The notes under the pieces were generated by a model, which saw only the letters and a list, made by a program, of their open reading frames with translations, had not been told where the DNA came from and ran no database searches. Below, one piece after another: positions 1-64,000 of a stretch of 64,000 bases of DNA; the stretch's first letter is position 1, and the number at the start of each line of letters is the position of its first letter. Made by a program: the position numbers and the translations under genes. The stretch covers positions 1 through 64,000 of the forward strand of contig CBDUXP010000005.1 in assembly GCA_965371225.1 (NCBI GenBank). Reading direction: 5' to 3'. Origin of the DNA: CBDUXP01 sp965371225 [NCBI: uncultured bacterium]. Lineage in GTDB: Bacteria > Abyssobacteria > SURF-5 > CBDUXP01.

Positions 1-159
1 GGCGATCCGTCCACTTCTGCCAGCGTAACAACATTCCCCCGGAACGCTATACCGCACGGCCGGTCCGGGGCGCTCCGGGGCCGGCCGGGCCCGCGACGCG
101 AACATGCCCCGGTCGCTACCGCGCTGGGGGCGCATCCTCACGTCGCGTGAGACTCTGAA
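1..159. other. window edge, no assignable gene
   Basis: No complete gene is visible. On the minus strand an ATG at 34 preceded by GGGGGA and a weak TATAGC box (46-51) could begin a gene running out of the window, but only eleven codons are available. The three bases after the zinc-ribbon gene carry no clear terminator. Confidence 0.3.
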
Positions 160-720
160 TTACGTAGGGCCGAACACCCGATCGAAGTGCACCTTCCGGT
201 CGATCAGGTGCAAGTCAATGTCCAGAAAGTCTCGCACTTCCTGTTCCGTAATGCCGGTGGTGGGGTGATCCGCGGCCACGGAGGGTACCGTCTCGCGCAG
301 GGGCACCGACTCGCCGTCGACTGGCGGGTTGGCCGGCTCCGCGGCTTCGCTCTTCGCGGCTTCGCCTTTAGCCGCTCCGGCCTCCGCGTCCGCCGGGGCC
401 GCGTCGCCGGGGTCCATCAATTCGGCCAGCGACTCCACGCCGAACTCCTCCTCATCCAGATGCGCCTCGGCGTTGTCCACCAGTTCCTCGATGCGCTTCA
501 CGACCAGGTCCATAATCGTTTCGGTCAGGTGCGCTTTCTTCTCATCGGACGACGCGTTGAGAATCACTTCTTTATCCAGCGGGAGGACCGCGCCGCAGAA
601 CAGCAGCACGAGTTCACTGCATCGCGGGCAGGGCCCGACGATGATGGCCCCTACCGGAGGCGTCACGATCTGCCCGCGCGCGTCGCAGAAGGGACACTGC
701 ACTTCGATCACAGGCTGCAT
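160..720 (-). CDS. zinc-ribbon protein with acidic Ala/Glu-rich linker, unknown function
   Basis: A 186-residue soluble protein with no signal peptide. It opens with a zinc-ribbon: CPFC at residues 9-12 and CPRC at 31-34, with an extra Cys at 42. A helical, very acidic stretch follows (about 60-105), then a low-complexity Ala/Glu/Lys segment (about 106-135) and a short conserved-looking tail ending in VFGPT. The start is set by a GGAGG about 10 bases upstream of the ATG. It is monocistronic within the window and lies about 130 bases downstream of a strong sigma70-type promoter containing an NrdR-box-like palindrome. It is not NrdR, because the ATP-cone domain is absent. The ribbon and acidic linker suggest nucleic-acid or protein binding, but I do not recognise the family. 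Confidence 0.8.
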   Translation of the reverse strand: MQPVIEVQCPFCDARGQIVTPPVGAIIVGPCPRCSELVLLFCGAVLPLDKEVILNASSDEKKAHLTETIMDLVVKRIEELVDNAEAHLDEEEFGVESLAELMDPGDAAPADAEAGAAKGEAAKSEAAEPANPPVDGESVPLRETVPSVAADHPTTGITEQEVRDFLDIDLHLIDRKVHFDRVFGPT

Positions 721-850
721 ACTCTCAGCTCCTCCGACCCGTGGGATGCCGGGGCGGGCTTCGTTACCGAAAGCCCGACGAGCCGTAGCGGGTTAGCTGG
801 CTAAGGTGCGATTCTCATGCCAGCGGGGGATGCATAGATAGGACTGTTCT

Positions 851-899
851 ATTAAACCACAATATAATGTGGTGTCAAGCAAATTTCGCACACACCACA
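851..899 (-). promoter_or_regulatory. sigma70-type promoter with NrdR-box-like palindrome
   Basis: Read on the minus strand, a perfect TTGACA (873-878) is followed after 16 bases by TTTAAT (851-856). The spacer (857-872, CCACAATATAATGTGG on the plus strand) is a near-perfect palindrome matching the NrdR-box consensus acaCwAtATaTwGtgt at 13 of 16 positions by my alignment. TGTGGTG (868-874) also pairs with CACCACA (893-899) across the -35, so a CCACA half-site occurs three times. This would drive the zinc-ribbon gene ending at 160. The promoter hexamers are clear; the identity of the regulator is inferred from motif resemblance. Confidence 0.6.
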
Positions 900-947
900 C
901 TGTATTTCGGGCCAGTATTGGCAGCTAACCGATTACCGGACCCGGAG

Positions 948-975
948 ATGGGCTAATGAAGCGTCAGGAGCCCAT
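948..975. repeat. inverted repeat in the 721-1163 intergenic region
   Basis: ATGGGCT (948-954) and AGCCCAT (969-975) form a perfect 7-bp stem around a 14-base loop, extendable by two more pairs with one mismatch. No U-tract follows on either strand, so it is not a canonical terminator. The rest of the 443-base gene-free stretch 721-1163 holds the promoter described at 851-899 and an A+T-rich patch near 1105-1145. I see no gene there. Confidence 0.35.
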
Positions 976-1163
976 TTCAAACTGGAACGACCGCGCCGCC
1001 CGGCGGAAATCACGATAGCCACCCGCCGGCCATACGCCGAAGTTTCGGGCTCCCAGGCCCTTCCGCCCGACATTTTGCGGCCCCATCACCCTCGGTTGGC
1101 GGGGATGTGACATTTAACAAACTTAAACTGTTCGACTTTGAAACAGATGCGGCGCGGCAGCGG

Positions 1164-1631
1164 CTAGCCGCCGAGATAGGGCAGCACGACCTTGTGCTCC
1201 GGCAGCCGCACGGCGTACACCGGGCATCTGGCCAGCCGGAGCACCCGCTCACTGGTGGACCCCAGCAGGGCATGTTCGAGCGCCAGCGCGCCGTGGGTCC
1301 CCAGGACGATCAGGTCCACGCCGAGCCGCTCGGCGGCATCGATGATCACCTGCGAGGCGCTGCCGGCCCCGGCCTCCACCTGCACCGCGCCGATCCCGGT
1401 CGTGTCGTATTCCGCCAGCTCACCGAGCGCCTGTTCGCGCACCTGCTCGCGGATCGCCTCGTCCAGCTCGTGGCTGGCCGTGGTGCGGACGCGGTCGCCC
1501 CAGCTCTCTACGGCGTGGACCACCGTCAGGTTCGCCCCGAAGTCCCGCGCCAGGCCCACGGCAAACGCCAGCGCGTGGGACGCGTGGGGGGAAAAGTCCG
1601 TGGGGCCGAGGATGTGAGTGAACAGGGGCAC
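1164..1631 (-). CDS. universal stress protein (UspA family)
   Basis: A 155-residue single-domain Usp protein, a normal family length. The N-terminus ILGPTDFSPHA matches the first Usp strand and loop. The C-terminal ATP-binding signature (G-x2-G-x9-G-S/T) is visible from GTHGALALEHALLGST onward, so this member should be of the nucleotide-binding type. The start is a GTG at 1631 with a weak AGGA upstream; no in-frame ATG fits the family N-terminus better. It stands alone between the zinc-ribbon gene and the divergent radical SAM gene. Usp proteins are cytoplasmic and generally support survival under starvation or oxidative stress; the partner or signal cannot be read from the sequence. Confidence 0.92.
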   Translation of the reverse strand: MPLFTHILGPTDFSPHASHALAFAVGLARDFGANLTVVHAVESWGDRVRTTASHELDEAIREQVREQALGELAEYDTTGIGAVQVEAGAGSASQVIIDAAERLGVDLIVLGTHGALALEHALLGSTSERVLRLARCPVYAVRLPEHKVVLPYLGG

Positions 1632-1863
1632 GCGAGAGTCCTATTGTTCGCTTCGGCACGGCCGGGCATGCCCGACCCGCTGGGCGCCGCCAGCCTACCA
1701 CGCACGCGACGGGTGAACCAGACGTACCGGCCGCCGCCCATGGCATGTCCCCGCACGCGGCCGCGGGAAAACACTCGCGGCTGACTTGCCGGGTTCGCGC
1801 GTTCACGCTACCCTACAGCCACGTGGCCCCCGGTCCTACGTGCCTGCCACCTGAAGCGGTTGC

Positions 1864-3336
1864 ATGAACGTCCTGCTGGTTTCTCCCCAGATTCCGGACA
1901 CCTTCTGGAGCTTCAAGCACGCGCTGCGCTTTATCTCCAAGAAGGCCGCATCCCCCCCCCTCGGTTTGCTCACGATCGCCGCGAGCCTACCGGAGCAGTG
2001 GCACCTCAAGCTCGTTGATCTGAACATTACCCGGTTGAATGATACGGACATCCGCTGGGCGGATTACGTGATGGTGAGCGCCATGATCGTGCACCGCGAA
2101 TTCGTGCACGAGATCGCCGCCCGTTGCGCCGCGCTGGACCGGCCCCTCATCGGCGGCGGGCCGATCTTCACGACCGGGCACGAAGCATTCCCCGACATTC
2201 CCCACTTCGTGCTTGGCGAGGCGGAAGACCTAATGGCGGATCTCGTGCGGGACATGGAACGGGGTAGCGTGCGTCACACGTATGAAGCGCGCGAGCGGCC
2301 CGACCTCACGGGCACCCCCATCCCCCGCTGGGACCTGATCCGGCTGGAAGATTACGCCTCCATGCCGGTGCAGTTCTCCCGCGGCTGCCCGTACGACTGC
2401 GAGTTCTGCGACATCGTCGTCATGAACGGCCACCGGCCGCGCACGAAAACGCCGCAGCAGATGACCGCGGAACTGGACGCGCTGCGCGTCCGAGGCTGGC
2501 AGGGCTCCGTGTTCATCGTCGACGATAATTTCATCGGCAACAAGCGCAAGGTCAAGGAACTGCTGGCCGAAATCCTTAGCTGGCGCGCTCGCACCGGCGC
2601 GCGGATGGACTTCCTGACCGAGGCGTCCGTCAACCTCGCGGACGACCGTGAACTGCTAGAGCTCATGTCCGACGTGGGGTTCAAGAAGGTGTTTCTCGGC
2701 ATCGAGACGCCCGTGCTGGAGAGCCTCCGGGAATGTCACAAGCTCCAGAACACCCGCCTGGACCTGACCGAAGCCGTGCGACGGATCCAGAACGCCGGGA
2801 TGGAAGTCATGGGCGGGTTCATCGTCGGCTTCGACAACGACCGGGCAGACATCTTCGAACGCCAGTTCGAATTCATCCAAAATGCGGGTGTGGTGACCGC
2901 AATGGTCGGCCTCCTCAACGCCCTCCCCGAGACCAAGCTCTATAAGCGGTTGCTGGCCGAGGGCCGGCTCCTGAGCACCACCACGGGTAACAACACCGAA
3001 GCGACGACGAACATCGAAACCCTGCTCGACCGCGACTTCCTCATCGCCGGGTATCGCCGCCTGATGCAATCCCTCTACGAGCCTCGCGCCTACTACCGGC
3101 GGCTCAAGATTTTTCTCAAGAACTACGAGTCGCGCGGCCCCGCCCACTACCTGAGCGCGACTGAAGTGCGGGCGCTCTTCAAGTCCTTCTGGCTGCTGGG
3201 GGTGCGCAGCCGCGGCCGGCGCGCGTACTGGACCTTCCTGGCCTACACCCTGCTCCGCCACCCGCGGAAATTCAGCGAGGCGATCACTCTCGCCATCACC
3301 GGCCACCACTTCCGCACCGTCGCCGCCACGCTGTAG
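1864..3336 (+). CDS. B12-binding domain radical SAM protein
   Basis: A 490-residue protein. Residues 1-140 have the Rossmann-like cobalamin-binding layout (MNVLLVSPQIPDTFW, then a GGGP turn near 97-100), without the DxHxxG motif of methionine synthase. The radical SAM core follows, with the cluster-binding CxxxCxxC at Cys175, Cys179 and Cys182. A long C-terminal region from about 400 resembles the DUF4070 extension of this class, which includes the hopanoid methylases. The enzyme should bind a 4Fe-4S cluster, S-adenosylmethionine and probably cobalamin, and methylate or rearrange an unreactive carbon; the substrate is unknown. No biosynthetic gene adjoins it. The ATG has only a weak GAAG upstream. 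It converges on the ABC permease gene, with a strong hairpin between them. Confidence 0.9.
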   Translation: MNVLLVSPQIPDTFWSFKHALRFISKKAASPPLGLLTIAASLPEQWHLKLVDLNITRLNDTDIRWADYVMVSAMIVHREFVHEIAARCAALDRPLIGGGPIFTTGHEAFPDIPHFVLGEAEDLMADLVRDMERGSVRHTYEARERPDLTGTPIPRWDLIRLEDYASMPVQFSRGCPYDCEFCDIVVMNGHRPRTKTPQQMTAELDALRVRGWQGSVFIVDDNFIGNKRKVKELLAEILSWRARTGARMDFLTEASVNLADDRELLELMSDVGFKKVFLGIETPVLESLRECHKLQNTRLDLTEAVRRIQNAGMEVMGGFIVGFDNDRADIFERQFEFIQNAGVVTAMVGLLNALPETKLYKRLLAEGRLLSTTTGNNTEATTNIETLLDRDFLIAGYRRLMQSLYEPRAYYRRLKIFLKNYESRGPAHYLSATEVRALFKSFWLLGVRSRGRRAYWTFLAYTLLRHPRKFSEAITLAITGHHFRTVAATL

Positions 3337-3402
3337 CACGAGGGACGGCCACGCCGGTCCGCCCCTGCGAAAACCTCGTCAACTCACATGCCCCCCGCGT
3401 AG

Positions 3403-3424
3403 GGGCCGACTTGTGTGTCGGCCC
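3403..3424. repeat. REP-like hairpin between convergent genes
   Basis: GGGCCGAC (3403-3410) and GTCGGCCC (3417-3424) form a perfect 8-bp stem with the loop TTGTGT. It lies in the 117-base gap between the convergent radical SAM and permease genes, so it could end transcription from both sides, although no U-tract is present. The surrounding CGTAGGGG...CCCGCG context resembles short palindromic repeats dispersed in many environmental bacterial genomes. Only one copy was noticed in this window. Confidence 0.5.
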
Positions 3425-3453
3425 GCGCCTCGACGGGCACCTGCAGATGCTTG

Positions 3454-4311
3454 CTACCCCACCACCGATTCGCGCGGGTTCAACGCGTCCCGCAAACCGT
3501 CACCCACGAAATTGATGCACAGCACGGTGAACAGGATCATCAGCCCCGGCACCGTCGCGACCCACGGCGCGTCGAGCATGCTCTGCTGCGCCGCGGTCAG
3601 CATGTTCCCCCACGTGGGCGTGGGCGGCTGCACGCCGAAGCCGAGAAAACTCAGCGCGGATTCGATTAGGATCGCTTCCCCCACCCCCAGCGTGAACACC
3701 ACCACCAGCGGCGCCGCCGCATTCGGCAGCAGGTGGCGGCCCACCACCCGCCGGGCCGGCAGCCCGAGCCCGTGCGCCGCCTCGTACAGCGGCTGCCCGC
3801 GCAGTTGCAGCACCACCGCCCGCGTCAGCCGCGCCACCGGCATCCACGTGGTGACCGCGATGATGAGGATAATGACCGACAGCTCGTAGCCCCGGAAGAA
3901 GCTGGACAGGAGGAGCAGGATCAGGAACGTGGGCACGGACAGCATGACGTCCACACCGCGCATCAGCAGATTGTCCAGCCGACCGCCGGCGAGCCCCGCC
4001 AGGACCCCGACGACCGTGCCGATGAGCAGCGCCGCCCCGGTGGCCGCCAGACCCACGAGCAAGGACACCCGCCCCGCCGCCGCCGCACGGCTCAGTAAAT
4101 CCCGCCCCAACTCGTCCGCCCCGAGCCAATAGGTCGCCCCCGGCCGCGCGTAAATCGCGTCCAGGTTCGTCTCGTTCGGCCCGTGCGCCAACACCCAGGG
4201 CCCCACCAGGATCCAGGCGACGAGCAGCCCGAGCCCGCCCAGGCCCGCCAGCGCGAGCCGGTGCTGCCGGAAGCGCCCGAGAAAGGCGCCAGCCGGGCTG
4301 GCCTCACGCAT
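3454..4311 (-). CDS. ABC transporter permease, OppC/DppC type
   Basis: A 285-residue inner-membrane permease of the peptide/nickel (BPD_transp_1) family. It has the OppC-type N-terminal cytoplasmic stretch, a first membrane helix (about 17-40), the periplasmic segment with YWLGADELGRDLLSR, and five further helices. The coupling loop YEAAHGLGLPARRVVGRHL is the EAA motif that contacts the ATPase. It forms a heterodimer with the OppB-type permease encoded just upstream, overlapping that gene by 8 bases, and is the last gene of the operon. No ATPase gene follows it. The substrate is probably set by the family-5 binding protein in the same operon. Confidence 0.95.
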   Translation of the reverse strand: MREASPAGAFLGRFRQHRLALAGLGGLGLLVAWILVGPWVLAHGPNETNLDAIYARPGATYWLGADELGRDLLSRAAAAGRVSLLVGLAATGAALLIGTVVGVLAGLAGGRLDNLLMRGVDVMLSVPTFLILLLLSSFFRGYELSVIILIIAVTTWMPVARLTRAVVLQLRGQPLYEAAHGLGLPARRVVGRHLLPNAAAPLVVVFTLGVGEAILIESALSFLGFGVQPPTPTWGNMLTAAQQSMLDAPWVATVPGLMILFTVLCINFVGDGLRDALNPRESVVG

Positions 4312-5257
4312 AGCTCACCCGCGGATCCAGCCAGCCGACGCACAGGTCCGCCAGCAGATTGGCCAACACCACCAACCCCGACGCGATGGTCAGGATCCCC
4401 ATGAGGACCGTGTAGTCCTGCCGCCCCACCGCGGTGAAGAACAGCCGGCCGATGCCCGGCCACGCGAAAATCGTCTCCGTGATGATCGCGCCCGTGAACA
4501 GGCTGGGCACCTGCAGGGCGATGACCGTGGCGACGGGAATCAGCGCGTTGCGCACGGCGTGCCGCAGCACCGCGGCAGTGCGGCCCAAGCCCTTGGCCCG
4601 GGCGGTGCGCAGGTAATCCTCGCCCAGTTGATCGATCAGGCTGCTGCGCAGGTACCGGCTCCAGCTCGCCGTGTAGAGCAGCGACAGCACCGTGGCCGGC
4701 AGGATCAAGTGGCGCACCGCCACCAGCAGGGTCGCCCCCTCGCCACCGGGGCCGCGGCCGGAGCTGGGCAGCCAACCGAGCCACACGGCGAAGATCAATT
4801 GCAGGAGCAACCCGAACCAGAACACCGGCATGGAGAACCCGAAAAACGCGCCGGTCGTCAGCAGGTAGTCCGTCGGCGAGCGGGGGTGCAGGCCCGTCCA
4901 GAGGCCGACCGCGGCGGCCAGGACGAGGGACAGGCCGAGCGCGGCCCCCATGAGCGTAACCGTGGCCGGCAAGCGTTCGACGATCATCGTCCGCACCGGC
5001 CGCCCTTCGATATACGAGTGGCCCAAGTCCCCGCGGAGCGTGCGCCCGAGCCAGCGCGCGTACTGCACCGGGAGCGGTTGGTCCAACCCATAGATGCGCC
5101 GGATGCGCGCACGATCCTCCGCCGTGAAGCGCGGGTTCTGTGCATAGACCGCGTCGGGGCCGCCCGGCGTCAGGTGCAGCATCAGGAAAAGCAACAGGCT
5201 GATGCCGAACAGCAGCGGCACCGACTGGGCGAGGCGTCGGGCGAAGTATGCGCTCAC
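4304..5257 (-). CDS. ABC transporter permease, OppB/DppB type
   Basis: A 317-residue permease of the peptide-uptake family. The N-terminal helix (about 8-30, in the typical position RRLAQSVPLLFGISLLLF), the periplasmic region with the LGHSYIEGRPV element and the EAA loop (YLRTARAKGLGRTAAVLRHA) are all present. It should pair with the following OppC-type protein to form the translocation path. The start is a GTG at 5257, 34 bases after the binding-protein stop; the ribosome-binding site is weak. It sits in a tightly packed operon with the binding lipoprotein and a nucleoside hydrolase, which hints at uptake of a nucleoside-containing or peptide-like solute. Confidence 0.95.
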   Translation of the reverse strand: MSAYFARRLAQSVPLLFGISLLLFLMLHLTPGGPDAVYAQNPRFTAEDRARIRRIYGLDQPLPVQYARWLGRTLRGDLGHSYIEGRPVRTMIVERLPATVTLMGAALGLSLVLAAAVGLWTGLHPRSPTDYLLTTGAFFGFSMPVFWFGLLLQLIFAVWLGWLPSSGRGPGGEGATLLVAVRHLILPATVLSLLYTASWSRYLRSSLIDQLGEDYLRTARAKGLGRTAAVLRHAVRNALIPVATVIALQVPSLFTGAIITETIFAWPGIGRLFFTAVGRQDYTVLMGILTIASGLVVLANLLADLCVGWLDPRVSYA

Positions 5258-5291
5258 GGTGTGTCCCCCCGCCCCGGGTCCCGCCGCCGGT

Positions 5292-6929
5292 TTACGCGCC
5301 CGGTTCGCGCCAGCGCCATGCCCACGCGTTCCAGCAGTTGCCCTGGCCGGACGGATTCGGGCGCACGTTCAACAGGTCGCGCGGATACGGATCGAGATGC
5401 ACCCACCGCACCAGGGGCAGCACGGGCGCGTCGCGGATCAGCAATTCCTGCGCCTCAAAGTAAATGCGCTTGCGCGCGGCCCGGTCCGTGGTCGCCACCC
5501 CCAGGCGCATCAACTCATCCATCCGCGCACTCCGATACCGCGTTTGGTTTTGTCCGTTCGGCGGAATCTGCGAGCTGGACCACAGCGTGCTCGCGTTCGG
5601 GTCCGGCTGCGAAATCCACGCGTACATCCCGAGCTGGAACTCGCCCCGCTGCAGGATGCCGCCATCGGTGTAGCTCCCGAAGAAGCGCGTCGCGTCATAG
5701 TTGCGAATCGCCAGGTCGATGCCGACCGCGCGCAACTGCTCCTGAATCACCACCTCCGTCCGCTCCCGATTCGGCCGCCCGGCGGTGGTGGAGATCGTGA
5801 GCCGCAGCGGCGCGCCGTCCCGCTCCCGAATGCCGTCCCCATCGGCGTCGGCCCATCCCGCTTCGGTCAGCAGCGCGCGGGCGGCGGCCGGATCGTGCGG
5901 CCAGATGCGCTCCACCGCCGGGTTGTACGCCCACAGCATCGGCGACTGGTCCGAATACGCCGGCTGCCAGAGGCCGTCATAGATCTTGGCCGACAGCTCT
6001 TCCCGATCCACCGCCAGACAGATGGCCTGGCGCACCCGCGCATCGCGGAGCGCCGGATCGTCGCAGTTGAAGTCGATGTGCTCCCACGTGAGGGCGGGGG
6101 TCTCGTACACCCGCACGTGCTCCAACGCCTTGAGCCGCGCGTACTGTTGCGTGTTCGCGTTGTCGAACGCGTCCACCTCGCCCGTGCGCAGTTGCACGAA
6201 GAGCGTATTCTCGTCCGGAATCACCTTGAACGTGATCTCGTCCAGCGCCGGCCGGCCGCGGTAATACCCCTCGTACGCCGTGAACCGCAGGCGCTCGCCG
6301 GACCGCCACTCGGCGAACCGGAACGGCCCGAACCCCACCGGAGCGCGATTGTACGGCGCGTGGTGCAGCTGGGCCGGGGGGACCTGGGCCAAGAGGTGGC
6401 GCGGGAGGATCGCGTATTCGCTGAAACTCAGCAGGAACGGCGCGAACACTTCCTTCAGATGGAACACCACCGTGTGCGCGTCGGGCGTCTCCACGCGCGC
6501 CACCCGGTCGTACCCCTCGCGCGTCACCGCCGGCACGTCGGGATGCATGATGCATTCCCACGTGAACTTCACGTCGGCCGACGTGACCGGCGCGCCGTCG
6601 TGCCACGTCACCCCCTCACGCAACCGATAGGTGTAGGTCAACCCATCGGGCGAGACGCCGCCGTTCTCGAGCGAGGGCACTTCCGCGCACAGGTCCGGCT
6701 GCAGATTCAGCTCGTCGTCCACGCGCACCAGGTACCCGTGCACCACGTTGCTGACGATGGAGGTGAAATACATGTTGCTGAACATCTGGTTCAGCGACTC
6801 AGGCTCCTGCTGGATGCCGATCCGGATGTCGCGACGGCCCTGGGCGTCCGCCGATGAATGGCCCGCCGGAGCCTCCGCCCGGCAGCCGAGCAGGCCGGCC
6901 GCGAGCAACCCAACCCACGCCCTACGCAT
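5292..6929 (-). CDS. ABC transporter substrate-binding lipoprotein, family 5 (OppA/DppA type)
   Basis: A 545-residue extracytoplasmic binding protein. It begins with a lipoprotein signal peptide (MRRAWVGLLAAGLLGC, lipobox LLGC with Cys16), so the mature protein should be lipid-anchored. The SBP_bac_5 fold is recognisable from DIRIGIQQEPESLNQMF, from YTYRLREGVTWHDGAPVTSADV and from the C-terminal region with WISQPDPN. Family members bind oligopeptides, dipeptides, nickel, oligosaccharides or other solutes, so the ligand cannot be fixed. Its ATG overlaps the nucleoside-hydrolase stop by 8 bases, and the two permeases follow, so it is translated as part of one operon. The permeases and binding protein are complete, but no ATPase is encoded nearby. 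Confidence 0.95.
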   Translation of the reverse strand: MRRAWVGLLAAGLLGCRAEAPAGHSSADAQGRRDIRIGIQQEPESLNQMFSNMYFTSIVSNVVHGYLVRVDDELNLQPDLCAEVPSLENGGVSPDGLTYTYRLREGVTWHDGAPVTSADVKFTWECIMHPDVPAVTREGYDRVARVETPDAHTVVFHLKEVFAPFLLSFSEYAILPRHLLAQVPPAQLHHAPYNRAPVGFGPFRFAEWRSGERLRFTAYEGYYRGRPALDEITFKVIPDENTLFVQLRTGEVDAFDNANTQQYARLKALEHVRVYETPALTWEHIDFNCDDPALRDARVRQAICLAVDREELSAKIYDGLWQPAYSDQSPMLWAYNPAVERIWPHDPAAARALLTEAGWADADGDGIRERDGAPLRLTISTTAGRPNRERTEVVIQEQLRAVGIDLAIRNYDATRFFGSYTDGGILQRGEFQLGMYAWISQPDPNASTLWSSSQIPPNGQNQTRYRSARMDELMRLGVATTDRAARKRIYFEAQELLIRDAPVLPLVRWVHLDPYPRDLLNVRPNPSGQGNCWNAWAWRWREPGA

Positions 6930-7902
6930 CGCACACCCGCCGCAGCAGCAACCGGCGGAACTGCGCCGGCTGAACGTCCACCGCCACGTCCACGTTCGGC
7001 CGGCCCACGTGGCCGCGCGGAATGGTGCGCAAGTCCGCCACCGTCATGCCCGCGGTCGCGTGTCCCGCCGTCTCCACGTCCACGTGCAACCGCCGCGTCG
7101 TCACGATCCCGGGTTGGATCAACGTCGCGACGGTCAGCGGATCGTGCAGGCAGCACCCGTGATACCGCTCGTAGCGCCGGTAGTACCGCATGATGCGCCC
7201 GGTGCAGTCGCGCAGAAACCGGTTCAGCGGCGTCCGCCGCCGCGTCGCCGTCATGAGGGCTTTGCGCGACACGCGCGCGCGGCGCGTCACGTTGAGCCCG
7301 ATCAAGGTCACCGGCAGCCCGGCGGCCAGGACCTCGCGCGCCGCATCCGGGTCGCAGTAGAAGTTGAATTCGGCCGCGGGCGTTTCGTTCCCGGGACAGC
7401 CGACGGCACCGCCCATCACCACCACCCGGGCGAAACGGTTCGCCACCTCCGGCGCCGCCCGCAGCGCGCGCGCCACGTTGGTCAGCGGGCCCAGGGTGAC
7501 CAGGGTGACCTTGCGCCGCGACTCCATGGCCGCGTCGATCAGGGCCTGAATCGCGTTGCCCCGGCGTGGCCGGATCCGCGGCGGGGGATACCGCTGCGCG
7601 CCGTCCCGCGCACGGAGCGCGCTCACCTCACCCAAGCCGTCCGCCCCGTGCACGCTCGGGCTGTGCGTGACCGGCCGCCGCAACGGCCGCGCGGCCCCGC
7701 GATACACCGGCGGCGGTGTCGCGACACCCGCCAACTCGAGCACCAGGCACGCGTTCTCCGTCGCTTGGCGGACGTCCACGTTCCCGTGAGTCGTGCTGAT
7801 GCCCAGCACCCGCAGTTCCGGCGAGCGCAACGCCAGCAGCAGCGCCAGCGCGTCATCCACCCCCGGGTCCGTATCGATCCACACGGGGATCGGTCCGGTC
7901 AT
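6922..7902 (-). CDS. inosine/uridine-preferring nucleoside hydrolase
   Basis: A 326-residue enzyme hydrolysing the N-glycosidic bond of ribonucleosides. The calcium-binding N-terminal signature DTDPGVDDA (residues 10-18) is intact. The central TLVTLGPLTNVARAL segment, the VVVMGGAVGCPGNETP-AEFNFYCDPDAA region and the C-terminal LHDPL (catalytic His-Asp of the family) are present. The reading frame is open 55 codons further upstream, but the family N-terminus, a GGGAGG and a 4-base ATGA overlap with the preceding gene fix the start at 7902. No signal peptide, so cytoplasmic. It is co-transcribed with a family-5 importer, suggesting salvage of an imported nucleoside-like compound; base specificity is not readable. 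Confidence 0.93.
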   Translation of the reverse strand: MTGPIPVWIDTDPGVDDALALLLALRSPELRVLGISTTHGNVDVRQATENACLVLELAGVATPPPVYRGAARPLRRPVTHSPSVHGADGLGEVSALRARDGAQRYPPPRIRPRRGNAIQALIDAAMESRRKVTLVTLGPLTNVARALRAAPEVANRFARVVVMGGAVGCPGNETPAAEFNFYCDPDAAREVLAAGLPVTLIGLNVTRRARVSRKALMTATRRRTPLNRFLRDCTGRIMRYYRRYERYHGCCLHDPLTVATLIQPGIVTTRRLHVDVETAGHATAGMTVADLRTIPRGHVGRPNVDVAVDVQPAQFRRLLLRRVCDA

Positions 7903-8645
7903 CCCGCCTCCCGCCGCGCGACCAGCTGCTCCCAGGCCAGGTGATCCGCCGTACCGCGGTCGGGCAACTCGTTCATGCGCTCGGCCCAGCCCTCCGGATC
8001 CGCCGTCACCGCCTCCGCCGTGCGGCGCGCGCCATCGATGTACGTCCGCAGCCGCCGCGTGATCCACGGCCCGCTCAGCGGCCGCGTGAGGAAATTCAGC
8101 ACGCGCGCCGTGCGCGACCGCAGCCGGCCGTAGATGAATATCTCATGCTCGACCGTCCGGCCGTCCGCCGCCAACCACCACCGGACGCTGCCCACAGCAT
8201 TGGCGCGCACGGTGCTGCCCCAAGGGCTGTGGACGCGCGCGGACACATAGACCATCGCCCGCGACTCGTCGCGCAACAGCACGTGCAGCGTGCCCCGGGA
8301 CACGCGCGGCCCGGCCAGCGCGTAGATGCCCGGCCACGACTCGGTCACCTCAAACGGCAGCACGTCCAACTCGCGCCCGACCGCCGCGGCGATGGGCGGG
8401 TGATCCGCAAGCCAGTTCTCCGTCAGCAAGTCGGACCGCACGCGGTACCTCGCGAAATGCCGCACGAGCGACGGGTCGCGCAGCACCGCCTCCACGTCCT
8501 TCTTGATCAACTCGGGCACGTCGTCCAGATCGGACTCCGTCCAGCCCCGGCGCAGGACGTCCACCAGCGGATCCGCGGCCGCCGCGTTCGCCGCCAGGAG
8601 CAGGAGCAGCGGCACCAGCCAGGCCCCATGGGCGCGTTGCCTCAT
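7899..8645 (-). CDS. secreted protein of unknown function
   Basis: A 248-residue protein with a classical signal peptide (MRQRAHGAWLVPLLLLLAAN, cleavage probably after ANAAAA). The mature part is alpha/beta-like, with Trp-rich strands (about 120-170) and a basic helix near residues 190-225, and lacks a recognisable catalytic motif. I chose the ATG at 8645 because it gives a 4-base ATGA overlap with the preceding gene and starts directly at the signal peptide; a GTG at 8663 would add six residues. It is translationally coupled to the GT-C-like gene before it and the nucleoside hydrolase after it. I do not recognise the family. Confidence 0.8.
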   Translation of the reverse strand: MRQRAHGAWLVPLLLLLAANAAAADPLVDVLRRGWTESDLDDVPELIKKDVEAVLRDPSLVRHFARYRVRSDLLTENWLADHPPIAAAVGRELDVLPFEVTESWPGIYALAGPRVSRGTLHVLLRDESRAMVYVSARVHSPWGSTVRANAVGSVRWWLAADGRTVEHEIFIYGRLRSRTARVLNFLTRPLSGPWITRRLRTYIDGARRTAEAVTADPEGWAERMNELPDRGTADHLAWEQLVARREAG

Positions 8646-10369
8646 TCGCGCGCGTCCCCCCACGCGGTCAACCCGCGCCGCTCCCGGTCATACACGAGCA
8701 CCACCGTATCGGGTGCGGCACCGGCGGCCGCCAACGCGGCCGCGGGCCACGGGGGTCCGCCCGCAGCGGTGTACGCCCCCGGCCACGGCCGCTGCGGACC
8801 GTCCAGCATCTCTACCGCACCATCCCACGCCGTGCCGTCCCGCCGCAACAGCCGCCGCGTGGCCGCGGCGAGCCCATTATTGAACACGTAGGCGGGCCAC
8901 AGGTCAGTGCCCACGCCGTCCGGCGCCCCCGCGACCACGACCCGGCGCGTATGCGGCTGTTGCGTGACCGCCAGGGCCACGTCGCGCTCCACCGCGCGCG
9001 CCAGCGCGTTCGCCTCCCGCCAATCCGGCACGCGCAACCCCATCGCCACCGCGCCCAACAGCACCCAGACGGCCACCGCCCCCGCCCCCACCGGCCACGT
9101 GCCGCCGCGGGCGGCGGGTTCCAGCCACGCCTCGAAGGCACCGAGCAGGTGCATGCCGCCGATGGACGCGGGCACCGCGGGCAGGTACCAGTACCGCGAA
9201 CTCTGCGGCGCGAACAGGAGCGCGGGAAGCCAGAGCACCACCCACGCACTCAACAGCGTGCGCCCCACCTGCCCCGACCGGCGCCACAGGAATGCGACCG
9301 CGGCGGCGGTGACGGCGGCGCCGAACACGCGGAGCACCGCGTGTGTCCCCACCCAGCCGCCGAGCATGTGGCCGGCGGGACTGTTGGCGAGGAGCATCCC
9401 ACCGAGCACCTGATTCAGGGTGCGCGCGACCTGCTCACCGGACGCGAGCGCATCCGCCGGCGACCGAGTGCCCGCACGCAACAGCACCAAGATGATCGCG
9501 CCCGCCATGGGCAGGGCGAGCAGCGGCGCGCGGACCGCCCGCTCGCAGCGGCGGCCCCCACCGACGGCGGCCCAGAGCAGCACAAACAGGGTGAGGCCCG
9601 CGGCCTGCTCGATGATGAACCCGGCCGCGGCGGCGCCCACGCCTACGCCCCACGCCGCCGGTACCGAGAGCCGGTCGGCGCCGCGGAGAATCGCCGCAAG
9701 GACGACGGCCGTGAGGAGCCCGGCCCACAGGTAGAACTGGCCCGTCGCCCAGAGCAGCGGTTCGTAGGCGAGGGCCGTGGAGGCAAACACCATCCCCGCG
9801 CCCACTGCGAGCCCGGGGCGCAAGCCGGACGCGAGCGCGCCCTGCGCCACCACCCATGCGGCACCCGCGTGCAACGCCACCGTCACGAGGCGGTACGGGA
9901 GGGGCGTCATGCCGAACAGCGCGTGCGGCACGTTACAGAGCAGCAGGCCGAGCGGAATGTAGTGCGGCGCGCCGGGCTCGGGCCGGACCACCGCGGCGCC
10001 GTCCTGGGCCCACGCTTCCAACCACAGAAAATCATCGCCGAGGAACCCGAGTGGCAGCGTCCACGCGAGCAGCCCTACGGCAACCGCCGCCGGCCACACC
10101 CCCAGCGGCACCGGCGGCCCCGCCGGAACGGACCACGCCCGGCGCCGGGCGAATTCGATCCAGACGCACCATGCACCGACCCCGGCGCACCACACGCGCA
10201 CGAGCCACAACGCGCGCAGGGAAATGAGCGACAGGCCGGCGTCGCCGCGCACATATTCGGCGAGGACGCGCAGCCACTCCGCGCGCACGTCCACGAGTGC
10301 CCCCATCACGAGGACGCCTCCACCAAGGGCGAAGACCGGGACGCGCAACCGGAGAGTTCGAGGTGCCAT
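8642..10369 (-). CDS. polytopic membrane protein, GT-C glycosyltransferase-like
   Basis: A 575-residue protein with about ten to twelve membrane helices and a soluble C-terminal tail of about 100 residues. After the third hydrophobic segment comes LGFLGDDFLWLEAW, an acidic DD motif in the position of the first extracytoplasmic loop where GT-C (ArnT/PMT-like) enzymes keep catalytic acidic residues. GT-C proteins transfer sugars from polyprenyl-phosphate donors on the outer face of the membrane. Family-level assignment is by topology and this motif only. It is the first gene of a six-gene minus-strand operon and is divergent from the RDD-SpoIIM gene across 60 bases. A TAGGAT box lies 12 bases before its ATG, so its leader may be very short. 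Confidence 0.7.
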   Translation of the reverse strand: MAPRTLRLRVPVFALGGGVLVMGALVDVRAEWLRVLAEYVRGDAGLSLISLRALWLVRVWCAGVGAWCVWIEFARRRAWSVPAGPPVPLGVWPAAVAVGLLAWTLPLGFLGDDFLWLEAWAQDGAAVVRPEPGAPHYIPLGLLLCNVPHALFGMTPLPYRLVTVALHAGAAWVVAQGALASGLRPGLAVGAGMVFASTALAYEPLLWATGQFYLWAGLLTAVVLAAILRGADRLSVPAAWGVGVGAAAAGFIIEQAAGLTLFVLLWAAVGGGRRCERAVRAPLLALPMAGAIILVLLRAGTRSPADALASGEQVARTLNQVLGGMLLANSPAGHMLGGWVGTHAVLRVFGAAVTAAAVAFLWRRSGQVGRTLLSAWVVLWLPALLFAPQSSRYWYLPAVPASIGGMHLLGAFEAWLEPAARGGTWPVGAGAVAVWVLLGAVAMGLRVPDWREANALARAVERDVALAVTQQPHTRRVVVAGAPDGVGTDLWPAYVFNNGLAAATRRLLRRDGTAWDGAVEMLDGPQRPWPGAYTAAGGPPWPAAALAAAGAAPDTVVLVYDRERRGLTAWGDARE

Positions 10370-10417
10370 AGGGGAGCGCGCATCCTACCACATCCATACG
10401 CAACTCCCTGCGCGTGC

Positions 10418-10423
10418 TACACT
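10418..10423 (+). promoter_or_regulatory. -10 box of a probable leaderless promoter
   Basis: TACACT is separated by exactly six bases from the GTG that begins the RDD-SpoIIM gene, which would place the transcription start at the start codon. No Shine-Dalgarno sequence and no good -35 are visible. Confidence 0.45.
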
Positions 10424-10429
10424 TGCGAC

Positions 10430-12310
10430 GTGCCGACGGTGCGCCACACGACCCTGGACGAGTACGTGGCCGTCCGCACGCCGGAACACGTGGCGCTCGC
10501 CTTCGACGTGGCCGGGATCGGCAGCCGCTCGCTGGCGTACCTCATCGACTGGCTGCTGCGGTTCGTCGCCGCCGCCCTCCTGATCTTCGCCCTGGAACGG
10601 CTCGGGGGCGCGTCCCGATACATACCCGTTGCCGATGAAGGCCGGAAGGCGCTGATCTTCTTCCTGTTCGTGTTCCTGCTCATGTGGGTGTACATGCCGC
10701 TGTTCGAGGTGCTGTGGGAAGGGCAGACCCCGGGCAAGCGCCTCACGCAGCTCCGCGTCATCAAGGACGACGGCACCCCCATTACCGTGCCCGACGCGGT
10801 GCTCCGCAACGTCTTGCGCGTCGTTGACTTTTTGCCGGCGTTCTACGGGTTGGGTGTGTTCGTCATGTTCCTCAACCGGCAGTCGAAGCGCATTGGGGAC
10901 TTCGCCGCGGGGACGGTGGTGGTGAAGGAGCGGCAGTTCAGCCTGGATCAGTATCTGGCGCAAGACGCGGCCGCCGGGTGGGTGCCCGCGGGCGCGGACG
11001 CCTCGGCACCTGACCGGCAGCAGCCGCCCGTCCTCGCGCCCGCGGAGTACGAACTCCTCACCCGCTTCCTGGAGCGGCGAAGCGATTTCGATGCGACCGC
11101 GCGCGTCCAGTTGGCCGAACGCCTCGCGACTCCGTACCGGCAGCGGGCGGAGTTGCGGGCGGTCGCGGATTCCTACCGGGATGACGAGAGCTTGCTGGAA
11201 TACCTGGCGGCGCGCGGCACCACCACCGTCACGGCGGCGCGGACGCCGCGGCATCCGGCGGGCGCCCGGCTGACGGCGCCGCGCGCGCTGGACCGCTTCG
11301 TCGCGGCGCGGCGCGCGCGGTGGCAACACCTGGACGATAGCCTCCGCACCATCGGGAAACGCGGCCTGAAAGCCTTGACCCACCAACAGCTTGCGCGATT
11401 GGGCCGGCTGTACCGGAACGTGAGCGCGGACCACGCGCTCGCGCAGACGTACTACCCCGGCGCCGCGGTGGCCGGCTACCTGAACCGGCTCGTGGCCGCG
11501 ACGCACAACCGCATCTACCGGCGCACCGGTTGGACCTGGCGCACGCTGTTAGATTTCTACGCGGTGGAGGTGCCGGCCACGTTCCAACGGTACCGGCGAT
11601 ATTTCTGGCTCAGCGCCGGCGCGTTTTTCGGACCCGCGTTCGCCGCGTTCGGGCTCGTGCTGGTGATGCCGCAGTTCGCAGAACTCATCATTTCCCCGGG
11701 CATGTTGGACAGCATCGCACGGCAGGAAATGTGGACCGACGACTTGTGGGTCCACACGCCCGGGCAAGTCACCGACGTGTCCATCCGGATTCTGGCGAAC
11801 AACATTACGGTCACGATGATGGTCTTCGCGTCGGGCATCGCCGCCTGCGCGGGGACCATCTACTACCTCGCCCTGAACGGCTTCATGTTGGGCGCCGTCA
11901 GTGCACTCACGTGGCAGCACGGCATGGCGCGGGCCTTCTGGTCCTTCGTTACCCCTCACGGGGTGATCGAAATTTCCATGATTCTCATCGGCGGCATGGG
12001 AGGCTTCATCCTCGGCGCCTGCCTGCTGAACCCCGGCCGGTACACGCGCCGGGACGCGTTCCGGCTCCACGGGCGCGCGGCGGTGCGCCTCATGCTCGCG
12101 TGCATCCCCGTGCTGATCTGCGCCGGGTTCATCGAGGGTTACTTCTCCCCCATGCCCGGGGCGTTCTGGTTCAAGCAGGCCTTCGGCATGACCCTGGGCC
12201 TGATCCTGTTCGCGTACCTGCTGGGCCGCAGCCCGCGCCGCGACGTGGTGTGGGACCCGTCCCTCGCGCCTACAGCAGCCCCCGCGCCTTCACCTCCAGG
12301 TACCGGTTGA
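10430..12310 (+). CDS. RDD domain - SpoIIM (DUF95) fusion membrane protein
   Basis: A 626-residue protein. Residues about 25-165 form an RDD domain (RSLAYLIDWLLRF in the first helix, GKRLTQLRVIKDDG, RRIGDFAAGT-like KRIGDFAAGTVVV). A charged, coiled linker (about 175-380) follows, then a SpoIIM/DUF95-type domain with six or so helices from about 390 (NNITVTMMVFASG, HGVIEISMILIGG). The two domains are usually separate neighbouring genes; here they are one polypeptide. Start is a GTG at 10430 (or 10439); everything upstream in the same frame is the shadow of the opposite-strand gene. Its 3' end overlaps the convergent DUF58 gene by 41 bases. Context with MoxR, DUF58, DUF4350 and DUF4129 genes suggests a role in that membrane module. 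Confidence 0.88.
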   Translation: MPTVRHTTLDEYVAVRTPEHVALAFDVAGIGSRSLAYLIDWLLRFVAAALLIFALERLGGASRYIPVADEGRKALIFFLFVFLLMWVYMPLFEVLWEGQTPGKRLTQLRVIKDDGTPITVPDAVLRNVLRVVDFLPAFYGLGVFVMFLNRQSKRIGDFAAGTVVVKERQFSLDQYLAQDAAAGWVPAGADASAPDRQQPPVLAPAEYELLTRFLERRSDFDATARVQLAERLATPYRQRAELRAVADSYRDDESLLEYLAARGTTTVTAARTPRHPAGARLTAPRALDRFVAARRARWQHLDDSLRTIGKRGLKALTHQQLARLGRLYRNVSADHALAQTYYPGAAVAGYLNRLVAATHNRIYRRTGWTWRTLLDFYAVEVPATFQRYRRYFWLSAGAFFGPAFAAFGLVLVMPQFAELIISPGMLDSIARQEMWTDDLWVHTPGQVTDVSIRILANNITVTMMVFASGIAACAGTIYYLALNGFMLGAVSALTWQHGMARAFWSFVTPHGVIEISMILIGGMGGFILGACLLNPGRYTRRDAFRLHGRAAVRLMLACIPVLICAGFIEGYFSPMPGAFWFKQAFGMTLGLILFAYLLGRSPRRDVVWDPSLAPTAAPAPSPPGTG

Positions 12311-13586
12311 GCGTGGCCACGGACAGTTCGTCCGCCGGTACGTTCACCACGAGGGAACCGCCGCGGGTGAGCCGGGTGATGACCGTATCGTACGCATCCT
12401 GCACCTCGCGGGCCGCGAGGCTGCGGTAGGTATCGCGCAGAGTCCGGACCCGCGCGCGCAAGACCCGGTCCACGTCCGCATCCCGCATGGTCACGCACAG
12501 GGGCAGGTGATGCGGACGCAGCCGCCGCATCTGCACTAACAGGACGGCGGACGCATCCGCATCGATCAAGTCCGTGAAGACGGACACCAGCGTGCGCCGC
12601 CGGTTGCGCAGCGCGAGATAGCTGAAGGCGGCGGGGTAGTTCGACTCCAGCAGGCGCGGCTGTATCCCCGCCACCAGGTCCAAGAACTGCGCCAGGTGCG
12701 CCGGCCCGCGCCGCGGCGGCAGGTACGCGTCCACCTGGTCCGAGAACGCGAGCACCCCCACCCTGTCCCCACGCTGAATGACCACGTGCGCGAGCAGGAG
12801 CGCCGCATTGATCGCGTAGTCCAGCTTGGTGAACTCGCCCACCTTGGCGGTCATGAGCCGGCCCGCATCGATGAGCACCACCACTTGTTGGCTGCGTTCC
12901 GTCTCATACTCGCGCACGATGGGCCGCGCCCGCTTCGCCGTCGCCTTCCAGTCGATGTGGCGGGAATCGTCGCCGACCACGTACTCGCGCAGGCGGTCGA
13001 ACTCGAGGCCTTCGCCCCGAGCGCGGGCGGGGCGCACGCCGAATTGCTCCAGCGCGCCGCGGCGCAACGCCAGGTCGTAGCGCGTCATGGCCGTAATGTC
13101 CGGGTACACGCGCACCTCCCGGTCCTGCGGGAACGTCTGTTGCCGCAGCGCCAAGCCGAAGGGGCCGGTGGCGCGCAAGGCGACGGCACCAAACTGTGCG
13201 GGGCCACGCTCCGTGGAGCGGACGGCGTAGCGCAGGGTCTGCGTGCTGCGGGCCGGCACCGTTGTGTGCAGCTCCTCGGGCTCCGTCGCGAAGTGGAGCG
13301 GGATCCCATCGCGGAGCGTCACCCGCACCGGCCGCGCGCCGGCGTTTGCGATCCGCAGCTCCACCCAGTGCCACTGCCCGAGGGACAGGATGTCCGCCAC
13401 GTCGCGGGTCACCTGCAGCATCGCGCGCGGCGGAATGAGCAGGCGGTCCGCCGCGTAGGCCGCCAGAAGCAACCCGTCCACCGCCAGCCCCAGGGGCAGC
13501 AGAGGCGGCACCGCGGCGCCGGCGAGCACCACGAGCAACGCGGCGAACAGCAGCCAGAAGAAACGCGGCGTCGCGAGGGGGGTCAC
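12270..13586 (-). CDS. DUF58 domain protein (MoxR-associated, vWA-like)
   Basis: A 438-residue membrane-anchored protein. Two N-terminal helices (about 8-45) precede an Ig-like region with a CARDB-type character and then the DUF58 signature (EFDRLREYVVGDDSRHIDWK, followed by the ARPIVREYETER segment) leading into a von Willebrand A-like fold (VVVLIDAGR). DUF58 proteins are almost always encoded next to MoxR ATPases and are thought to act with them in protein folding or complex activation at the membrane. The start is GTG 13586, two bases after the MoxR stop. It is the last gene of the cluster and converges with the RDD-SpoIIM gene. Confidence 0.93.
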   Translation of the reverse strand: MTPLATPRFFWLLFAALLVVLAGAAVPPLLPLGLAVDGLLLAAYAADRLLIPPRAMLQVTRDVADILSLGQWHWVELRIANAGARPVRVTLRDGIPLHFATEPEELHTTVPARSTQTLRYAVRSTERGPAQFGAVALRATGPFGLALRQQTFPQDREVRVYPDITAMTRYDLALRRGALEQFGVRPARARGEGLEFDRLREYVVGDDSRHIDWKATAKRARPIVREYETERSQQVVVLIDAGRLMTAKVGEFTKLDYAINAALLLAHVVIQRGDRVGVLAFSDQVDAYLPPRRGPAHLAQFLDLVAGIQPRLLESNYPAAFSYLALRNRRRTLVSVFTDLIDADASAVLLVQMRRLRPHHLPLCVTMRDADVDRVLRARVRTLRDTYRSLAAREVQDAYDTVITRLTRGGSLVVNVPADELSVATLNRYLEVKARGLL

Positions 13587-13588
13587 GC

Positions 13589-14538
<950 letters not shown>

Positions 14539-14542
<4 letters not shown>

Positions 14543-15789
14543 AGCACTCGCCTCCGCAAGGTATCGATCGCCCGGGCCGCACGCACGACCTCGCGATCGT
14601 TGAGATGCGCGTCGCGCCGCAATTGGTCGTGCACGGTCCCCAGCGCTGCATCGAACTCCGCCGCGTCCAGATCCCGCACGGCGCCGGTCAGCCGCTCGCG
14701 CAACACGGCGATGGAGGCGCGGGGTTCGACACCGTAGCGGCGCGCCACGTCCACGCGGAAACTGTGCCACTGGGCGGCCAGGGCCGCGCGCTGCAGGCCC
14801 GCCCGCCGGTACAGGTTGGCCATGGCGTCCACGTACTCCAGCGTCGACCGGGGCACGTCGCGCACCAGGGGCAGCACCCGGCCGAACCGGCGGCCATTGC
14901 TCCCGGCGTACCACGCGCCCAGGATTAGCAACTGCGCGAGGGCGGCGCCCCAGGCCGGGCGCGCGAGCAGGTCGCCCACGCGGACGTCGCCGACGGGGTA
15001 CCCCTGCGCGCGTTCATCGAACAGCACGGTGCGACCGGCAGCGAACGCGTCCAGAACGCGGAGCAACAGCGCGAGATTGTAGGCGTCGCCGATGCGGGCG
15101 TTGGAGAGCCAGGATGGGGTGGCGGTGAGGATGATGTGGCCGGCGTGCAGCGGCAGGTGCCACGCGAACGGGCCCTCGGGCCCCACGTACAGCGGCGCCG
15201 CCTCGTCAGCGAAGCAGTACACGGGAGCGAACGGCTCAGGCTGCGGGGGGACGCCAGCCGGGGTCAGCGGCGCATCCACAACCGCCTCCACCTCCACGAG
15301 CCCGTCGCGGTACTTCTCGACCCGTTCCAACAGGGCGCCAAACGTGTCCGGCCCCGGTGCACGCCCATAGTCCCCAGGCTCGGTTCGCTCGGGCCAGTAC
15401 CGCAGCGATTCGGCAATCGCCGCCTCGCCGGGTGCGCCGGTGGGAATCAAGCTGCCGTACGCCGTCGCCAGGATCAGCGTGCGCCCCTCCATGAGCCAGG
15501 GCCGCAAATCCCGCTGCCATTCCCGTTCGGAGATGGGCCGCACCGGCGCGGCGATAACCAGCACGCCGGCATCCTCCGGCAGCTCCGCGTAGGGCCGCTG
15601 CCACCGGGCCACAGGGCGCTCCACGCGCCGCAAGGTTTCGTACACCGCGCGCAAGCCCGACGGCTGGCGATTGAACGTACTGGCGCGCGGGTCGCGCGCG
15701 TCCCCCTGGGCGGACGCGGAGACCGCGGCCACGACCACGGCGAGCCCGAACAGGCCGGTGAGCATCAGCGCCGTCGACCGCCGCGTCAT
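14539..15789 (-). CDS. DUF4350 domain membrane protein
   Basis: A 416-residue protein with an N-terminal helix (about 8-28) that may be a signal anchor, a DUF4350-type periplasmic domain ([34 protein letters not shown], and a YPVGD turn further on), one membrane helix near residue 275-295 and a cytoplasmic tail rich in Arg/Asp. DUF4350 proteins are found in MoxR/DUF58 gene clusters and have no established biochemical role. It overlaps both neighbours by four bases, so it is translationally coupled within the module. The assignment rests on the domain pattern and the conserved gene order. Confidence 0.85.
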
Positions 15790-16787
15790 CCCCGGTCCGC
15801 CACCAGGGCGAGGGTCGCCGTGACCCGCTCGGAAAACGCGGAATAGTCGTCCGCATCACAGGGCCGGCGCCCGTACCACGCGCGATTGAACGAATGGCTG
15901 AGCGTTTGGAATCCCCGCAGCAGCGGTCCCGCGCCGACCCGCCGGCGGAGTTGTTGCGCGTACTCGGCATTGGTCCGGGTGCGGTCAGACACCACCAGAT
16001 CGCGCGTTTCCAGTTCCGCCAGGAGCATGAGGAACAGCGCCCGCACTGCGTCCCGAAAACGGCCGGCGGCCGCGTGGCCCGCGGCCTGGGTGCGGAACAC
16101 CTCGGGATCGGACATGCGCCGCGTCTCCACCACCGCGCTCACGCTTCCCGGTTGCGCCCCCGGCCGGCGGCGGTAGCGCGTGAGTCCCAACCAGCCGAGT
16201 ACCGCGAGGGCGACCAGCAACACCACAAACGTGAAGTAGAAGCTGATCCGTTCGAGCACCTGCACCGCGTCGCTCCCGATCAGTCTGTCGATGAATGATT
16301 GGACGAACTGCCCGATCGCCAGCGACAACCGGCCCCACGCCGAGTTATCGGTCGTTCCGTACAGACCGGTGGCCAGCTCAGCTTCCAGCGCCGCGTGGAC
16401 GAGGGGATACGTTTCCGTTCCGGATACCTTGCCGCCGTCCAACGTCTCAATTGCGGCGAGGGCGTCCAGGCGCGTGGCCGTGCGGCGCAAGATGCCATCG
16501 GCGACGGCCGCAGTGGGTTCGCGGGCGACGTGGCGGCGCTCGCCCGCGATGAACGCCACAGCGGAGTCGGGCACCCCGTCGGCGCGCGCGGCCTCGCGGG
16601 CGTGGGCCAAGGCGCGAGTGGCTTCGGCCCCGATCTCCTCACGCGCCACCCGGCCCTGGCCGATGCGGAGCGCCAGCGTTCGCAACTGCTCCGCTTCCTG
16701 GCGCAGGCCCTCGGTGCCCGCGCCGGCCGCGGGGGTCGGCGTGGCGCTGCAGAGGAGCGCGAGTGCGACGAGGAGGCCGGTCCGCAC
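15786..16787 (-). CDS. DUF4129 domain membrane protein
   Basis: A 333-residue protein with a cleavable or anchoring N-terminal hydrophobic segment (about 3-20), a long extracytoplasmic helical part, one membrane helix (about 188-210) and a C-terminal DUF4129 domain with the typical ALFLMLLAELETRDLV, RTNAEYAQQLRRR and NRAWYG elements. DUF4129 commonly accompanies DUF4350 and MoxR genes. The open frame begins at 16889 inside the preceding gene, but the GTG at 16787, eleven bases past that gene's stop and just ahead of the hydrophobic segment, is the better start. The exact start is uncertain because the Shine-Dalgarno sequence is weak. Confidence 0.85.
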   Translation of the reverse strand: MRTGLLVALALLCSATPTPAAGAGTEGLRQEAEQLRTLALRIGQGRVAREEIGAEATRALAHAREAARADGVPDSAVAFIAGERRHVAREPTAAVADGILRRTATRLDALAAIETLDGGKVSGTETYPLVHAALEAELATGLYGTTDNSAWGRLSLAIGQFVQSFIDRLIGSDAVQVLERISFYFTFVVLLVALAVLGWLGLTRYRRRPGAQPGSVSAVVETRRMSDPEVFRTQAAGHAAAGRFRDAVRALFLMLLAELETRDLVVSDRTRTNAEYAQQLRRRVGAGPLLRGFQTLSHSFNRAWYGRRPCDADDYSAFSERVTATLALVADRG

Positions 16788-16797
16788 CGGCCGGGGG

Positions 16798-17832
16798 TCA
16801 GCGGGCCTCGATCGCACTGGCGAGCACTTGCAGGTCGAAGCCCTCGAAGCGGATGCGGATGTCGTAGTAGAAGAGGATGAGCGCGACAATGCTGATGGGC
16901 ATGACCAACGCCCCGGCCGTCGTCTGGAGCAGTTGGGAGGGCACCTGCAGCCACAGCGGCATCATGCCACCGGCGCCAACGGCCCCGCCGTCGGATTGGA
17001 CCGCGAGGAGCACCGCGACGATGATGACCGGAATCTGGACCAGCATGACCACGGCGACCTTCAGCAGGCCCACGATGAGCAGGATAATCGCCGCCCGGAA
17101 CAGGTTGTTCCGAAAGAGGCCCCGCTCGGACCGCCGCCACATCAGCTCCCAACTGCGGCGGAGCGCTTCGACAGCGCTGGCATCTTCCAGCATCACGGCC
17201 TGCGGCGCGAGCAGGAACGACAGGAAGAGGTACAGGGTGCAGATGAAGGCGGCGAAGACAAACCCGGCGCCGACCAGCGCGCCGAGCAGGGTCAGCACCC
17301 CGCCGCCGAGCAGTTCGCCCCCGATCATGCAGAGCGCAAACGCGACGCCACCGGCCAGCAGCACCGCGAAAGATAGCAGGGACGACAAGAGCCCCGCCCC
17401 GATCAGGGACCAGAAGCGGGCGAGCACGGCGCGGTATGCGTCCGCAATCCTGATGGGGTGGCCGAGAAAGGTGTCGCTGACGGCGACCACGAGGCCGCCC
17501 GTGGTGAATTGGTACGCCACCATCGACACGAGGATGAGCACGACGAAGCCCACGGCCGCCGGAATGGCAAGGGGCAACAGCTCCGGGAGGCGGGCGGCGA
17601 AGTCGCCCTCGGCGATGGCGAGCTGGAATTCCTTGTTCAGCAGGTAGAAGGGGATCTGGAAGCCCTGCCCCACGATGAACACCACCGCCTGCATGATGAT
17701 GACGATGCAGAAGTACAGGAGGAAGTACCGCCGGTACAGGCGGATGGTGGCGTCAAGGATATCGCCGATGGTGCGCGGCCGGAGCAGCGCGCTCAGCGCG
17801 GCGGTATCGCCGGTCTGCACGTCGGGGATCAT
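16798..17832 (-). CDS. integral membrane protein, GPDPase membrane-domain-like
   Basis: A 344-residue protein with about six to eight membrane helices. The N-terminal segment (LLRPRTIGDILDATIRLYRR followed by a hydrophobic stretch) is characteristic of the membrane domain that occurs alone or fused to glycerophosphodiester phosphodiesterases, and it often starts DUF4129/DUF4350/MoxR clusters. No phosphodiesterase catalytic domain is present, so an enzymatic role is unlikely. The start at 17832 was chosen over a distal frame extension, because the latter runs through the promoter and the upstream gene. A TATACT -10 box lies about 29 bases before the ATG, so this gene probably begins the transcript of the MoxR module. 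Confidence 0.8.
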   Translation of the reverse strand: MIPDVQTGDTAALSALLRPRTIGDILDATIRLYRRYFLLYFCIVIIMQAVVFIVGQGFQIPFYLLNKEFQLAIAEGDFAARLPELLPLAIPAAVGFVVLILVSMVAYQFTTGGLVVAVSDTFLGHPIRIADAYRAVLARFWSLIGAGLLSSLLSFAVLLAGGVAFALCMIGGELLGGGVLTLLGALVGAGFVFAAFICTLYLFLSFLLAPQAVMLEDASAVEALRRSWELMWRRSERGLFRNNLFRAAIILLIVGLLKVAVVMLVQIPVIIVAVLLAVQSDGGAVGAGGMMPLWLQVPSQLLQTTAGALVMPISIVALILFYYDIRIRFEGFDLQVLASAIEAR

Positions 17833-17860
17833 GCGGGGTCGGGACACTCGGCTCCGTCCC

Positions 17861-17866
17861 AGTATA
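17861..17866 (-). promoter_or_regulatory. TATACT -10 box for the MoxR module
   Basis: AGTATA on the plus strand, i.e. TATACT read towards the membrane-protein gene starting at 17832, in the 80-base gap between two minus-strand operons. The -35 is not recognisable. Confidence 0.45.
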
Positions 17867-17912
17867 CCCGCCGGTCGCCGTTGCGTTGCCCCACGGAGAC
17901 CCGCGTCCGTGC

Positions 17913-18926
17913 CTACCCGCCCAACAGACTGCGGATGAGCGCGTCCTGATCCAGCTCCGCCTCCGGCGCGCCGACGGTCCCGCCGAGTTTGGCGTTGAGT
18001 TTCCCCTTTGATTGGATGAGCAGTTGCATCATCGTCGTGGCCATCGCGGCGTCCACCGCCGTGCCACGCCACGTGGCGACCTCTTTCAACTGCAGCGCCA
18101 CCGTACCGCGCAGCGGACTGCTGTCGATCGGTTCCTGGAGCACGATGCGCACCTTCCCCTCCAGGTTGTAGCCGGTGCCCGTGAGGGAAAAGTGCTCGAC
18201 CTCGATCTGCTCATCGCGGTACGTGGCCTGGCAGCGCAGGATGGTGCGCTTGTTCGCCGGCAACACCACGTCGCTGAAATCGAGTTCCGGGACGTGCAAC
18301 TCCTGCCCGTGGATGTCCACCTGCACCACGGAGGCACGGGGGTGTGCCCCATCTACCTGCCCGTCTACATCCACGTCCACGCGGCCGCGCCAGGCACCCT
18401 CCACGTTCAGCCAGCCGACGCACTCTTCCAGCAAGATGCCCCGCGCCTGCCCGCGCACCACGAAGGGCGGGACGACGCCCCGGTCCGGGCGCAGCCGATC
18501 GCGCGCCGCCGCGTCCAGAGAGACGAGCCCACCCCAAAAGCGCGTTTCCAGCGAGAATTCCGGCTGCGGGCCGAACCACGGCAGCCAGGACGCGAGCGCC
18601 GTCTGGCCAGTAATATCCCGGAAGGTCAGCGGGGAGCGCCCCGCGGCCCCAGCGACGGGAATCTCCAGGCGGTCGATGCGGAGGTGCGCGGGAAATTCGA
18701 TGCGCACGCCTTCCACCACCGCGCCCGGCGGCATGGCCTGTTCGAGCACCCGCGCCGCCTCGCGCGAGGCCCGGTCGTACGGCCGCGCGACAGCCAGCAG
18801 CCCCGCGGCGCCGATGCCGAGCAGCGCCAACAGCGCGCCGCAGCCAATGAGCAGCGGCCAGCCCATACCGCGCCGCCGCGGGGCAGGCACCGCGCCGGAC
18901 GCCTGGGGGGGCGCAGCGTCAGGCAT
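17913..18926 (-). CDS. GspN/AsmA-like single-pass anchored protein
   Basis: A 337-residue protein: a short Pro/Ala-rich cytoplasmic N-terminus, one membrane helix (about 22-48) and a beta-rich extracytoplasmic domain with repeating hydrophobic/polar strands (LRIDRLEIPVAG, FWGGLVSLDAA, LEGKVRIVLQEPID). This layout resembles GspN of type II secretion systems and related AsmA-like proteins, in which a strand-rich domain follows an anchor. No other type II secretion gene is in the window. It overlaps the upstream acyl-CoA ligase gene by eight bases, so the two are co-expressed. Assignment to the GspN fold is by strand pattern and is tentative. Confidence 0.55.
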   Translation of the reverse strand: MPDAAPPQASGAVPAPRRRGMGWPLLIGCGALLALLGIGAAGLLAVARPYDRASREAARVLEQAMPPGAVVEGVRIEFPAHLRIDRLEIPVAGAAGRSPLTFRDITGQTALASWLPWFGPQPEFSLETRFWGGLVSLDAAARDRLRPDRGVVPPFVVRGQARGILLEECVGWLNVEGAWRGRVDVDVDGQVDGAHPRASVVQVDIHGQELHVPELDFSDVVLPANKRTILRCQATYRDEQIEVEHFSLTGTGYNLEGKVRIVLQEPIDSSPLRGTVALQLKEVATWRGTAVDAAMATTMMQLLIQSKGKLNAKLGGTVGAPEAELDQDALIRSLLGG

Positions 18927-20628
18927 CGGGGCGCCGGTACTGGACGTGTTCCCATTCGGCGAACAGGTGCTTGAGTTTCAGCCGCTGGTACTTGCCCGTG
19001 GACGTCACCGGAATGTCCTCCCCAAACACGATGACCTTCGGCTGCTTGTGGAAGGGCAGGCGTTCGCGGCAGTACGCGAGCACGGTCTCGGCCGTGACTG
19101 CCGCATCTGCATCGCGCACCACGTAGCCGCCCACCTCGTCGCCGTAATAATCGTTGTCGAACGCCACCGCGAGCGCGACGCGCACGCCCGGCACCTGCCC
19201 CATCACCTCTTCCACTTCCAAGGGAGAAATATTCACGCCGCCGCGGATAATGAGTTCCTTCAGGCGCCCGGTGATGAAGAAGTACGGGCGCCCATCTTCG
19301 CCTTGCTCGCAAAACCCCTCGTCACCGCTGCGGAACCACCCGTGCGCAAAGGTGTCCGCGTTCGCATCGGGACGATTGTAATAATACGCCATCACGTCGT
19401 GTCCGCGAATGCAGATCTCCCCCCGTTCGCCCGGCCCCAGGGCCGTCCCGTGCTCGTCGTGGATCGCCATCTCGTTGCAGCCGATGGGGCTGCCGATGGA
19501 GGGATACCCGAACTCGCGCATCCACCGCCGGTGCGTCTCATCGTCCAGGCCGGGGGGGAGGAAGCAGTTGTAGCACGTGGTCTCGGACAGGCCGTAGCCG
19601 TGGATGATGGGAAAGCCGAAGCGCTCCTCCCACCGCTGGGCGACGCCGACGGAGAGCGTGCCGGCGCCGCAGATCACGTAGCGGAACGCGGAGAGGTCGA
19701 GCGCGGACACGTCCTGGTCCGCCTCGGTGAGGAACTGCAGGATGGTGGGCACCACGCTCACGATGTGCACCCCCTCCGCCGCCACGCGCTCCCAGAAGGT
19801 GTGGACGAAGGGCTTGCGGCACAGCACCACGCTGCCGCCGGCGTACATTGGCGTCAGCAGGGTCACCACCGTGCCGTTCACGTGGTGGATGGGCAGCACG
19901 CACATGAGCCGGCTGTCCGCGTCGAGCCCGTGCCACTCGGCGATGGCGTGGGGATCGATCAAGAGGTTGTACTGCACGAGGACGACGCCCTTCGGCTTGC
20001 CCGTCGTGCCGGAGGTGTACACGATGAGCGCCGGATCCTCCGGTTCCGGCAATTCGGCGGGCGTGAAGGCCGGATCGCGGTCGGCCAGGGCGTCCGCGAG
20101 GCCGGGAACCCCGTCCGTGCCGGGCCCGCCGATTTCGAGGACGTGTTCCACGTCGGGCAGGGCCGCCCGCATGGCGAGCACCCGGTCGCGCGTGTCCGGC
20201 AGTACGCACACCACGCGCACGTGGGCGTTCACGAACGTGAAGACGTGCCGCTCGTCCTCGTCGGCCACGTTCACCGGCACCAGCACTGCGCCGAGACTCC
20301 ACACGGCGAAATACAGCTCGACGGTGTCGAGATGGTTGGCGCACACGGTGCCGATCCGGTCCCCCCGCCGCACCCCCAACTCGGTCTGCAGGTAGTCCGC
20401 GATGCGGTTCACCTGCGCGAACAACGCGGCGTAGGTCCGCTCCAGGCGCGTGCCCGTCTCCTCATCCACGTAGGTGATGTAGAGCGCGTCGCCGCGGACG
20501 CGGGCCTGGGTGGCGAGCATGTCGCGCAGGTGCGCGAACCGCGCGAAGCGGTCGGCAAAGGGGCGCCCGTTCAGGGTCCGCGCGCGCGCAATGTTGGCGA
20601 GCGTCGCCGCATCCGGCAACTGCTCCAT
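18919..20628 (-). CDS. AMP-dependent acyl-CoA synthetase/ligase (ANL superfamily)
   Basis: A 569-residue ANL enzyme that should activate a carboxylic acid as acyl-AMP and transfer it to CoA. The P-loop-like motif YTSGTTGKPKG is at residues 204-214. HGYGLSETT (motif A5), RGHDVMAYYYNRPD, the ATP-binding GWFRSGDEGF region, the hinge GRLKELIIRGGVNISP and the C-terminal catalytic lysine region (PVTSTGKYQRLKL) are all present, so it looks active. The ATG at 20628 is preceded by a perfect AGGAGG; the earlier in-frame extension is untranslated leader. It shares an operon with a GspN-like protein and lies downstream of an acyl-CoA dehydrogenase and a lipase, suggesting fatty or branched acid breakdown. 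The acyl chain specificity is unknown. Confidence 0.93.
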   Translation of the reverse strand: MEQLPDAATLANIARARTLNGRPFADRFARFAHLRDMLATQARVRGDALYITYVDEETGTRLERTYAALFAQVNRIADYLQTELGVRRGDRIGTVCANHLDTVELYFAVWSLGAVLVPVNVADEDERHVFTFVNAHVRVVCVLPDTRDRVLAMRAALPDVEHVLEIGGPGTDGVPGLADALADRDPAFTPAELPEPEDPALIVYTSGTTGKPKGVVLVQYNLLIDPHAIAEWHGLDADSRLMCVLPIHHVNGTVVTLLTPMYAGGSVVLCRKPFVHTFWERVAAEGVHIVSVVPTILQFLTEADQDVSALDLSAFRYVICGAGTLSVGVAQRWEERFGFPIIHGYGLSETTCYNCFLPPGLDDETHRRWMREFGYPSIGSPIGCNEMAIHDEHGTALGPGERGEICIRGHDVMAYYYNRPDANADTFAHGWFRSGDEGFCEQGEDGRPYFFITGRLKELIIRGGVNISPLEVEEVMGQVPGVRVALAVAFDNDYYGDEVGGYVVRDADAAVTAETVLAYCRERLPFHKQPKVIVFGEDIPVTSTGKYQRLKLKHLFAEWEHVQYRRPDA

Positions 20629-20658
20629 ACGATCCCTCCTGAAAGCTCTCCCGCGGGC

Positions 20659-20664
20659 AGGATA
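20659..20664 (-). promoter_or_regulatory. TATCCT -10-like box before the acyl-CoA ligase gene
   Basis: Read on the minus strand, TATCCT lies about 30 bases before the ligase ATG, in the 68-base gap after the lipase gene, with AGGAGG between them. It suggests an internal promoter within the lipid-metabolism cluster. No -35 is obvious. Confidence 0.3.
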
Positions 20665-20696
20665 CACCAGCCTCCCCGGGGCCCGCCCGCAGCGCG

Positions 20697-21593
20697 TCAG
20701 TCGATCGCTACGAGCGTGCGGTCGTTCTCGGTCTCGTCCGCAGCGCGCCGGAAGCGCCCGCGCTCGAGGAACGCGATCACTTGATCGGCGGTCTCGCGCT
20801 TCTTCATGATGAACGCGTGGGAGTGGCGGAGCACGATATGGTCCGTCATCGTGGACAGCCGGGTGTTCGCCACGCTGATCGTCCCGTCGTCATCGCCGTC
20901 GATGGCCGGGGAGAAGCCCGCATCGTCGCCGGTTCCGCCGGCAATGATCCCGAGGGGGACGTGCGGCGTGCCCAGCTCCTGTTGGAGCTCCGTGAGGCCG
21001 GTCACCAACTGCTGCCCCGTGCGCTTGTAGACCCACCGGTAGAAGAAGAAATTCTTGAACTGCGTCGCCTTCTCGCTGCCAAGGTTTGGCGGCGCGATTT
21101 GCACGAGCGCGCCGAACCGCGGCGGCGGCGTGTGGGTCAGGTAGTACCGCGCCACGAGCCCGCCCATGGAGTGGGTGACCAAGTTGACTTCCATGTTCGG
21201 ATTCAGGGCCCTCCGCCGTTCCACGCGGCGGCGCAGGAAGTCCGCGCTCTCCTGAATCGTGAGGCGCGTGCTGGCGTAGGAGCGGTTGACCACCCGAAAG
21301 CCCGCCGCGGCGAGCCGCTCTTCCAGATACGCCATGGACCGCTTGCTCATCAGGATGCCGTGGACCAGGAACACCCACCGCTCGGACTCGTTCGCGACGG
21401 GGGCGGCTACCGGCTGCGGCGCGGGGCCGTCCGCGGGCGGCAGCGCGTCCCCGTTGGGCGGCGGCGCGGGCCGGTCGCTTACGGTGTAGTTCACGCGCGG
21501 CTCGGCATCCGCCACCGTGGGCACACCGGCCAGCACCAGCGCGAGCAGGGCGCCACGCCAGCGCCACCGGCCACCCACGACGTGCCGGCTCAT
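20697..21593 (-). CDS. secreted alpha/beta-hydrolase, lipase-like
   Basis: A 298-residue exported hydrolase. A signal peptide (about 1-29, ending VADA) precedes a Pro/Ala-rich linker and an alpha/beta-hydrolase domain. The oxyanion-hole strand VFLVHGILMS, the nucleophile elbow THSMGG (Ser between His and Met) and a C-terminal Asp/His part (DGDDDGTISVANTRL, DHIVLRHSHAFI) match PGAP1/lipase-like enzymes that hydrolyse acyl esters. The start at 21593 overlaps the acyl-CoA dehydrogenase stop as ATGA and begins right at the signal peptide; the longer frame is a shadow. Being secreted while its operon partner is cytoplasmic suggests release of acids outside the cell for later activation, which is inference. 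Confidence 0.85.
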   Translation of the reverse strand: MSRHVVGGRWRWRGALLALVLAGVPTVADAEPRVNYTVSDRPAPPPNGDALPPADGPAPQPVAAPVANESERWVFLVHGILMSKRSMAYLEERLAAAGFRVVNRSYASTRLTIQESADFLRRRVERRRALNPNMEVNLVTHSMGGLVARYYLTHTPPPRFGALVQIAPPNLGSEKATQFKNFFFYRWVYKRTGQQLVTGLTELQQELGTPHVPLGIIAGGTGDDAGFSPAIDGDDDGTISVANTRLSTMTDHIVLRHSHAFIMKKRETADQVIAFLERGRFRRAADETENDRTLVAID

Positions 21594-22732
21594 TGGCGCA
21601 ACAGGTGGCGCGCGATGACTAGCCGCTGCACCTGGGAGCTGCCCTCGCCAATTTCGAGCAATTTCGCGTCGCGCATATAGCGTTCGACGTGGAACTCGTC
21701 GGTGTAGCCGTAGCCCCCGTGAATCTGCACGGCATTGGTCGCGGCGCGCATGGCGATCTCGGACGCGAAGAGCTTCGCCATGGCCGCCTCCCGCCCACAC
21801 GGCTCATCGGCATCCCGCAACGCGGCCGCGCGCTCCACGAGGAGCCGGGCGGCTTCCACCTCCGTGGCCATGTCCGCGAGCAGCTGTTGGATCATCTGGA
21901 AACTGGCGATGGGTTGGCCGAACTGTTCGCGTTCCTGCGCGTACCGGAGCGAATCTTCCAGACACCCCTGCGCCACCCCCACGGCCAGGGCGCCGATGCC
22001 CACCCGGCCGCCGTCCAGGCAGCGCAGGCTGTCCACGAAGCCCTCGCCCTCGGTGCCGAGCAGATGATCGTGGGGCACGCGCACGTCGTCTAGCGCAATA
22101 GAGGCGGTGTCGGAACTGCGCATGCCCAGCTTCCCGTCGATGCGCGAGGCGACGTAGCCGGGGGTCGCCGTGTCCACCAGGAGCGCGCTGATGCCATGCT
22201 TGCCGCCGCTGCGGTTCGTGACGGCCATCACCACGCACCACTTGGCCACCGTGCCCAGCGTGATGAACATCTTCGACCCATTGAGGACCCAGGTATCCCC
22301 ATCGCGGACGGCGGTGGTGCGCAGACCCCCCGCGTCGCTGCCGCTGCCCGGTTCGGTCAGCGCCCAGGCCACGTAGGCCTCGCCCCGGGCTAACTCGGGC
22401 ACCACGCGGCGTTTGAGGTCTTCGGTCCCGCCGATCATGATCTGCCCGAGGCCCAGCCCGTTGTGGGCCGCCACGTTCAGCGCCAGGCTCGCATCCACGC
22501 GTCCCAACTCTTCGATGATGATGGCCTGACTGCGGCAGTCGAGGCCGGCGCCGCCGTAGGCCTCGGGCACCATGATGCCCATGAAGCCGAGCGGCCCCAG
22601 CTTGGCCATGAGCGCGGGGTCGAACCGGGAGGCGCGGTCGCGCTCCCGAATCGCGGGCAGCAGTTCCTGCGCGGCGAAATCGCGCGCAGTCTGCCGAATC
22701 ATGGCGTGCTCTTCGAGCGCGGCGGCGTACAT
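21590..22732 (-). CDS. acyl-CoA dehydrogenase
   Basis: A 380-residue FAD enzyme, the family's usual length. The FAD-binding and substrate regions are recognisable: WALTEPGSGSDAGG near 125-140, the catalytic-base region around IHGGYGYTDEFHVERYMRDAKLLEI, and the C-terminal arginine-rich tail. The IHGGYGY motif, with the downstream YMRDAK, is diagnostic of acyl-CoA dehydrogenases. It introduces the alpha-beta double bond in acyl-CoA during fatty-acid or branched-chain acid breakdown. The ATG at 22732 has TGAGG seven bases upstream. It leads an operon with a secreted lipase and, further on, an acyl-CoA ligase, so the genes plausibly form an acid-degradation pathway. Confidence 0.95.
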   Translation of the reverse strand: MYAAALEEHAMIRQTARDFAAQELLPAIRERDRASRFDPALMAKLGPLGFMGIMVPEAYGGAGLDCRSQAIIIEELGRVDASLALNVAAHNGLGLGQIMIGGTEDLKRRVVPELARGEAYVAWALTEPGSGSDAGGLRTTAVRDGDTWVLNGSKMFITLGTVAKWCVVMAVTNRSGGKHGISALLVDTATPGYVASRIDGKLGMRSSDTASIALDDVRVPHDHLLGTEGEGFVDSLRCLDGGRVGIGALAVGVAQGCLEDSLRYAQEREQFGQPIASFQMIQQLLADMATEVEAARLLVERAAALRDADEPCGREAAMAKLFASEIAMRAATNAVQIHGGYGYTDEFHVERYMRDAKLLEIGEGSSQVQRLVIARHLLRQ

Positions 22733-22899
22733 CGGGGGGCCTCAGGTGACCCGAGAACGGGGTGCGCTGTGGACCGGGGCAGCCCCGGACACCCAGGGAC
22801 GAGGGATGCTACCACCCGGTGGAGACACGGTCAATTTCGCGCCGCACGTGGCGCCCACCCCGTCGCGCACCGCTCCGACGGGCGCCCGGGAGCGCGTAA

Positions 22900-23736
22900 C
22901 TACGGCGCGTACTGCCGCAGCACGGCCAGGGACCGCGCGGCCTGCTGCCGCACCATGAAATCCGGATCGTTCAGCGCGTCCTCGAGCGCCTGAATGGCGC
23001 GCGGATCGCGCAACACGCCGAGCGCCTCGGCCGCCTCGCGGCGCGTACGGATGTCGTTGGGCGGATTGTGGCCGGGGTAATACTGCACGGCGGCAATGAG
23101 ACGACCGTATGCGGACGGATCCTCGCTCAGCGCCAGTTCCCGCCAGAAGTTCGTGCGCCGCCCCCGGTATTTACCCGTCGTGGCCGTCTCGCCCCACGTA
23201 TCCACCCCCGCCGTCCCCGGCACCGACGCACCGGGTTTCGCCGTGTCCAGCTCGGAGGGGTGTCGCCCGGAGATCCCCTGATGCTCGTAATCCAGTTGGC
23301 GGCCCGCGGTCTGATGCGTGATCTGGCGCTCGCCGGGAAATTCGTACGGCCGGTGGCCGGAATCCGGCCGCTCGGCCTTCACCCGCGTGCCGGTCCGCGG
23401 CTCGAGCTTCTCCGCGGGCAACTTCCGCAATCGCCAGCGGAACGGGCGCTGCCACCACCGGACGGATTCCGCTTCTGCGTCGGCCGGCGCAGCCGTTTCT
23501 TCCCGCTGCGCGATCTTGATCTCGCGATAGTCGAGTTTGCGTTCCACGCTGTTATGCGTAATCGCGCGCTCGCCGGGAAACACGTACGGCTGGTGCTCCG
23601 CCGTCGCTTCGACGGCGGCGTTGCCTGCCACGTTCGCAATGTTCGTGTGCTGCTGCGCCCGGGCCGCACGTGTGCCCGCTCCCACACAGAGCACCCCGGC
23701 GATGGCCAGACTGACGCACAGACCCAGATGGCGCAT
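22900..23736 (-). CDS. secreted HEAT-repeat protein with duplicated PGER motif
   Basis: A 278-residue exported protein (signal peptide about 1-27, cleavage near ARAQ). It carries the motif H-x-P-Y-x-FPGER-x-ITH-x5-R-x-LDY twice, at residues 48-70 and 128-150, separated by a basic Trp-containing linker (about 93-115), and ends in one or two HEAT-like repeats (about 228-275: RREAAEALGVLRDPRAIQAL, then a second). HEAT repeats mediate protein contacts; the duplicated motif is not a family I know. AGGAG precedes the ATG at 23736. No neighbour explains its role; the convergent organisation is absent because both flanking genes also run on the minus strand. Confidence 0.8.
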   Translation of the reverse strand: MRHLGLCVSLAIAGVLCVGAGTRAARAQQHTNIANVAGNAAVEATAEHQPYVFPGERAITHNSVERKLDYREIKIAQREETAAPADAEAESVRWWQRPFRWRLRKLPAEKLEPRTGTRVKAERPDSGHRPYEFPGERQITHQTAGRQLDYEHQGISGRHPSELDTAKPGASVPGTAGVDTWGETATTGKYRGRRTNFWRELALSEDPSAYGRLIAAVQYYPGHNPPNDIRTRREAAEALGVLRDPRAIQALEDALNDPDFMVRQQAARSLAVLRQYAP

Positions 23737-23819
23737 ACTACTTCTCCTCACCTTATCGGGGCCCCCCCGGTCCCGCCGCCTCTTCGCCAACTTGCGCGCT
23801 ATCAAGAGGTTGCGGCGGG

Positions 23820-23825
23820 AGTATA
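23820..23825 (-). promoter_or_regulatory. TATACT -10 box before the HEAT protein gene
   Basis: TATACT on the minus strand directly abuts the pantothenate-kinase stop codon (23826-23828), implying that the HEAT-repeat gene has its own promoter with a leader of roughly 75 bases. Confidence 0.45.
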
Positions 23826-24680
23826 TCACGCCTCGGGACCCGCGGCGCAAACCAGCCCCGCCAGCCCCCCCACGGCCGCGCAGTACAGGCCGTCCTCCAG
23901 AATCTGGGCTTCGGCCCCCGCATACCGCGTGGTACCTAAGAGGATACCAGCAAGTGCGGAATTAGCAGTAATTGTCCCTCCGCAGAACCAGACGTGAGAG
24001 GCCTTGTGCAACCGCGCAAGGGTTCCACAGAGCAGGCCCAGGTTCTCCCCCACCAATCCACACAGCCCGTGCGCCACGTCTGCGGGCTGCCGACTGCGGA
24101 CGCGACCGAAGTTCGCCGCCGTCAGCGCCCCCAGCATCTCGCCCTCCACCTGGGGATACACGTCGCGCACCAGCAGGTCCACCTGGTGGCGGTCTCCGGC
24201 AGCGGCGAGGGCGGCCAGCGCGGCGTAATCCGCGGCCCCGCACAACAGCTCGCCCAAGCCCTCAAGCGTGCCACCGCCCAGGGCCGTGCCGCCCACGCGC
24301 CACACGTTGTCCCCGTCCACGCACAGCACGGACGTGCCCGTTCCCACGCTGGCGACCAGAAACGGTTCCTCACAGACTTGACCGGCCCGGGCCAGGAGCA
24401 CCCGGGCCCCGAGTCCGGTCGCGTCGAATTCGGACAGCACCAGGGGCTTCCGCTCGGCGAGGGCCTCGGCCCACGTGGCGGCGCGCACCCCGGTGAGGGC
24501 CAGGGGAGACTCCCGGTGGTCGGCCAGGGTCGCGCGAATGGAGGCCTCTTCGGTCACGGGCACGTGCGACAGGTGCAACGCGCCGTCGGTGGCCACGGCG
24601 AACTTGGCCAGGGTGCTGCCCAGGTCCAGACCGATCCCCACGGCGGGCAGCGGCGGCGCTAGATTTCGATCGTCCGCCAT
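23826..24680 (-). CDS. coaW: type II pantothenate kinase
   Basis: A 284-residue ASKHA-fold kinase for the first step of CoA synthesis, pantothenate to 4'-phosphopantothenate. The phosphate-1 strand GIGLDLGSTLAKFAV, the SVGTGTSVLCVDG segment and the RVGGTALGGGTLEGLGELL loop are typical of type II (CoaW/fumble-like) enzymes, as is the DVYPQ element. Type II enzymes are generally less sensitive to CoA feedback than CoaA. The frame is open far upstream through the MATE gene, but the ATG at 24680, inside the last 22 bases of that gene, precedes the family N-terminus. It is cotranscribed with the MATE exporter. Confidence 0.88.
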   Translation of the reverse strand: MADDRNLAPPLPAVGIGLDLGSTLAKFAVATDGALHLSHVPVTEEASIRATLADHRESPLALTGVRAATWAEALAERKPLVLSEFDATGLGARVLLARAGQVCEEPFLVASVGTGTSVLCVDGDNVWRVGGTALGGGTLEGLGELLCGAADYAALAALAAAGDRHQVDLLVRDVYPQVEGEMLGALTAANFGRVRSRQPADVAHGLCGLVGENLGLLCGTLARLHKASHVWFCGGTITANSALAGILLGTTRYAGAEAQILEDGLYCAAVGGLAGLVCAAGPEA

Positions 24681-26056
24681 ATGCCGCGCCGCCAGCGCCA
24701 GTAGAGGTACTCGGCCCGCGACAAGTGGGCGCACACCATGCCCATCCAGACCCAGTACACGGACCAGTCCAGCACGTACACCACCAGGCCGGCAATGGGC
24801 AGCCGCACCAGGTACATGCTGATGATGGCGGCCCACAGGGGGGCGCGGGTGTCGGCGGCGCCCCGCAGCGCGCCGGACATGGTGAAGTGGATCGCCATGG
24901 TGGGTTGGCTGATGGCCAGCAGCCGGATGAACTTGGTGGCCAGCGGCGTCACCTCCGGCTGGCCCAGGTAGATACGCGCGAACGGTTCGGCGACGAAGAG
25001 GAAGATGATCCCCATACACGTCATGAAAATGCAGGCCAGGTTGGTACACGCCACGCCGGCGCGCGCGGCGGTGTCCCGGTCCCCGGCGCCGATCCACTGG
25101 CCCACCAGCGTGGTCGCCGCGACGGAGAAGGCGAAGCCCGGCATGAAGGCGAACTGCAGCAACACCACGCCCAGTTGGTACGCGGCCAGCTCGTTCGTGC
25201 CGTAGCTGGCGATGAACTTGTTGTACGTCAGAAAACCGACGCTCACCAAGAGCTGTTCGCCCGCCGCCGGCAGGCCGATCCGCGTGATGCTCCGCAACTC
25301 GACCACATCGAGTCCCCAGCCCAGGCGGTCCAACTGCACCCGGAGGATGCCGGTGCCCATCAGGACCAGATAACAGAGGCAGCCGAACGTGTTCGCGATG
25401 GCGGTGCCCCACGCGGCGCCGGCCACCCCCAGTTCCGGCGCCCCCCACCGGCCGAAGATGAGCGCGTAGTTGAGCGCGATGTTCAACACATTGGTCACGG
25501 CGGTCAGCCACAGGGGGGTGCGCGTGTCGCCGGAGGACCGCAGCGCGGCCTGGCAGATGAGCGCCACGCCCGTGGGCATGCTGCTGAGCAACACGATTTG
25601 TTGATACCGGGCCCCCAACTCGACGACTTGGGGCGCCGCACCGAGCCACGTGAACATGCTCAACAGCACCGGGCTCCCCGGCCAGCAGACGAGCAGCGTG
25701 ATGCCCAACGCCAGCGTCCCCCCCAGGAGGATGGACTGCTTGGTGGCCCGGTTCACGCGGGCGTGATCGTTCGCGCCGTACGCCTGCGCGACGACGGCCG
25801 CGGTACCCACCGAGACCGCCATGAACACGAGGAAGAACAGGCCCATGATGAAGCCGGCTAGGCCGACCGCGGCGAAGGGTTCTTTGCCCAGGCGCGCGAC
25901 CATGCCCAGGTCCACCCAACCCACCGTGCTCATGAGCAGATTGGTCACCACCACCGGCCATGCCAGGGTGAAGATGTTGCGCGTCGTGGGGATCGGGGGA
26001 CGCTGCACCGTCGTGGTGGACGGTTCGGTCCCCGCCGCTGCGGGAGTCTGGGCCAT
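24659..26056 (-). CDS. MATE-family multidrug/sodium antiporter
   Basis: A 465-residue integral membrane protein with about twelve helices, the usual MATE layout. The N-terminal RNIFTLAWPVVVTNLLMSTVG helix, the YGANDHARVNRATKQS loop in the first half and the VGQWIGAGDRDTAARAG loop in the second half match the two-fold pseudosymmetry of the family. MATE proteins export cationic compounds, dyes or metabolites coupled to sodium or protons; the substrate is unknown. GGAGG lies close to the ATG at 26056, and a TATACT box is about 45 bases upstream. It overlaps the pantothenate kinase start. Confidence 0.94.
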   Translation of the reverse strand: MAQTPAAAGTEPSTTTVQRPPIPTTRNIFTLAWPVVVTNLLMSTVGWVDLGMVARLGKEPFAAVGLAGFIMGLFFLVFMAVSVGTAAVVAQAYGANDHARVNRATKQSILLGGTLALGITLLVCWPGSPVLLSMFTWLGAAPQVVELGARYQQIVLLSSMPTGVALICQAALRSSGDTRTPLWLTAVTNVLNIALNYALIFGRWGAPELGVAGAAWGTAIANTFGCLCYLVLMGTGILRVQLDRLGWGLDVVELRSITRIGLPAAGEQLLVSVGFLTYNKFIASYGTNELAAYQLGVVLLQFAFMPGFAFSVAATTLVGQWIGAGDRDTAARAGVACTNLACIFMTCMGIIFLFVAEPFARIYLGQPEVTPLATKFIRLLAISQPTMAIHFTMSGALRGAADTRAPLWAAIISMYLVRLPIAGLVVYVLDWSVYWVWMGMVCAHLSRAEYLYWRWRRGIWRTIEI

Positions 26057-26100
26057 GGGCCTCCGGCGACGCCCGGGGGTGCGGGCGGCAGAAGCCGATG

Positions 26101-26106
26101 AGTATA
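26101..26106 (-). promoter_or_regulatory. TATACT -10 box before the MATE/pantothenate-kinase operon
   Basis: AGTATA on the plus strand, read as TATACT towards the MATE gene, in the 63-base gap after the signalling operon. Leader length would be about 40 bases, containing GGAGG. Confidence 0.45.
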
Positions 26107-26119
26107 GCCGAAGGTGCGC

Positions 26120-27718
26120 CTAGGGGCGGGCGACGTGCGCCGCTACCACCTTGCGGACCTGTTCCACCTCGAAGGGCTTGGGGATCCAGGGACAGCCGGT
26201 GCTCGAGAAGAACGCTTGAATGTCCGGCTTGGCGTAGTCCCCCGTGATGAACACACAGCGGTCGGAGTGGCGGTCGTTCCGCGCGCGCATCCATTCGTAG
26301 AACGCGATGCCGCTCTCGCCCGGCATGCGGCAGTCCAGCAGAATCGCGTCGTAGGGGGGATCCTCATCGAGCCGCGCCCGGCCCTGTTCCACGTCCGCCG
26401 CCACGGCGACCAAATGGAAATCCGAGAGGATGTCTTGCAGGGTGGCCCGGCAGTCCGGGTCGTCGTCGATGACGAGCACGCGCCCGGCGGTCTCGGCCGC
26501 GGACGCGGGTGCGGCCGCGGGCACCGCCGCCGTCGGCGCGTGGGGGCCGCGCGGCAGGGTGATGTGGAAACTCGTGCCGGAGCCGACCCGGCTCTCCACC
26601 TGCACGTCGCCCCCGTGCGCCTTGATGATGCCGTAGGACACGCTGAGGCCCAGGCCGGTCCCCTTGCCCATGGGCTTCGTGGTGAAGAACGGATCGAACA
26701 CTTTGCCGAGGTGGTCGTCGGAAATGCCCGGCCCCGTATCGCGGAAGGCGAAGTGCACCGCCTCCGCGTCCGCCCAGGATTTGATGTGCAGCAGGCCGCC
26801 GCGCTCTTCCATCGCCTGACAGGCGTTGTTCAGGATGTTCAAGAACACCTGGTTAATCTGCTTGTCGTCGGCCACGACCGTCGGCAAGTGCGGTTCCAGC
26901 TCCTGCTCCAGGTGAATGGCCCCCGACTTCAACTGGTAGGAGATGAGCAGCAACGTGTCTTCGAGCACTTGGTTCAAGTCGATTTCACGCGCGTCGGGCT
27001 CCGACTGGCGGGCGAAGCTCAGCAGCGCCTTGACGACTGCGCTGGCGCCTTCCGCCGACCGCTCCATGGTCGCTACGTATTTGGGTACGGGGCCCTCGAA
27101 CTCCAGTTCACCGAGCAACTGGGCGTACGCCAGGATGGGCGACAGCTTGTTATTGAGTTCGTGCGCCACGCCGGCGATGAGTTCCCCCAACGACGCGAGC
27201 TTCTCGGTCCGCACCAACTGGCCCTGCGTCTCCATGAGTTGCTGGTTGCTCTCCTCAAGCTCGCGCGTCCGCGCCGCCACCTCCCGTTCCAACTCCCGCG
27301 TGAAGCGCGCCTTGTTCTCCTCCACTTGGTGGCGCAACTCCGCCAGGTCCCGCTGTTGCTGCGCGTGGTCGATGGCGCGGCGCGCCACGAGCTTCAGCTC
27401 GTCCAGGTCCCACGGCTTGGTCACGTATTCGAACGCGCCCAGTTTGATGGCTTCCACGGCGGTCTTCACCGTGCGGGTTGCCGTGACCATCACCACGGCG
27501 GGGCACTCCGGCAGCATCCGAATCTGCCGCAGCACGTCGATGCCGTTCTCAGCGCCCAACAGGATGTCCAGGAAGACCAGGTCCGCCGGCCGGTCGCGCA
27601 GGCTCTGCAACCCTTCCTCGCCCGTGGCGCTCAGCTCCAGGTCGTGCCCATCCTTAAAGACCATGCGCAGCGCCTCGCGCACGCTCCGGTCGTCATCGAT
27701 CACCAGAATACGACTCAT
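26120..27718 (-). CDS. REC - HisKA - HATPase - REC hybrid signalling protein
   Basis: A 532-residue protein without membrane segments. An N-terminal receiver (phosphoacceptor Asp51 in LVFLDILLG; Lys101 in YVTKPW) is followed by a coiled coil (about 115-170), a HisKA domain with phosphorylatable His186 in AGVAHELNN, an HATPase_c domain (DTGPGISD and GTGLGLSVSYGI), an Ala/Pro linker and a second receiver (LLDCRMPGESG). It can receive phosphate, autophosphorylate and relay to its own C-terminal receiver. Its ATG overlaps the stop of the preceding kinase as ATGA. It lacks a DNA-binding output, so the final effector lies elsewhere. It is the last gene of a three-gene signalling operon. Confidence 0.93.
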   Translation of the reverse strand: MSRILVIDDDRSVREALRMVFKDGHDLELSATGEEGLQSLRDRPADLVFLDILLGAENGIDVLRQIRMLPECPAVVMVTATRTVKTAVEAIKLGAFEYVTKPWDLDELKLVARRAIDHAQQQRDLAELRHQVEENKARFTRELEREVAARTRELEESNQQLMETQGQLVRTEKLASLGELIAGVAHELNNKLSPILAYAQLLGELEFEGPVPKYVATMERSAEGASAVVKALLSFARQSEPDAREIDLNQVLEDTLLLISYQLKSGAIHLEQELEPHLPTVVADDKQINQVFLNILNNACQAMEERGGLLHIKSWADAEAVHFAFRDTGPGISDDHLGKVFDPFFTTKPMGKGTGLGLSVSYGIIKAHGGDVQVESRVGSGTSFHITLPRGPHAPTAAVPAAAPASAAETAGRVLVIDDDPDCRATLQDILSDFHLVAVAADVEQGRARLDEDPPYDAILLDCRMPGESGIAFYEWMRARNDRHSDRCVFITGDYAKPDIQAFFSSTGCPWIPKPFEVEQVRKVVAAHVARP

Positions 27719-29694
27719 GACTCCGGTGCCTCCGCGAGAGGCAGGTGCAGTGTCACCTTCGCGCCACCACCCCGCTCGCTCTTCTCGATCGTGACCGCGC
27801 CCCCGTGCCGGTGCGCCGTCCGTTCCGTCAGCGCCAGGCCCAGGCCGAGGCCCTTCTCCTTCGTCGTGAAAAACGGGGAGAACACACGCGGCGCCGCTTC
27901 CGGGGGCACGCCCGGCCCGGAATCTTCCACCTCGATCACCGCCCCGGAGGCGCCGTTGGCCGTCCGCCGCGCCCGCACCCACACATGGCCCGTGGCGCCG
28001 GCCGCCTCACACGCGTTGGTCAGCACGTGCGCCACCGCGTCGCTCAATTCCTGCCGGTCCGCAAGCGCGACCACCGGTTCCGTGTGCGGTTCCACTTCGA
28101 CCTGGGTGGGGCCCGCATCCAGGCCCGCCTGGAGGGCGACGGCGTCGGTCACAATGTCGTGCAGGTCGACCGGCTCGCGTTCCGGCTCGCCTTCCGCGCC
28201 GTAGCGCATCAGGTCCTCCACCAGATGGTCCAACCGCTCCACCTCGCGCAATGCGACCGCGTGGAAGTTCGTCGCGAAATCCGGCTCGTCCCGATGGTCG
28301 GGGAACAGTTGGGCAAACGTCTTGATCGCCACGAGGGGGTTCTTGATGGCGTGCGCCATGCCCAGGGCGAACCGGTGCCACGTGTCCGTCTGCGCGGTGG
28401 CCACGGCCGCTTCCGCGTCGGCGCCGGGCCCGTCGACCCCCGCCAAGCTGGTGCACACCATGATCGCGCCGACCACCGCCCCCATCTCGTCCCGCAAGCG
28501 GGACGTGTTCACGCCCAGGGGCTGCCCGGTCACCGAGTTGACCACGCGATGGCGCCGATACTCCGCCTCCCCCGCCAGCGTGCGGAGCAAGAGATCCGCC
28601 ACCAGCGAGCCGAGCCGCTCCGTCGGCTGGCCCAGGACGGTGGCCGGTGACACCTCCAGCGTGCGGGCGGCCGCGTCGTTGCACACGCGGACGGTCCCCT
28701 CCGTGTCGATCATGACGACACCGCTGCCCAGGTTTTCGACGACGCCTTCAAAGAGCGCGCGCTGCCCGCGAGCTTGCGCTTGCGCCATGGCGTTGTCCAG
28801 GACGGACGCCATGTACTGGGCCATGCAGACGATGAGGTCCAGTTCCGCCGCGTCGACACCGGCGCCCGTCAGCTTGTTGCCCAGGGTGAGCACGCCGCGC
28901 AGATGGCCGTCGGACACCAGCGGCAGGGCCAGGGCCGCCTGCAGCAGCCGCATTTCCTGTTGGACGAGGAGCGGCAACGCGGCCGCTTCAGGCCCGGGGT
29001 AGACGCACACGCGGTTGTGCGCGCGCAACCACGCCACCAGACCGCTCTCGGCGCGAAACGCCATGATCGCCAGCCGGTCGCGCCGGACGCCCAGGGTGGC
29101 CAGCACCTGGTACTGGCTCGGGGCGTCCTGCCACAGGATCGCGCCCCGGTTCACGCCACACAGTTCGGTCACCGCTTCCAGGAACAGTTGCGCCATCTTC
29201 GCCGCATCGGTCTGGGCCCCAGCCGCGCGGAAGATGGTGCGGAGCGCTTGCGTCAGCGACTTCTGGTCGGCCGCGGATTCGCCCGCCGGCAGGGCCAGCG
29301 CCCCGGATGGCGGCTCGGGGGCCGCCGCCCGCCGCCGCAGCCGGTCCTGGACCCGGTGGAGCAACAGGGCCGTCGCGTTCCGGTCGAAGGGTTTGGTGAG
29401 CACCTCGTCGAGCCCCGCGGGTAGCGCGGCCGCCACCCGGGGCGTGCGGGCGGAGAGCGCCAGGGCCACCAGGGTCACGTGCGGATCCCGCGTGCGGAGC
29501 GCATGGACCACGTCCACCAGCGCCGTGTCGCGCACGTATTCGTCGATGAACACCACATCGGCCGGCACTTCCTCGGCCAGGGCCAGCAAGCCGACGGCAC
29601 TCGTCTCAGCAAAGGTAGTCCAGTCGGGACCCAGCAGCCGGCGGAGCGATTCCACTACGGCCGGCTCGGCGGAACAAATCAGCGCAAACGGCAT
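27715..29694 (-). CDS. REC - GAF - PAS - HisKA - HATPase sensor kinase
   Basis: A 659-residue cytoplasmic kinase. The N-terminus is a receiver-like domain (Asp51 in VVFIDEY, Lys near 101 in LTKPF), followed by a GAF-like domain (about 150-300, ending in a long helix), a PAS domain (about 315-430, ENLGSGVVMIDTEG) and the kinase core with LGMAHAIKNPLVAIKTFAQL (phosphoacceptor His near residue 448) and the HATPase motifs DSGPGVP and GLGLGLALTERTAHRHGG. The Ile-Lys-Asn-Pro H-box is typical of NtrB/AtoS-like kinases. It begins one base after the stop of the membrane kinase, so the two are translationally coupled. Its cognate partner is probably the receiver-containing protein encoded next. Confidence 0.92.
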   Translation of the reverse strand: MPFALICSAEPAVVESLRRLLGPDWTTFAETSAVGLLALAEEVPADVVFIDEYVRDTALVDVVHALRTRDPHVTLVALALSARTPRVAAALPAGLDEVLTKPFDRNATALLLHRVQDRLRRRAAAPEPPSGALALPAGESAADQKSLTQALRTIFRAAGAQTDAAKMAQLFLEAVTELCGVNRGAILWQDAPSQYQVLATLGVRRDRLAIMAFRAESGLVAWLRAHNRVCVYPGPEAAALPLLVQQEMRLLQAALALPLVSDGHLRGVLTLGNKLTGAGVDAAELDLIVCMAQYMASVLDNAMAQAQARGQRALFEGVVENLGSGVVMIDTEGTVRVCNDAAARTLEVSPATVLGQPTERLGSLVADLLLRTLAGEAEYRRHRVVNSVTGQPLGVNTSRLRDEMGAVVGAIMVCTSLAGVDGPGADAEAAVATAQTDTWHRFALGMAHAIKNPLVAIKTFAQLFPDHRDEPDFATNFHAVALREVERLDHLVEDLMRYGAEGEPEREPVDLHDIVTDAVALQAGLDAGPTQVEVEPHTEPVVALADRQELSDAVAHVLTNACEAAGATGHVWVRARRTANGASGAVIEVEDSGPGVPPEAAPRVFSPFFTTKEKGLGLGLALTERTAHRHGGAVTIEKSERGGGAKVTLHLPLAEAPES

Positions 29695-29695
29695 T

Positions 29696-32251
29696 TTAGT
29701 GCAGGGGGGCAGTAAGGGATTCGGGAACGTATGCGGGGAAGTTTACCACCAGGCACGCACCCCCAGCCGAGGTGGAACGGGTCGTCATCGTGCCGCCGTG
29801 CTCGCGCACGATCCGCGCCACCACCGCGAGTCCCAGCCCGCTCCCCTTCGGCTTCGTGGTGAAGAAGGGGTCGAAGATCGCCTCCGTCAGCTCCTCGGGA
29901 ATCCCCGGCCCCGTGTCGCTGACGGCCACGGTCACCATGCCCAGGCACCCGGGCGGGCGGGCCTCGTCAGCGAGAGCGGTCTGCGTCCAGTGGTCCGGCG
30001 GCTGGAGCGCCGCCACCCCGTCGCAGCCGGCTTTGATGAGCACGTGTACCTCGCGCGTGGGGGCACCCTCCAACGCCTGCAGCGCATTCATCAGCAAGTT
30101 GAGCAACACTTGCCGCATCTGCGCGGGATCGGCGTACACCCACACGTCGGGCTGCACGGGCCCAGCGATGACGGTCACGTCCTGCGCGTCGACTTCCGGG
30201 CCCAGCAGTTGCAACACGTCGTCGACCACCTCATCCAGGTGCAACCATTGGAGGTGCGGGGGGCTAGGCCGCGCGAACAGCAGCAGCCGCTCGACCAGAT
30301 CGTTGATGCGTTCCACCTCGCCCGCGGCGAGTTGCGCGAAACTGTTGCGGAATTCCGGGTCGTCGAACTTGGTGGGCAGCAGTTGCGCGAGGGTACGAAT
30401 CGACACGAGCGGATTCTTGATCTCATGTGCGAGGCCCGCGGCGAGGGTCCCCAGCGACGCGAGCCGATCCGCCCGCTGCATCCCGTCTTCCAGACTGAGA
30501 CGCTCGGTCTGGTCCTCGAACACCGCCAGCGCACCGATCGTCTCGCCCTCCGCGTCGCGCAGCACCGTGACGCGGAGCGCAATGACGACGCCGCTCCCGT
30601 CGGCCCGGGAGAGGTCCGCCCGCAGCAGGCTTCCCTGCCGGCCCGAGAGGCGCGCGTCGCGCAGGGGCTCGGACAGCACCTCGGGCAGCACGCGATCCGA
30701 TTCCCCCAGGAGCGCGCTCGCCGGCTGCCCCAGCAGCTCCGCCGCCCGCCGGTTGCACGTGGTGAGGTACCCGCTCTGATCCACCGCGATGACGCCGCTC
30801 ACCATGCCGCGGAGGACGTTGTCGTTGTGGACCTTCAGCCGCAGGATCTCTTCGTGCAGCAGGGCATTGGCCAGCGCCGTGGACGCCTGGTGCGCCAGGG
30901 TGGTGAGCACGGCGAGTTCCGCGTCCCCAAGCAGATCGCCGTTGAGCTTCTCGCTGAGCACGAGCAACCCGAGCGTCTGCCCCTCCGCGGTGAGGGGCAC
31001 GACCACGTCCGCGGCGAGGGCAAGCTGCTGCTCCTGAAGCGCGGAGACGGTGGCGCCCCGGTCGCCCGCCGCCGTGGCCACCACCACGGGCCCCATCTTC
31101 GCGCGGGCCATGGCCACCAGGGGGCTCTCCGCTGGAAGTTCGGGGGGCGCCGGATGCGTCGACGGATTCGTGGCCTGGAGAACCCACCGCTCGTCAAGCA
31201 GCTCCGTGTCCCGCAGGTACACCGCGACGTGTTGCAGGCGCAGGGCGCGCCGCACCCCGGACACGAGCAGATCCGTGAGCGGCTTCACGCGCACCCAGGT
31301 GGTCAGATCGCGGCTGAGCTGGTTCAGGGCCACCATGTCGATGGGCGGGCCGCCGAAGGTCACGAAATCGACCGCCCGTTCTACCGCGCGGCGCGCCGTC
31401 GGCAACACGACCGCCGCCAGGGTGGCACTCGCCACGAGTCCGACCACGGTCAGGCCCGCCCCCGGGCCGAGCACCACGCGCCACAGCGCCAGCCCCAGCA
31501 GGATAAGCGCGGTCAGCGCCACGGCCATGCCGCTGGCGGTTAACACTTGCCGGAAAACGACCCCGAGCTGGAACAGGCGGTGTCGCGTCACGGCGAGGGC
31601 GGTGGCCGCGCAGAAGGCCACCATGGTCAGGGGCGCCAGCGGGCCGAATCGGGTGAGGCCCACCCGCGGCAGAATGAACACGAGCGTCATCGCGATGGCG
31701 AGGGTAAACGCGCCGCTGTAGGAGAGGTACAGGAGTTGGGTGCGTTCCCGTTCGCTCGCCGCGCGCCGGAACGTGCGCACCAGGGCCACGATGACCCCGA
31801 TGCCCATGCCGACGCCAGCGAGGGCAAAGACGGGGAACAGGGGGCCATACGCGGGCCGCGGCGCCCCCGCCGCCAAGCTGATCGGCTCGGGACCCTGGAA
31901 GACGGCGCCCGTGGTGGCGAGGAGCGCGAGCACCGCCCCGAGTCCGTAGACGGCGGCCACGTGCCGCCGCTGTTCGGGCGGGACCGATTGCGCGGGGAAG
32001 ATGAGCGCAAACACGTAGAAGCCCGCCAGCCCCAGAATGCCGCCGACGAACGCCAGGTGGCCCCCAAACACCATCCAGCGCAAGGGGACGCCCAGGTGCG
32101 TCGCCAACGCCACTCCCATCGCCCACATGGCGCCGGCCGCCACAAAGAACGCGAAGGCCAGGTGCACCGCCTGCCGGGTGCTGCGGCGCAACACCCAGAC
32201 CGAGAGGGTCACCATGCACAACGCCGCCATGAGCAAACTCGCGGTCTGCAT
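29696..32251 (-). CDS. membrane sensor histidine kinase, 7TM - GAF - PAS - HisKA - HATPase
   Basis: An 851-residue kinase and first gene of the signalling operon. Residues about 1-310 contain at least seven hydrophobic helices, resembling 7TM sensor regions, and there is no large periplasmic loop. A GAF domain (about 320-480), a PAS domain (about 495-600) and a kinase core follow, with AAGLAHEIKNPLVSIRTLAQ (His near residue 607), DTGPGIPEE and GLGLAVVARIVREHGG. It should sense a membrane or intracellular signal and pass phosphate to the downstream receivers. GGTGG lies ahead of the ATG at 32251. The catalytic H-box closely matches that of the next kinase in the operon, suggesting duplication of the kinase core. 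Confidence 0.93.
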   Translation of the reverse strand: MQTASLLMAALCMVTLSVWVLRRSTRQAVHLAFAFFVAAGAMWAMGVALATHLGVPLRWMVFGGHLAFVGGILGLAGFYVFALIFPAQSVPPEQRRHVAAVYGLGAVLALLATTGAVFQGPEPISLAAGAPRPAYGPLFPVFALAGVGMGIGVIVALVRTFRRAASERERTQLLYLSYSGAFTLAIAMTLVFILPRVGLTRFGPLAPLTMVAFCAATALAVTRHRLFQLGVVFRQVLTASGMAVALTALILLGLALWRVVLGPGAGLTVVGLVASATLAAVVLPTARRAVERAVDFVTFGGPPIDMVALNQLSRDLTTWVRVKPLTDLLVSGVRRALRLQHVAVYLRDTELLDERWVLQATNPSTHPAPPELPAESPLVAMARAKMGPVVVATAAGDRGATVSALQEQQLALAADVVVPLTAEGQTLGLLVLSEKLNGDLLGDAELAVLTTLAHQASTALANALLHEEILRLKVHNDNVLRGMVSGVIAVDQSGYLTTCNRRAAELLGQPASALLGESDRVLPEVLSEPLRDARLSGRQGSLLRADLSRADGSGVVIALRVTVLRDAEGETIGALAVFEDQTERLSLEDGMQRADRLASLGTLAAGLAHEIKNPLVSIRTLAQLLPTKFDDPEFRNSFAQLAAGEVERINDLVERLLLFARPSPPHLQWLHLDEVVDDVLQLLGPEVDAQDVTVIAGPVQPDVWVYADPAQMRQVLLNLLMNALQALEGAPTREVHVLIKAGCDGVAALQPPDHWTQTALADEARPPGCLGMVTVAVSDTGPGIPEELTEAIFDPFFTTKPKGSGLGLAVVARIVREHGGTMTTRSTSAGGACLVVNFPAYVPESLTAPLH

Positions 32252-32332
32252 ACTTACGCCACCCGCCTCACGCCACAGGCGTGGGCCGCGGGACTGCGCT
32301 TCACCGCCGCCACGTTTGCTCCCTCGCGCCGC

Positions 32333-33583
32333 TCATGCCGGCGGCGGCGCTCCCAGGATCGTGCACGTCTGCGAGCCGTCGATGGAACGGGAGGTAGTTA
32401 ACGCGACGCGCGATCGATAGCGGCGCGCGTGGTTGGCTACCACGTCCAAGCGGCAGCGCGGATCAAGCTCGGTCAAGTTGATCACGGGGGGCACCATGCC
32501 GCGCGCGAAGCAGCCGCAGATGGCGGCCACCTGGAGGGGCCCGCTCGCGGCCGTGGGATTGCCGATCATGGATTTGATCGCGCTCACGGGGATCCGCGGC
32601 GTCCGCTCCCCGAACACGTCCCACAGGGCCTGCGCCTCTTCCGCATCCGCCCGCCGCGCCGACCCCGCGTTCGCGCTGACGAAGTCCACCGCGTCGGGCC
32701 TCAGGGCGGCATGTTCCAACGCGGCTGCCATCACGTCGCGCAGGCCGCGGCGGGTGACGTCGTCCTGCGGCCCGCCCGCGAGGGGTGGCAGGTCCGCATG
32801 CCCGAGCCACTCCGCATACAGCCGCGCGCCGCGGGCCCGCGCGTCGTCCAGGGGTTCCAGAATCGCATAGGCGCTCCCCTCGGCCAAAACCCCGCCGTCC
32901 CGATCCACATTGAAGGGGCGCATGATTTGCTCCGGCTCGCGCGGAGTGCGGTACATGATCCCCGAGGACTCCAGACCGTTGAAAATCGCCCGACTGAACG
33001 TGGCCTCCGCCGCGCCGCAGAGGGCGGCGTCGAACCGGCCTTCGCGAATGCCGTCCGCGGCCAAGCCCATGGCCAAGGCGCCGCTGGTGCACGCGGTGGA
33101 GATGGTGACCCCATGCCCGGCGCAGTAGCCGAACGTCTGGTGCGCGCTGATGGCATGCAAGTGGGGAATGCAGGAGGCCAGCGCCATGGGATTCATGTCC
33201 ACGAATCCCGGCGCTTCCCACACTTCCACCACCGCCGGCTCGAACTTGTCCATGAGGGGCGTCCCGGCGCCGGCGTAGATCGCGAACCGGTCCGTGGGGA
33301 ACGCCTCCAGGTCCAGCCCCGAATCGTGCAGGGCCATCTGCGCCGCCACCAGGCTGAATTGGGCACCCCGGCCGAGGAAATCCACCGGCACGTCGGGCAG
33401 GAAGGCTTCGGCGGCGAAGTCCGTGATCTCCCCGCCACAATCGTGCTGGTGCTGGCCGGGGTCCACCAGGGTGAGGCGCTTGACACCCGAGCGGCCTGCG
33501 AACAGGCCGTCCCAGTAGGCCTCGACCCCGATGCCGTTGGGGCTGAGCGCCCCAAGCCCGGTAATGACGACTCGCCTGCCCAC
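32333..33583 (-). CDS. FabF-like ketosynthase with both catalytic histidines replaced by asparagine
   Basis: A 416-residue thiolase-fold protein of the FabF/KAS II type. The active-site Cys165 is intact in TISTACTSGALAMG, and Lys337 is kept in IKSMIG. The two catalytic histidines are not: the NAHGT block reads SANAGSA (Asn305) and the GH block reads GNPTAASG (Asn342). Normal condensation needs the Cys-His-His triad, so this protein should be impaired in decarboxylative condensation or do a different reaction on a Cys-bound acyl group. The GTG at 33583 has GGAGG nine bases upstream. It is monocistronic with no acyl carrier protein or ketoreductase nearby, and has its own regulated-looking promoter. 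Confidence 0.9.
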   Translation of the reverse strand: MGRRVVITGLGALSPNGIGVEAYWDGLFAGRSGVKRLTLVDPGQHQHDCGGEITDFAAEAFLPDVPVDFLGRGAQFSLVAAQMALHDSGLDLEAFPTDRFAIYAGAGTPLMDKFEPAVVEVWEAPGFVDMNPMALASCIPHLHAISAHQTFGYCAGHGVTISTACTSGALAMGLAADGIREGRFDAALCGAAEATFSRAIFNGLESSGIMYRTPREPEQIMRPFNVDRDGGVLAEGSAYAILEPLDDARARGARLYAEWLGHADLPPLAGGPQDDVTRRGLRDVMAAALEHAALRPDAVDFVSANAGSARRADAEEAQALWDVFGERTPRIPVSAIKSMIGNPTAASGPLQVAAICGCFARGMVPPVINLTELDPRCRLDVVANHARRYRSRVALTTSRSIDGSQTCTILGAPPPA

Positions 33584-33690
33584 GCTGGCAATCCTCCATA
33601 ACCCCTGTCGCTGGCCCGTACTTCGGCCTCGACGGCGCTGCGGGCGTGAGACAACAGGGCCATCGCCCGCCCGCACCGCGCAGGGGTGTC

Positions 33691-33751
33691 CCTATAGATA
33701 AGTCTTTATAGGCTAACAGTTTACCAAGACAATTTCAATGTATTGTCTTGG
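33691..33751 (-). promoter_or_regulatory. promoter with two inverted repeats upstream of the ketosynthase gene
   Basis: In this A+T-rich island the minus strand carries TTGTCT (33727-33732), a 16-base spacer and TATAAA (33705-33710). CCAAGACAAT (33724-33733) and ATTGTCTTGG (33742-33751) form a perfect 10-bp inverted repeat with an 8-base centre, overlapping the -35. CCTATA...TATAGG (33691-33712) brackets the -10. These arrangements look like repressor sites. The leader to the GTG at 33583 is about 110 bases and contains GCGGGCG/CGCCCGC arms that could pair. The rest of the 366-base gap (33584-33949) shows no gene. Confidence 0.55.
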
Positions 33752-33904
33752 CGCTGTACGATCCAGGCACTGCCAGACCGCACGCTCGCGCCGTTGCCCG
33801 CGATCCCCGCTGCACCGGAGCCCAGGGGCCCCCGCTGTGTCCGATAGTAACGATACGACCGTTTGCGCCAGTTCCGCTACCCAGGGGATTACGGCAGAGG
33901 GCCG

Positions 33905-33938
33905 GGGTGTCACACCAGCAGGCCCCGCCACCCGGGGC
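33905..33938. terminator. possible pckA terminator hairpins
   Basis: Just downstream of the pckA stop, GCCCCG (33922-33927) and CGGGGC (33933-33938) can form a 6-bp stem with a 5-base loop, and GGTGT/ACACC (33905-33915) a second tight stem. Neither is followed by a U-tract, so any termination would be weak or Rho-assisted. Confidence 0.25.
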
Positions 33939-33949
33939 TGGGCCCGTGA

Positions 33950-35545
33950 CTAGGCCGGGACCGGCGCCGCTTCGGCGATGGCCGGGGCGACCCCATCGAA
34001 GCGCTCGAAGTTCGCGCGGAACTGCTCGGCCAGGTGCAGGGCGATGCGATCGTACGCCGCCGGGTCGGACCAAGTCTGCCGCGGGTCCAGGAGCTCGGCC
34101 GGCACGTCCGGGCACGCGTTGGGCATCCGCAACCGGAAGATCGGGTGCTCGGTCATGGGCACCCCGTCCAGGTCGCCGCGCAACGCCGCGTTGACGATGG
34201 CCCGCGTGTAAGGCAGGGAGATGCGCTTGCCCACGCCGAAACCACCGCCGGACCAGCCCGTGTTGATGAGCCAGCAGGAGGCGCCGTGGCGTTCGATGCG
34301 GTCCCCGAGCATCCGCGCGTACTCCACCGCCGGCCGCGGCAGGAACGGCTCACCGAAGCAGGAGCTGAAGGTGGCTTCCGGTTCGGTCACGCCCCGTTCC
34401 GTCCCCGCCAGCTTCGCCGTGTACCCGGACATGAAGTGGTACATGGCCTGCTCGGGGCTCAGGCGCGACACGGGCGGCAGGACGCCGAACGCATCGCACG
34501 TGAGAAACACCACGTGGTTCGGATGCCCGCCGCGGCCGCTCAGTTCCGCGTTCGGGATGTAGGTCACCGGATAGGTGCAGCGCGTATTTTCCGTCAGCGT
34601 GCCGTCGTCATAATCCAGCGCGCGCGTCGCCGGATCCATGATCACGTTCTCGAGCAGGCTGCCGAAGCGGATCGCGTCCCAGATTTGCGGCTCCGTCTCG
34701 CGGCTGAGCTTGATGCACTTGGCGTAACAGCCGCCCTCGAAATTGAACACGCCGTTATCCGACCAGCCGTGCTCGTCGTCGCCGATGAGCCGCCGGGTCG
34801 GGTCGGCGCTGAGCGTCGTCTTCCCGGTGCCCGAGAGCCCGAAAAAAAGCGCGCAACTGCCGTCGTCGCCCAGGTTGGCGGAACAATGCATGCCGAGCAC
34901 GCCGCGCGCGGGCAACACGTAGTTCATCACGGAGAAGATGGACTTCTTGATCTCGCCGGCGTAGCGCGTGCCGCCGATGATGACGAGCCCGCGTTCCAGG
35001 GCGAGGATGACAAACGCCTCGGAGTTCGTGCCGTCCCGCTCGGGGTTGGCCTGGAGGCTCGGCGCGTGGAGCACGGTGAATTCCGGCTGGTGCGCCTCCG
35101 GCGTCGCGTTCTGTGCCGGCAAGAAGAGCGTGCGCGCGAAGAGGCTGTGGTACGCCCGTTCCGTCACCACGCGAATCGGCAAGCGATAGTCCGGGTCCGC
35201 GCCCGCGAAACAGTCCTGCACGTACAACTCGCGGTCCGCGAAGTACGCGCTGACCTGCTGGTGCAGCCCCACGAAATGCGCGGGCGAGATGGGGACGTTG
35301 ACCTTCCCCCAGCCCACCTGCTCCGCACTCGGGCCTTCCTGCACGATGAAGCGGTCGTTGGGGGACCGGCCCGTGTACTTCCCGGTTTCGACCAGGAAGG
35401 CCCCGTTGGCGGCCAGCTGGCCCTCGCCGAGCCGCGTCGCACGTTCAATCAGCTCGGCCGGGGGCAGGTTCCAGTGGGGCGCCTTCACGTTGCGCAAACC
35501 AACGGACGCCAATTGCTCCAGCAGTCCGTTCTCCGATGCCGTCAT
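33950..35545 (-). CDS. pckA: phosphoenolpyruvate carboxykinase (ATP)
   Basis: A 531-residue enzyme that converts oxaloacetate to phosphoenolpyruvate with ATP, the entry step of gluconeogenesis. The kinase loop GLSGTGKTTLSADP, the metal-binding IGDDEHGWSDNGVFNFEGG segment and MHCSANLGDDG are intact, and the N-terminal GRSPNDRF region and C-terminal GGFGVGKRISL match the ATP-dependent family. The longer frame starts at 35599, but the ATG at 35545, with AGGAG seven bases upstream, is better placed. It is monocistronic, downstream of uvrC by about 125 bases. Residue blocks are complete, so it is probably functional. Confidence 0.97.
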   Translation of the reverse strand: MTASENGLLEQLASVGLRNVKAPHWNLPPAELIERATRLGEGQLAANGAFLVETGKYTGRSPNDRFIVQEGPSAEQVGWGKVNVPISPAHFVGLHQQVSAYFADRELYVQDCFAGADPDYRLPIRVVTERAYHSLFARTLFLPAQNATPEAHQPEFTVLHAPSLQANPERDGTNSEAFVILALERGLVIIGGTRYAGEIKKSIFSVMNYVLPARGVLGMHCSANLGDDGSCALFFGLSGTGKTTLSADPTRRLIGDDEHGWSDNGVFNFEGGCYAKCIKLSRETEPQIWDAIRFGSLLENVIMDPATRALDYDDGTLTENTRCTYPVTYIPNAELSGRGGHPNHVVFLTCDAFGVLPPVSRLSPEQAMYHFMSGYTAKLAGTERGVTEPEATFSSCFGEPFLPRPAVEYARMLGDRIERHGASCWLINTGWSGGGFGVGKRISLPYTRAIVNAALRGDLDGVPMTEHPIFRLRMPNACPDVPAELLDPRQTWSDPAAYDRIALHLAEQFRANFERFDGVAPAIAEAAPVPA

Positions 35546-35670
35546 CGTGCTCTCCTGTTTACGGGTTTCGGTGGATGCTTCCGATGGTCCTCGGTCCATG
35601 GGAAGCGCGAATCCCGCATGGTACCACAGCGTCAGCCGCGCTTCAGTATGTGCAGGACGCCCGGGGCAGG

Positions 35671-37569
35671 CTATGGTCCGGAGGTATCCGCGCGCAGGAA
35701 GCGCCGGATGTCCGCGGCGAGCCCCGCCGAAATGCCCGGTGCAGCGGCCAGGTCGTCGACGGACGCGGCCTTGACCCGTTTCAGGCTGCCGAAGTGCGCG
35801 AGCAACTGCTTGCGGCGTTTGGGGCCTACGCCGGGAATCTCATCCAGCAAGCTGCGCAGGTTCTGCTTCGACCGCAGCTTGCGATGGTGCGTAATCGCGA
35901 AGCGGTGCGCCTCGTCGCGCACGCGCATGAGCAACTGCAGCGGCGCCGCGCCCGCGTGGAAATGCACCGCGTCCTTCCGGCCGGGGCGGAAGATGCGGTC
36001 CGCGTCCTTCTCCCCCACCCGGCCGCCCGCGTTGTACTTGATCCGCTCCTTCGCGATGCCGCACACCTCCGGATGCGTGATCCCGAGGTCGCTGAGCACG
36101 TCCACGGCCACGTTCATGTGCCCCTTGCCGCCGTCGATCATCAACAGGTCGGGCACGGGGCCGTCCTCCTTCAGCATGCGACGGAAGCGCCGGGTGAGCG
36201 CCTCGGCCATCATGAGGTAGTCGTTCGGCGATTCAGGCGCGCGGATGTTGTAGTGCCGGTAGTCCGCCTTCTTCGGCTGCCCGCCCTCGAACACCACCAT
36301 GGACGCGACCGGCTGCCGCCCCTGGATATTCGAAATGTCGAAGCACTCGATGCGATACGGCAGCCGGTTCAAGCGCAACCGCTGCTGCACCCGCTCGAGC
36401 ACGTCCGCCTCGGCGAGCCGCGCCGTCTGGCGCTCCTGCAGCGCCGTCTCCGCATTGCGCGCGGCCAGGTCCAGTAAGCGGCGTTTCGTCCCCCGCTCCG
36501 GCACCAGCAAGTCCACCTTGCTGCCGCGCCGGCCGCGCAGGTACTGGGCGAAGGCGTCGGCATCCTCCGGCAGGAACGGGAGCAGCACCTCGCGGGGCAC
36601 GTAACGCGGCGGCGCATAGAACTGGTGCAGGAGCGAGAGGAACACATCGCGTTCCGGCTGCACCAGGCCGTCGAAGCTGTACGTTTCCCGCGTGAGCAAG
36701 CGCCCGCCGCGAATGAGCCACGCGGTGACCTCCAGGTCGCCCACGGCTGCGGCGACGCCGAAGAAGTCCTGGTCCCCGCCGAAATGCGTTTCCACTTTCT
36801 GCTGGGCGACGGTCTGCTCCACCGCAGCGAGTTGGTCCCGATACTTGGCGGCCTTCTCGAACGCCAGCCCGTCGGACGCCGCCGCCATCTTCCGGCGCAG
36901 ATGATCCGCCAGCTCCGTATTGCGCCCCTTCAGCATGAGCGCCACGTCCTGCGTGTGCTCCCCGTACCCGTCGGCGGATTCGTAGTCCACGCAGGGGGCC
37001 ATGCACCGGTGCAGTTGGTAGTACAGGCATGGGCGCGTCCGGTGGCGGAACACCTCATCGCTGCACTCGCGCAACAGGAAGTGGGCGTTGATGAGGTTGA
37101 GCGTTTGCCGCGCGGCCGCCGCGGACGCGTACGGGCCGAAGTACTGGCCGCCGTCTTTGCGGATGCGCCGCGTGGCCACCAGGCGGGGGAACGCGTGGGT
37201 CGTCAGCTTCAGGCTGAGGTAACTCTTATCGTCCTTCAGGCGGATGTTGTACCTCGGCTTGTGATCCTTGATGACGGAGTTTTCCAGAATGAACGCTTCC
37301 GCCTCGGTGTCCGTCACGAACGTCTCCACGTCGTGAATCTTCGGAACCAGGTAATCGAGCCACATCCGGTCGTCGCCGCTGCCGGGCCGGAAGTAATTCA
37401 GCACCCGCGCGCGCAACGCCTTCGCCTTGCCCACGTAGATGACCCGGCCCCGGCCGTCCTTGAACAGGTACACCCCCGGCTGCCGGGGTAGCCGCCGCGC
37501 CTTCGCTTCTACGCGGGCGCGGATGTCCGGCTCCCCCGGGTCGTCGGGCGGGCGTGACGTGCGTCGCAT
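35671..37569 (-). CDS. uvrC: excinuclease ABC subunit C
   Basis: A 632-residue UvrC, a normal length. An N-terminal GIY-YIG nuclease domain (GVYLF at 32-36, VIYVGKAKALRARV at 43-56) makes the 3' incision, and a UVR motif (about 205-240, LAFEKAAKYRDQL) binds UvrB. A cysteine-containing stretch, the RNase H-like endonuclease (RIECFDISNIQG, LLMIDGGKGHMN) for the 5' incision, and tandem helix-hairpin-helix motifs at the end (DEIPGVGPKRRKQLLAHFGS) follow. The start is the ATG at 37569; the long frame upstream is a shadow. TAGACT seven bases before the ATG and no Shine-Dalgarno sequence suggest a leaderless transcript. It is divergent from the hydrolase gene. Confidence 0.97.
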   Translation of the reverse strand: MRRTSRPPDDPGEPDIRARVEAKARRLPRQPGVYLFKDGRGRVIYVGKAKALRARVLNYFRPGSGDDRMWLDYLVPKIHDVETFVTDTEAEAFILENSVIKDHKPRYNIRLKDDKSYLSLKLTTHAFPRLVATRRIRKDGGQYFGPYASAAAARQTLNLINAHFLLRECSDEVFRHRTRPCLYYQLHRCMAPCVDYESADGYGEHTQDVALMLKGRNTELADHLRRKMAAASDGLAFEKAAKYRDQLAAVEQTVAQQKVETHFGGDQDFFGVAAAVGDLEVTAWLIRGGRLLTRETYSFDGLVQPERDVFLSLLHQFYAPPRYVPREVLLPFLPEDADAFAQYLRGRRGSKVDLLVPERGTKRRLLDLAARNAETALQERQTARLAEADVLERVQQRLRLNRLPYRIECFDISNIQGRQPVASMVVFEGGQPKKADYRHYNIRAPESPNDYLMMAEALTRRFRRMLKEDGPVPDLLMIDGGKGHMNVAVDVLSDLGITHPEVCGIAKERIKYNAGGRVGEKDADRIFRPGRKDAVHFHAGAAPLQLLMRVRDEAHRFAITHHRKLRSKQNLRSLLDEIPGVGPKRRKQLLAHFGSLKRVKAASVDDLAAAPGISAGLAADIRRFLRADTSGP

Positions 37570-37576
37570 GGAACTC

Positions 37577-37582
37577 AGTCTA
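37577..37582 (-). promoter_or_regulatory. -10 box of a probable leaderless uvrC promoter
   Basis: Read on the minus strand, TAGACT is followed by seven bases and the ATG of uvrC. The -35 region is poor (TGGAGT at a 17-base distance). Confidence 0.4.
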
Positions 37583-37638
37583 GACCTTGCCCGGGTGCCA
37601 CTCCACCGGGCCCTGCGTACAGGGCCCCCCCGCTGCGC

Positions 37639-37644
37639 TATACT
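37639..37644 (+). promoter_or_regulatory. TATACT -10 box for the SGNH-like hydrolase gene
   Basis: TATACT lies about 51 bases before the ATG at 37696, in a 126-base gap shared with the divergent uvrC promoter. No -35 resembling TTGACA is at a suitable distance. Confidence 0.45.
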
Positions 37645-37695
37645 CCAAGAACTTGGCTCGCGGTCAGGGACGGGGAGCCGTGTCTGGGGCCGGTC

Positions 37696-38430
37696 ATGGC
37701 AAATGTGGCTGCCGCGCGGCTGCGGGGGAAGGCGGCGTCGGCGCGCCAACTGCTCATCGTCGATGTCGTGCTGGTGCTCGCCGTCGCGGGCCACGGTTAT
37801 CGTCCCCACCTCCCCCGCTGGATTAAACCCGAACAGTACGGCCTCTGGCCGCGGGTCGCGGAGACGGGCGCGCTCCGGGCGCAGCGGATCCGGCTCGCGC
37901 GCCGGACCGCCGCCACAGCACCTCACGACACGCTGCTGGTCGGCGATTCCGTCATCAAGACGTGTCCGTGGCCCGCGGACCGCCTGGGGCACCCGGCCTA
38001 TACGACGGAGGCACTGTTGGAGGCGTTGCGCCGCTTCCTCCCGGGCCGGACCTACGGGTGCATCGTGCTGTGGACCGGCACGTGGGAGATGATGCGCGGG
38101 ATGCCCGTGGAAGCGTACGTGGAGCACGCCACCGCGATGTTCACGCTCGCGCAAGCGCACGCGAACCGGGTGGTGCTCATTGCCCCCATGCCGGCGGCCA
38201 CCCCCCACACTGCGTCGGCCGAGCAGCGGGCGAACGTGGCCGCCGTCGCGTCCGCCGTCACGCAACTGCGCGCCCGGCTTCCCGACGGCGTGCTGGTGGA
38301 CATGACCGACTTCCGCGCGGCCGCCGAACGCCCCGGCCGCCCCGACGAGCTGTTCTTGGACAATCTGCACATCAACAGCACGGGCTACGAACTGCTCGCG
38401 GCCGACTTCCTGCACCTGGACTTTTCCTGA
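37696..38430 (+). CDS. SGNH/GDSL-like hydrolase with an N-terminal anchor
   Basis: A 244-residue protein: a basic N-terminus, one membrane helix (about 17-34), then an SGNH-type domain. The GDS nucleophile block is present (LLVGDSVIKT) and so is the C-terminal Asp-x-x-His block (LDNLHINSTGYELLA). The block-III position that normally carries Gly-x-Asn-Asp reads TGTWEMM, so the oxyanion-hole asparagine appears to be missing. SGNH proteins deacylate esters or act on O-acetyl groups of polysaccharide. The ATG at 37696 lacks a good Shine-Dalgarno sequence. It is monocistronic and divergent from uvrC; its cell-surface substrate is unknown. Confidence 0.78.
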   Translation: MANVAAARLRGKAASARQLLIVDVVLVLAVAGHGYRPHLPRWIKPEQYGLWPRVAETGALRAQRIRLARRTAATAPHDTLLVGDSVIKTCPWPADRLGHPAYTTEALLEALRRFLPGRTYGCIVLWTGTWEMMRGMPVEAYVEHATAMFTLAQAHANRVVLIAPMPAATPHTASAEQRANVAAVASAVTQLRARLPDGVLVDMTDFRAAAERPGRPDELFLDNLHINSTGYELLAADFLHLDFS

Positions 38431-38732
38431 ACTGAGCGCGGCCCGCGCGGCGCGCGTGATTCTGCGGAGAGGTGCGTGGGATATAGTGGCGCGCGGGTGG
38501 TCGACGGTGCCTGTGGCCGTGGGGGAGCCGCTCTGGTGCTGCCTCATGCGGTGGGATGCCACGCGTCACCGTCGCCGCGGGGAGTCTATGGTCATATCCG
38601 TGACGTGGCCGCCGTGCGGGGCGCGCGGCAGGGGGTCCACCAGCACGGCCGGGCGCCGGGTTCCGTGCGCGCGGTGTGCTACCGCGCGCGCGGCGCCGCT
38701 GCTTCCCGAAGCCCCGCTGGGGGTCCACGGCA
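38431..38732. other. gene-free stretch with a TATAGT box
   Basis: About 300 bases between two plus-strand genes. A TATAGT -10-like box is at 38482-38487. Two open frames of about 90-110 codons cross it but have the Arg/His/Gly-rich composition of shadows, so I do not call them genes. No hairpin stands out. Confidence 0.35.
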
Positions 38733-40658
38733 ATGGGTGAGTCGCCAGCAGCGCGCCGGGAGCCGGTCCAGGGCGAACGGCGGCAGCTTGTTGGGGCTGC
38801 ACGCCAGGTAGCCGAAGGCGGATTCCGCCCCAACACGCCCTTTGCCGGATTCCTGGTGGTGGTCCTGGCATTGGTGAGCCTCCACGCGGCCGGGTTCGCC
38901 GGGCTGGCCGTTCGGATGGTAGCCGACAAGGAACATGGCCAGGCCGGTGCGCTCGTTATCCTCGCGGCCGTGTTGGGCGGGGTTGGGTTCACCGGCGCGT
39001 ACTTCGCGCTCCGCAACCGGCTCGGCTGTCTGGTGGCGTTTGCGATGCCCGTGTGCTTGCTGGGCATCGTGGCTGCCTTCGAGGCAATGCGGCGATCGCG
39101 CGCCGGCGGCGAGGCGGGTCTTGCTGCCGTGCCCGCGGTCACGGCGCTCGCCTGCGGGCTGCCGGTCCTGTGGGTATTAGTGGCCGGTTTCCGCTACCGC
39201 ATCGCCTTCCCGAAAGCCGCGGCGCGCACGCCACAGCATTCTGCGGCGCCCCCGCTTGCCGGCGACATGGCCGCGGCCGGGCGTGCGCCGAGACGACTGC
39301 ATTTTCCCGATGCGCCCCGGAAGCTGCGCAAGCCATGGGCGGCCGGGCGGATTACGAATACCTTGCCCGAAATGGTCGTGTTGGCGTGGGTCTTTGGCGG
39401 TATCTTCCTCATCCCCACCCTCACCCTGGGCGGCATGATCGGCTCAATTTTCTACGACCAGATCTGGAAGGGGGTGCCCCAGGAAGGGGGCACCCCCACC
39501 GAGGGCTTGATCGCCTTTCTCATCTTGTTGCTAACCATGCTGGGGTGCTCGGCTATGACGCTCTTGCTACTACTGGGCGCTCGCCGCGCCACCCGGCGCC
39601 ACCGGGAGTTTGGCGCCTCGACGTTCGAGATGGCGTTCGTGCCCGGCGTGATCGGGGGCCAGCTCGGCGGGATCATCCATACGCCCGTCAACATTCGGCC
39701 GGCCGGCGGCTTCCGCGTCACGCTGCAGTGCATCAACCACGTTTTGGGCGACGAGGCGCAGGTGATGGCGGAAAGGGTGCAATGGAAAGCCGAAACCCTG
39801 GTGTCAGCGGAACTGCTCCCCGGCGACACCAGCCGCTCGGCCATCCCCGTGGTGTTCGACATTCCGGCCGACTGCCCGGAGACCCTCATCAGGCAGGGTC
39901 AGAGGAAAAGGTACTTCTGGCGGCTGGAGGTGACCGCGCAGGGGGGCGGCGTGGACTTTGCCAGCCGCTTCCACGTCCCCGTGTACGCCCTGGACGCCGC
40001 GCGGATGCCGCCGGCAGGTTCCCGGGCGCTTGTCTTTCCGTTGCGCCCGGCCCCCTCCGAGTCCACGGGACCGGCCGCGCTTCCGTCTCGCGGAGCGGGC
40101 CGCCGCACCACCGGCGTGCAAGCCGCGCAGCCGCCGGCCTCGAAAATTCGCATGACCCCGCTTCCCGACGGCGGCGTGGAGTTTCTGTACCCCGCGAGGC
40201 GCTTTCTAGGCACCGCCGTCGCCGTAAGCATCATGGCCCTGGTGCTTGTGGGGATAACTCTGCTGCTGGCCCTGTACGCCATAGCTGCAGCACGCCCCGA
40301 AATCATGATTATTGGCGTGATCCTGGGCGCCGTCGCATTGAGCGCGAGCGCGGCGGCAGTGCGCGACCTGTTCAGCGTGACCCGGGTGCGCGTCGTCGGT
40401 AGCCAGCTCACCGTTCGATTCCGCGTCCTGGGCCTAAGCTCTACGCGCACCATTCCGCTGGCGGACATCGCCGCGGTGCGGACGCACCTGGTAGGGAGGA
40501 GTTCGAAGGGTTCGTCGGCGGATTGCTATGCGGTCCGCATCGTGACGAATGCGGGAAAACAACGGGTCGTGGGTGGATACTTGCGGAACAGGCAAGAAGC
40601 CGAGTGGATTGCCGACGAGATGAACCGGGCCCGCACCGCACTCGCCTCGCCGGGGTAA
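38733..40658 (+). CDS. large polytopic membrane protein with C-terminal PH-like segment
   Basis: A 641-residue protein of unknown family. About four N-terminal helices (roughly 35-160) precede a cytoplasmic linker, two more helices (about 215-285), a 150-residue soluble beta-rich part (about 300-430, with PVNIRPAGGFRVTLQC and WRLEVTAQGGGVDF) and two helices near 490-545. The C-terminal stretch (about 545-630) has a strand pattern like bacterial PH domains: VRVVGSQLTVRFRVLG then IPLADIAAVRTHL and a terminal helix EAEWIADEMNRA. The start is the ATG at 38733 with GGGGG upstream. Nothing nearby indicates function; it is followed after 96 bases by the TPR lipoprotein. Confidence 0.75.
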   Translation: MGESPAARREPVQGERRQLVGAARQVAEGGFRPNTPFAGFLVVVLALVSLHAAGFAGLAVRMVADKEHGQAGALVILAAVLGGVGFTGAYFALRNRLGCLVAFAMPVCLLGIVAAFEAMRRSRAGGEAGLAAVPAVTALACGLPVLWVLVAGFRYRIAFPKAAARTPQHSAAPPLAGDMAAAGRAPRRLHFPDAPRKLRKPWAAGRITNTLPEMVVLAWVFGGIFLIPTLTLGGMIGSIFYDQIWKGVPQEGGTPTEGLIAFLILLLTMLGCSAMTLLLLLGARRATRRHREFGASTFEMAFVPGVIGGQLGGIIHTPVNIRPAGGFRVTLQCINHVLGDEAQVMAERVQWKAETLVSAELLPGDTSRSAIPVVFDIPADCPETLIRQGQRKRYFWRLEVTAQGGGVDFASRFHVPVYALDAARMPPAGSRALVFPLRPAPSESTGPAALPSRGAGRRTTGVQAAQPPASKIRMTPLPDGGVEFLYPARRFLGTAVAVSIMALVLVGITLLLALYAIAAARPEIMIIGVILGAVALSASAAAVRDLFSVTRVRVVGSQLTVRFRVLGLSSTRTIPLADIAAVRTHLVGRSSKGSSADCYAVRIVTNAGKQRVVGGYLRNRQEAEWIADEMNRARTALASPG

Positions 40659-40754
40659 TCGGTCCGGCGCGGGCCGCCGGGACACGGGCCTACGCGGACG
40701 CGCCCGCTTGTGGCACAATGGGGACTGCCATCCCGCCGAGGAAGGAGCCCCTGC

Positions 40755-41357
40755 ATGCGCGTCTTGCGCCTATCCCTACTCGCCTGTCTGTGCGGCCTGG
40801 TCGCCGCGTGCGCCAGCATGCCGGACTATCGCGCGCGGCCGCCGGCGCACCGCCCAGGCCCGCCCCCCCATGCGGCCCCGCCGGCCCAGGCCAACCGCGC
40901 GATGAACGCGGACCAGCATTACCGGAAAGCCGAGCGGTTCGCGGCGCAGGGCAAGTGGGCTGCCGCCGAGGCCCAGTATCGGGCCGCGTTGAAGAAGGAC
41001 CCGGGCCACTATCGCGCCAACGCCGGCCTGGCCCATACCCTGCATGAACTCGGGCATTTCGTAGAGGCCATTCACATCTTGAACGAAGTGCTCGACCACG
41101 ATCCCGATTACGCCGACGCTCACTACTGGCTCGCGGAGGCGCTCTACGCGACCGGCGAGTTCGTGGTCGCGTGGGAACACATCCACGACTACGAGTCGCT
41201 GGGCAAGCGCGCGCCCTCAAAATTCAAGCAGAAGCTGAACGCCAAGCACCCGGAGCCGGGCAAGCGAGGCCGGAAGGGGGCGGGCCCGCCCCAGGGCCGC
41301 GGCGGCGGCCAGAACAAGGGCAAGGGCAAGAACAGAGAATCCCGCTGGCCCTGGTAA
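40755..41357 (+). CDS. TPR-containing lipoprotein
   Basis: A 200-residue protein. A lipoprotein signal peptide (about 1-19, lipobox VAAC) is followed by a Pro/His-rich linker, three TPR motifs (about 50-150: ADQHYRKAERFAAQGKWAAA, then two more) and a Lys/Gly-rich C-terminal tail. TPRs mediate protein contacts, so it likely scaffolds an envelope complex, but no partner is recognisable. AAGGAG is well placed ahead of the ATG at 40755. A CACAAT box (40714-40719) about 35 bases upstream is a possible -10. The basic tail, with repeated Lys-Gly, may bind an anionic surface. Confidence 0.85.
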   Translation: MRVLRLSLLACLCGLVAACASMPDYRARPPAHRPGPPPHAAPPAQANRAMNADQHYRKAERFAAQGKWAAAEAQYRAALKKDPGHYRANAGLAHTLHELGHFVEAIHILNEVLDHDPDYADAHYWLAEALYATGEFVVAWEHIHDYESLGKRAPSKFKQKLNAKHPEPGKRGRKGAGPPQGRGGGQNKGKGKNRESRWPW

Positions 41358-41495
41358 GGGAAGCCGGTTGCGCGTAGCGCAGAGGCGGATGCCGGGACGG
41401 GCGGCTACAAGAATCGCCCCGCGAAGAACGATGCCGCTACGGGTCGGGTCCGGTGCTCGCGCGCGGCAGCGGACAGCACGTGCGTCGCAACCCGT

Positions 41496-43262
41496 TCAGC
41501 GCTGAAGGTATCCGGCGTCCCGCAGGTGCCGGCGTCGGCGCGCGACCGATGCCGCGTCCAGCGTGCCGTCCCGCGCCGGCCGTCCATAGGACGCGATGGC
41601 CGGCACCAGCGCAAGCGCCGGACGCAGGCTGACCCAGGCCCGCCCATCCACATCCGCCGCCGGCGGCAGGCCGAGCCACCAGGCTACCGTCGGCCACACG
41701 TCCTCGGCGCGCGGGCGGGCGATCCGCGTCGCCGGCTCGATGCCCGCACCGAACGCCAGCATGATCCCACCGTCCTCCTCCCGCGGCAGACCTAACAGCG
41801 GCGCATCGAGGCGCCGGCCGCCCCGGTCGCCCACCACCAGCAGCAGGTCTTCCGGGCCGAGGGAAGCAGCCACCTCCCCGATGAGCGCGTCCAAGAACCG
41901 CCGGTGCGCATCCAACTGCTCGGGCGCCGGTTCACCCTGGTGCGCGCGCGCCAGCAGGTCCAGGCCGGGGAGATACGCCATGGTCAGGCTCGGCCGCGGC
42001 GACCGGTGCAGGGTGGCGCGCAACGCCTCGCCCACCCGCGCGTCGGTCTCCAGGGGGGACGCGTCTCCCCCGCCGCCCTGCATGAGCGCCTGCATGTCCA
42101 CGATGCCGGCTTCCCCGCGGCCGGGCCACGCGCCCCACCAGCCGATGACCCCCGCCTCGCCCGCCGCCTGACGCACCACCTCCCACGCGCACCAGCGCCG
42201 CACGCTGTGGCGGGACACGGGCACCAGGTCGCTCAGCCCTGCCGCGTGCAGCACCTGTGTATAAAGGTATTGCAACGCCGCGTGTTCCCCGGCGACCGCG
42301 AGCGGCCGGCGCGCGCGGAGGAGCCTCGGGTCTTCGAGCGACCGCACGCCGTGGTGCGGCGGGGTGACCCCGGTGGCGACCGTGATCCAGAACGCGGCGG
42401 GGCCGTGGCCCGAGGTGGAGTACAGCCGCCCCCGCCCCCCGGTGCGCTCCAGCGTGTCCCAGTTCTGAAGCGAGCCTTCGTCGATGCCCGCGCGCACGTC
42501 CGCCCATCCGAGTCCGTCGATCCCCAGCAGAATGACGTGGCAGTCGCGGCTGAGGCTCAACGTTTCGGCAACGCGGGCATCCGTCGCGGGCACGCCGGCG
42601 ACATGCTGCCGGTTCAGGTCAAGCGCGAGCACCAACCCCAACGTGGCGAGAATCGCGCCGCGCCACACCGCACTGCGACGGCGATCGCGCGGCGCCAGTG
42701 GCGGCTCGATCCCGTGCGTCAGCCATAGCGCCACCACCACGTGCACCGCATGACCGATCCAGACTCCGCCCCCCACGAGCAGGGCCAGGAGAATCCACTC
42801 CCCCATCGACGCGGTGATGACGCCGCGCGGGCGCGCGACCGCGTGCCCCCAGACGAGCACGCTGACGGCCACCGTCCCGGCCGCCGCGACCATGCCGGCC
42901 AGCACCGCCGCGGCGTAGCGCCGATGCCTGAGCTGGCCGCGCAGCAGCATCCACACGAGCAGCAGCATGGCGCCCGCCAGCCCGACGAGTGTCGCCAGCA
43001 CCGCGTGCGCCCCGCACAACACGAGCCACAGGACGAGCAACTGCCCGGGCGCGCGCCACACGTGCCGGTCGAGCAGGGCCGTGGCCAGGAGCGCAAGCGT
43101 TCCCGCGCAGAGGCCCATCAGGACGCCCACGCGGACCGCCACCCCCACGAGGCTCACCACGAGCCGCCCCCAGAGTCCGAAGAAGCTCACGTCGTCGATA
43201 CGCTGGGGGAGCGCGGAGTATTGCGCCGCGCGCATCTGGCGAAACAGTTCGCGCCGGTTCAT
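41496..43262 (-). CDS. membrane-anchored type I phosphodiesterase/alkaline phosphatase-like protein
   Basis: A 588-residue protein with about five N-terminal membrane helices (roughly 30-220) and a C-terminal alkaline-phosphatase-superfamily domain. The metal-binding start VILLGIDGLGWADV, the ATGVTPPHHGVRSLED segment and the distal GDRGGRR and LPREEDGG elements match type I phosphodiesterase/nucleotide pyrophosphatase relatives. In classical family members a Thr/Ser nucleophile sits in this region; here STSGHGPAAFW follows, so activity is plausible but the nucleophile is not proved. It probably removes phosphate from lipids or nucleotides outside the membrane. It is three bases from the polyprenol-kinase-like gene, indicating an operon. 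Confidence 0.8.
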   Translation of the reverse strand: MNRRELFRQMRAAQYSALPQRIDDVSFFGLWGRLVVSLVGVAVRVGVLMGLCAGTLALLATALLDRHVWRAPGQLLVLWLVLCGAHAVLATLVGLAGAMLLLVWMLLRGQLRHRRYAAAVLAGMVAAAGTVAVSVLVWGHAVARPRGVITASMGEWILLALLVGGGVWIGHAVHVVVALWLTHGIEPPLAPRDRRRSAVWRGAILATLGLVLALDLNRQHVAGVPATDARVAETLSLSRDCHVILLGIDGLGWADVRAGIDEGSLQNWDTLERTGGRGRLYSTSGHGPAAFWITVATGVTPPHHGVRSLEDPRLLRARRPLAVAGEHAALQYLYTQVLHAAGLSDLVPVSRHSVRRWCAWEVVRQAAGEAGVIGWWGAWPGRGEAGIVDMQALMQGGGGDASPLETDARVGEALRATLHRSPRPSLTMAYLPGLDLLARAHQGEPAPEQLDAHRRFLDALIGEVAASLGPEDLLLVVGDRGGRRLDAPLLGLPREEDGGIMLAFGAGIEPATRIARPRAEDVWPTVAWWLGLPPAADVDGRAWVSLRPALALVPAIASYGRPARDGTLDAASVARRRRHLRDAGYLQR

Positions 43263-43265
43263 CGC

Positions 43266-43967
43266 CTACACCATAAACGACGCGAGTAACAACGTGCCGG
43301 TCGCCAGGGGCACGGTCACGTTGTCGTCTACGTGAGGCACGGGCAACGATTCCACGACGGCCGCCACCAGGCCGACGGCGGCCACGCGCGCGGCGAGGGC
43401 GCCCCCGCCCACCGCCAGACACGCGCCGGACACCGCACTATCACGCCACCAGGGCGGCGACGCCGCCGGGTTTCCCCGCACGAACAGGAAGAGGAACACC
43501 GCCGTCGCGGCGCCACAGGCGAAGAATGCCGCGGACCCACCCACACTCTTCCGCGGATTCCATGCCCACCGTCGCAGGGGGACGCGCTCTCCCACCACCG
43601 CGGCGGCGCCGTCGCCCACCGCCAGGAAACCCCAACTCGCCGCAGCGATGGGCGCGGGGAACAGCAACACCGCCGCCAACACCGTCACGGGATACCAGAA
43701 GATGCCGCTGCGGACCGTGGTGTACCGCGCGCCCTCCTGCTCGCGCGCCGCATCTCTATAAAGGAGGGCTGCCAGCCAGGCGATGCGCGGCAGCACTAGC
43801 GCATTGAACAGCACGGCCGCCAGCGCCAGCGTCACGACGCCGGGGAAGGGCAACCAGCGCAGGAGCAGCGCCGGGGCGACGAAGGCGATGTGGACCGGCT
43901 TGCGCCAACTGCCCGCGGACGGCGCCCGGTCCGACGGCGTCACGTCGTCCGCTGCCTCGTGCCCCAT
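43266..43967 (-). CDS. phosphatidate cytidylyltransferase/dolichol-kinase-like membrane protein
   Basis: A 233-residue integral membrane protein with about six helices. The C-terminal half carries GDGAAAVVGERVPLRRW and then NPRKSVGGSAAFF, matching the CTP-dependent polyprenol/phytol kinase (SEC59-like) pattern, in which these acidic and Lys/Ser residues bind CTP and metal. It should phosphorylate a lipid alcohol at the membrane. The frame is open for 74 more codons upstream, but the ATG at 43967 has GGAAGG just before it and gives the family length. It is upstream of the membrane phosphodiesterase, so the pair may act in isoprenoid-lipid or phospholipid metabolism. Confidence 0.78.
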   Translation of the reverse strand: MGHEAADDVTPSDRAPSAGSWRKPVHIAFVAPALLLRWLPFPGVVTLALAAVLFNALVLPRIAWLAALLYRDAAREQEGARYTTVRSGIFWYPVTVLAAVLLFPAPIAAASWGFLAVGDGAAAVVGERVPLRRWAWNPRKSVGGSAAFFACGAATAVFLFLFVRGNPAASPPWWRDSAVSGACLAVGGGALAARVAAVGLVAAVVESLPVPHVDDNVTVPLATGTLLLASFMV

Positions 43968-44053
43968 CTCACCTTCCCCGTCCACCCGTGCGGTCCCGCC
44001 GGCGGAACGCGTCCCCGGCGCGCGGGCAAGCATACGGGGGAAGCGCGGGGGGG

Positions 44054-45844
44054 TCAACGCGCGAGGAACCGTCGCCGGTTCTCCAGCGCGGGGGTCATAC
44101 CGGGCGCCAACGCCTCGGCCCGGTCCCAGGCTTCTAGCGCGCCCACGCGACCCCCGCGGTCGGCGAGCACCGTGCCCAGCGTGTTCCACACGGTCGCGTC
44201 TTCGGGCGCGGACCGGAGCGCGGTGCGCAACTCCGCTTCCGCTTGCGCCAAGCGGCCGGCCTCCCGGTGGAGCAACGCCAGCGTCCGGCGCAGCGGAGCC
44301 GGGTCCGCGCCGGCCGCCAGCCCCTCCTCCACGAGGCGAACCGCATCAGCGTCCCGCCCAAGCGATTGCAGGAGCGTGGCGCAATTCAGCCGGGCGTTGG
44401 TGTGCAACGGCTCCAGGTGCAGCGCGCGCGTGTACGCGACGATGGCCCGTTGACTCTCGCCGGTTTGCGCCCGCACAAGCCCCAGCCCGTTCCAGGCCTC
44501 GGCCGACGGCTGCACCTCGATCGAGGCTTCGTACGCCTGCGCCGCGTCCTCGACGCGCCCGCGCTGCAGCAGCGCCAGCCCCAAGTTCCGCCACATCAGC
44601 GGATGCCGCGGATGCTGAGCGAGCACGTACCGGTATAGCCGCACGTCATCCATCCACACGTAATTCATGCGCACGGTCTGCACGGCGTGCAGCGCGGCAA
44701 ACGCCCCGACCACCACCCAGGCGGCGCGGGTTCGAGACGCCAGTAACCACACGCCCACCGCCGCGATCGCGCCAACCAGGGCCGCGTTTGGAAAGTACAG
44801 AAAGTGCGGCGGCATGAAGACATGGGTCGTCGCGGTTTCGGGGTACACAGGCACGAGGTTGCTGGTGGGCAGCCACGCGAGCAGCCACCACACCACGCCC
44901 ACGAGCAGCTCCGGCCGGGCGCCGCGCGCGCGCCAGGCCACCGCCACCGCACCGGCCACACCGACCGCCGCCATGACGGCGCGCGGCGTGCGCACCAGCG
45001 GCCACACCGCTCCGCGAGAATCCACATCCAACCACAGGGGCCCCACCGCATCCCGCCAGAGGTGCAGCACCCAGACCGGCATGCTGATGAGCCGGGCGCC
45101 TACACCCGGCAACGCGATGGCTACGAGTCCGGAATCGCCGAGGATGCGGCCGCGCAAACCCACATAGCCGAGCGCGAGCAAAAACAGGCATGCCGCAATG
45201 GGCGCCAGCCGCTTCCACACGGGCGGCGCGTCGGCCGGGCGCGGCTGGAGGGCGCCCACGGCTAGCATGAGCACGGGCAGGACGACCACTTCCTCTTTCG
45301 CGCCGAGCGCCACGACGTACGCCGCGAGGGCGGCGGCGCCCCACCCGACCGCGCGCGGCGCGCCCCTGCCATCGGCCGACCGGGTGGCGCACCACCACGC
45401 AAGCAAGCCGAACGCGGTAGCCATGAGCCCCGTGCGGTCCGCAATGACCGCGGGCTGGTAGTGCGCCCCGTGCACGGCGAACAGGAGCGCGGCGAAGAAG
45501 GGCAGCTGCGGCGCGGTGGAGAACCGCCGCCACAAGCCGAACACGAGCAGGGTGGCGGTGCAGTGGAGTGCCAGGTTGGTGGCGTGGAAGCCGGCCGGGC
45601 GCAGCCCCCACAACGCGTACTCCAGCGTGTAGCTGATAGTGACGCTCGGCCGCCAGAACTGGCCGAGAAACGGCTGCGTGAGTTGCGCGGGGATGTTGGC
45701 GAGCCGCCGCACCGCCGGGTTGTTCAGGATGAGCGCGTAATCATCCCGCACCCAGCCACCCCAGAGCACGTGGATGTGCGTCGCGAGGGCGGCGAGAACC
45801 AGGAGGCCGCCCCACTGATACGCGGTGCGGCGCGAGGGGTGCAT
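44054..45844 (-). CDS. TMTC-like GT-C protein with C-terminal TPR repeats
   Basis: A 596-residue protein: about ten membrane helices (roughly 10-400) followed by four TPR motifs (about 430-580: HPLMWRNLGLALLQRGRVEDA, AEAWNGLGLVRAQTGESQRA and two more). An acidic motif WVRDDYALILNN lies in the first extracytoplasmic loop, the position where GT-C mannosyl-transferases keep catalytic Asp residues. The architecture resembles TMTC-type protein O-mannosyltransferases, but sequence-level recognition is modest. The ATG at 45844 has no Shine-Dalgarno sequence; a TACACT box is 35 bases upstream. Its function, perhaps glycosylating envelope proteins, is inferred. It is divergent from the UVR-motif gene. 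Confidence 0.72.
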   Translation of the reverse strand: MHPSRRTAYQWGGLLVLAALATHIHVLWGGWVRDDYALILNNPAVRRLANIPAQLTQPFLGQFWRPSVTISYTLEYALWGLRPAGFHATNLALHCTATLLVFGLWRRFSTAPQLPFFAALLFAVHGAHYQPAVIADRTGLMATAFGLLAWWCATRSADGRGAPRAVGWGAAALAAYVVALGAKEEVVVLPVLMLAVGALQPRPADAPPVWKRLAPIAACLFLLALGYVGLRGRILGDSGLVAIALPGVGARLISMPVWVLHLWRDAVGPLWLDVDSRGAVWPLVRTPRAVMAAVGVAGAVAVAWRARGARPELLVGVVWWLLAWLPTSNLVPVYPETATTHVFMPPHFLYFPNAALVGAIAAVGVWLLASRTRAAWVVVGAFAALHAVQTVRMNYVWMDDVRLYRYVLAQHPRHPLMWRNLGLALLQRGRVEDAAQAYEASIEVQPSAEAWNGLGLVRAQTGESQRAIVAYTRALHLEPLHTNARLNCATLLQSLGRDADAVRLVEEGLAAGADPAPLRRTLALLHREAGRLAQAEAELRTALRSAPEDATVWNTLGTVLADRGGRVGALEAWDRAEALAPGMTPALENRRRFLAR

Positions 45845-45879
45845 GAAAACTGGAACGCCAGGAAGCCGGATCGCGCAAA

Positions 45880-45885
45880 AGTGTA
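45880..45885 (-). promoter_or_regulatory. TACACT -10-like box for the TMTC-like gene
   Basis: On the minus strand TACACT is 35 bases before the ATG at 45844. It lies in the 325-base divergent gap (45845-46169), which otherwise contains no convincing gene; a plus-strand open frame from 45895 is rejected below. Confidence 0.4.
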
Positions 45886-46134
45886 CCACGCCCGTTGCGA
45901 GCGCCGGCGAACAAACGCGGAAGCGGCGACGGGCCGGCCGGTCCGAGCCCAGTGGCGCCCGCCCAAGCGTGGCGCGCGTCCAAGGCGGGGAAATTGGGCA
46001 TCGTCCTTGCGGCCACAATGCGAGAGACCCGCCGTGCCTACATGCAATTTCCCCATCAGAGTGCCGATAAAAAGAACACGATTCGTGTCCTCTTCGATGA
46101 AGAAACACGCGCCACAAGCTGGTTTCCCCGTGGT

Positions 46135-46163
46135 TTGACGGTCCCCGAGGCCCAACGTATACT
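46135..46163 (+). promoter_or_regulatory. strong leaderless promoter for the UVR-motif gene
   Basis: TTGACG (46135-46140, 5 of 6 to the consensus), a 17-base spacer, then TATACT (46158-46163, 5 of 6). The ATG follows after only six bases, so transcription should begin at or next to the start codon. This is the clearest leaderless case in the window. Confidence 0.7.
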
Positions 46164-46169
46164 TCGAGT

Positions 46170-46856
46170 ATGGCTCGCAACGACCCCAAACGGCTGCGCA
46201 TCTCGACCGCCAACGGCGAATTCGAGATCAACGCCGACGGCCGGCCAGACGGCGAACCGTCCATGCTCGAGAAGTACGCGAAGGAGCGGGACCGGCTCCT
46301 GCGCGACGACGAACCCTTTGCGCTCAACGAAGAAGCGGTGCAGCAACTGAGCGAAGAAGCGCTCCTGTACCGGCTCCGCCGCGAGTACTTCTTCCACATT
46401 GAGGACTACCCGCGGGCGCGCCGGGACGTGTCCCACGGGATCAGCATTATCGAATTCATCCACGACCACGCGGATGACCCGGAGCAGCAGCAGTTCTACT
46501 GGCAATTTCGCGCCGATCAGGAGATCTTCCTGCGCGTGAATGACGCCCACGCGTTGATGAAGGCGAAAGACTTCGCCGGCGCCCGGCGGGAATTGGATGA
46601 GGCGTTGACGTACGTCAGCGACTTCTACGCGGAGTGGCACTCCACCGAGGCGGAGGAAGCGCTGGGGGAACGCCAGGCGTTCCTCACGAAGAAGTATCAG
46701 GAGATCGGGCAGGCCTGGGAGAACGAACCCGGTACACTCGCGAACACGGCCCCGGCCTTGGAAGACCAACTCGCCGCGGCCGTCGAGGCCGAAGATTACG
46801 AACGCGCCGCCGTGCTCCGGGACGAGATCCGCGCGCAAGCAGCGGGCGGCGCCTAG
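46170..46856 (+). CDS. helical protein with C-terminal UvrB/UvrC motif
   Basis: A 228-residue soluble protein. The N-terminal 30 residues look strand-rich (RLRISTANGEFEINADG), the middle is a TPR/helical repeat-like region (about 60-180, ADQEIFLRVNDAHALMKAKD) and the end is a UVR motif (about 193-225: LEDQLAAAVEAEDYERAAVL). UVR motifs mediate protein contacts in UvrB, UvrC and in ClpC adaptor proteins such as McsA. No nuclease or helicase domain is present, so this is probably an adaptor or an interaction partner. Start ATG is leaderless. Its stop overlaps the following GTG by one base. Confidence 0.75.
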   Translation: MARNDPKRLRISTANGEFEINADGRPDGEPSMLEKYAKERDRLLRDDEPFALNEEAVQQLSEEALLYRLRREYFFHIEDYPRARRDVSHGISIIEFIHDHADDPEQQQFYWQFRADQEIFLRVNDAHALMKAKDFAGARRELDEALTYVSDFYAEWHSTEAEEALGERQAFLTKKYQEIGQAWENEPGTLANTAPALEDQLAAAVEAEDYERAAVLRDEIRAQAAGGA

Positions 46857-47476
46857 TGCGCCTCGCCCTCCCCATCTACTCCGACTACGTCTGTCCCTTC
46901 TGCTTTCTGCACGCGGAGATCGTGCGCGACCTGCAGGCGCCCGAGGAGTTAGACGTACAGTGGCGCGGCGTAGAGATTCATCCGGACACGCCGGCGGCGG
47001 GCCGCCCACTGGCGTTCGCCGGGAGCTACGCCCACAAGTGGGAAGCCCACATCGCGCCCCTCGCCGCGGAGCTGAACATTCCGCTGGAATTCCCCACGGT
47101 CCTGCCCAACACCCACCAAGCCCTGCTCGCCACCGCGCTCGCCGACTCCCAAGGGTGCGGGTCGACGTTCCACCAGCGCACCATGACGGCCTACTGGCGT
47201 GACCGGCGCGACATCGGTGAGCCCACCGTGTTGCTGGACATCGGGCGCGACGCGGGCCTGAAGGCGACTGACGCCGGCGCATGGCAGACCCCCGAAATGG
47301 AGGCCGCTGTCGCCCGCACGCGCGAGGCGGCCCACGATGACATGGCCACCGGGTTTCCCACGACCATGTTGGGCGAGTTTCCCCTCGTCGGCCTGCAAAC
47401 GCCGCGAGACCTCCGCACGCACCTGCAGCGCTACCGTGCCCTCCTCGCGAAGCGGCACGCCGCACCCGCGGGCTGA
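46856..47476 (+). CDS. DsbA/FrnE-family thiol oxidoreductase
   Basis: A 206-residue thioredoxin-fold protein without a signal peptide, so cytoplasmic. The CPFC active site (Cys13 and Cys16) follows the first strand (LALPIYSDYV), an all-helical insertion occupies the middle, and a GFPTTML segment supplies the cis-proline before the last strands. This pattern fits the FrnE/DsbA-like cytoplasmic family, which includes oxidoreductases and isomerases. The start is a GTG at 46856 within TAGTG, so translation is coupled to the UVR-motif gene; the longer frame upstream is a shadow. It may protect cytoplasmic protein thiols, but the substrate is unknown. Confidence 0.85.
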   Translation: MRLALPIYSDYVCPFCFLHAEIVRDLQAPEELDVQWRGVEIHPDTPAAGRPLAFAGSYAHKWEAHIAPLAAELNIPLEFPTVLPNTHQALLATALADSQGCGSTFHQRTMTAYWRDRRDIGEPTVLLDIGRDAGLKATDAGAWQTPEMEAAVARTREAAHDDMATGFPTTMLGEFPLVGLQTPRDLRTHLQRYRALLAKRHAAPAG

Positions 47477-47663
47477 TCGCACCTCCGCACGCATCCGCCC
47501 GACAGGGCGAGGCGGGAATCTACAGAAGACGAAAGGAGGTGCGGGCGAACGGCCGTGCCGCCGCCTACCATGCGCAGTCGCAGCAACAACCACCGGGAGA
47601 TGGACGGGAGGCCGGCGGCGCGGGTGGGTGCCCGTGAAGCGCCGACGGCCGGCCCGGCCCTGA

Positions 47664-47843
47664 CTAGGTCAGCTCCAAATGCGTCACCCGCAGTCCAGTT
47701 CGCCGCAACGCGCGGCGCGCGGACCGCTTGGATGGCGCGGAGATCATCCCCTCACGAGTCTTGCCCGACGCGCGTTCTTGCCCCCGGAAGATGAACGTCG
47801 TCGGTCGAGACCGGGGTGGAGGCTGTTCCCACTTCATTTGCAT
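47664..47843 (-). CDS. 59-residue protein resembling the GspF N-terminal half-domain
   Basis: A very basic small protein (Lys/Arg clustered) with GGAGG six bases before the ATG at 47843. After MQMKWEQPPPRSRP its sequence follows the layout F-x-FRGQ-x4-GKTREGMISAPSKRSARRALRRTGLRVTHLEL, which I cut here: the pattern of a phospho-peptide-free beta strand, Gly, IxA-x-S, Ala, LRxxGLxVTxLE is that of the small N-terminal domain of type II secretion/pilus F proteins. It stands alone; no secretion genes are near. It may be an isolated domain or a fossil. Confidence is moderate because it is short and monocistronic. Confidence 0.5.
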   Translation of the reverse strand: MQMKWEQPPPRSRPTTFIFRGQERASGKTREGMISAPSKRSARRALRRTGLRVTHLELT

Positions 47844-48035
47844 GTCGCACCTCCAGCACCGCCCGAGAGCAGTGCGCCTCCCCAAGGTGCAAAGGTGATG
47901 CCGGAGATCCGTCCGGGCTAACTTCGTGTTCGCGAATCACTTAGCGTCCCGTGACCGGGGCCCGACCCGCGGCGGCTTACACGTTCGTAATGCGCGATTA
48001 CGATAGGCGTCGACGCGGCGGCGCGCGCCACGCGC
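47844..48035. other. intergenic region upstream of the small basic gene
   Basis: About 190 bases between the small basic gene and the phosphatase gene, both on the minus strand. The segment 47905-47945 is relatively A+T-rich (TTCGCGAA within it), and may hold the small gene's promoter, but I cannot name hexamers. On the other side, 47477-47663 contains an orphan Shine-Dalgarno-like GAAAGGAGGT (47531-47540) with no convincing gene after it. Confidence 0.3.
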
Positions 48036-48512
48036 TCAGAAGCGCAGGCGCTCTTCGTACTGGTAGATCGCCGCTTCCTGGCCGGGCGTCTCCACCGAGC
48101 CGGGGCGCAGCTCGCGCACGTCCGCCAGCGCAGCCTCGGCGCGCAGCCCGGTCTTCACCAGATAGCAGGCGAGCATGGTCCCGGTTCGCCCGCACCCGGC
48201 GCCGCAGTGGATGGCCACCGCCCGGTCCTCCACACTGATCATGGTCTGGGCGAAGCCCACGAACGCGTCCACCTGCTCGATCCCGGGAGCGCTGAAGTCT
48301 TCCACGGGCAGGTGCAAGTACCGCAACCCGGCGACCGCGACCTGGTCGGTATCCAGCGGGGACAGGGTGAGGGACACGAGCGCACCGATGCCCTCATCCA
48401 CCAGGAATTGCAGGTCGTCCGCCAGCGGGTCGATCTGGCCCGGCTGCGCCATCCCCGCCAGTTGGTGCGGAATGACGTAAGTGAAGTTCAGCAGTTGGCG
48501 CTTGCCAAGCAT
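48036..48512 (-). CDS. dual-specificity/tyrosine phosphatase-like protein
   Basis: A 158-residue phosphatase of the atypical dual-specificity group. The P-loop HCGAGCGRTG gives the catalytic Cys and Arg, and the upstream LPVEDFSAPG supplies the general-acid Asp (DF). It should dephosphorylate a phosphotyrosine, phosphothreonine or small molecule in the cytoplasm. An ATG at 48527 is in frame but lies only two bases from a TATAGT -10 box, so it would fall before the transcript start; the ATG at 48512 is therefore preferred, giving a very short leader. It is monocistronic, preceded by the YdjM-like gene. Confidence 0.85.
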   Translation of the reverse strand: MLGKRQLLNFTYVIPHQLAGMAQPGQIDPLADDLQFLVDEGIGALVSLTLSPLDTDQVAVAGLRYLHLPVEDFSAPGIEQVDAFVGFAQTMISVEDRAVAIHCGAGCGRTGTMLACYLVKTGLRAEAALADVRELRPGSVETPGQEAAIYQYEERLRF

Positions 48513-48529
48513 ACGCTTCGGACGCATCC

Positions 48530-48535
48530 ACTATA
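48530..48535 (-). promoter_or_regulatory. TATAGT -10 box deciding the phosphatase start
   Basis: ACTATA on the plus strand. The predicted transcription start, six or seven bases on, falls inside the first possible start codon region (48525-48527), which argues for translation from 48512. Confidence 0.45.
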
Positions 48536-48610
48536 GCACGCGCGCGCGCCGTCCCCGAGCGCGTTTGCGAGCGCCTCGGGAACGCCGGGCAAGGTTCGGG
48601 GCAGCGGTGG

Positions 48611-49144
48611 TCACCCACCAAGCGACGGCACCTTGCGCACATCCCCGCGCGGGGTGCGCCGCCGCACCACCCATGAGGCGACCACCAGCGCCCCGATCAG
48701 GCCCATCAAGACATGGTTCACAAGGAAGAATTGACGGCCGTAGTATTCCGCTTCCCAGTACGACACCACGCTGGGAAAGCGCCGGTCGCTCAGGGGCCAG
48801 AACAGTGGGTACGCGTCCGAGACGTGAGTCAACGCGTCGATGACCACGTGGCTGCCCCAGCCCACGGCCACCGCGGTGAACCATTCGGGGCGGCGCCACC
48901 GCACGATCGCCAGCCCCACCGCACAACCCGTCACCGTGTGCGGCACGATGGTGAGCGGATGCTGCCACGCCCAGTCCCACGCGAGCATGTGCGCGGAGCG
49001 CGTCCAACCGTGCGCGACGTGGTACGCGAAGAGCAAGGGGATGTACGCCAGGTCGGGCATGACGCCCCAGAGCACGGCCCAGCGGCGCCACGTGCGGCCG
49101 CGCGTGAGATAAACCATCCAGAGTCCGTGAGCGTACACGTTCAT
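48611..49144 (-). CDS. YdjM-like membrane-bound metal-dependent hydrolase (DUF457)
   Basis: A 177-residue integral membrane protein with about five helices. Conserved polar residues inside or near the helices fit the DUF457/YdjM pattern: MNVYAHGLWM at the start, MPDLAY (Asp), HPLTIVPHT and the diagnostic WGSHVVIDALTH, in which the His/Asp residues presumably hold a metal. Family members are often SOS-regulated in enterobacteria; no LexA-type box was sought in detail here. The ATG at 49144 lacks a Shine-Dalgarno sequence. The frame upstream (to 50140) is a shadow of the helicase-nuclease gene. Its substrate is unknown. Confidence 0.8.
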   Translation of the reverse strand: MNVYAHGLWMVYLTRGRTWRRWAVLWGVMPDLAYIPLLFAYHVAHGWTRSAHMLAWDWAWQHPLTIVPHTVTGCAVGLAIVRWRRPEWFTAVAVGWGSHVVIDALTHVSDAYPLFWPLSDRRFPSVVSYWEAEYYGRQFFLVNHVLMGLIGALVVASWVVRRRTPRGDVRKVPSLGG

Positions 49145-49189
49145 GGGAAGTCGCGTTGACGGTGTGGCGCGCCCGTGGTACGGTCGCGC

Positions 49190-49195
49190 TATCCT
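49190..49195 (+). promoter_or_regulatory. TATCCT -10-like box for the helicase-nuclease operon
   Basis: TATCCT lies about 66 bases before the ATG at 49262, in a 117-base divergent gap shared with the YdjM-like gene. No -35 is apparent. Confidence 0.35.
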
Positions 49196-49261
49196 CGCCG
49201 AAGCCCGCATGGTAGCACGCCACCGGGACACCCGCGCCGCTGCGCCCGGCGCGCCTTCCCC

Positions 49262-52200
49262 ATGACCGCCTCCGACGTACCCACGCACCGGGTGTTGACG
49301 GGAGCGAGTGACGCGGGCAAAACACAGCACCTCATCGCGCGCCTCCTGGCGTTGCGCGAACACGCTCCGGACAGTTGGGCGCGGACGATGGTGTGGACTC
49401 GTTCCAGCATGGCCGCCCGCCGATTCGCGGAGCGGCTGGACGCGGAGGTCACGGCCAGCGGCACCGCCGCCGACGGGTATCGTCCCCCAACCATTACGAC
49501 GGCGCACGCCTGGGTCGTGGACGCGCACCGTCGCGGCCGCTTCGGGTTGCCCGCCCGCCAGATCTGGCCCCAGTGGATCGAACGGGAAGCCATTCGCGCC
49601 GCCTGCATCGTGCACGCGCCCCAGTGGCCCGACGGCGGCGACCGCCGCTCCGCCGACGTGCCCGCGTACCACAAGGAAATCCTCAGGTGGGCCGGCACGC
49701 TGGCGCTGAACGGGCTCGATCCGACCGCGCCGCTGCCGGACGCCGTCACCAACAGTCGGAACGGGCAGCGCGCGCGCAACCTGGCCGCGGTCCTGGCGGA
49801 TGTGGCCGCGCACAAGCAGCGCGCGAATGCACTCGGCGAACACGATCTGTTCCCCTCCTTCCTGGCCGCGTGCGCGGACAGCGCCGTGCTCGACGCGTGG
49901 CGCAGCGAAGTCGCGGTGTTGCTCATCGACGACGCACAGGACCTGCCCCTGGGCGCCGCCCGCTTGGCCGCGCACTGGGCGCGCGGCGGCGGCGAGCTGG
50001 TGGTCTGCATGGATCCCGACAGTCCCACCTCGCGGTTCCGCGGCGCGCTGCCAGACGCCATCTGGGAAACGTTCGCATCGGAACTCGACGTGCATCGGGA
50101 AGACGTGGCCGCCGAGCGCACCCCCACTGTCGGACGGCACGCCGCGGCCGTCCTGCGCGGGACGCCGCCTGCCGACGGCGGCGCCCCCGACTCAGACCGC
50201 ATCACCTGCGTCCGCGTGGCCGACGAAATCGAAGAAGCCTACGAATTGGCGCGGCGCGTGCGGCATGCCGTGTACGACAGCCGGGAAAACGACCACCCGC
50301 TGCGCTACGGCGACTGTGCGGTCATCGCGCAATCGTTGCAACCCACGGGGGCGTATCTGGCCGACGCGTTCGCGTTCTATGGCGTCCCCTTCGTGCGCCG
50401 CGTGGGCACCGCCTTGGTCAACGCGCCACTCGCCCGGTACGCATTGGCGTATCTGACCGCGCTGGCCGTTGGCACGCCGGACGCGCCCCCCGCCGAGTTA
50501 CTGGCGCACGGGTTCGCCGGACCCGGCCTGCCCGCCGCTGCCATGCACCGCCTGCTGCACCGATGGACCGGCGGCGAGGCCCGCGCGCAGCCACTGCTGG
50601 AGGTGGTGGGCACGCCAGCATTGCCACTGCCGGACGAGATCGACCTCGACGCCCTCCGCGCTTGGCACGCACGATGGCAGACGTTGCGCGCCGCGTGGCG
50701 CGACCGCGGCGCCCTCGCCCCGGTGCTGCGCACGCTCGCGCAGCAGCAGCTCCTGCCCGCACTCGCGCACCACGCCACGACGACCGCGATCGGCGAACGG
50801 CACCATCACGCGTTTCAGCACCTGGCGCACCTATTGCGCTTGGCGGACACCTTGGACCGGGACCGCCCGTCGCCCGATAGCCCGATCGCGATGTTGGAAC
50901 GGGCGGCGCGCGCGGAAGTAGCGGCCGAAGAGTGGGAGGCGAACGCCCTCGGGGTCCAGGCCGTGCATATCCTCACGCCGTATGCGGCGCGCGACTTCCC
51001 GTTCCGGTGGATCGCGCTCGCGGGATTTACCGCCGACCGCTGGCCCCCCCGTTTCTACAGCCACGTGTTGCACCTGGATCGCGCGACCGCGGCGTGGCTC
51101 GGGCGCGAGCCGCTGACCCTCTGGGAACCGGACGCCGCAACGCACGAGCGCGAATGGCGCGCCCGCGCCGCCGCCGTGTTCGAGCGCTGCGACGGCAAGA
51201 TCCTCCTGACCGTGCCGCGCGACGGCGCCGACGGGAATCCGCTGGATCCCACCGCATGGTTGGCGGAACTCGATCCGCTCGTGATTGAAGCCGCCCCCTT
51301 CGCAGACCCCCAGCGCGGGCTCACCCTCGCGCACGCCCTCACCCCCCCGGAAGCCGCCGCCGCGCTGGCGGCCATCGAGGCGGAAGACGATGCCATCACG
51401 AACGCGCGCGCGGTGCTCGGGCTGCCGCCTCCGTCCGCAAAACCGCTGGCACCTGCGCCGGTGCCCCTCGGCGACCGCGCCCTCAGCGCCAGCCTGTTGA
51501 ATACCTATCTGGATTGTCCGCGAAAATGTTTTTACACGCGGCTCCTTCGAGTCGAGGACCCGCCGGCGGACCTGGAAAGCGCGGGGCTGTTCGGCCGGAT
51601 CGTCCACACCGTCTTGGAGCGCCTCCACCGTTCGGGACGGTGGCCCTCATGGTCGGCGACAGACGAAGAGCCCCTGCGCCGGGCCGCGCACGATCTGCTG
51701 GCAGAGTTCTGGCGCGACCCCGAGATTCCTGCCGTGTTCCCCAATCCCATTCAGCGCACGTATGCGTATGGGCGGGCGCTGGCCATGCTGGCCGGGTACG
51801 CGCGCTGGCTGTGCGCGGAACACGCCGGGACCGAGGTCGTGCAGGTGGAGCGCGCCTTCGAGTTCACCCTGGCGGCGGCGCGGATTCGCGGGCGCATCGA
51901 TCGCGTGGACCGGCTCGCGGATGGGCGGCTGCGCGTCATCGATTACAAGACGGGCAGCACGGGCGTGGTGAAGGGCGGGCGGGCGCTCGCGCGGCGTTTC
52001 GTCAACGTGGACGGCAAGGAAGGCTGGACGCCGAAGGACTTGCAGATGTCCGTCTATGCCCTGGCGCACGCACACGACCCGAGCCTCCCCGGCCCTGCGG
52101 CCGAGACCGCGATCTGCTACCTGAAGGTTCCGGACGGCGAGGCACCGGCCTTTCCCATCGTGGCGTGGGGCGGAGCACCGGCGCCCGGCGGTAAGGAGCG

Positions 52201-52378
52201 CGTGGTCCTGACCGACACGCAGCTGGATCAGGCCCGCGCGTTGGTGGAGCAGACGGTGGCGCACATCAGGCGCGGCAGCTTTCCGCCACGGCCGTCCACG
52301 GTCGGCCTCTGCCGGCGCTGCCCCGCGTGGTCCGTGTGCACGGGCCCGCGATTCGATGAAGAGGACGCCGACTCGTGA
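49262..52378 (+). CDS. AddB-like helicase/nuclease subunit with Fe-S cluster
   Basis: A 1038-residue protein. An intact Walker A (GASDAGKT, residues 14-21) and a Walker B (LLIDDAQD, near 221) define a UvrD-like motor, though it is divergent and may be inactive as a helicase. The C-terminal part is a RecB-type PD-(D/E)XK nuclease: YLDCPRKC (near 750), IRGRIDRVDRL, then RVIDYKTGS (near 891). The cysteines of YLDCPRKC and the CRRCPAWSVC (CX2CX5C, near 1017) give the four ligands of the AddB 4Fe-4S cluster. It should load onto broken DNA ends with its partner. The stop overlaps the next gene's GTG by four bases. Confidence 0.9.
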   Translation: MTASDVPTHRVLTGASDAGKTQHLIARLLALREHAPDSWARTMVWTRSSMAARRFAERLDAEVTASGTAADGYRPPTITTAHAWVVDAHRRGRFGLPARQIWPQWIEREAIRAACIVHAPQWPDGGDRRSADVPAYHKEILRWAGTLALNGLDPTAPLPDAVTNSRNGQRARNLAAVLADVAAHKQRANALGEHDLFPSFLAACADSAVLDAWRSEVAVLLIDDAQDLPLGAARLAAHWARGGGELVVCMDPDSPTSRFRGALPDAIWETFASELDVHREDVAAERTPTVGRHAAAVLRGTPPADGGAPDSDRITCVRVADEIEEAYELARRVRHAVYDSRENDHPLRYGDCAVIAQSLQPTGAYLADAFAFYGVPFVRRVGTALVNAPLARYALAYLTALAVGTPDAPPAELLAHGFAGPGLPAAAMHRLLHRWTGGEARAQPLLEVVGTPALPLPDEIDLDALRAWHARWQTLRAAWRDRGALAPVLRTLAQQQLLPALAHHATTTAIGERHHHAFQHLAHLLRLADTLDRDRPSPDSPIAMLERAARAEVAAEEWEANALGVQAVHILTPYAARDFPFRWIALAGFTADRWPPRFYSHVLHLDRATAAWLGREPLTLWEPDAATHEREWRARAAAVFERCDGKILLTVPRDGADGNPLDPTAWLAELDPLVIEAAPFADPQRGLTLAHALTPPEAAAALAAIEAEDDAITNARAVLGLPPPSAKPLAPAPVPLGDRALSASLLNTYLDCPRKCFYTRLLRVEDPPADLESAGLFGRIVHTVLERLHRSGRWPSWSATDEEPLRRAAHDLLAEFWRDPEIPAVFPNPIQRTYAYGRALAMLAGYARWLCAEHAGTEVVQVERAFEFTLAAARIRGRIDRVDRLADGRLRVIDYKTGSTGVVKGGRALARRFVNVDGKEGWTPKDLQMSVYALAHAHDPSLPGPAAETAICYLKVPDGEAPAFPIVAWGGAPAPGGKERVVLTDTQLDQARALVEQTVAHIRRGSFPPRPSTVGLCRRCPAWSVCTGPRFDEEDADS

Positions 52379-55300
52379 TCGCCACGAACGCCGAACAGGC
52401 GCGGGCGGTCGACCAGCCGCACGACACACCGGTGGCGGTCATCGCCGGCGCGGGCACGGGCAAGACGCAATTGCTCACGGCCCGCTTCCTGCGCCTGGTG
52501 CGGGAGGTACGACTCGATCCCGAGCGCATCCTGTGTTTGACGTTTACGCGCAAAGCCGCGCAAGTAATGCGCAGCCGCATTCTCACGGGTCTGCGCGAGG
52601 CCGGATTGCCCGTGCCCCAGCCGCACGCGCTCTGGGTGCTCACGTTCGACGCCGCGGCGTGGCGCGTGCTGCGAGACGATCCCTTGCAAGCGGGCTTGGC
52701 CATGGATGTCCGTCTGCTAAACGAGGGGGAGACCGCCATGGCGGAGGAGCGCGTCTGGACTGCGGCGTGCGCGGACGACACCACGCCGTTTCGGGCGGTG
52801 CTGGGCGCGCTGTGGGAACGGCCGGCCGACATCAAGACCGCCGCGTTCGGCGCCTTGGACCGCTTGGCCAAAACCGGCGTGCCGCCCGCGGAGATTCCGC
52901 ACCACCTCGCCGCGCCCCGCGAGGCAGGGTATACCCGACTGCGGGACACGTTGGAGAACCGATTGGCCACCGGCCCCGCGCGCTTCAAGGGCCGCGCCGC
53001 CATGAGGCGGGCGGTGCCCAAGCTGGCGGCCCAGCAGGAGGCCGAGGCCGCCACCGCCGACTTCCTCCAGACCTTGGGAGAGCGGTATGCCACTGCGCGC
53101 GGCGCGGCGCACACGCTCACGTTCACCGACGTGCTGCAACGGGCCACCGAGGTGTGCACCCGCAGCGACCGGTGGCGCGACCGGTTCGATGCGGTGTTGG
53201 TGGACGAATGCCAGGATACGAACGCGGCGCAGTTTCGCTTCGTCCAAGCGCTGGCGGCGCCCGGCTACGGGAACGTCACCGTCGTGGGCGACCGGAAGCA
53301 GAGCATCTACTCGTTCCAGGGCGCGCGGCCGGAGAACACGGGCGAGCTGAAGGTGCCGCCCATCCCGCTGGTGCAGAACTACCGCAGCGTGGGGGAAATC
53401 CTGGACGCGGCGCACCACTTGATCCAGTCGCTCATGCCCGAAGAGCCCGCGCTGGAGCCGGCCGCGCGGGGGCACGCCGACGCGCCGCGGGTCTGGTTCA
53501 CGCGTCTGCACACGGAGGCAGCCGAAGCGCAATGGATTGCCGCCGAGATCGCGTCGCTGCATGACGCCGGCGTCCCGCTGGCGCAGATCATGATTCTCGT
53601 GCGCACACGCGGCCGCTTTGCGGCGCTGCAGACCGCCCTGCACGAACGCGGGCTGCCCCACGAAATCGTGGACAAGGCGGCCGCGTGGGACCTGCCGATC
53701 CTCAAGACCGCGGTCGCGCTGCTGCGGCTGGCGCTCGACCCACTGGATGACTTGGCGGCCGTGCGCGTGCTGCAAGAGCCGCCTGTGGAGTTATCCGACG
53801 CCGAGCTGGTCGAGTTGCTGCACGACCGCCAGGGCGCAAGCATCGTGGCGCATCTCCGCGCGTGCGCCGACCCGGCGCTCCGTGACCGCGCCGTACTGCT
53901 GGACGAGTTGGCCGAAGCTGCGACCACCATGCCCGGGGCGGAGTTCGTGTCCCACGCCATTCGCCGGTGGGGCTTGCTGGGGGCGGCGCTCGAACGGGAC
54001 GATGCCGTGCGCGCGGATTTCCGGGCGTTGGCGCAACTCTATGCGGCAGCGGCGCGCGCGTTCGCAGCCGTCCCCGCGCCCAGCCTTCGCGAGTTCGTGC
54101 AGGCGGTGCGCGACGATCGCGTGGCCATTCAGACGGACCAGGCGGGCGAGACCGAACCGCCGCGTGCCACCGTGCGCTTGAGCAACGTCCATCAGGTGAA
54201 GGGCCTCGAGTTTCCCATCGTCTTCATTGCAGGCCTCGGCGCGCGCCGCTTTCCCGACATCCAGACCGTCACCACGCACCTCACTTACGACGACCATCTG
54301 GGCTTCGCTCAACTGCGTTCCTGGGAGAACGATGCGATGGTTCGATGGTGCGTGGACGGTGGTAGCGCGTTCAGAACGGACCTACGCGAACGGTGGCGCG
54401 CGCGGAAGATCGCGGAGGAGCAGCGGCTGCTGTATGTGGCCATGACGCGGGCGCAGGAACGGCTGTACCTGACTACGAGTACGGCCCGGCCGAAACCCGA
54501 ACGCCTCGGCGAGCCGCGGTACTTCGTTGAGCGGTTGGAAGAGTGGATCGCGGACGGCGCGCCGGGGACGCAGTACCTCAGCCCGGACGGGCATGCGCCC
54601 GCGCCGCTGCCGCCGGAGGTCGCGGCCATCACCGGCGAGATGGCGGCGGCTCCACCCCCGCCGGCGCCCGTGGACCCGGCCGCGCTCGCAGCCCAAGCGG
54701 CTGCCGCGAAAGACCGCATCGACTGGCGCGCGACACCGGTGGGCACGGCGCAGGTGGTGACGCTCAGCTTTACCCAACTGTCGGCGTATCTGGCGTGCCC
54801 GCGGTTGCACGAATACCGCTACGTGCGGCGCGTGCCCGCGTTCGACGGCCGCGTGGTGGAGTCGGATGAGACGCCCGGATACGGCGACGCCGGCCGGTCC
54901 GCCGCGGCGAAGGGGCGGCTGGTGCATCGCACGCTGGAACTGTTCCATACGCCGGGGGGCGGCGCGCGCGGGGACGTGCGCGCGGCGCTGGAGATCGCCG
55001 CCGCGGAAGCGCCGGACGCGACCGCGCAGGATCGGTCCGACGCGGAGGCGCTCGTGACCCGCTACGCGGGGTGGGCCCTGTCCCGTGCGCCGGTGCAGGA
55101 GTGCGAGCCGGATTTTGTCGTGCCCATTTCGGGTGCCGCAGGAGGGCTCGGCGTGCGCGTGCGGGGCGCGATCGATCGGATCGACCGGGCGGACGATGGG
55201 GTGGCGATCTGGGATTACAAGACGGGGAACCCGGATCGCGCCGCCCTGACGGTGAAGTATGCGACGCAGGTGCGGTTGTACGCGTACGCGGCGGAGCGGG

Positions 55301-55551
55301 CGCTGGGGCTCGGTCCCGTGCGGCGGGCCGGGCTGATCGCGCTGGAGGCGGAGTCGGACGCGGAGGCTATCGTTGAGATCGACATCGCCCCCGACGACAT
55401 CGAGGATGCGTTGGACAAGGTACGCACGGCGGCTCGGCACATCGCCGACGGAGTGTTCACCGTGGACAAGGCGGGCGCGCACGCCAAGCGGCCGTGCGAC
55501 TATTGCGAGTACCGGGGGTGGTGTGGCGACCGGCGCGAGGCGGAGGCCTAG
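52375..55551 (+). CDS. AddA/AdnAB-like UvrD helicase with C-terminal Fe-S nuclease
   Basis: A 1058-residue protein with a full superfamily-1 motor: Walker A GAGTGKT (residues 25-31), motif II LVDECQD (near 276), QNYRS, VHQVKGLEF and VAMTRAQERLYL. A RecB-family nuclease ends it: YLACPRLHEY (near 807), then AIWDYKTGNP (near 945), and CDYCEYRGWC (CX2CX5C, near 1041). The four cysteines suggest a 4Fe-4S cluster, which is normal for AddB but not for Bacillus AddA. Together with the preceding gene it should form the heterodimeric end-resection machine for recombinational repair. The start is a GTG overlapping the previous stop. It ends 4 bases inside the YvyF-like gene on the other strand. Confidence 0.92.
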   Translation: MIATNAEQARAVDQPHDTPVAVIAGAGTGKTQLLTARFLRLVREVRLDPERILCLTFTRKAAQVMRSRILTGLREAGLPVPQPHALWVLTFDAAAWRVLRDDPLQAGLAMDVRLLNEGETAMAEERVWTAACADDTTPFRAVLGALWERPADIKTAAFGALDRLAKTGVPPAEIPHHLAAPREAGYTRLRDTLENRLATGPARFKGRAAMRRAVPKLAAQQEAEAATADFLQTLGERYATARGAAHTLTFTDVLQRATEVCTRSDRWRDRFDAVLVDECQDTNAAQFRFVQALAAPGYGNVTVVGDRKQSIYSFQGARPENTGELKVPPIPLVQNYRSVGEILDAAHHLIQSLMPEEPALEPAARGHADAPRVWFTRLHTEAAEAQWIAAEIASLHDAGVPLAQIMILVRTRGRFAALQTALHERGLPHEIVDKAAAWDLPILKTAVALLRLALDPLDDLAAVRVLQEPPVELSDAELVELLHDRQGASIVAHLRACADPALRDRAVLLDELAEAATTMPGAEFVSHAIRRWGLLGAALERDDAVRADFRALAQLYAAAARAFAAVPAPSLREFVQAVRDDRVAIQTDQAGETEPPRATVRLSNVHQVKGLEFPIVFIAGLGARRFPDIQTVTTHLTYDDHLGFAQLRSWENDAMVRWCVDGGSAFRTDLRERWRARKIAEEQRLLYVAMTRAQERLYLTTSTARPKPERLGEPRYFVERLEEWIADGAPGTQYLSPDGHAPAPLPPEVAAITGEMAAAPPPPAPVDPAALAAQAAAAKDRIDWRATPVGTAQVVTLSFTQLSAYLACPRLHEYRYVRRVPAFDGRVVESDETPGYGDAGRSAAAKGRLVHRTLELFHTPGGGARGDVRAALEIAAAEAPDATAQDRSDAEALVTRYAGWALSRAPVQECEPDFVVPISGAAGGLGVRVRGAIDRIDRADDGVAIWDYKTGNPDRAALTVKYATQVRLYAYAAERALGLGPVRRAGLIALEAESDAEAIVEIDIAPDDIEDALDKVRTAARHIADGVFTVDKAGAHAKRPCDYCEYRGWCGDRREAEA

Positions 55552-56006
55552 CCCCGGCCCGGCATCGCGCGCCGGTAATGCATCCCCCGGCGCTGTTCTT
55601 CGGGGGCGCTGGGCTCCTCGGCTTCGGGCGTGGGCGCTGGCGCGCCCTTCTCCCGCGGCGTCTCGCCCATCATCCGCCGCGCCTCGGCTACCTCGTTCGC
55701 CAACTCTTCCCGGCACTTATCGCAGAAGGTGCCACCATCGAGATAGATGCCACAGCGCCGGCATTGCAGCTCGCCGGGCACCACCTGCAGCGCCAGGCGT
55801 TTTTGGCGCAGCCAATGGACGATGAGGTGCTGACTCACTCCGGTGGCCTCGGCGATACGCGGAATCGAGCGCTCGCGGGTCTCGCGAATGTGCTCGCAGA
55901 CAAGGTGGAAGGCGTCTTCCTCTTCCTGGATGCAATCGGGACAGCGGCGGCCGGACCCGTGCCGGTAAAAGAGCAGGCCGCAGTCGTGGCAGTTGGTCAG
56001 TTGCAT
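55548..56006 (-). CDS. YvyF-like double zinc-ribbon/HTH protein, copy 1
   Basis: A 152-residue protein of the YvyF (flagellar operon protein) type. Two zinc-ribbons flank a MerR-like helix-turn-helix: CHDC (Cys6, Cys9) with CPDC (Cys22, Cys25), then the HTH (about 47-70, RSIPRIAEATGVSQHLIVHW), then CRRC (Cys82, Cys85) with CDKC (Cys95, Cys98). A Pro/Glu tail follows. In Bacillus, yvyF lies beside flgM and flgK and its role is unknown; a regulatory function is only proposed. The ATG at 56006 follows GAAGGGGAGA. It is the last of three tandem copies; copy 2 is 23 bases upstream. It overlaps the end of the helicase gene by 4 bases. Confidence 0.85.
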   Translation of the reverse strand: MQLTNCHDCGLLFYRHGSGRRCPDCIQEEEDAFHLVCEHIRETRERSIPRIAEATGVSQHLIVHWLRQKRLALQVVPGELQCRRCGIYLDGGTFCDKCREELANEVAEARRMMGETPREKGAPAPTPEAEEPSAPEEQRRGMHYRRAMPGRG

Positions 56007-56029
56007 CGCCCGTCTCTCCCCTTCGCGCG

Positions 56030-56458
56030 CTACCGGGGACTGTTGTGCATCCCATCAGGAGTCGCCCGCGACGCCGGGGCATCGGTCCCCAGCTGCCGGG
56101 GTGACGGTGCCTGCATGCCCGCACGCTGGCGCGCGATCTGATCGGCGATTTCCTTTCGGCAGCGCTCGCACAGATCCGCGCCGCCTGCGGGCTGGCCACA
56201 CCGCTTGCACCCGTCTTCCGGCCGCTCGCTGATCTCGACCTCCATGTCGAGCTTCCCTTCCTCCACCCACTTCAAGATCTTCCCGCGGTCCACTCCGGTC
56301 TCCTCCGCCAAGTCCACGATGAAGCGCACTTCATGGCTCCGGATGTACTCGCGCACCAGGTCGAACTCTTCCTGTTCCTGCTCCCGACAGGTAAGACATG
56401 TGCGGTCCCGTGTCCGGTTGAACAGCTTTCCGCACTTCTGGCAGTTAGCCAATGACAT
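56030..56458 (-). CDS. YvyF-like double zinc-ribbon/HTH protein, copy 2
   Basis: A 142-residue paralogue of its neighbours: CQKC and CLTC form the first ribbon, the HTH segment is FIVDLAEETGVDRGKILKWV (about 46-66), and CKRCG and CERC form the second ribbon; a Pro/Ala tail follows. Relative to copy 1 the ribbons and HTH spacing are conserved while the tails differ, which is what domain-only selection would give. AGAGGAGAGC is well placed before the ATG at 56458. It sits between copies 1 and 3 with 23 and 32 base gaps and is surely cotranscribed. Confidence 0.85.
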   Translation of the reverse strand: MSLANCQKCGKLFNRTRDRTCLTCREQEQEEFDLVREYIRSHEVRFIVDLAEETGVDRGKILKWVEEGKLDMEVEISERPEDGCKRCGQPAGGADLCERCRKEIADQIARQRAGMQAPSPRQLGTDAPASRATPDGMHNSPR

Positions 56459-56490
56459 GGTTTGCTCTCCTCTCGGACCGCCTCGCGCGT

Positions 56491-56925
56491 CTAACCCGCG
56501 TGCCCATGAGACTGGCCACCCGTGGTGCGACTCCGCCGGTCTGTCGCGATGGATGCGCGGGGGGGCGGCGTCTCTTCTTGGGCTTCGGCCGCCACGGTGT
56601 GCACCTGCTGCCGCACGTCAATCGCGCAGCGCTGGCAGTGTGCGCCGACCGTAGCGACGGCGTTGCAGCGGACGCAGAGGCGGGGTCGGGCCCCGCCGGC
56701 CTGGATCGCGGCCGCATGGTCCTGCCCCTTCATGAAACTGAGCACGAACCCGCGCGGGACGCCCGTCGCCACCACCACTTGCGCCACATCGCGCGTATCG
56801 TGAAAGCGCAAGAAATCTTCGATCCGTCGCGCATAGGCCGCGGCTTTGCTTTCGCATTCAGGACACAGTTCTTCCTCCCCGACACGGTTGAAGACCTTCG
56901 TACAACGCGTACACTTCGTCAGCAT
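56491..56925 (-). CDS. YvyF-like double zinc-ribbon/HTH protein, copy 3
   Basis: A 144-residue paralogue and first gene of the triplet. CTRC and CPEC form the first ribbon, a more divergent HTH segment is near DVAQVVVATGVPRGFVLSFM, and CVRC and CQRC form the second ribbon; the tail is Thr/Arg/Gly-rich. The ATG at 56925 is set by family alignment; the open frame continues to 57102, but that part has shadow composition. A GGAGG is about 14 bases upstream. The promoter lies at about 57157-57165. This copy is the most diverged of the three. Confidence 0.82.
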   Translation of the reverse strand: MLTKCTRCTKVFNRVGEEELCPECESKAAAYARRIEDFLRFHDTRDVAQVVVATGVPRGFVLSFMKGQDHAAAIQAGGARPRLCVRCNAVATVGAHCQRCAIDVRQQVHTVAAEAQEETPPPRASIATDRRSRTTGGQSHGHAG

Positions 56926-57138
56926 GTTCCTGGCACCGCCTCCCAGCGGCACGGCCCGACACCCGCGACAGAGTCTTGCCCGCGAGCTGCGCGCGCGCAC
57001 CACTGGCGACCTGCCACCGGGCTCTCCCCGCCGCGCCGCCTGCGAGTGGCGCTCTGCGGAAAGCGTCCCGGTCGCGTCCCATGGTGATCCGTCTTGGGAC
57101 ATGTCCCGCTCGATCCATCCATGGGCGACCGCAATACT

Positions 57139-57166
57139 GCTATATATGCTAGTCTTAGTATAGCAT
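57139..57166 (-). promoter_or_regulatory. extended -10 promoter with inverted repeats for the YvyF-like triplet
   Basis: Read on the minus strand, TGCTATACT (57157-57165) is an extended -10. ATGCTA (57146-57151) and TAGCAT (57161-57166) form a perfect 6-bp inverted repeat overlapping it, and GCTATA (57139-57144) pairs with TATAGC (57159-57164). The region is A+T-rich and looks like a regulated promoter. The leader to 56925 is about 225 bases. Confidence 0.5.
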
Positions 57167-57260
57167 TTACAGCAGAATTTGTTGGGTCATCCGCACCTTC
57201 GGGGATGTGTTTCCCCTCTCACCGAGCCCGCCGACGTGGTCCATCCAGGGAAGGTATGTC

Positions 57261-57287
57261 GTAACCAACTAGATTTATTGAGGTTAC
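57261..57287. repeat. inverted repeat in the gap before the glycerate-kinase stop
   Basis: GTAACC (57261-57266) and GGTTAC (57282-57287) can pair around 15 bases of A+T-rich sequence. Together with the promoter at 57139-57166 this lies in a gene-free stretch of 414 bases (56926-57339). A weak GGGGA/TCCCC hairpin is near 57202. It could be an operator or terminator; neither is proved. Confidence 0.3.
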
Positions 57288-57339
57288 AACTCATACTGAG
57301 GCAGGGCCCCTCGAAGCAGTGGCCTCGTCCCCCGGCAGA

Positions 57340-58740
57340 TCAGGCGATGAGGACGATGCGCACGTCCATGACGTTGGTGCCTGTTGGCCCCGTGCGGACC
57401 AGGTCCCCGAGCGCCTCGAACCACGGGTAGGCGTCGTGTCCGGCCAGCGGGGCCGCGGCAGCAGGAAGGCCGAGCGCAGCCGCGCGGCGCAGAGTTCGGT
57501 CGTCCCCCACCGCCCCGGCGGCGTCCGTCGGCCCGTCCGTGCCGTCCGTCCCCACGCAGGCCACGGCGACGGGTCGGTGCGCCGGGCCAAGCGCGTCGAG
57601 GAACGCGAGGGTGAACTCTTGCGCGCGCCCGCCGCGGCCCCGGGAGCGTCCCAGGGTCACCACGGTTTCGCCGCCGGAGAGGAGCGCCAGCGGCGGGGTA
57701 CCCGGTCGGCCCGTGGTACACACCTCCCGCGCCAGGGCGGCGTGCAGGGCGGCCGTCTCGCGCGTTTCGCCGCCGAGCGTGGTGGACAGCACCAGGGGAG
57801 GAAACCCGGCGGCGCGCGCAGCGTCGGCCGCAGCGGTCAGGGCGACGTCGTTGTTGGCAATGACCGTCCACCGGTGGCGCCGAAAGCCCGGGGTGTCCCG
57901 CGCGGGGGTGTCTATCAGCTTTCCGGCGCGGCCGCGAGTGAGGTATGCGCGCACGCGCGGGGGCGCGCCGGTCCACAGCCCGCGTCGCTGGAGAACCGCG
58001 ACGGCGTCAGCGAACGTGGTGTCATCAGGCGCGCTGGGGCCGGAGCCGATGGTGGCCAGATCGTCGCCCATGACATCGGACACGGCCAACGTCCACAGGT
58101 GAGCGCCGGCGCATGCCTGCGCCAAGCGGCCGCCCTTGATCGCGGAGAGGTGCTTGCGCACGGTGTTGATCTCGGCAATCGGCGCGCCGGCCCGCAGCAA
58201 CTCCGCCGTGGTGCGCCGCTTGTCCGTCAGGGTGAGGCCAGGCGCCGGTGCGCAACACACCGCGGAACTCCCGCCGCTGATCGCGACCCAGACGAGATCG
58301 CCCGGCTGCACGCGCTCGCGCACGTAGCGCAACACGGCTTCGGCGCCGCGCACGCTGGCGGCGTCCGGCAGCGGATGCCCGCCCGCGCGCATGTCCAGCC
58401 CGCGCACGGGGCGGGCGTGCCCGTGCTTCGTGACCAGGACGCCGCCGGCCAGCGGCAGTCCGCCCAAGGCGACGAGCGGCTCGGCCATCGCCGACGCGGC
58501 CTTGCCCAGTGCCAGGACGTGGGCGCGCGCGCGTTTGGGGAGCACCAGCGTCCGTCCCCCCACGTGCACGGTGCGGCCGTCGATGGAGACGGCCTCGCGG
58601 ATCGCGCGCGCGGGGTCGGCCGCGGCGATGGCGGCGGAGTAGATGCGTTTCAGGATGCGCCGCAGGCCGGCGCGGCGCGGGGGGAGCGGGCCAGGCGATC
58701 GCCGGCCTGAGGGACGGGTACCCCGGGTGCCCCGCGGCAC
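57340..58740 (-). CDS. glycerate 2-kinase (MOFRL/GckA family)
   Basis: A 466-residue kinase of the class II glycerate kinase family, which uses ATP to make 2-phosphoglycerate. The N-terminal domain is visible from RILKRIYSAAIAAADPARAI, with VLALGKAASAMAEPL, SGGSSAVCC, and KHLSAIKGGRLA; the C-terminal MOFRL domain has LLSGGETVVTLG, GRGGRAQEF and GTDGTDGPTDAAGAV, which carry the conserved catalytic Asp and Arg residues. The start is a GTG directly after the stop of the FlgG-like gene, giving an extra Arg/Pro-rich stretch of about 25 residues; a later CTG start is possible. It lies between flagella-associated genes without obvious functional link. Confidence 0.92.
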   Translation of the reverse strand: MPRGTRGTRPSGRRSPGPLPPRRAGLRRILKRIYSAAIAAADPARAIREAVSIDGRTVHVGGRTLVLPKRARAHVLALGKAASAMAEPLVALGGLPLAGGVLVTKHGHARPVRGLDMRAGGHPLPDAASVRGAEAVLRYVRERVQPGDLVWVAISGGSSAVCCAPAPGLTLTDKRRTTAELLRAGAPIAEINTVRKHLSAIKGGRLAQACAGAHLWTLAVSDVMGDDLATIGSGPSAPDDTTFADAVAVLQRRGLWTGAPPRVRAYLTRGRAGKLIDTPARDTPGFRRHRWTVIANNDVALTAAADAARAAGFPPLVLSTTLGGETRETAALHAALAREVCTTGRPGTPPLALLSGGETVVTLGRSRGRGGRAQEFTLAFLDALGPAHRPVAVACVGTDGTDGPTDAAGAVGDDRTLRRAAALGLPAAAAPLAGHDAYPWFEALGDLVRTGPTGTNVMDVRIVLIA

Positions 58741-59457
58741 TTACCGCAGGAGATCGAGCAGCGTGCCGATCACTTCGTCTTGCCGCCGGGCCACGGCCAC
58801 ATTCGCCTGGACGCCACGGAGTGCGACCAGTTCGGCTGTCAATTCGCGGGCGAGTTCAACGTTGCTCCCCTCGACGAAACCGCCAAGTGCGGCATCGCCC
58901 GTCCCGCCGCTGAGCACGCCGATCTGTGGCGCGCCCGATGCGGCGGTGGCGGCAAATGCGTTGGCCCCCACGTCGAGCAAGCCAGCCGGGTTCGTGAACC
59001 GCGCTACCTGCAATTGGCCGAAGGTCTGCGTGCCCGCCGCACCGGGGGGGATGCCGCTCACGGTGCCTTCCAGCCCAATGTGGAGGGCGGTGGTGCCCGG
59101 CGGCACCTGGATGCCCGGCTCGACGAGGCGCCCGTCCGGCGTCACGAGCTGCCCCTGGGCGTTGAGGCCGAGGACGCCGGCGCGAGTGAACGATTGGCCG
59201 CCGCCGCCATCGCGCAGGACGAGAAATGCGTCCCCCTGGATCGCAACCGTGAGGGGGTCACCCGTGCTGAAGGGTGCACCCGGGGCGGTCTGCACGGTGG
59301 CTGCACCGGGCGCGACGCCGGCGCGGTTCGGCAAGCTGGCCTGGCTGCCCCGCCGGGACCGGAACCCTGGCGTCAACACGTTAGCCACGTTGTTGGAAAT
59401 GGTGGTCAGCCGTTGGATGCCAGCTTGAATGCCGGTGAGGGAGATCCGAATGCCCAT
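58741..59457 (-). CDS. flagellar hook/basal-body rod-family protein (FlgG-like)
   Basis: A 238-residue protein of the rod/hook family. The N-terminus (MGIRISLTGIQAGIQRLTTI, then the SNNVANVLTPGF motif) and the C-terminus (VEGSNVELARELTAELVALR, QDEVIGTLLDLL) are the helical D0 parts that coil together in the axial structure; the middle has the FlgG-type beta-strands (FSTGDPLTVAIQGDAFLVLR). Length is close to but below typical FlgG/FlgF (about 250-265). There is no signal peptide, as expected for flagellar type III export. Its own TATACT promoter is 43 bases upstream. No other flagellar gene is in the window besides the YvyF-like triplet, so it is oddly isolated. Confidence 0.88.
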   Translation of the reverse strand: MGIRISLTGIQAGIQRLTTISNNVANVLTPGFRSRRGSQASLPNRAGVAPGAATVQTAPGAPFSTGDPLTVAIQGDAFLVLRDGGGGQSFTRAGVLGLNAQGQLVTPDGRLVEPGIQVPPGTTALHIGLEGTVSGIPPGAAGTQTFGQLQVARFTNPAGLLDVGANAFAATAASGAPQIGVLSGGTGDAALGGFVEGSNVELARELTAELVALRGVQANVAVARRQDEVIGTLLDLLR

Positions 59458-59499
59458 GGGGTCCGCGTTCCGGCGCGGGCGAAGCGTGCCGTAAGGTCT

Positions 59500-59529
59500 A
59501 GTATACCGCTATTTCTGCCAGGAGCACAA
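59500..59529 (-). promoter_or_regulatory. promoter for the FlgG-like gene
   Basis: On the minus strand TTGTGC (59524-59529), an 18-base spacer and TATACT (59500-59505), 43 bases before the ATG at 59457. Confidence 0.45.
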
Positions 59530-59645
59530 CGTAGCGATGTGCGCGGGGGGCTGTGATCTTGAACGCAGGCCCCAGCGGCGCGCGGCTGCGTCGCAACCCG
59601 CCCCGGCACGGGTGGTTACACCTAGCGGGGGGCGTGGGTCGGGTC

Positions 59646-59651
59646 TACAAT
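59646..59651 (+). promoter_or_regulatory. TACAAT -10 box for the ferredoxin-cyaY operon
   Basis: TACAAT, 5 of 6 to the consensus, lies 67 bases before the ferredoxin ATG. A -35 at the correct distance is not evident. Confidence 0.4.
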
Positions 59652-59717
59652 GACGGTTGACGCGGCGCGCGCAGGTACCGAGACCGGTGGGTGGCGCGCG
59701 GGCGGTACGAGAGGATT

Positions 59718-60134
59718 ATGGCAGGCGAGAATCCCTACATAGCCCCGGTCGCGGTGGAGAAGCCCGTGCAGAAGTACACCATCACGTTCCTGCCCATGAA
59801 CGTGACCGTGGAGGTCGACCCCGCGCACGTGCCCTATGGGCGCACGGGCCGGCCCGGGTCGATCCTGGACATTGCGCTCGCGCACGGGATCGATCTGGAG
59901 CACAGTTGCGGCGGCGTGTGTGCGTGCTCCACGTGCCACATCATCGTGCGGGAGGGGTTCGACACGCTGCCCGAGGCGGGCGATGAGGAAGAGGACATGC
60001 TCGACAGCGCGCCCAGCCTGGAGCGGTGGAGCCGGCTGGCGTGCCAGAGCGTGCCGCCCGGGACGCGGAACCTCATCGTGGAAGTGCCGCAGTGGAACCG
60101 GAATGCGGTGCAAGAGACGCCGCACGAGGCGTAG
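59718..60134 (+). CDS. fdx: ISC-type 2Fe-2S ferredoxin
   Basis: A 138-residue ferredoxin. The cluster ligands are in HSCGGVCACSTC, where C-x5-C-x2-C matches the E. coli Fdx spacing, and the fourth is in RLACQ. The downstream DMLDSAPSLERWSR element is typical of the vertebrate/adrenodoxin-like subgroup used in Fe-S cluster assembly, where it donates electrons to the IscS/IscU complex. An N-terminal extension of about 20 residues (MAGENPYIAPVAVEKPVQKY) precedes the fold. The ATG at 59718 has GAGAGGA before it; an upstream GTG at 59691 is less likely. The cyaY gene follows by 12 bases. Confidence 0.92.
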   Translation: MAGENPYIAPVAVEKPVQKYTITFLPMNVTVEVDPAHVPYGRTGRPGSILDIALAHGIDLEHSCGGVCACSTCHIIVREGFDTLPEAGDEEEDMLDSAPSLERWSRLACQSVPPGTRNLIVEVPQWNRNAVQETPHEA

Positions 60135-60146
60135 GGCCCCCGCGCC

Positions 60147-60470
60147 GTGGAAGACAAACAGTACCGCGCGATCGCGGGTGCCTTGCTGCGCGACCTGTGT
60201 GCGTACTTTGATGAGTGGGATCCGGACGAGGTGGAAGCGGAGCTGGTGCCGGGGGCGCTGACCCTGATCACGGCGGACACGAGCACGTACATCGTCAGCG
60301 AACAGGGGGCCCACCAGCAGATGTGGTTGGCGACGCCGGAGCGGGGCCGGCGGTACAACTACGACGCCGAGGGACGGGGCTGGGTCGATACGAAGGACGG
60401 CAGCACGCTGCAGGAGGTGCTCGCCGCGGAGCTGAGCGCCAAGCTTGGCAAACCGGTGGTGTTCGGCTAG
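60147..60470 (+). CDS. cyaY: CyaY/frataxin-like iron-binding protein
   Basis: A 107-residue frataxin-fold protein, the usual length. The acidic N-terminal helix (ALLRDLCAYFDEWDPDEVEA), the strands LTLITADTSTYIVSEQG, the QQMWLATPERGRRYNY element with its conserved Trp, and the C-terminal helix (EVLAAELSAKLG) are all recognisable. CyaY binds iron through the acidic ridge and regulates IscS-dependent Fe-S cluster synthesis. The start is a GTG at 60147, 12 bases after the ferredoxin stop, so the two are cotranscribed. The last four bases overlap the end of the convergent kinase gene. No isc or suf genes are in the window. Confidence 0.9.
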   Translation: MEDKQYRAIAGALLRDLCAYFDEWDPDEVEAELVPGALTLITADTSTYIVSEQGAHQQMWLATPERGRRYNYDAEGRGWVDTKDGSTLQEVLAAELSAKLGKPVVFG

Positions 60471-63400
60471 GCCTCGAGCACCTCGCGCATTTTCTCGACC
60501 AGCGCGGCCGGCCGGTAGGGTTTCTGGAGGAACCCGGCGGGCGGGCCGTCCCCGAACCCCTTGGAGGCATCCCGCTCGTCGTACCCGGTGGTGAGAATGA
60601 CGCGGACGTCAGGATGCAGCCGCCGCAGTTCGCGAAACGTTTCGACGCCGCCCATGTTCGGCATGTTCATGTCGAGTAACACGGCGCACAGGTCGCCGTT
60701 GCTGCGTTCAAACAGATCCAAGGCCTCGCACCCATCGGCCGCGGTCACGACCGTGAAGCCGCTGCGCTCCAGAATGCGCTGGGCCACCCGCCGCACCATT
60801 TCCTCGTCGTCCACCACGAGGATCGTGCCGGACCCGGTCCAGCGCACTTCCGGTGTGTGCTCTTCCCGGCGGCGAGCCGCGCGGCGCCGGGAGACGGGGA
60901 GCAACACGCTGAAGGTGGTGCCCTCACCGGGCGCGCTCTGCACCACCACCGCGCCACTGTGCGCGCGCACGATCCCCAGCACGCTCGCCAAGCCCAGCCC
61001 CCGGCCGGTGAATTTCGTGGTGTAGAAGGGATCGAAAATTTTCGCGCGGGTGGCCGCGTCCATGCCGCACCCCGTGTCCATCACGTCCAGGGCGACGTAG
61101 GCCCCTTCGGGCAAATCATTCGCGAGGTACGTGTCCAGGAGATCCGCCCGGCTGAGATGCAGCACGCTGGTGCGCAGGGTGATCGACCCCACGCGGTCCT
61201 CCAGCGCGTCGGACGCGTTCGTCAGCAGGTTCATGAGCACCTGGCGTATCTGGGTCGCGTCTCCATCCACCAGGGGGAGTTCGGGCGTCAGGTCGTAGTG
61301 CACCGTCGCCGTCTTCGAAATCACCGTATCGAGCAAGTGGCTCATTTCCCGTGCGAGGGTGTTGATGTGGAGCGGCTCGATGACAAAGCTGCCCTTGCCC
61401 GAGTACGCGAGCAACTGCTTCGTGAGGTCGGCGGCGCGGAGGGCGGCGGTCTCCATCGCCTCGACGGACTCCCGGACCGGAGAATCGGGTGAAAGGTCCA
61501 TGAGCGCCACGCCCGCATTGCCGAGCACGCCCATGAGGAGGTTGTTGAAATCGTGCGCGATCCCGCTCGCCAGGATCCCCAGGCTCTCCAGCTTTTGGGT
61601 GTGCTGCACCTGCCGTTCCATGTCGCGGCGTTCCTCTTCCGCACGCTTCAGCTCGGTCAGATCCTTCATGGCGCACACGAAATGGCGGGGTTCGCCCGTG
61701 GCCGTGCGCACCAGGGACATGGTGGTCAGCACCGGGACGGGCTCGCCGACCTTGCAGGGCATCACGCATTCCAGACTGTACGTGACGGTGTCGTCGCTGA
61801 GCGCACGCGCCATACCGGCGCGGTGGAACTCCCGGTCCTCTTCGTGCGCCACCTCCTCGATCGTCCGCGCAAGCAATTCGGCCTCGGGGTACCCCAGCAA
61901 TTCCGAGAGGTACGGATTCACCCGGAGGAAGCGCCCCTCCAGGTCCAGGTGCGCGATCCCGACGCCGGCGTGGGCGAACGTGATGCGCAATTGTTCCTCG
62001 CTCTCGCGCAGGGCGGTTTCGGCGCGACGCCGTTGCAACGCGTTGACCAAAATTTCAGCCGCGATCTCGAGGAGCACGATCGTATCCTCGGTCCACTGCA
62101 CCTCCTCCCGGACGCAGGCGAAGCCCACATGGCCGAAGAGCGACCCGCCGAGCAGCATCGGCACGAACGCGCCGGACTTGGTTCCCGCCGTCTCGAAGAT
62201 CAGGCGTTCCGCCGTCGCTTCCTGCGGCAGGTCGTCCCGCCGGGAAAACACCATCGATTCCCCATGCCGGAGCAAGCGTTCCATCCACGGGAAGTCCGCC
62301 AGCAGCACCCCCTGCAACTGGTCCCGGTGGGACGGGATATCCTGCCCGCGCCACTGATAGGTCAGGTCACAGGTGGCATCGTCGGCGCGGACCTCGAAGA
62401 CGGTGCACCGATCCGCCCCGACGAACGTGCCGATCGCCTCCAGCGCGTACTCGATGCCCGCTTCGAGGTCGTCCAGGGTCCGGTTGACCATGTCCGCGGC
62501 GATGCGGGTGATCAGACGGTCCAAGTCCACCCGGCGTTGCAAGTCGCGCTCCGCCTGCTTGCGGTCGCGGATGTCCTCAGCCATGACCAGCAACCCGTTC
62601 CGCTCCCCAGCCGTATCCTGCAACAGGGAGAGGTTGACGCGCACGTCCATGGGCAGTCCCCATGAGGAGCTGAGGCTCAGCTCCACCGCTTGGGGACTCC
62701 CGCTCGCGGTGCACCGCTGCACAGCCTCCAGGAACCCTGGCTGGGCGGCGAGTGCGCTCTCGCCTGGAGACATCTGCAGCATTGCGTCCCGATCGGGGGC
62801 GCCGATGAGGCGGAGATGCGCGTCATTGACCGTCTGCACGCGACCTGCGCTATCCATCGCCACGATGCCGAGGGGCGCATGGTCAATGAGGTGGCGGTAA
62901 CGCGCTTCGCTCTCGGCCAGCCGGTCCAGGCCGTCGCGGAGCCGGGCTTGCCGGCGCAGGAGCGCGTGCGTACCACCAGCCAGAAAGATCGAAAACAGGA
63001 GACCGATGCCCAACAACGGGTCCGACAGCCAGGCGATCTCCTGAACGGGGGTTAAGGTCAACGTCCACGCGCGGCCAAGCACCGAAAACTGCTGCGTGCC
63101 CGCCAGCGTGGCGGCGCCCGCCGGTGCCGGGTCGCCCAGGCCGTAGACCAGGCGCTGGCCATCGTGTACCTGCACGGAAAAGCAGTCCCCGATGCCGGCG
63201 TGCAGACAGCTCTCGACCAGGGTATCGAAGTGGAAAACGGGCTGCAGGTATCCCAAGACCCGGCCATCGCGCAGCACCGGCGCTAGAGCCGCGATCCGAT
63301 ACCCGCCATCTTCCAACGCGACGGGACGCGTCAGCCGCATGGCCGGGGAGATTTCGACACCCGTGTCCAGGGGGGCCGGCGCTTCGAGGCGCAGTTCGCG

Positions 63401-63757
63401 CGGCGCGGCCTGGCCACCCGCCTCTGCCGGGACTGCCCAGCGGGTCGTCCCGTCGGCGTCTTTCCAGTGGATCGCTTGCAGACTGGGGACTTGTGCGAGA
63501 ACTGGCAAGCCACGGCGCGTGAAATCGGCCTGGGTCGTGATGTGGCCCTCAGCCCATTCGAGGCGCAGGTCCTCGACCAACGCCAACCGCATCGCAATAT
63601 GCTCCTCGAGCCGTGCCGCAGCCTGCGCCGCAGTCACCTGGGTGTGGGCGCGGAGTTCGCGTAACTCCCAGCCGGCCTCGGCCCGCCACAGCAGGAGGCA
63701 CAAGCTGGTCAGGACCACGAACACGCCTACCGCGATCGCGGCAGGCCGGAACTTCAT
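60467..63757 (-). CDS. hybrid histidine kinase, CHASE - PAS - GAF - PAS - HisKA - HATPase - REC
   Basis: A 1096-residue sensor. A first helix (about 7-27) and a second (about 243-263) bound a periplasmic domain with the CHASE-like element SLQAIHWKDADGTTRWAVP. A PAS domain (about 285-400), a GAF domain (about 430-590) and a second PAS domain (about 600-720) follow. The kinase core has ASGIAHDFNNLLMGVLGNAG (His near 732), DTGCGMD and GRGLGLASVLGIVRAHSG. A receiver closes the protein (LLDMNMPNMGG, phosphoacceptor Asp near 1028; Lys in LQKPYRP). The HDFNN box places it with hybrid kinases whose own receiver is the first phosphate acceptor. It probably senses a small ligand outside the membrane. 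It is convergent with cyaY. Confidence 0.93.
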   Translation of the reverse strand: MKFRPAAIAVGVFVVLTSLCLLLWRAEAGWELRELRAHTQVTAAQAAARLEEHIAMRLALVEDLRLEWAEGHITTQADFTRRGLPVLAQVPSLQAIHWKDADGTTRWAVPAEAGGQAAPRELRLEAPAPLDTGVEISPAMRLTRPVALEDGGYRIAALAPVLRDGRVLGYLQPVFHFDTLVESCLHAGIGDCFSVQVHDGQRLVYGLGDPAPAGAATLAGTQQFSVLGRAWTLTLTPVQEIAWLSDPLLGIGLLFSIFLAGGTHALLRRQARLRDGLDRLAESEARYRHLIDHAPLGIVAMDSAGRVQTVNDAHLRLIGAPDRDAMLQMSPGESALAAQPGFLEAVQRCTASGSPQAVELSLSSSWGLPMDVRVNLSLLQDTAGERNGLLVMAEDIRDRKQAERDLQRRVDLDRLITRIAADMVNRTLDDLEAGIEYALEAIGTFVGADRCTVFEVRADDATCDLTYQWRGQDIPSHRDQLQGVLLADFPWMERLLRHGESMVFSRRDDLPQEATAERLIFETAGTKSGAFVPMLLGGSLFGHVGFACVREEVQWTEDTIVLLEIAAEILVNALQRRRAETALRESEEQLRITFAHAGVGIAHLDLEGRFLRVNPYLSELLGYPEAELLARTIEEVAHEEDREFHRAGMARALSDDTVTYSLECVMPCKVGEPVPVLTTMSLVRTATGEPRHFVCAMKDLTELKRAEEERRDMERQVQHTQKLESLGILASGIAHDFNNLLMGVLGNAGVALMDLSPDSPVRESVEAMETAALRAADLTKQLLAYSGKGSFVIEPLHINTLAREMSHLLDTVISKTATVHYDLTPELPLVDGDATQIRQVLMNLLTNASDALEDRVGSITLRTSVLHLSRADLLDTYLANDLPEGAYVALDVMDTGCGMDAATRAKIFDPFYTTKFTGRGLGLASVLGIVRAHSGAVVVQSAPGEGTTFSVLLPVSRRRAARRREEHTPEVRWTGSGTILVVDDEEMVRRVAQRILERSGFTVVTAADGCEALDLFERSNGDLCAVLLDMNMPNMGGVETFRELRRLHPDVRVILTTGYDERDASKGFGDGPPAGFLQKPYRPAALVEKMREVLEA

Positions 63758-63822
63758 GAGGTCATACCGTCGCTCACCACTCCACAGATAATACTGCTAG
63801 AATTGCTTATTGTACCATCTTT

Positions 63823-63841
63823 GGGGGCTGCATGCACCCCC
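63823..63841. repeat. GC-rich hairpin between kinase start and window-end gene
   Basis: GGGGG (63823-63827) and CCCCC (63837-63841) flank the palindrome TGCATGCA, forming a stem with a single-base bulge. No U-tract follows on either strand. It lies between two minus-strand genes, after the stop of the window-end gene at 63860, and could serve as its terminator. On the minus strand TACAAT and TATTAT boxes follow between it and the kinase ATG at 63757 and may form the kinase promoter. Confidence 0.35.
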
Positions 63842-63859
63842 ACGGAGGGGGGCTAGAGG

Positions 63860-64000
63860 CTACGCTGAGAGTGGCGCGTAGGTGCCGGTCTTGGTGTCCC
63901 GGGCGACGGGATGGTAGGCGTCCTGCCGCAGGGCACTCACCAGGTCGGCGAGGGTCTGGATGGGGTGCGGGAATTCCGTCGCCAACCGGGCGACCTCGTC
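63860..64000 (-). CDS. C-terminal 46 residues of an unknown protein (partial)
   Basis: The window ends inside this gene. The last 46 codons read out as a short helical region (PHPIQTLADLVSALRQDAYH) followed by a flexible tail ending TYAPLSA, with TAG at 63860-63862. Codon usage and composition fit the neighbouring genes. There is no diagnostic motif, so no function can be given. The minus-strand gene would precede the kinase gene by about 100 bases. Confidence 0.5.
   Translation of the reverse strand, partial: DEVARLATEFPHPIQTLADLVSALRQDAYHPVARDTKTGTYAPLSA

What the first reader, a model, noticed from the sequence alone, without database searches (positions are those of the whole stretch)
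55548..56925. Tandem triplet of YvyF-like double zinc-ribbon/HTH proteins
YvyF is a single-copy flagellar-region protein of unknown function in Bacillus relatives. Here three diverged paralogues form an operon of their own with conserved ribbons and HTH but different tails, which suggests that each acts on a different target or DNA site. The HTH between two ribbons would fit a DNA-binding regulator.
Basis: partly seen in the sequence, partly recalled or inferred. Interest (0 to 1): 0.65.

Follow-up and report, generated by a model that had tools for sequence, protein, structure and literature searches.

The report
Three tandem YvyF-like zinc-ribbon HTH proteins
Three side-by-side genes encode diverged relatives of YvyF, a little-studied protein of the Bacillus flagellar region, and the DNA in front of them carries a mirror-image element whose arm recurs in front of a neighbouring flagellar gene and a sensor-kinase gene, so a role as regulators can be tested directly.

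Summary
Three adjacent minus-strand genes, C (56925-56491), B (56458-56030) and A (56006-55548), gaps 32 and 23 bp, have TIGR03826/YvyF as their only strong family match (E 7e-13, 1e-23, 2e-25). All eight zinc-ribbon cysteines are kept. Scores are below the curated cut-off and the ComF-YvyF-FlgM-FlgN setting is absent, so they are YvyF-like homologues, not YvyF equivalogs. One FlgE/F/G-type gene lies 1.8 kb upstream.

Models of A and C give ribbon, three-helix HTH, ribbon, disordered tail. The HTH half is negatively charged in A, B and 6 of 9 outside homologues, so DNA binding is possible but not shown.

New here: a 47-bp dyad (57133-57179, arms 16/19) upstream of C. Its C-proximal arm matches best, elsewhere in the window, just upstream of the hybrid kinase (15/19) and the FlgEFG-like gene (14/19), the next two minus-strand units; the other arm recovers only the kinase site. 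This suggests a small local regulon; that these proteins read the element is inference. No close relative was found, so the triplet's spread is unknown.

The parts
56491..56925 (-). Gene C, first of the operon, 144 aa: ribbon (C5,C8,C21,C24), helix, HTH, ribbon (C84,C87,C97,C100), tail; most diverged
   Evidence: TIGR03826 7.4e-13; model, mean pLDDT 74.3
56030..56458 (-). Gene B, 142 aa, same architecture by alignment, acidic HTH half; not modelled
   Evidence: (TIGR03826 1e-23)
55548..56006 (-). Gene A, 152 aa, same architecture, best YvyF score; end overlaps the end of the convergent helicase gene by 4 bp
   Evidence: TIGR03826 2.4e-25; model, mean pLDDT 73.5
57133..57179 (.). 47-bp imperfect dyad (arms 57133-57151 and 57161-57179, 16/19 complementary, 9-nt centre), 207 nt upstream of the preferred start of C; each arm reads like TAGCA-N4-TAGCA, a direct repeat of 9-bp period; candidate operator/promoter of C-B-A
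   Evidence: 0 of 300 local dinucleotide shuffles reach 16/19; best 14/19; RNA fold z -2.7, 2 of 200 shuffles fold as well
59502..59520 (-). Site like the C-proximal arm, 14/19, ending 44 nt upstream of the FlgEFG-like gene; not recovered (under 13/19) with the other arm
63790..63808 (-). Site like the C-proximal arm, 15/19 (14/19 to the other arm), ending 32 nt upstream of the hybrid histidine kinase gene
58741..59457 (-). FlgE/F/G-family flagellar rod/hook-type protein, 238 aa, directly followed by glycerate kinase
   Evidence: TIGR03506 155.4 bits, cut-off 70.25; below the cut-offs for FlgF and FlgG proper
57340..58740 (-). Glycerate 2-kinase (DUF4147 + MOFRL), 414 bp upstream of C; probably co-transcribed with the FlgEFG-like gene (inferred from adjacency)
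60467..63757 (-). Hybrid sensor histidine kinase (PAS, GAF, HisKA, HATPase, receiver)
52375..55551 (+). Convergent neighbour: UvrD-type helicase with C-terminal PD-(D/E)XK nuclease (AddA-like); with 49175-52378 a likely AddAB/RecBCD-like pair; not judged part of the unit

Best explanation
The three genes form a short operon of tandemly duplicated, diverged YvyF-like proteins. Each has a zinc ribbon, an HTH segment, a second zinc ribbon and a tail (modelled for A and C). The most likely role is transcription control: the zinc ribbons hold a compact core and perhaps contact a partner such as RNA polymerase, while the HTH contributes to recognising a promoter element. The best candidate element is the TAGCA-N4-TAGCA site, doubled as a dyad upstream of the operon and present once upstream of the FlgEFG-like gene and once upstream of the hybrid kinase. 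Shown: the gene arrangement, homology, cysteines, predicted HTH geometry of A and C, the dyad and the related sites. Inferred: co-transcription, DNA or RNA-polymerase binding, that these proteins read that element, autoregulation, and a flagellar or motility output.
For: Homology. All eight cysteines invariant in the triplet and five outside homologues. Models of A and C: residues about 24-76 form a three-helix HTH; many rows of the second-look alignments are DNA-binding HTH proteins (A: IscR Z 5.0, rmsd 2.7 over 53, and TetR types; C: TrpR Z 5.4, rmsd 2.8 over 54, and TtgV Z 5.0, rmsd 1.5 over 47). Dyad: 0 of 300 local shuffles reach it, and it is one of two inverted repeats of that strength (arms 19, loop up to 20) in the 64 kb. 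The C-proximal arm has, apart from its own partner arm, two matches of 14/19 or more in the window; they end 32 and 44 nt upstream, on the sense strand, of the next two minus-strand units; in 1000 shuffles of the 41 upstream regions none gave two such scores. In B. subtilis yvyF lies in an operon with flgM (PMC8849057, passages).
Against: Structural matches are weak (Z 5.0 at best for A, 6.3 for C; no Foldseek hit at E below 0.001 for A) and other proteins are among them (top row for C is a phosphoglucose isomerase; MYST acetyltransferases and COP9 subunits recur). The HTH half is negatively charged in A, B and 6 of 9 outside homologues, and the turn and recognition helix carry -3 to +3. At the position that is R in nine outside homologues, C has D (R in A, K in B). 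The shared element could simply be a promoter class: -10-like TATTAT and TATACT overlap two of the three sites. The other arm of the dyad recovers the kinase site (14/19) but not the FlgEFG site. The dyad is 207 nt from the preferred start of C. No sigma-70 consensus match was found in 55400-57500. The site test was devised after the dyad was seen, within one 64-kb window; no second genome could be checked.
Confidence: 0.4

Rival explanations
1. Adaptor model: the HTH is a protein-binding module. YvyF-like proteins bind a partner protein (an anti-sigma/sigma pair, export component or RNA polymerase), and the three paralogues are three adaptors or one hetero-oligomer; they do not bind DNA themselves.
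For: Negatively charged HTH half in 8 of 12 family members; a ribbon-less HTH relative exists in Acetoanaerobium (118 aa, E 4.8e-6 to TIGR03826), so the HTH half can stand alone; ComF, FlgM and FlgN are the neighbours in four of nine outside homologues; tails of A and C are predicted disordered and tail charge is positive in 11 of 12 members.
Against: The dyad and the two related sites are left unexplained; many of the structural second-look rows are DNA-binding HTHs, although fold alone shows no function.
Confidence: 0.33
2. Flagellar assembly or structural role, as UniProt's note on YvyF (quoted in PMC6878767) proposes: the proteins assist the rod/hook part, here the neighbouring FlgEFG-like protein.
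For: FlgEFG-like gene 1.8 kb upstream in the same direction; four of nine outside homologues in the immediate ComF-YvyF-FlgM order; PMC6878767 passage.
Against: A double zinc-ribbon HTH protein with no signal peptide evident to the eye (no predictor was run); a homologue sits on a plasmid with no FlgM or FlgEFG match; a 3-fold tandem set fits badly with a structural part.
Confidence: 0.12
3. About the element, and compatible with any protein function above: it is an ordinary promoter class of this genome, and the triplet has nothing to do with reading it.
For: Two sites end 32 and 44 nt before starts and overlap -10-like hexamers; the C-B-A site ends 30 nt before the alternative ATG at 57102; a weaker copy (13/19) precedes the ketosynthase gene at 33676.
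Against: TAGCAGTATT is shared exactly by the C-B-A and kinase sites, which is more than a -10 box; the dyad form is not a promoter feature; 38 of 41 upstream regions score 10/19 or less.
Confidence: 0.35
4. Neutral tandem duplication: three redundant or decaying copies of one gene, with C on its way to loss of function.
For: C is the longest branch and its HTH segment is the least conserved.
Against: All eight cysteines and open frames kept in all three at 19-38% pairwise identity; coding-type GC pattern in all three.
Confidence: 0.1

Closest known systems
YvyF (TIGR03826 family flagellar region protein)
   Same: Nearly full-length match of ribbon-HTH-ribbon, eight cysteines in corresponding positions, similar length (outside homologues read here 124-141 aa, window 142-152 aa), best named family by far
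   Different: Scores 48.7-89.1 bits against a cut-off of 124.15; three tandem copies; no ComF, FlgM or FlgN found in the window; own residues in helix 1 region (R46 of A in all three against A/V/T in nine others; T/H/H at the position that is N in all nine others)
Two YVYF proteins of Paenibacillus polymyxa (PMC6878767, Table 3, passages seen)
   Same: More than one YvyF-type protein in one organism
   Different: No tandem operon is mentioned in the passages seen; sequences not seen here
Excisionase/MerR-type HTH (TIGR01764, PF12728 HTH_17)
   Same: HTH segment of B resembles the short form (E 0.054 and 0.18)
   Different: Below all thresholds; flanked by two zinc ribbons
Archaeal TFE and other ribbon plus HTH transcription proteins
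   Same: Combination of HTH and zinc ribbon; TFE appears as a weak profile hit (E 0.62)
   Different: Not significant

Membership tests
TIGR03826 (YvyF equivalog) | Nearly full-length alignment to the profile | tested here: met
   A 1-113 to 1-115, B 1-113 to 1-113, C 2-119 to 3-119 of 137 positions
TIGR03826 (YvyF equivalog) | Score above the curated cut-off of 124.15 bits | tested here: not met
   89.1, 83.9, 48.7 bits. Seven of nine outside records with a homologue also miss it, including Acetoanaerobium YvyF sitting between ComF and FlgM, so the cut-off is strict; still, the three are filed as YvyF-like, not as YvyF
TIGR03826 (YvyF equivalog) | Two ribbons, each with two CxxC pairs | tested here: met
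   Eight cysteines invariant in all three and five outside homologues
TIGR03826 (YvyF equivalog) | Place in the ComF-YvyF-FlgM-FlgN flagellar region | tested here: not met
   tblastn of ComF, FlgM, FlgN, FlgK, FlgL, FliW, CsrA, FliS, FlgJ-like and RecD-type/ComFA proteins from outside loci finds nothing convincing in the window (best E 0.28); only the FlgF/G queries hit, at 58744-59454
TIGR03826 (YvyF equivalog) | Restriction to flagellated Bacillota (recalled, not from a call) | tested here: inconclusive
   1 of 299 Pseudomonadota genomes matched, over 25 positions only; 1 of 14 control genomes, B. subtilis, at E 0.001 (at E 0.01 3 of 14, only B. subtilis over the cut-off); the window's own phylum was not established
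DNA-binding HTH regulator | Three-helix HTH geometry | tested here: met
   Predicted models of A and C, helices 23-43/48-55/59-67 and 22-41/47-54/58-74; structural second look Z 5.0 and 6.3 at best; B not modelled
DNA-binding HTH regulator | Basic DNA-facing surface | tested here: inconclusive
   Net charge of helix 1 to wing: A -2, B -9, C +3; surface map not computed
DNA-binding HTH regulator | Specific DNA binding | not testable with these tools
   needs an assay

The most novel reading that the evidence does not exclude
The triplet is a dedicated local regulator set, and the TAGCA-N4-TAGCA element is its binding site: used as a dyad for its own control and as a single site to control a flagellar rod-type gene and a hybrid kinase. 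In that case the YvyF-like family would gain a DNA target (none was seen in the passages read here), with three paralogues dividing or combining the work on one element. Odds lowered from 0.18 on checking, because the second dyad arm does not recover the FlgEFG site.
Probability: 0.16. Interest if true: 0.65.

Novelty: new variant of a known kind. Interest (0 to 1): 0.42.

Why it matters
YvyF sits in the flgM operon of Bacillus (PMC8849057, passages), but the passages I read (4 of the 13 papers that one search lists) give no tested function for it. A natural triplicate outside the comF-flgM setting, with a candidate cis element and two nearby candidate targets, turns 'unknown flagellar-region protein' into a concrete binding test.

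Tried and rejected
Relatives of the lineage: a genome-contig scan with B matched 34 stretches, none a relative; a second with the neighbouring AddA-like helicase kept the best 80 of 435 loci, all distant UvrD helicases (about 30% identity at best) from proteobacterial records. Viral-contig scans with the triplet alignment, A, a faecal-contig YvyF and a plasmid YvyF found no relative; the exact 19-nt arm has no match there. UvrC of the window is at best 42% identical over about 600 residues among 150 Pseudomonadota, 145 of which matched (up to 46% over shorter pieces), so the window is probably not from a sampled pseudomonadote; the phylum stays unknown.

Copy number by genome counts: only nine records with homologues could be searched; each has one full-length copy, and three have a second, short match.

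Phylogeny: 12 sequences, poorly resolved; C is a very long branch. The triplet as one clade is neither shown nor rejected (p-AU 0.54); A with B has support 66/91.

Solved-structure search by sequence: no significant relative (best E 0.011 over 17 positions). Foldseek for A: none at E below 0.001. A fold not listed is not thereby excluded.

Recalled sigma-28 and sigma-54 promoter patterns upstream of C: best 9/12 and 7/11, reached by 14.5% and 100% of 200 shuffles; sigma-70 8/12, 52%. Terminator scan: one site, within C on the other strand. Rfam on 54000-60000: nothing. Defence link: no PADLOC match for the three; the helicase matches GajB-type models as a UvrD helicase. PHROGs: only weak matches, E 0.0005 or worse.

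I first took three faecal contigs (L087-L089) as YvyF without flagella. That was wrong for L087, whose record has FlgEFG genes about 7 kb away; L088 and L089 lie on records of 10.5 and 8.2 kb, too short to say. A fifth faecal record (MT838602) matched only over its first 57 query residues at most and was not read.
Full report
What is there. Three minus-strand ORFs, in the order C (56925-56491), B (56458-56030), A (56006-55548), lie 32 and 23 bp apart. Purine-rich (Shine-Dalgarno-like) stretches precede their starts, clearest for A and B, and codon-position GC is of coding type. Their only strong named match is TIGR03826/YvyF, at 2.4e-25 (A), 1e-23 (B) and 7.4e-13 (C), all below the curated cut-off of 124.15 bits. 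Pfam gives only sub-threshold matches, mostly to zinc-ribbon families. A profile of eight family members, the three included, finds these three and no fourth copy in six frames of the window.

Anatomy. All eight cysteines are invariant across the triplet and five outside homologues. AlphaFold2 models from three-sequence alignments reach mean pLDDT 73.5 (A) and 74.3 (C). Ten-residue means are 77-92 over the first ribbon, helix and HTH (residues 1-70), 73-85 over the second ribbon, and 42-52 in the tails beyond residue 120. The order is ribbon, long helix, HTH, short linker or wing, ribbon, helix, tail. Second-look structural alignments put residues about 24-76 on HTH domains, with Z at best 5.0 for A and 6.3 for C and unrelated proteins among them; the top row for C is a phosphoglucose isomerase. 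These values are in the range the tool calls common. Identity by segment (A-B, A-C, B-C): N-ribbon 12/25, 11/25, 10/24; HTH 9/26, 5/26, 7/26; C-ribbon 8/19, 6/19, 7/19; tail 8/27, 1/29, 1/25. So the ribbons are the most constant part, the HTH of C is eroded, and only C's tail is really different.

Homologues elsewhere. tblastn in plasmid records gives five Bacillota homologues, and in the phage collection four faecal contigs that carry bacterial genes (a fifth faecal record matched only in part and was not read). Context by annotation: Priestia, DEAD/DEAH helicase, ComF, YvyF, FlgM, FlgN, FlgK. By my reading of ORFs: Acetoanaerobium, RecD-type helicase, ComF, YvyF, FlgM, FlgN, FlgK; Paenibacillus, the same with a ComFA-type helicase; faecal contig L090, two FlgF/G genes, a FlgJ-like gene, RecD-type helicase, ComF, YvyF, FlgM, FlgN. 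By profile, FlgM is found in 5 of 9 records and FlgEFG in 6 of 9. The Aneurinibacillus plasmid (721,710 bp) has the YvyF-like gene but neither; the two short faecal records L088 and L089 also show neither, but are too short to tell. Each of the nine records has one full-length copy; Acetoanaerobium has in addition a ribbon-less HTH relative of 118 aa. In Pseudomonadota 1 of 299 genomes matched, over 25 positions only. Table 3 of PMC6878767 (passages seen) lists two YVYF proteins in P. polymyxa, so multiple copies are not unheard of.

Origin of the triplet. A and B are nearest each other (38%). Two columns near the end of helix 1 set the triplet apart: R46 (A's numbering) in all three against A/V/T in nine others, and T/H/H where the nine others have N. 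This favours one local expansion. The tree neither shows nor rejects it.

Surroundings. Upstream on the same strand lie a FlgE/F/G-family gene (59457-58741; TIGR03506 155.4 bits, cut-off 70.25) and, directly after it, a glycerate 2-kinase gene (58740-57340), then a 414-bp gap before C. Farther up is a hybrid histidine kinase gene (63757-60467), with a ferredoxin and a frataxin-like gene between on the other strand. Downstream, an AddA-like helicase-nuclease gene converges and overlaps A by 4 bp. None of the other ORFs that I put through family scans gave a flagellar match, and no ComF, FlgM or FlgN is seen by tblastn.

A candidate control element. The gap before C holds a 47-bp imperfect dyad, arms 57133-57151 and 57161-57179, 16/19 complementary around 9 nt. 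None of 300 local dinucleotide shuffles reaches 16/19 (best 14), and one other repeat of that strength exists in the window. Each arm reads like TAGCA-N4-TAGCA, a direct repeat of 9-bp period. With the C-proximal arm as query, the window has, besides the partner arm, two matches of 14/19 or better: 63790-63808 (15/19, ends 32 nt before the kinase start) and 59502-59520 (14/19, ends 44 nt before the FlgEFG-like start), both on the sense strand. In 1000 shuffles of 41 upstream regions none gave two such scores. So the last three minus-strand units of the window, taking FlgEFG-like plus glycerate kinase as one, share the element. Cautions: with the other arm as query only the kinase site reaches 14/19 and the FlgEFG site is not among those at 13 or more; the dyad lies 207 nt before the preferred start of C; the test was devised after seeing the dyad and uses a simple shuffle; a weaker copy (13/19) stands before a ketosynthase gene; and -10-like hexamers overlap two of the sites, so a shared promoter class is a live alternative.

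Mechanism. I commit to transcription control as the most likely role (0.4), with the protein-adaptor reading close behind (0.33); the rival about the element is not exclusive with these, so the odds do not sum to one. For control: HTH geometry, the dyad and related sites, and the family's place beside flgM. Against direct DNA binding: the HTH half has net charge -2 (A), -9 (B), +3 (C) and is negative in 8 of 12 members; the turn and recognition helix carry -3 to +3. A combined picture, in which A, B and C act as a complex with one DNA-contacting member (C is the only one of the three with a positive HTH half), is possible and untested.

Literature. A full-text search finds the string YvyF in 13 papers and TIGR03826 in none. 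I read passages of four (PMC6878767, PMC5540618, PMC8849057, PMC11899143): one gives the B. [quoted passage not shown] No functional study was seen in these passages or in the listings; papers outside the open library are not held.

Limits. No whole genome is held for the window, the phylum is unknown, and no close relative was found, so the spread of the triplet and conservation of the element are open.

Noticed in passing
window 35671-38562 (-): UvrC-type ORF of 963 aa; in most listed matches the homology starts near residue 350, so there is an N-terminal fusion or a start chosen too early. One genome (G002) aligns from residue 103.
   Followed up: no
window 49175-55551 (+): Adjacent pair of UvrD/PD-(D/E)XK proteins, likely an AddAB-like recombination enzyme.
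   Followed up: no
window 8951-18926: Cluster with SpoIIM/RDD, DUF58/vWA, MoxR-type AAA, DUF4350 and DUF4129 genes.
   Followed up: no
window 33697-33715 (-): Weaker copy (13/19) of the dyad arm just upstream of the ketosynthase gene at 33676.
   Followed up: partly
L106 1184-1540 (-), Acetoanaerobium noterae NZ_CP154629.1: 118-aa ORF with the YvyF helix-HTH part but no zinc ribbons (E 4.8e-6 to TIGR03826).
   Followed up: partly
L087-L090 (MT835502, MT836418, MT836955, MT837500): Records labelled 'Bacteriophage sp.' carry, by my reading, bacterial housekeeping or flagellar genes (RecD-type helicase, ComF, GlmM, FlgF/G) and look like bacterial contigs.
   Followed up: partly
L084 (NZ_CP116888.1) 5001-5396: YvyF-like gene on an Aneurinibacillus plasmid record with no FlgM or FlgEFG match, near a ComEC/Rec2 gene; the annotation starts it 90 bp later and would cut off the first ribbon.
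   Followed up: partly
C-terminal ends of A, B and outside homologues: Several tails end in an aromatic residue or methionine with basic residues (GMHYRR, GMHNSPR, RMRYL, KMRFL, RYFNKKR); possible short binding motif.
   Followed up: no
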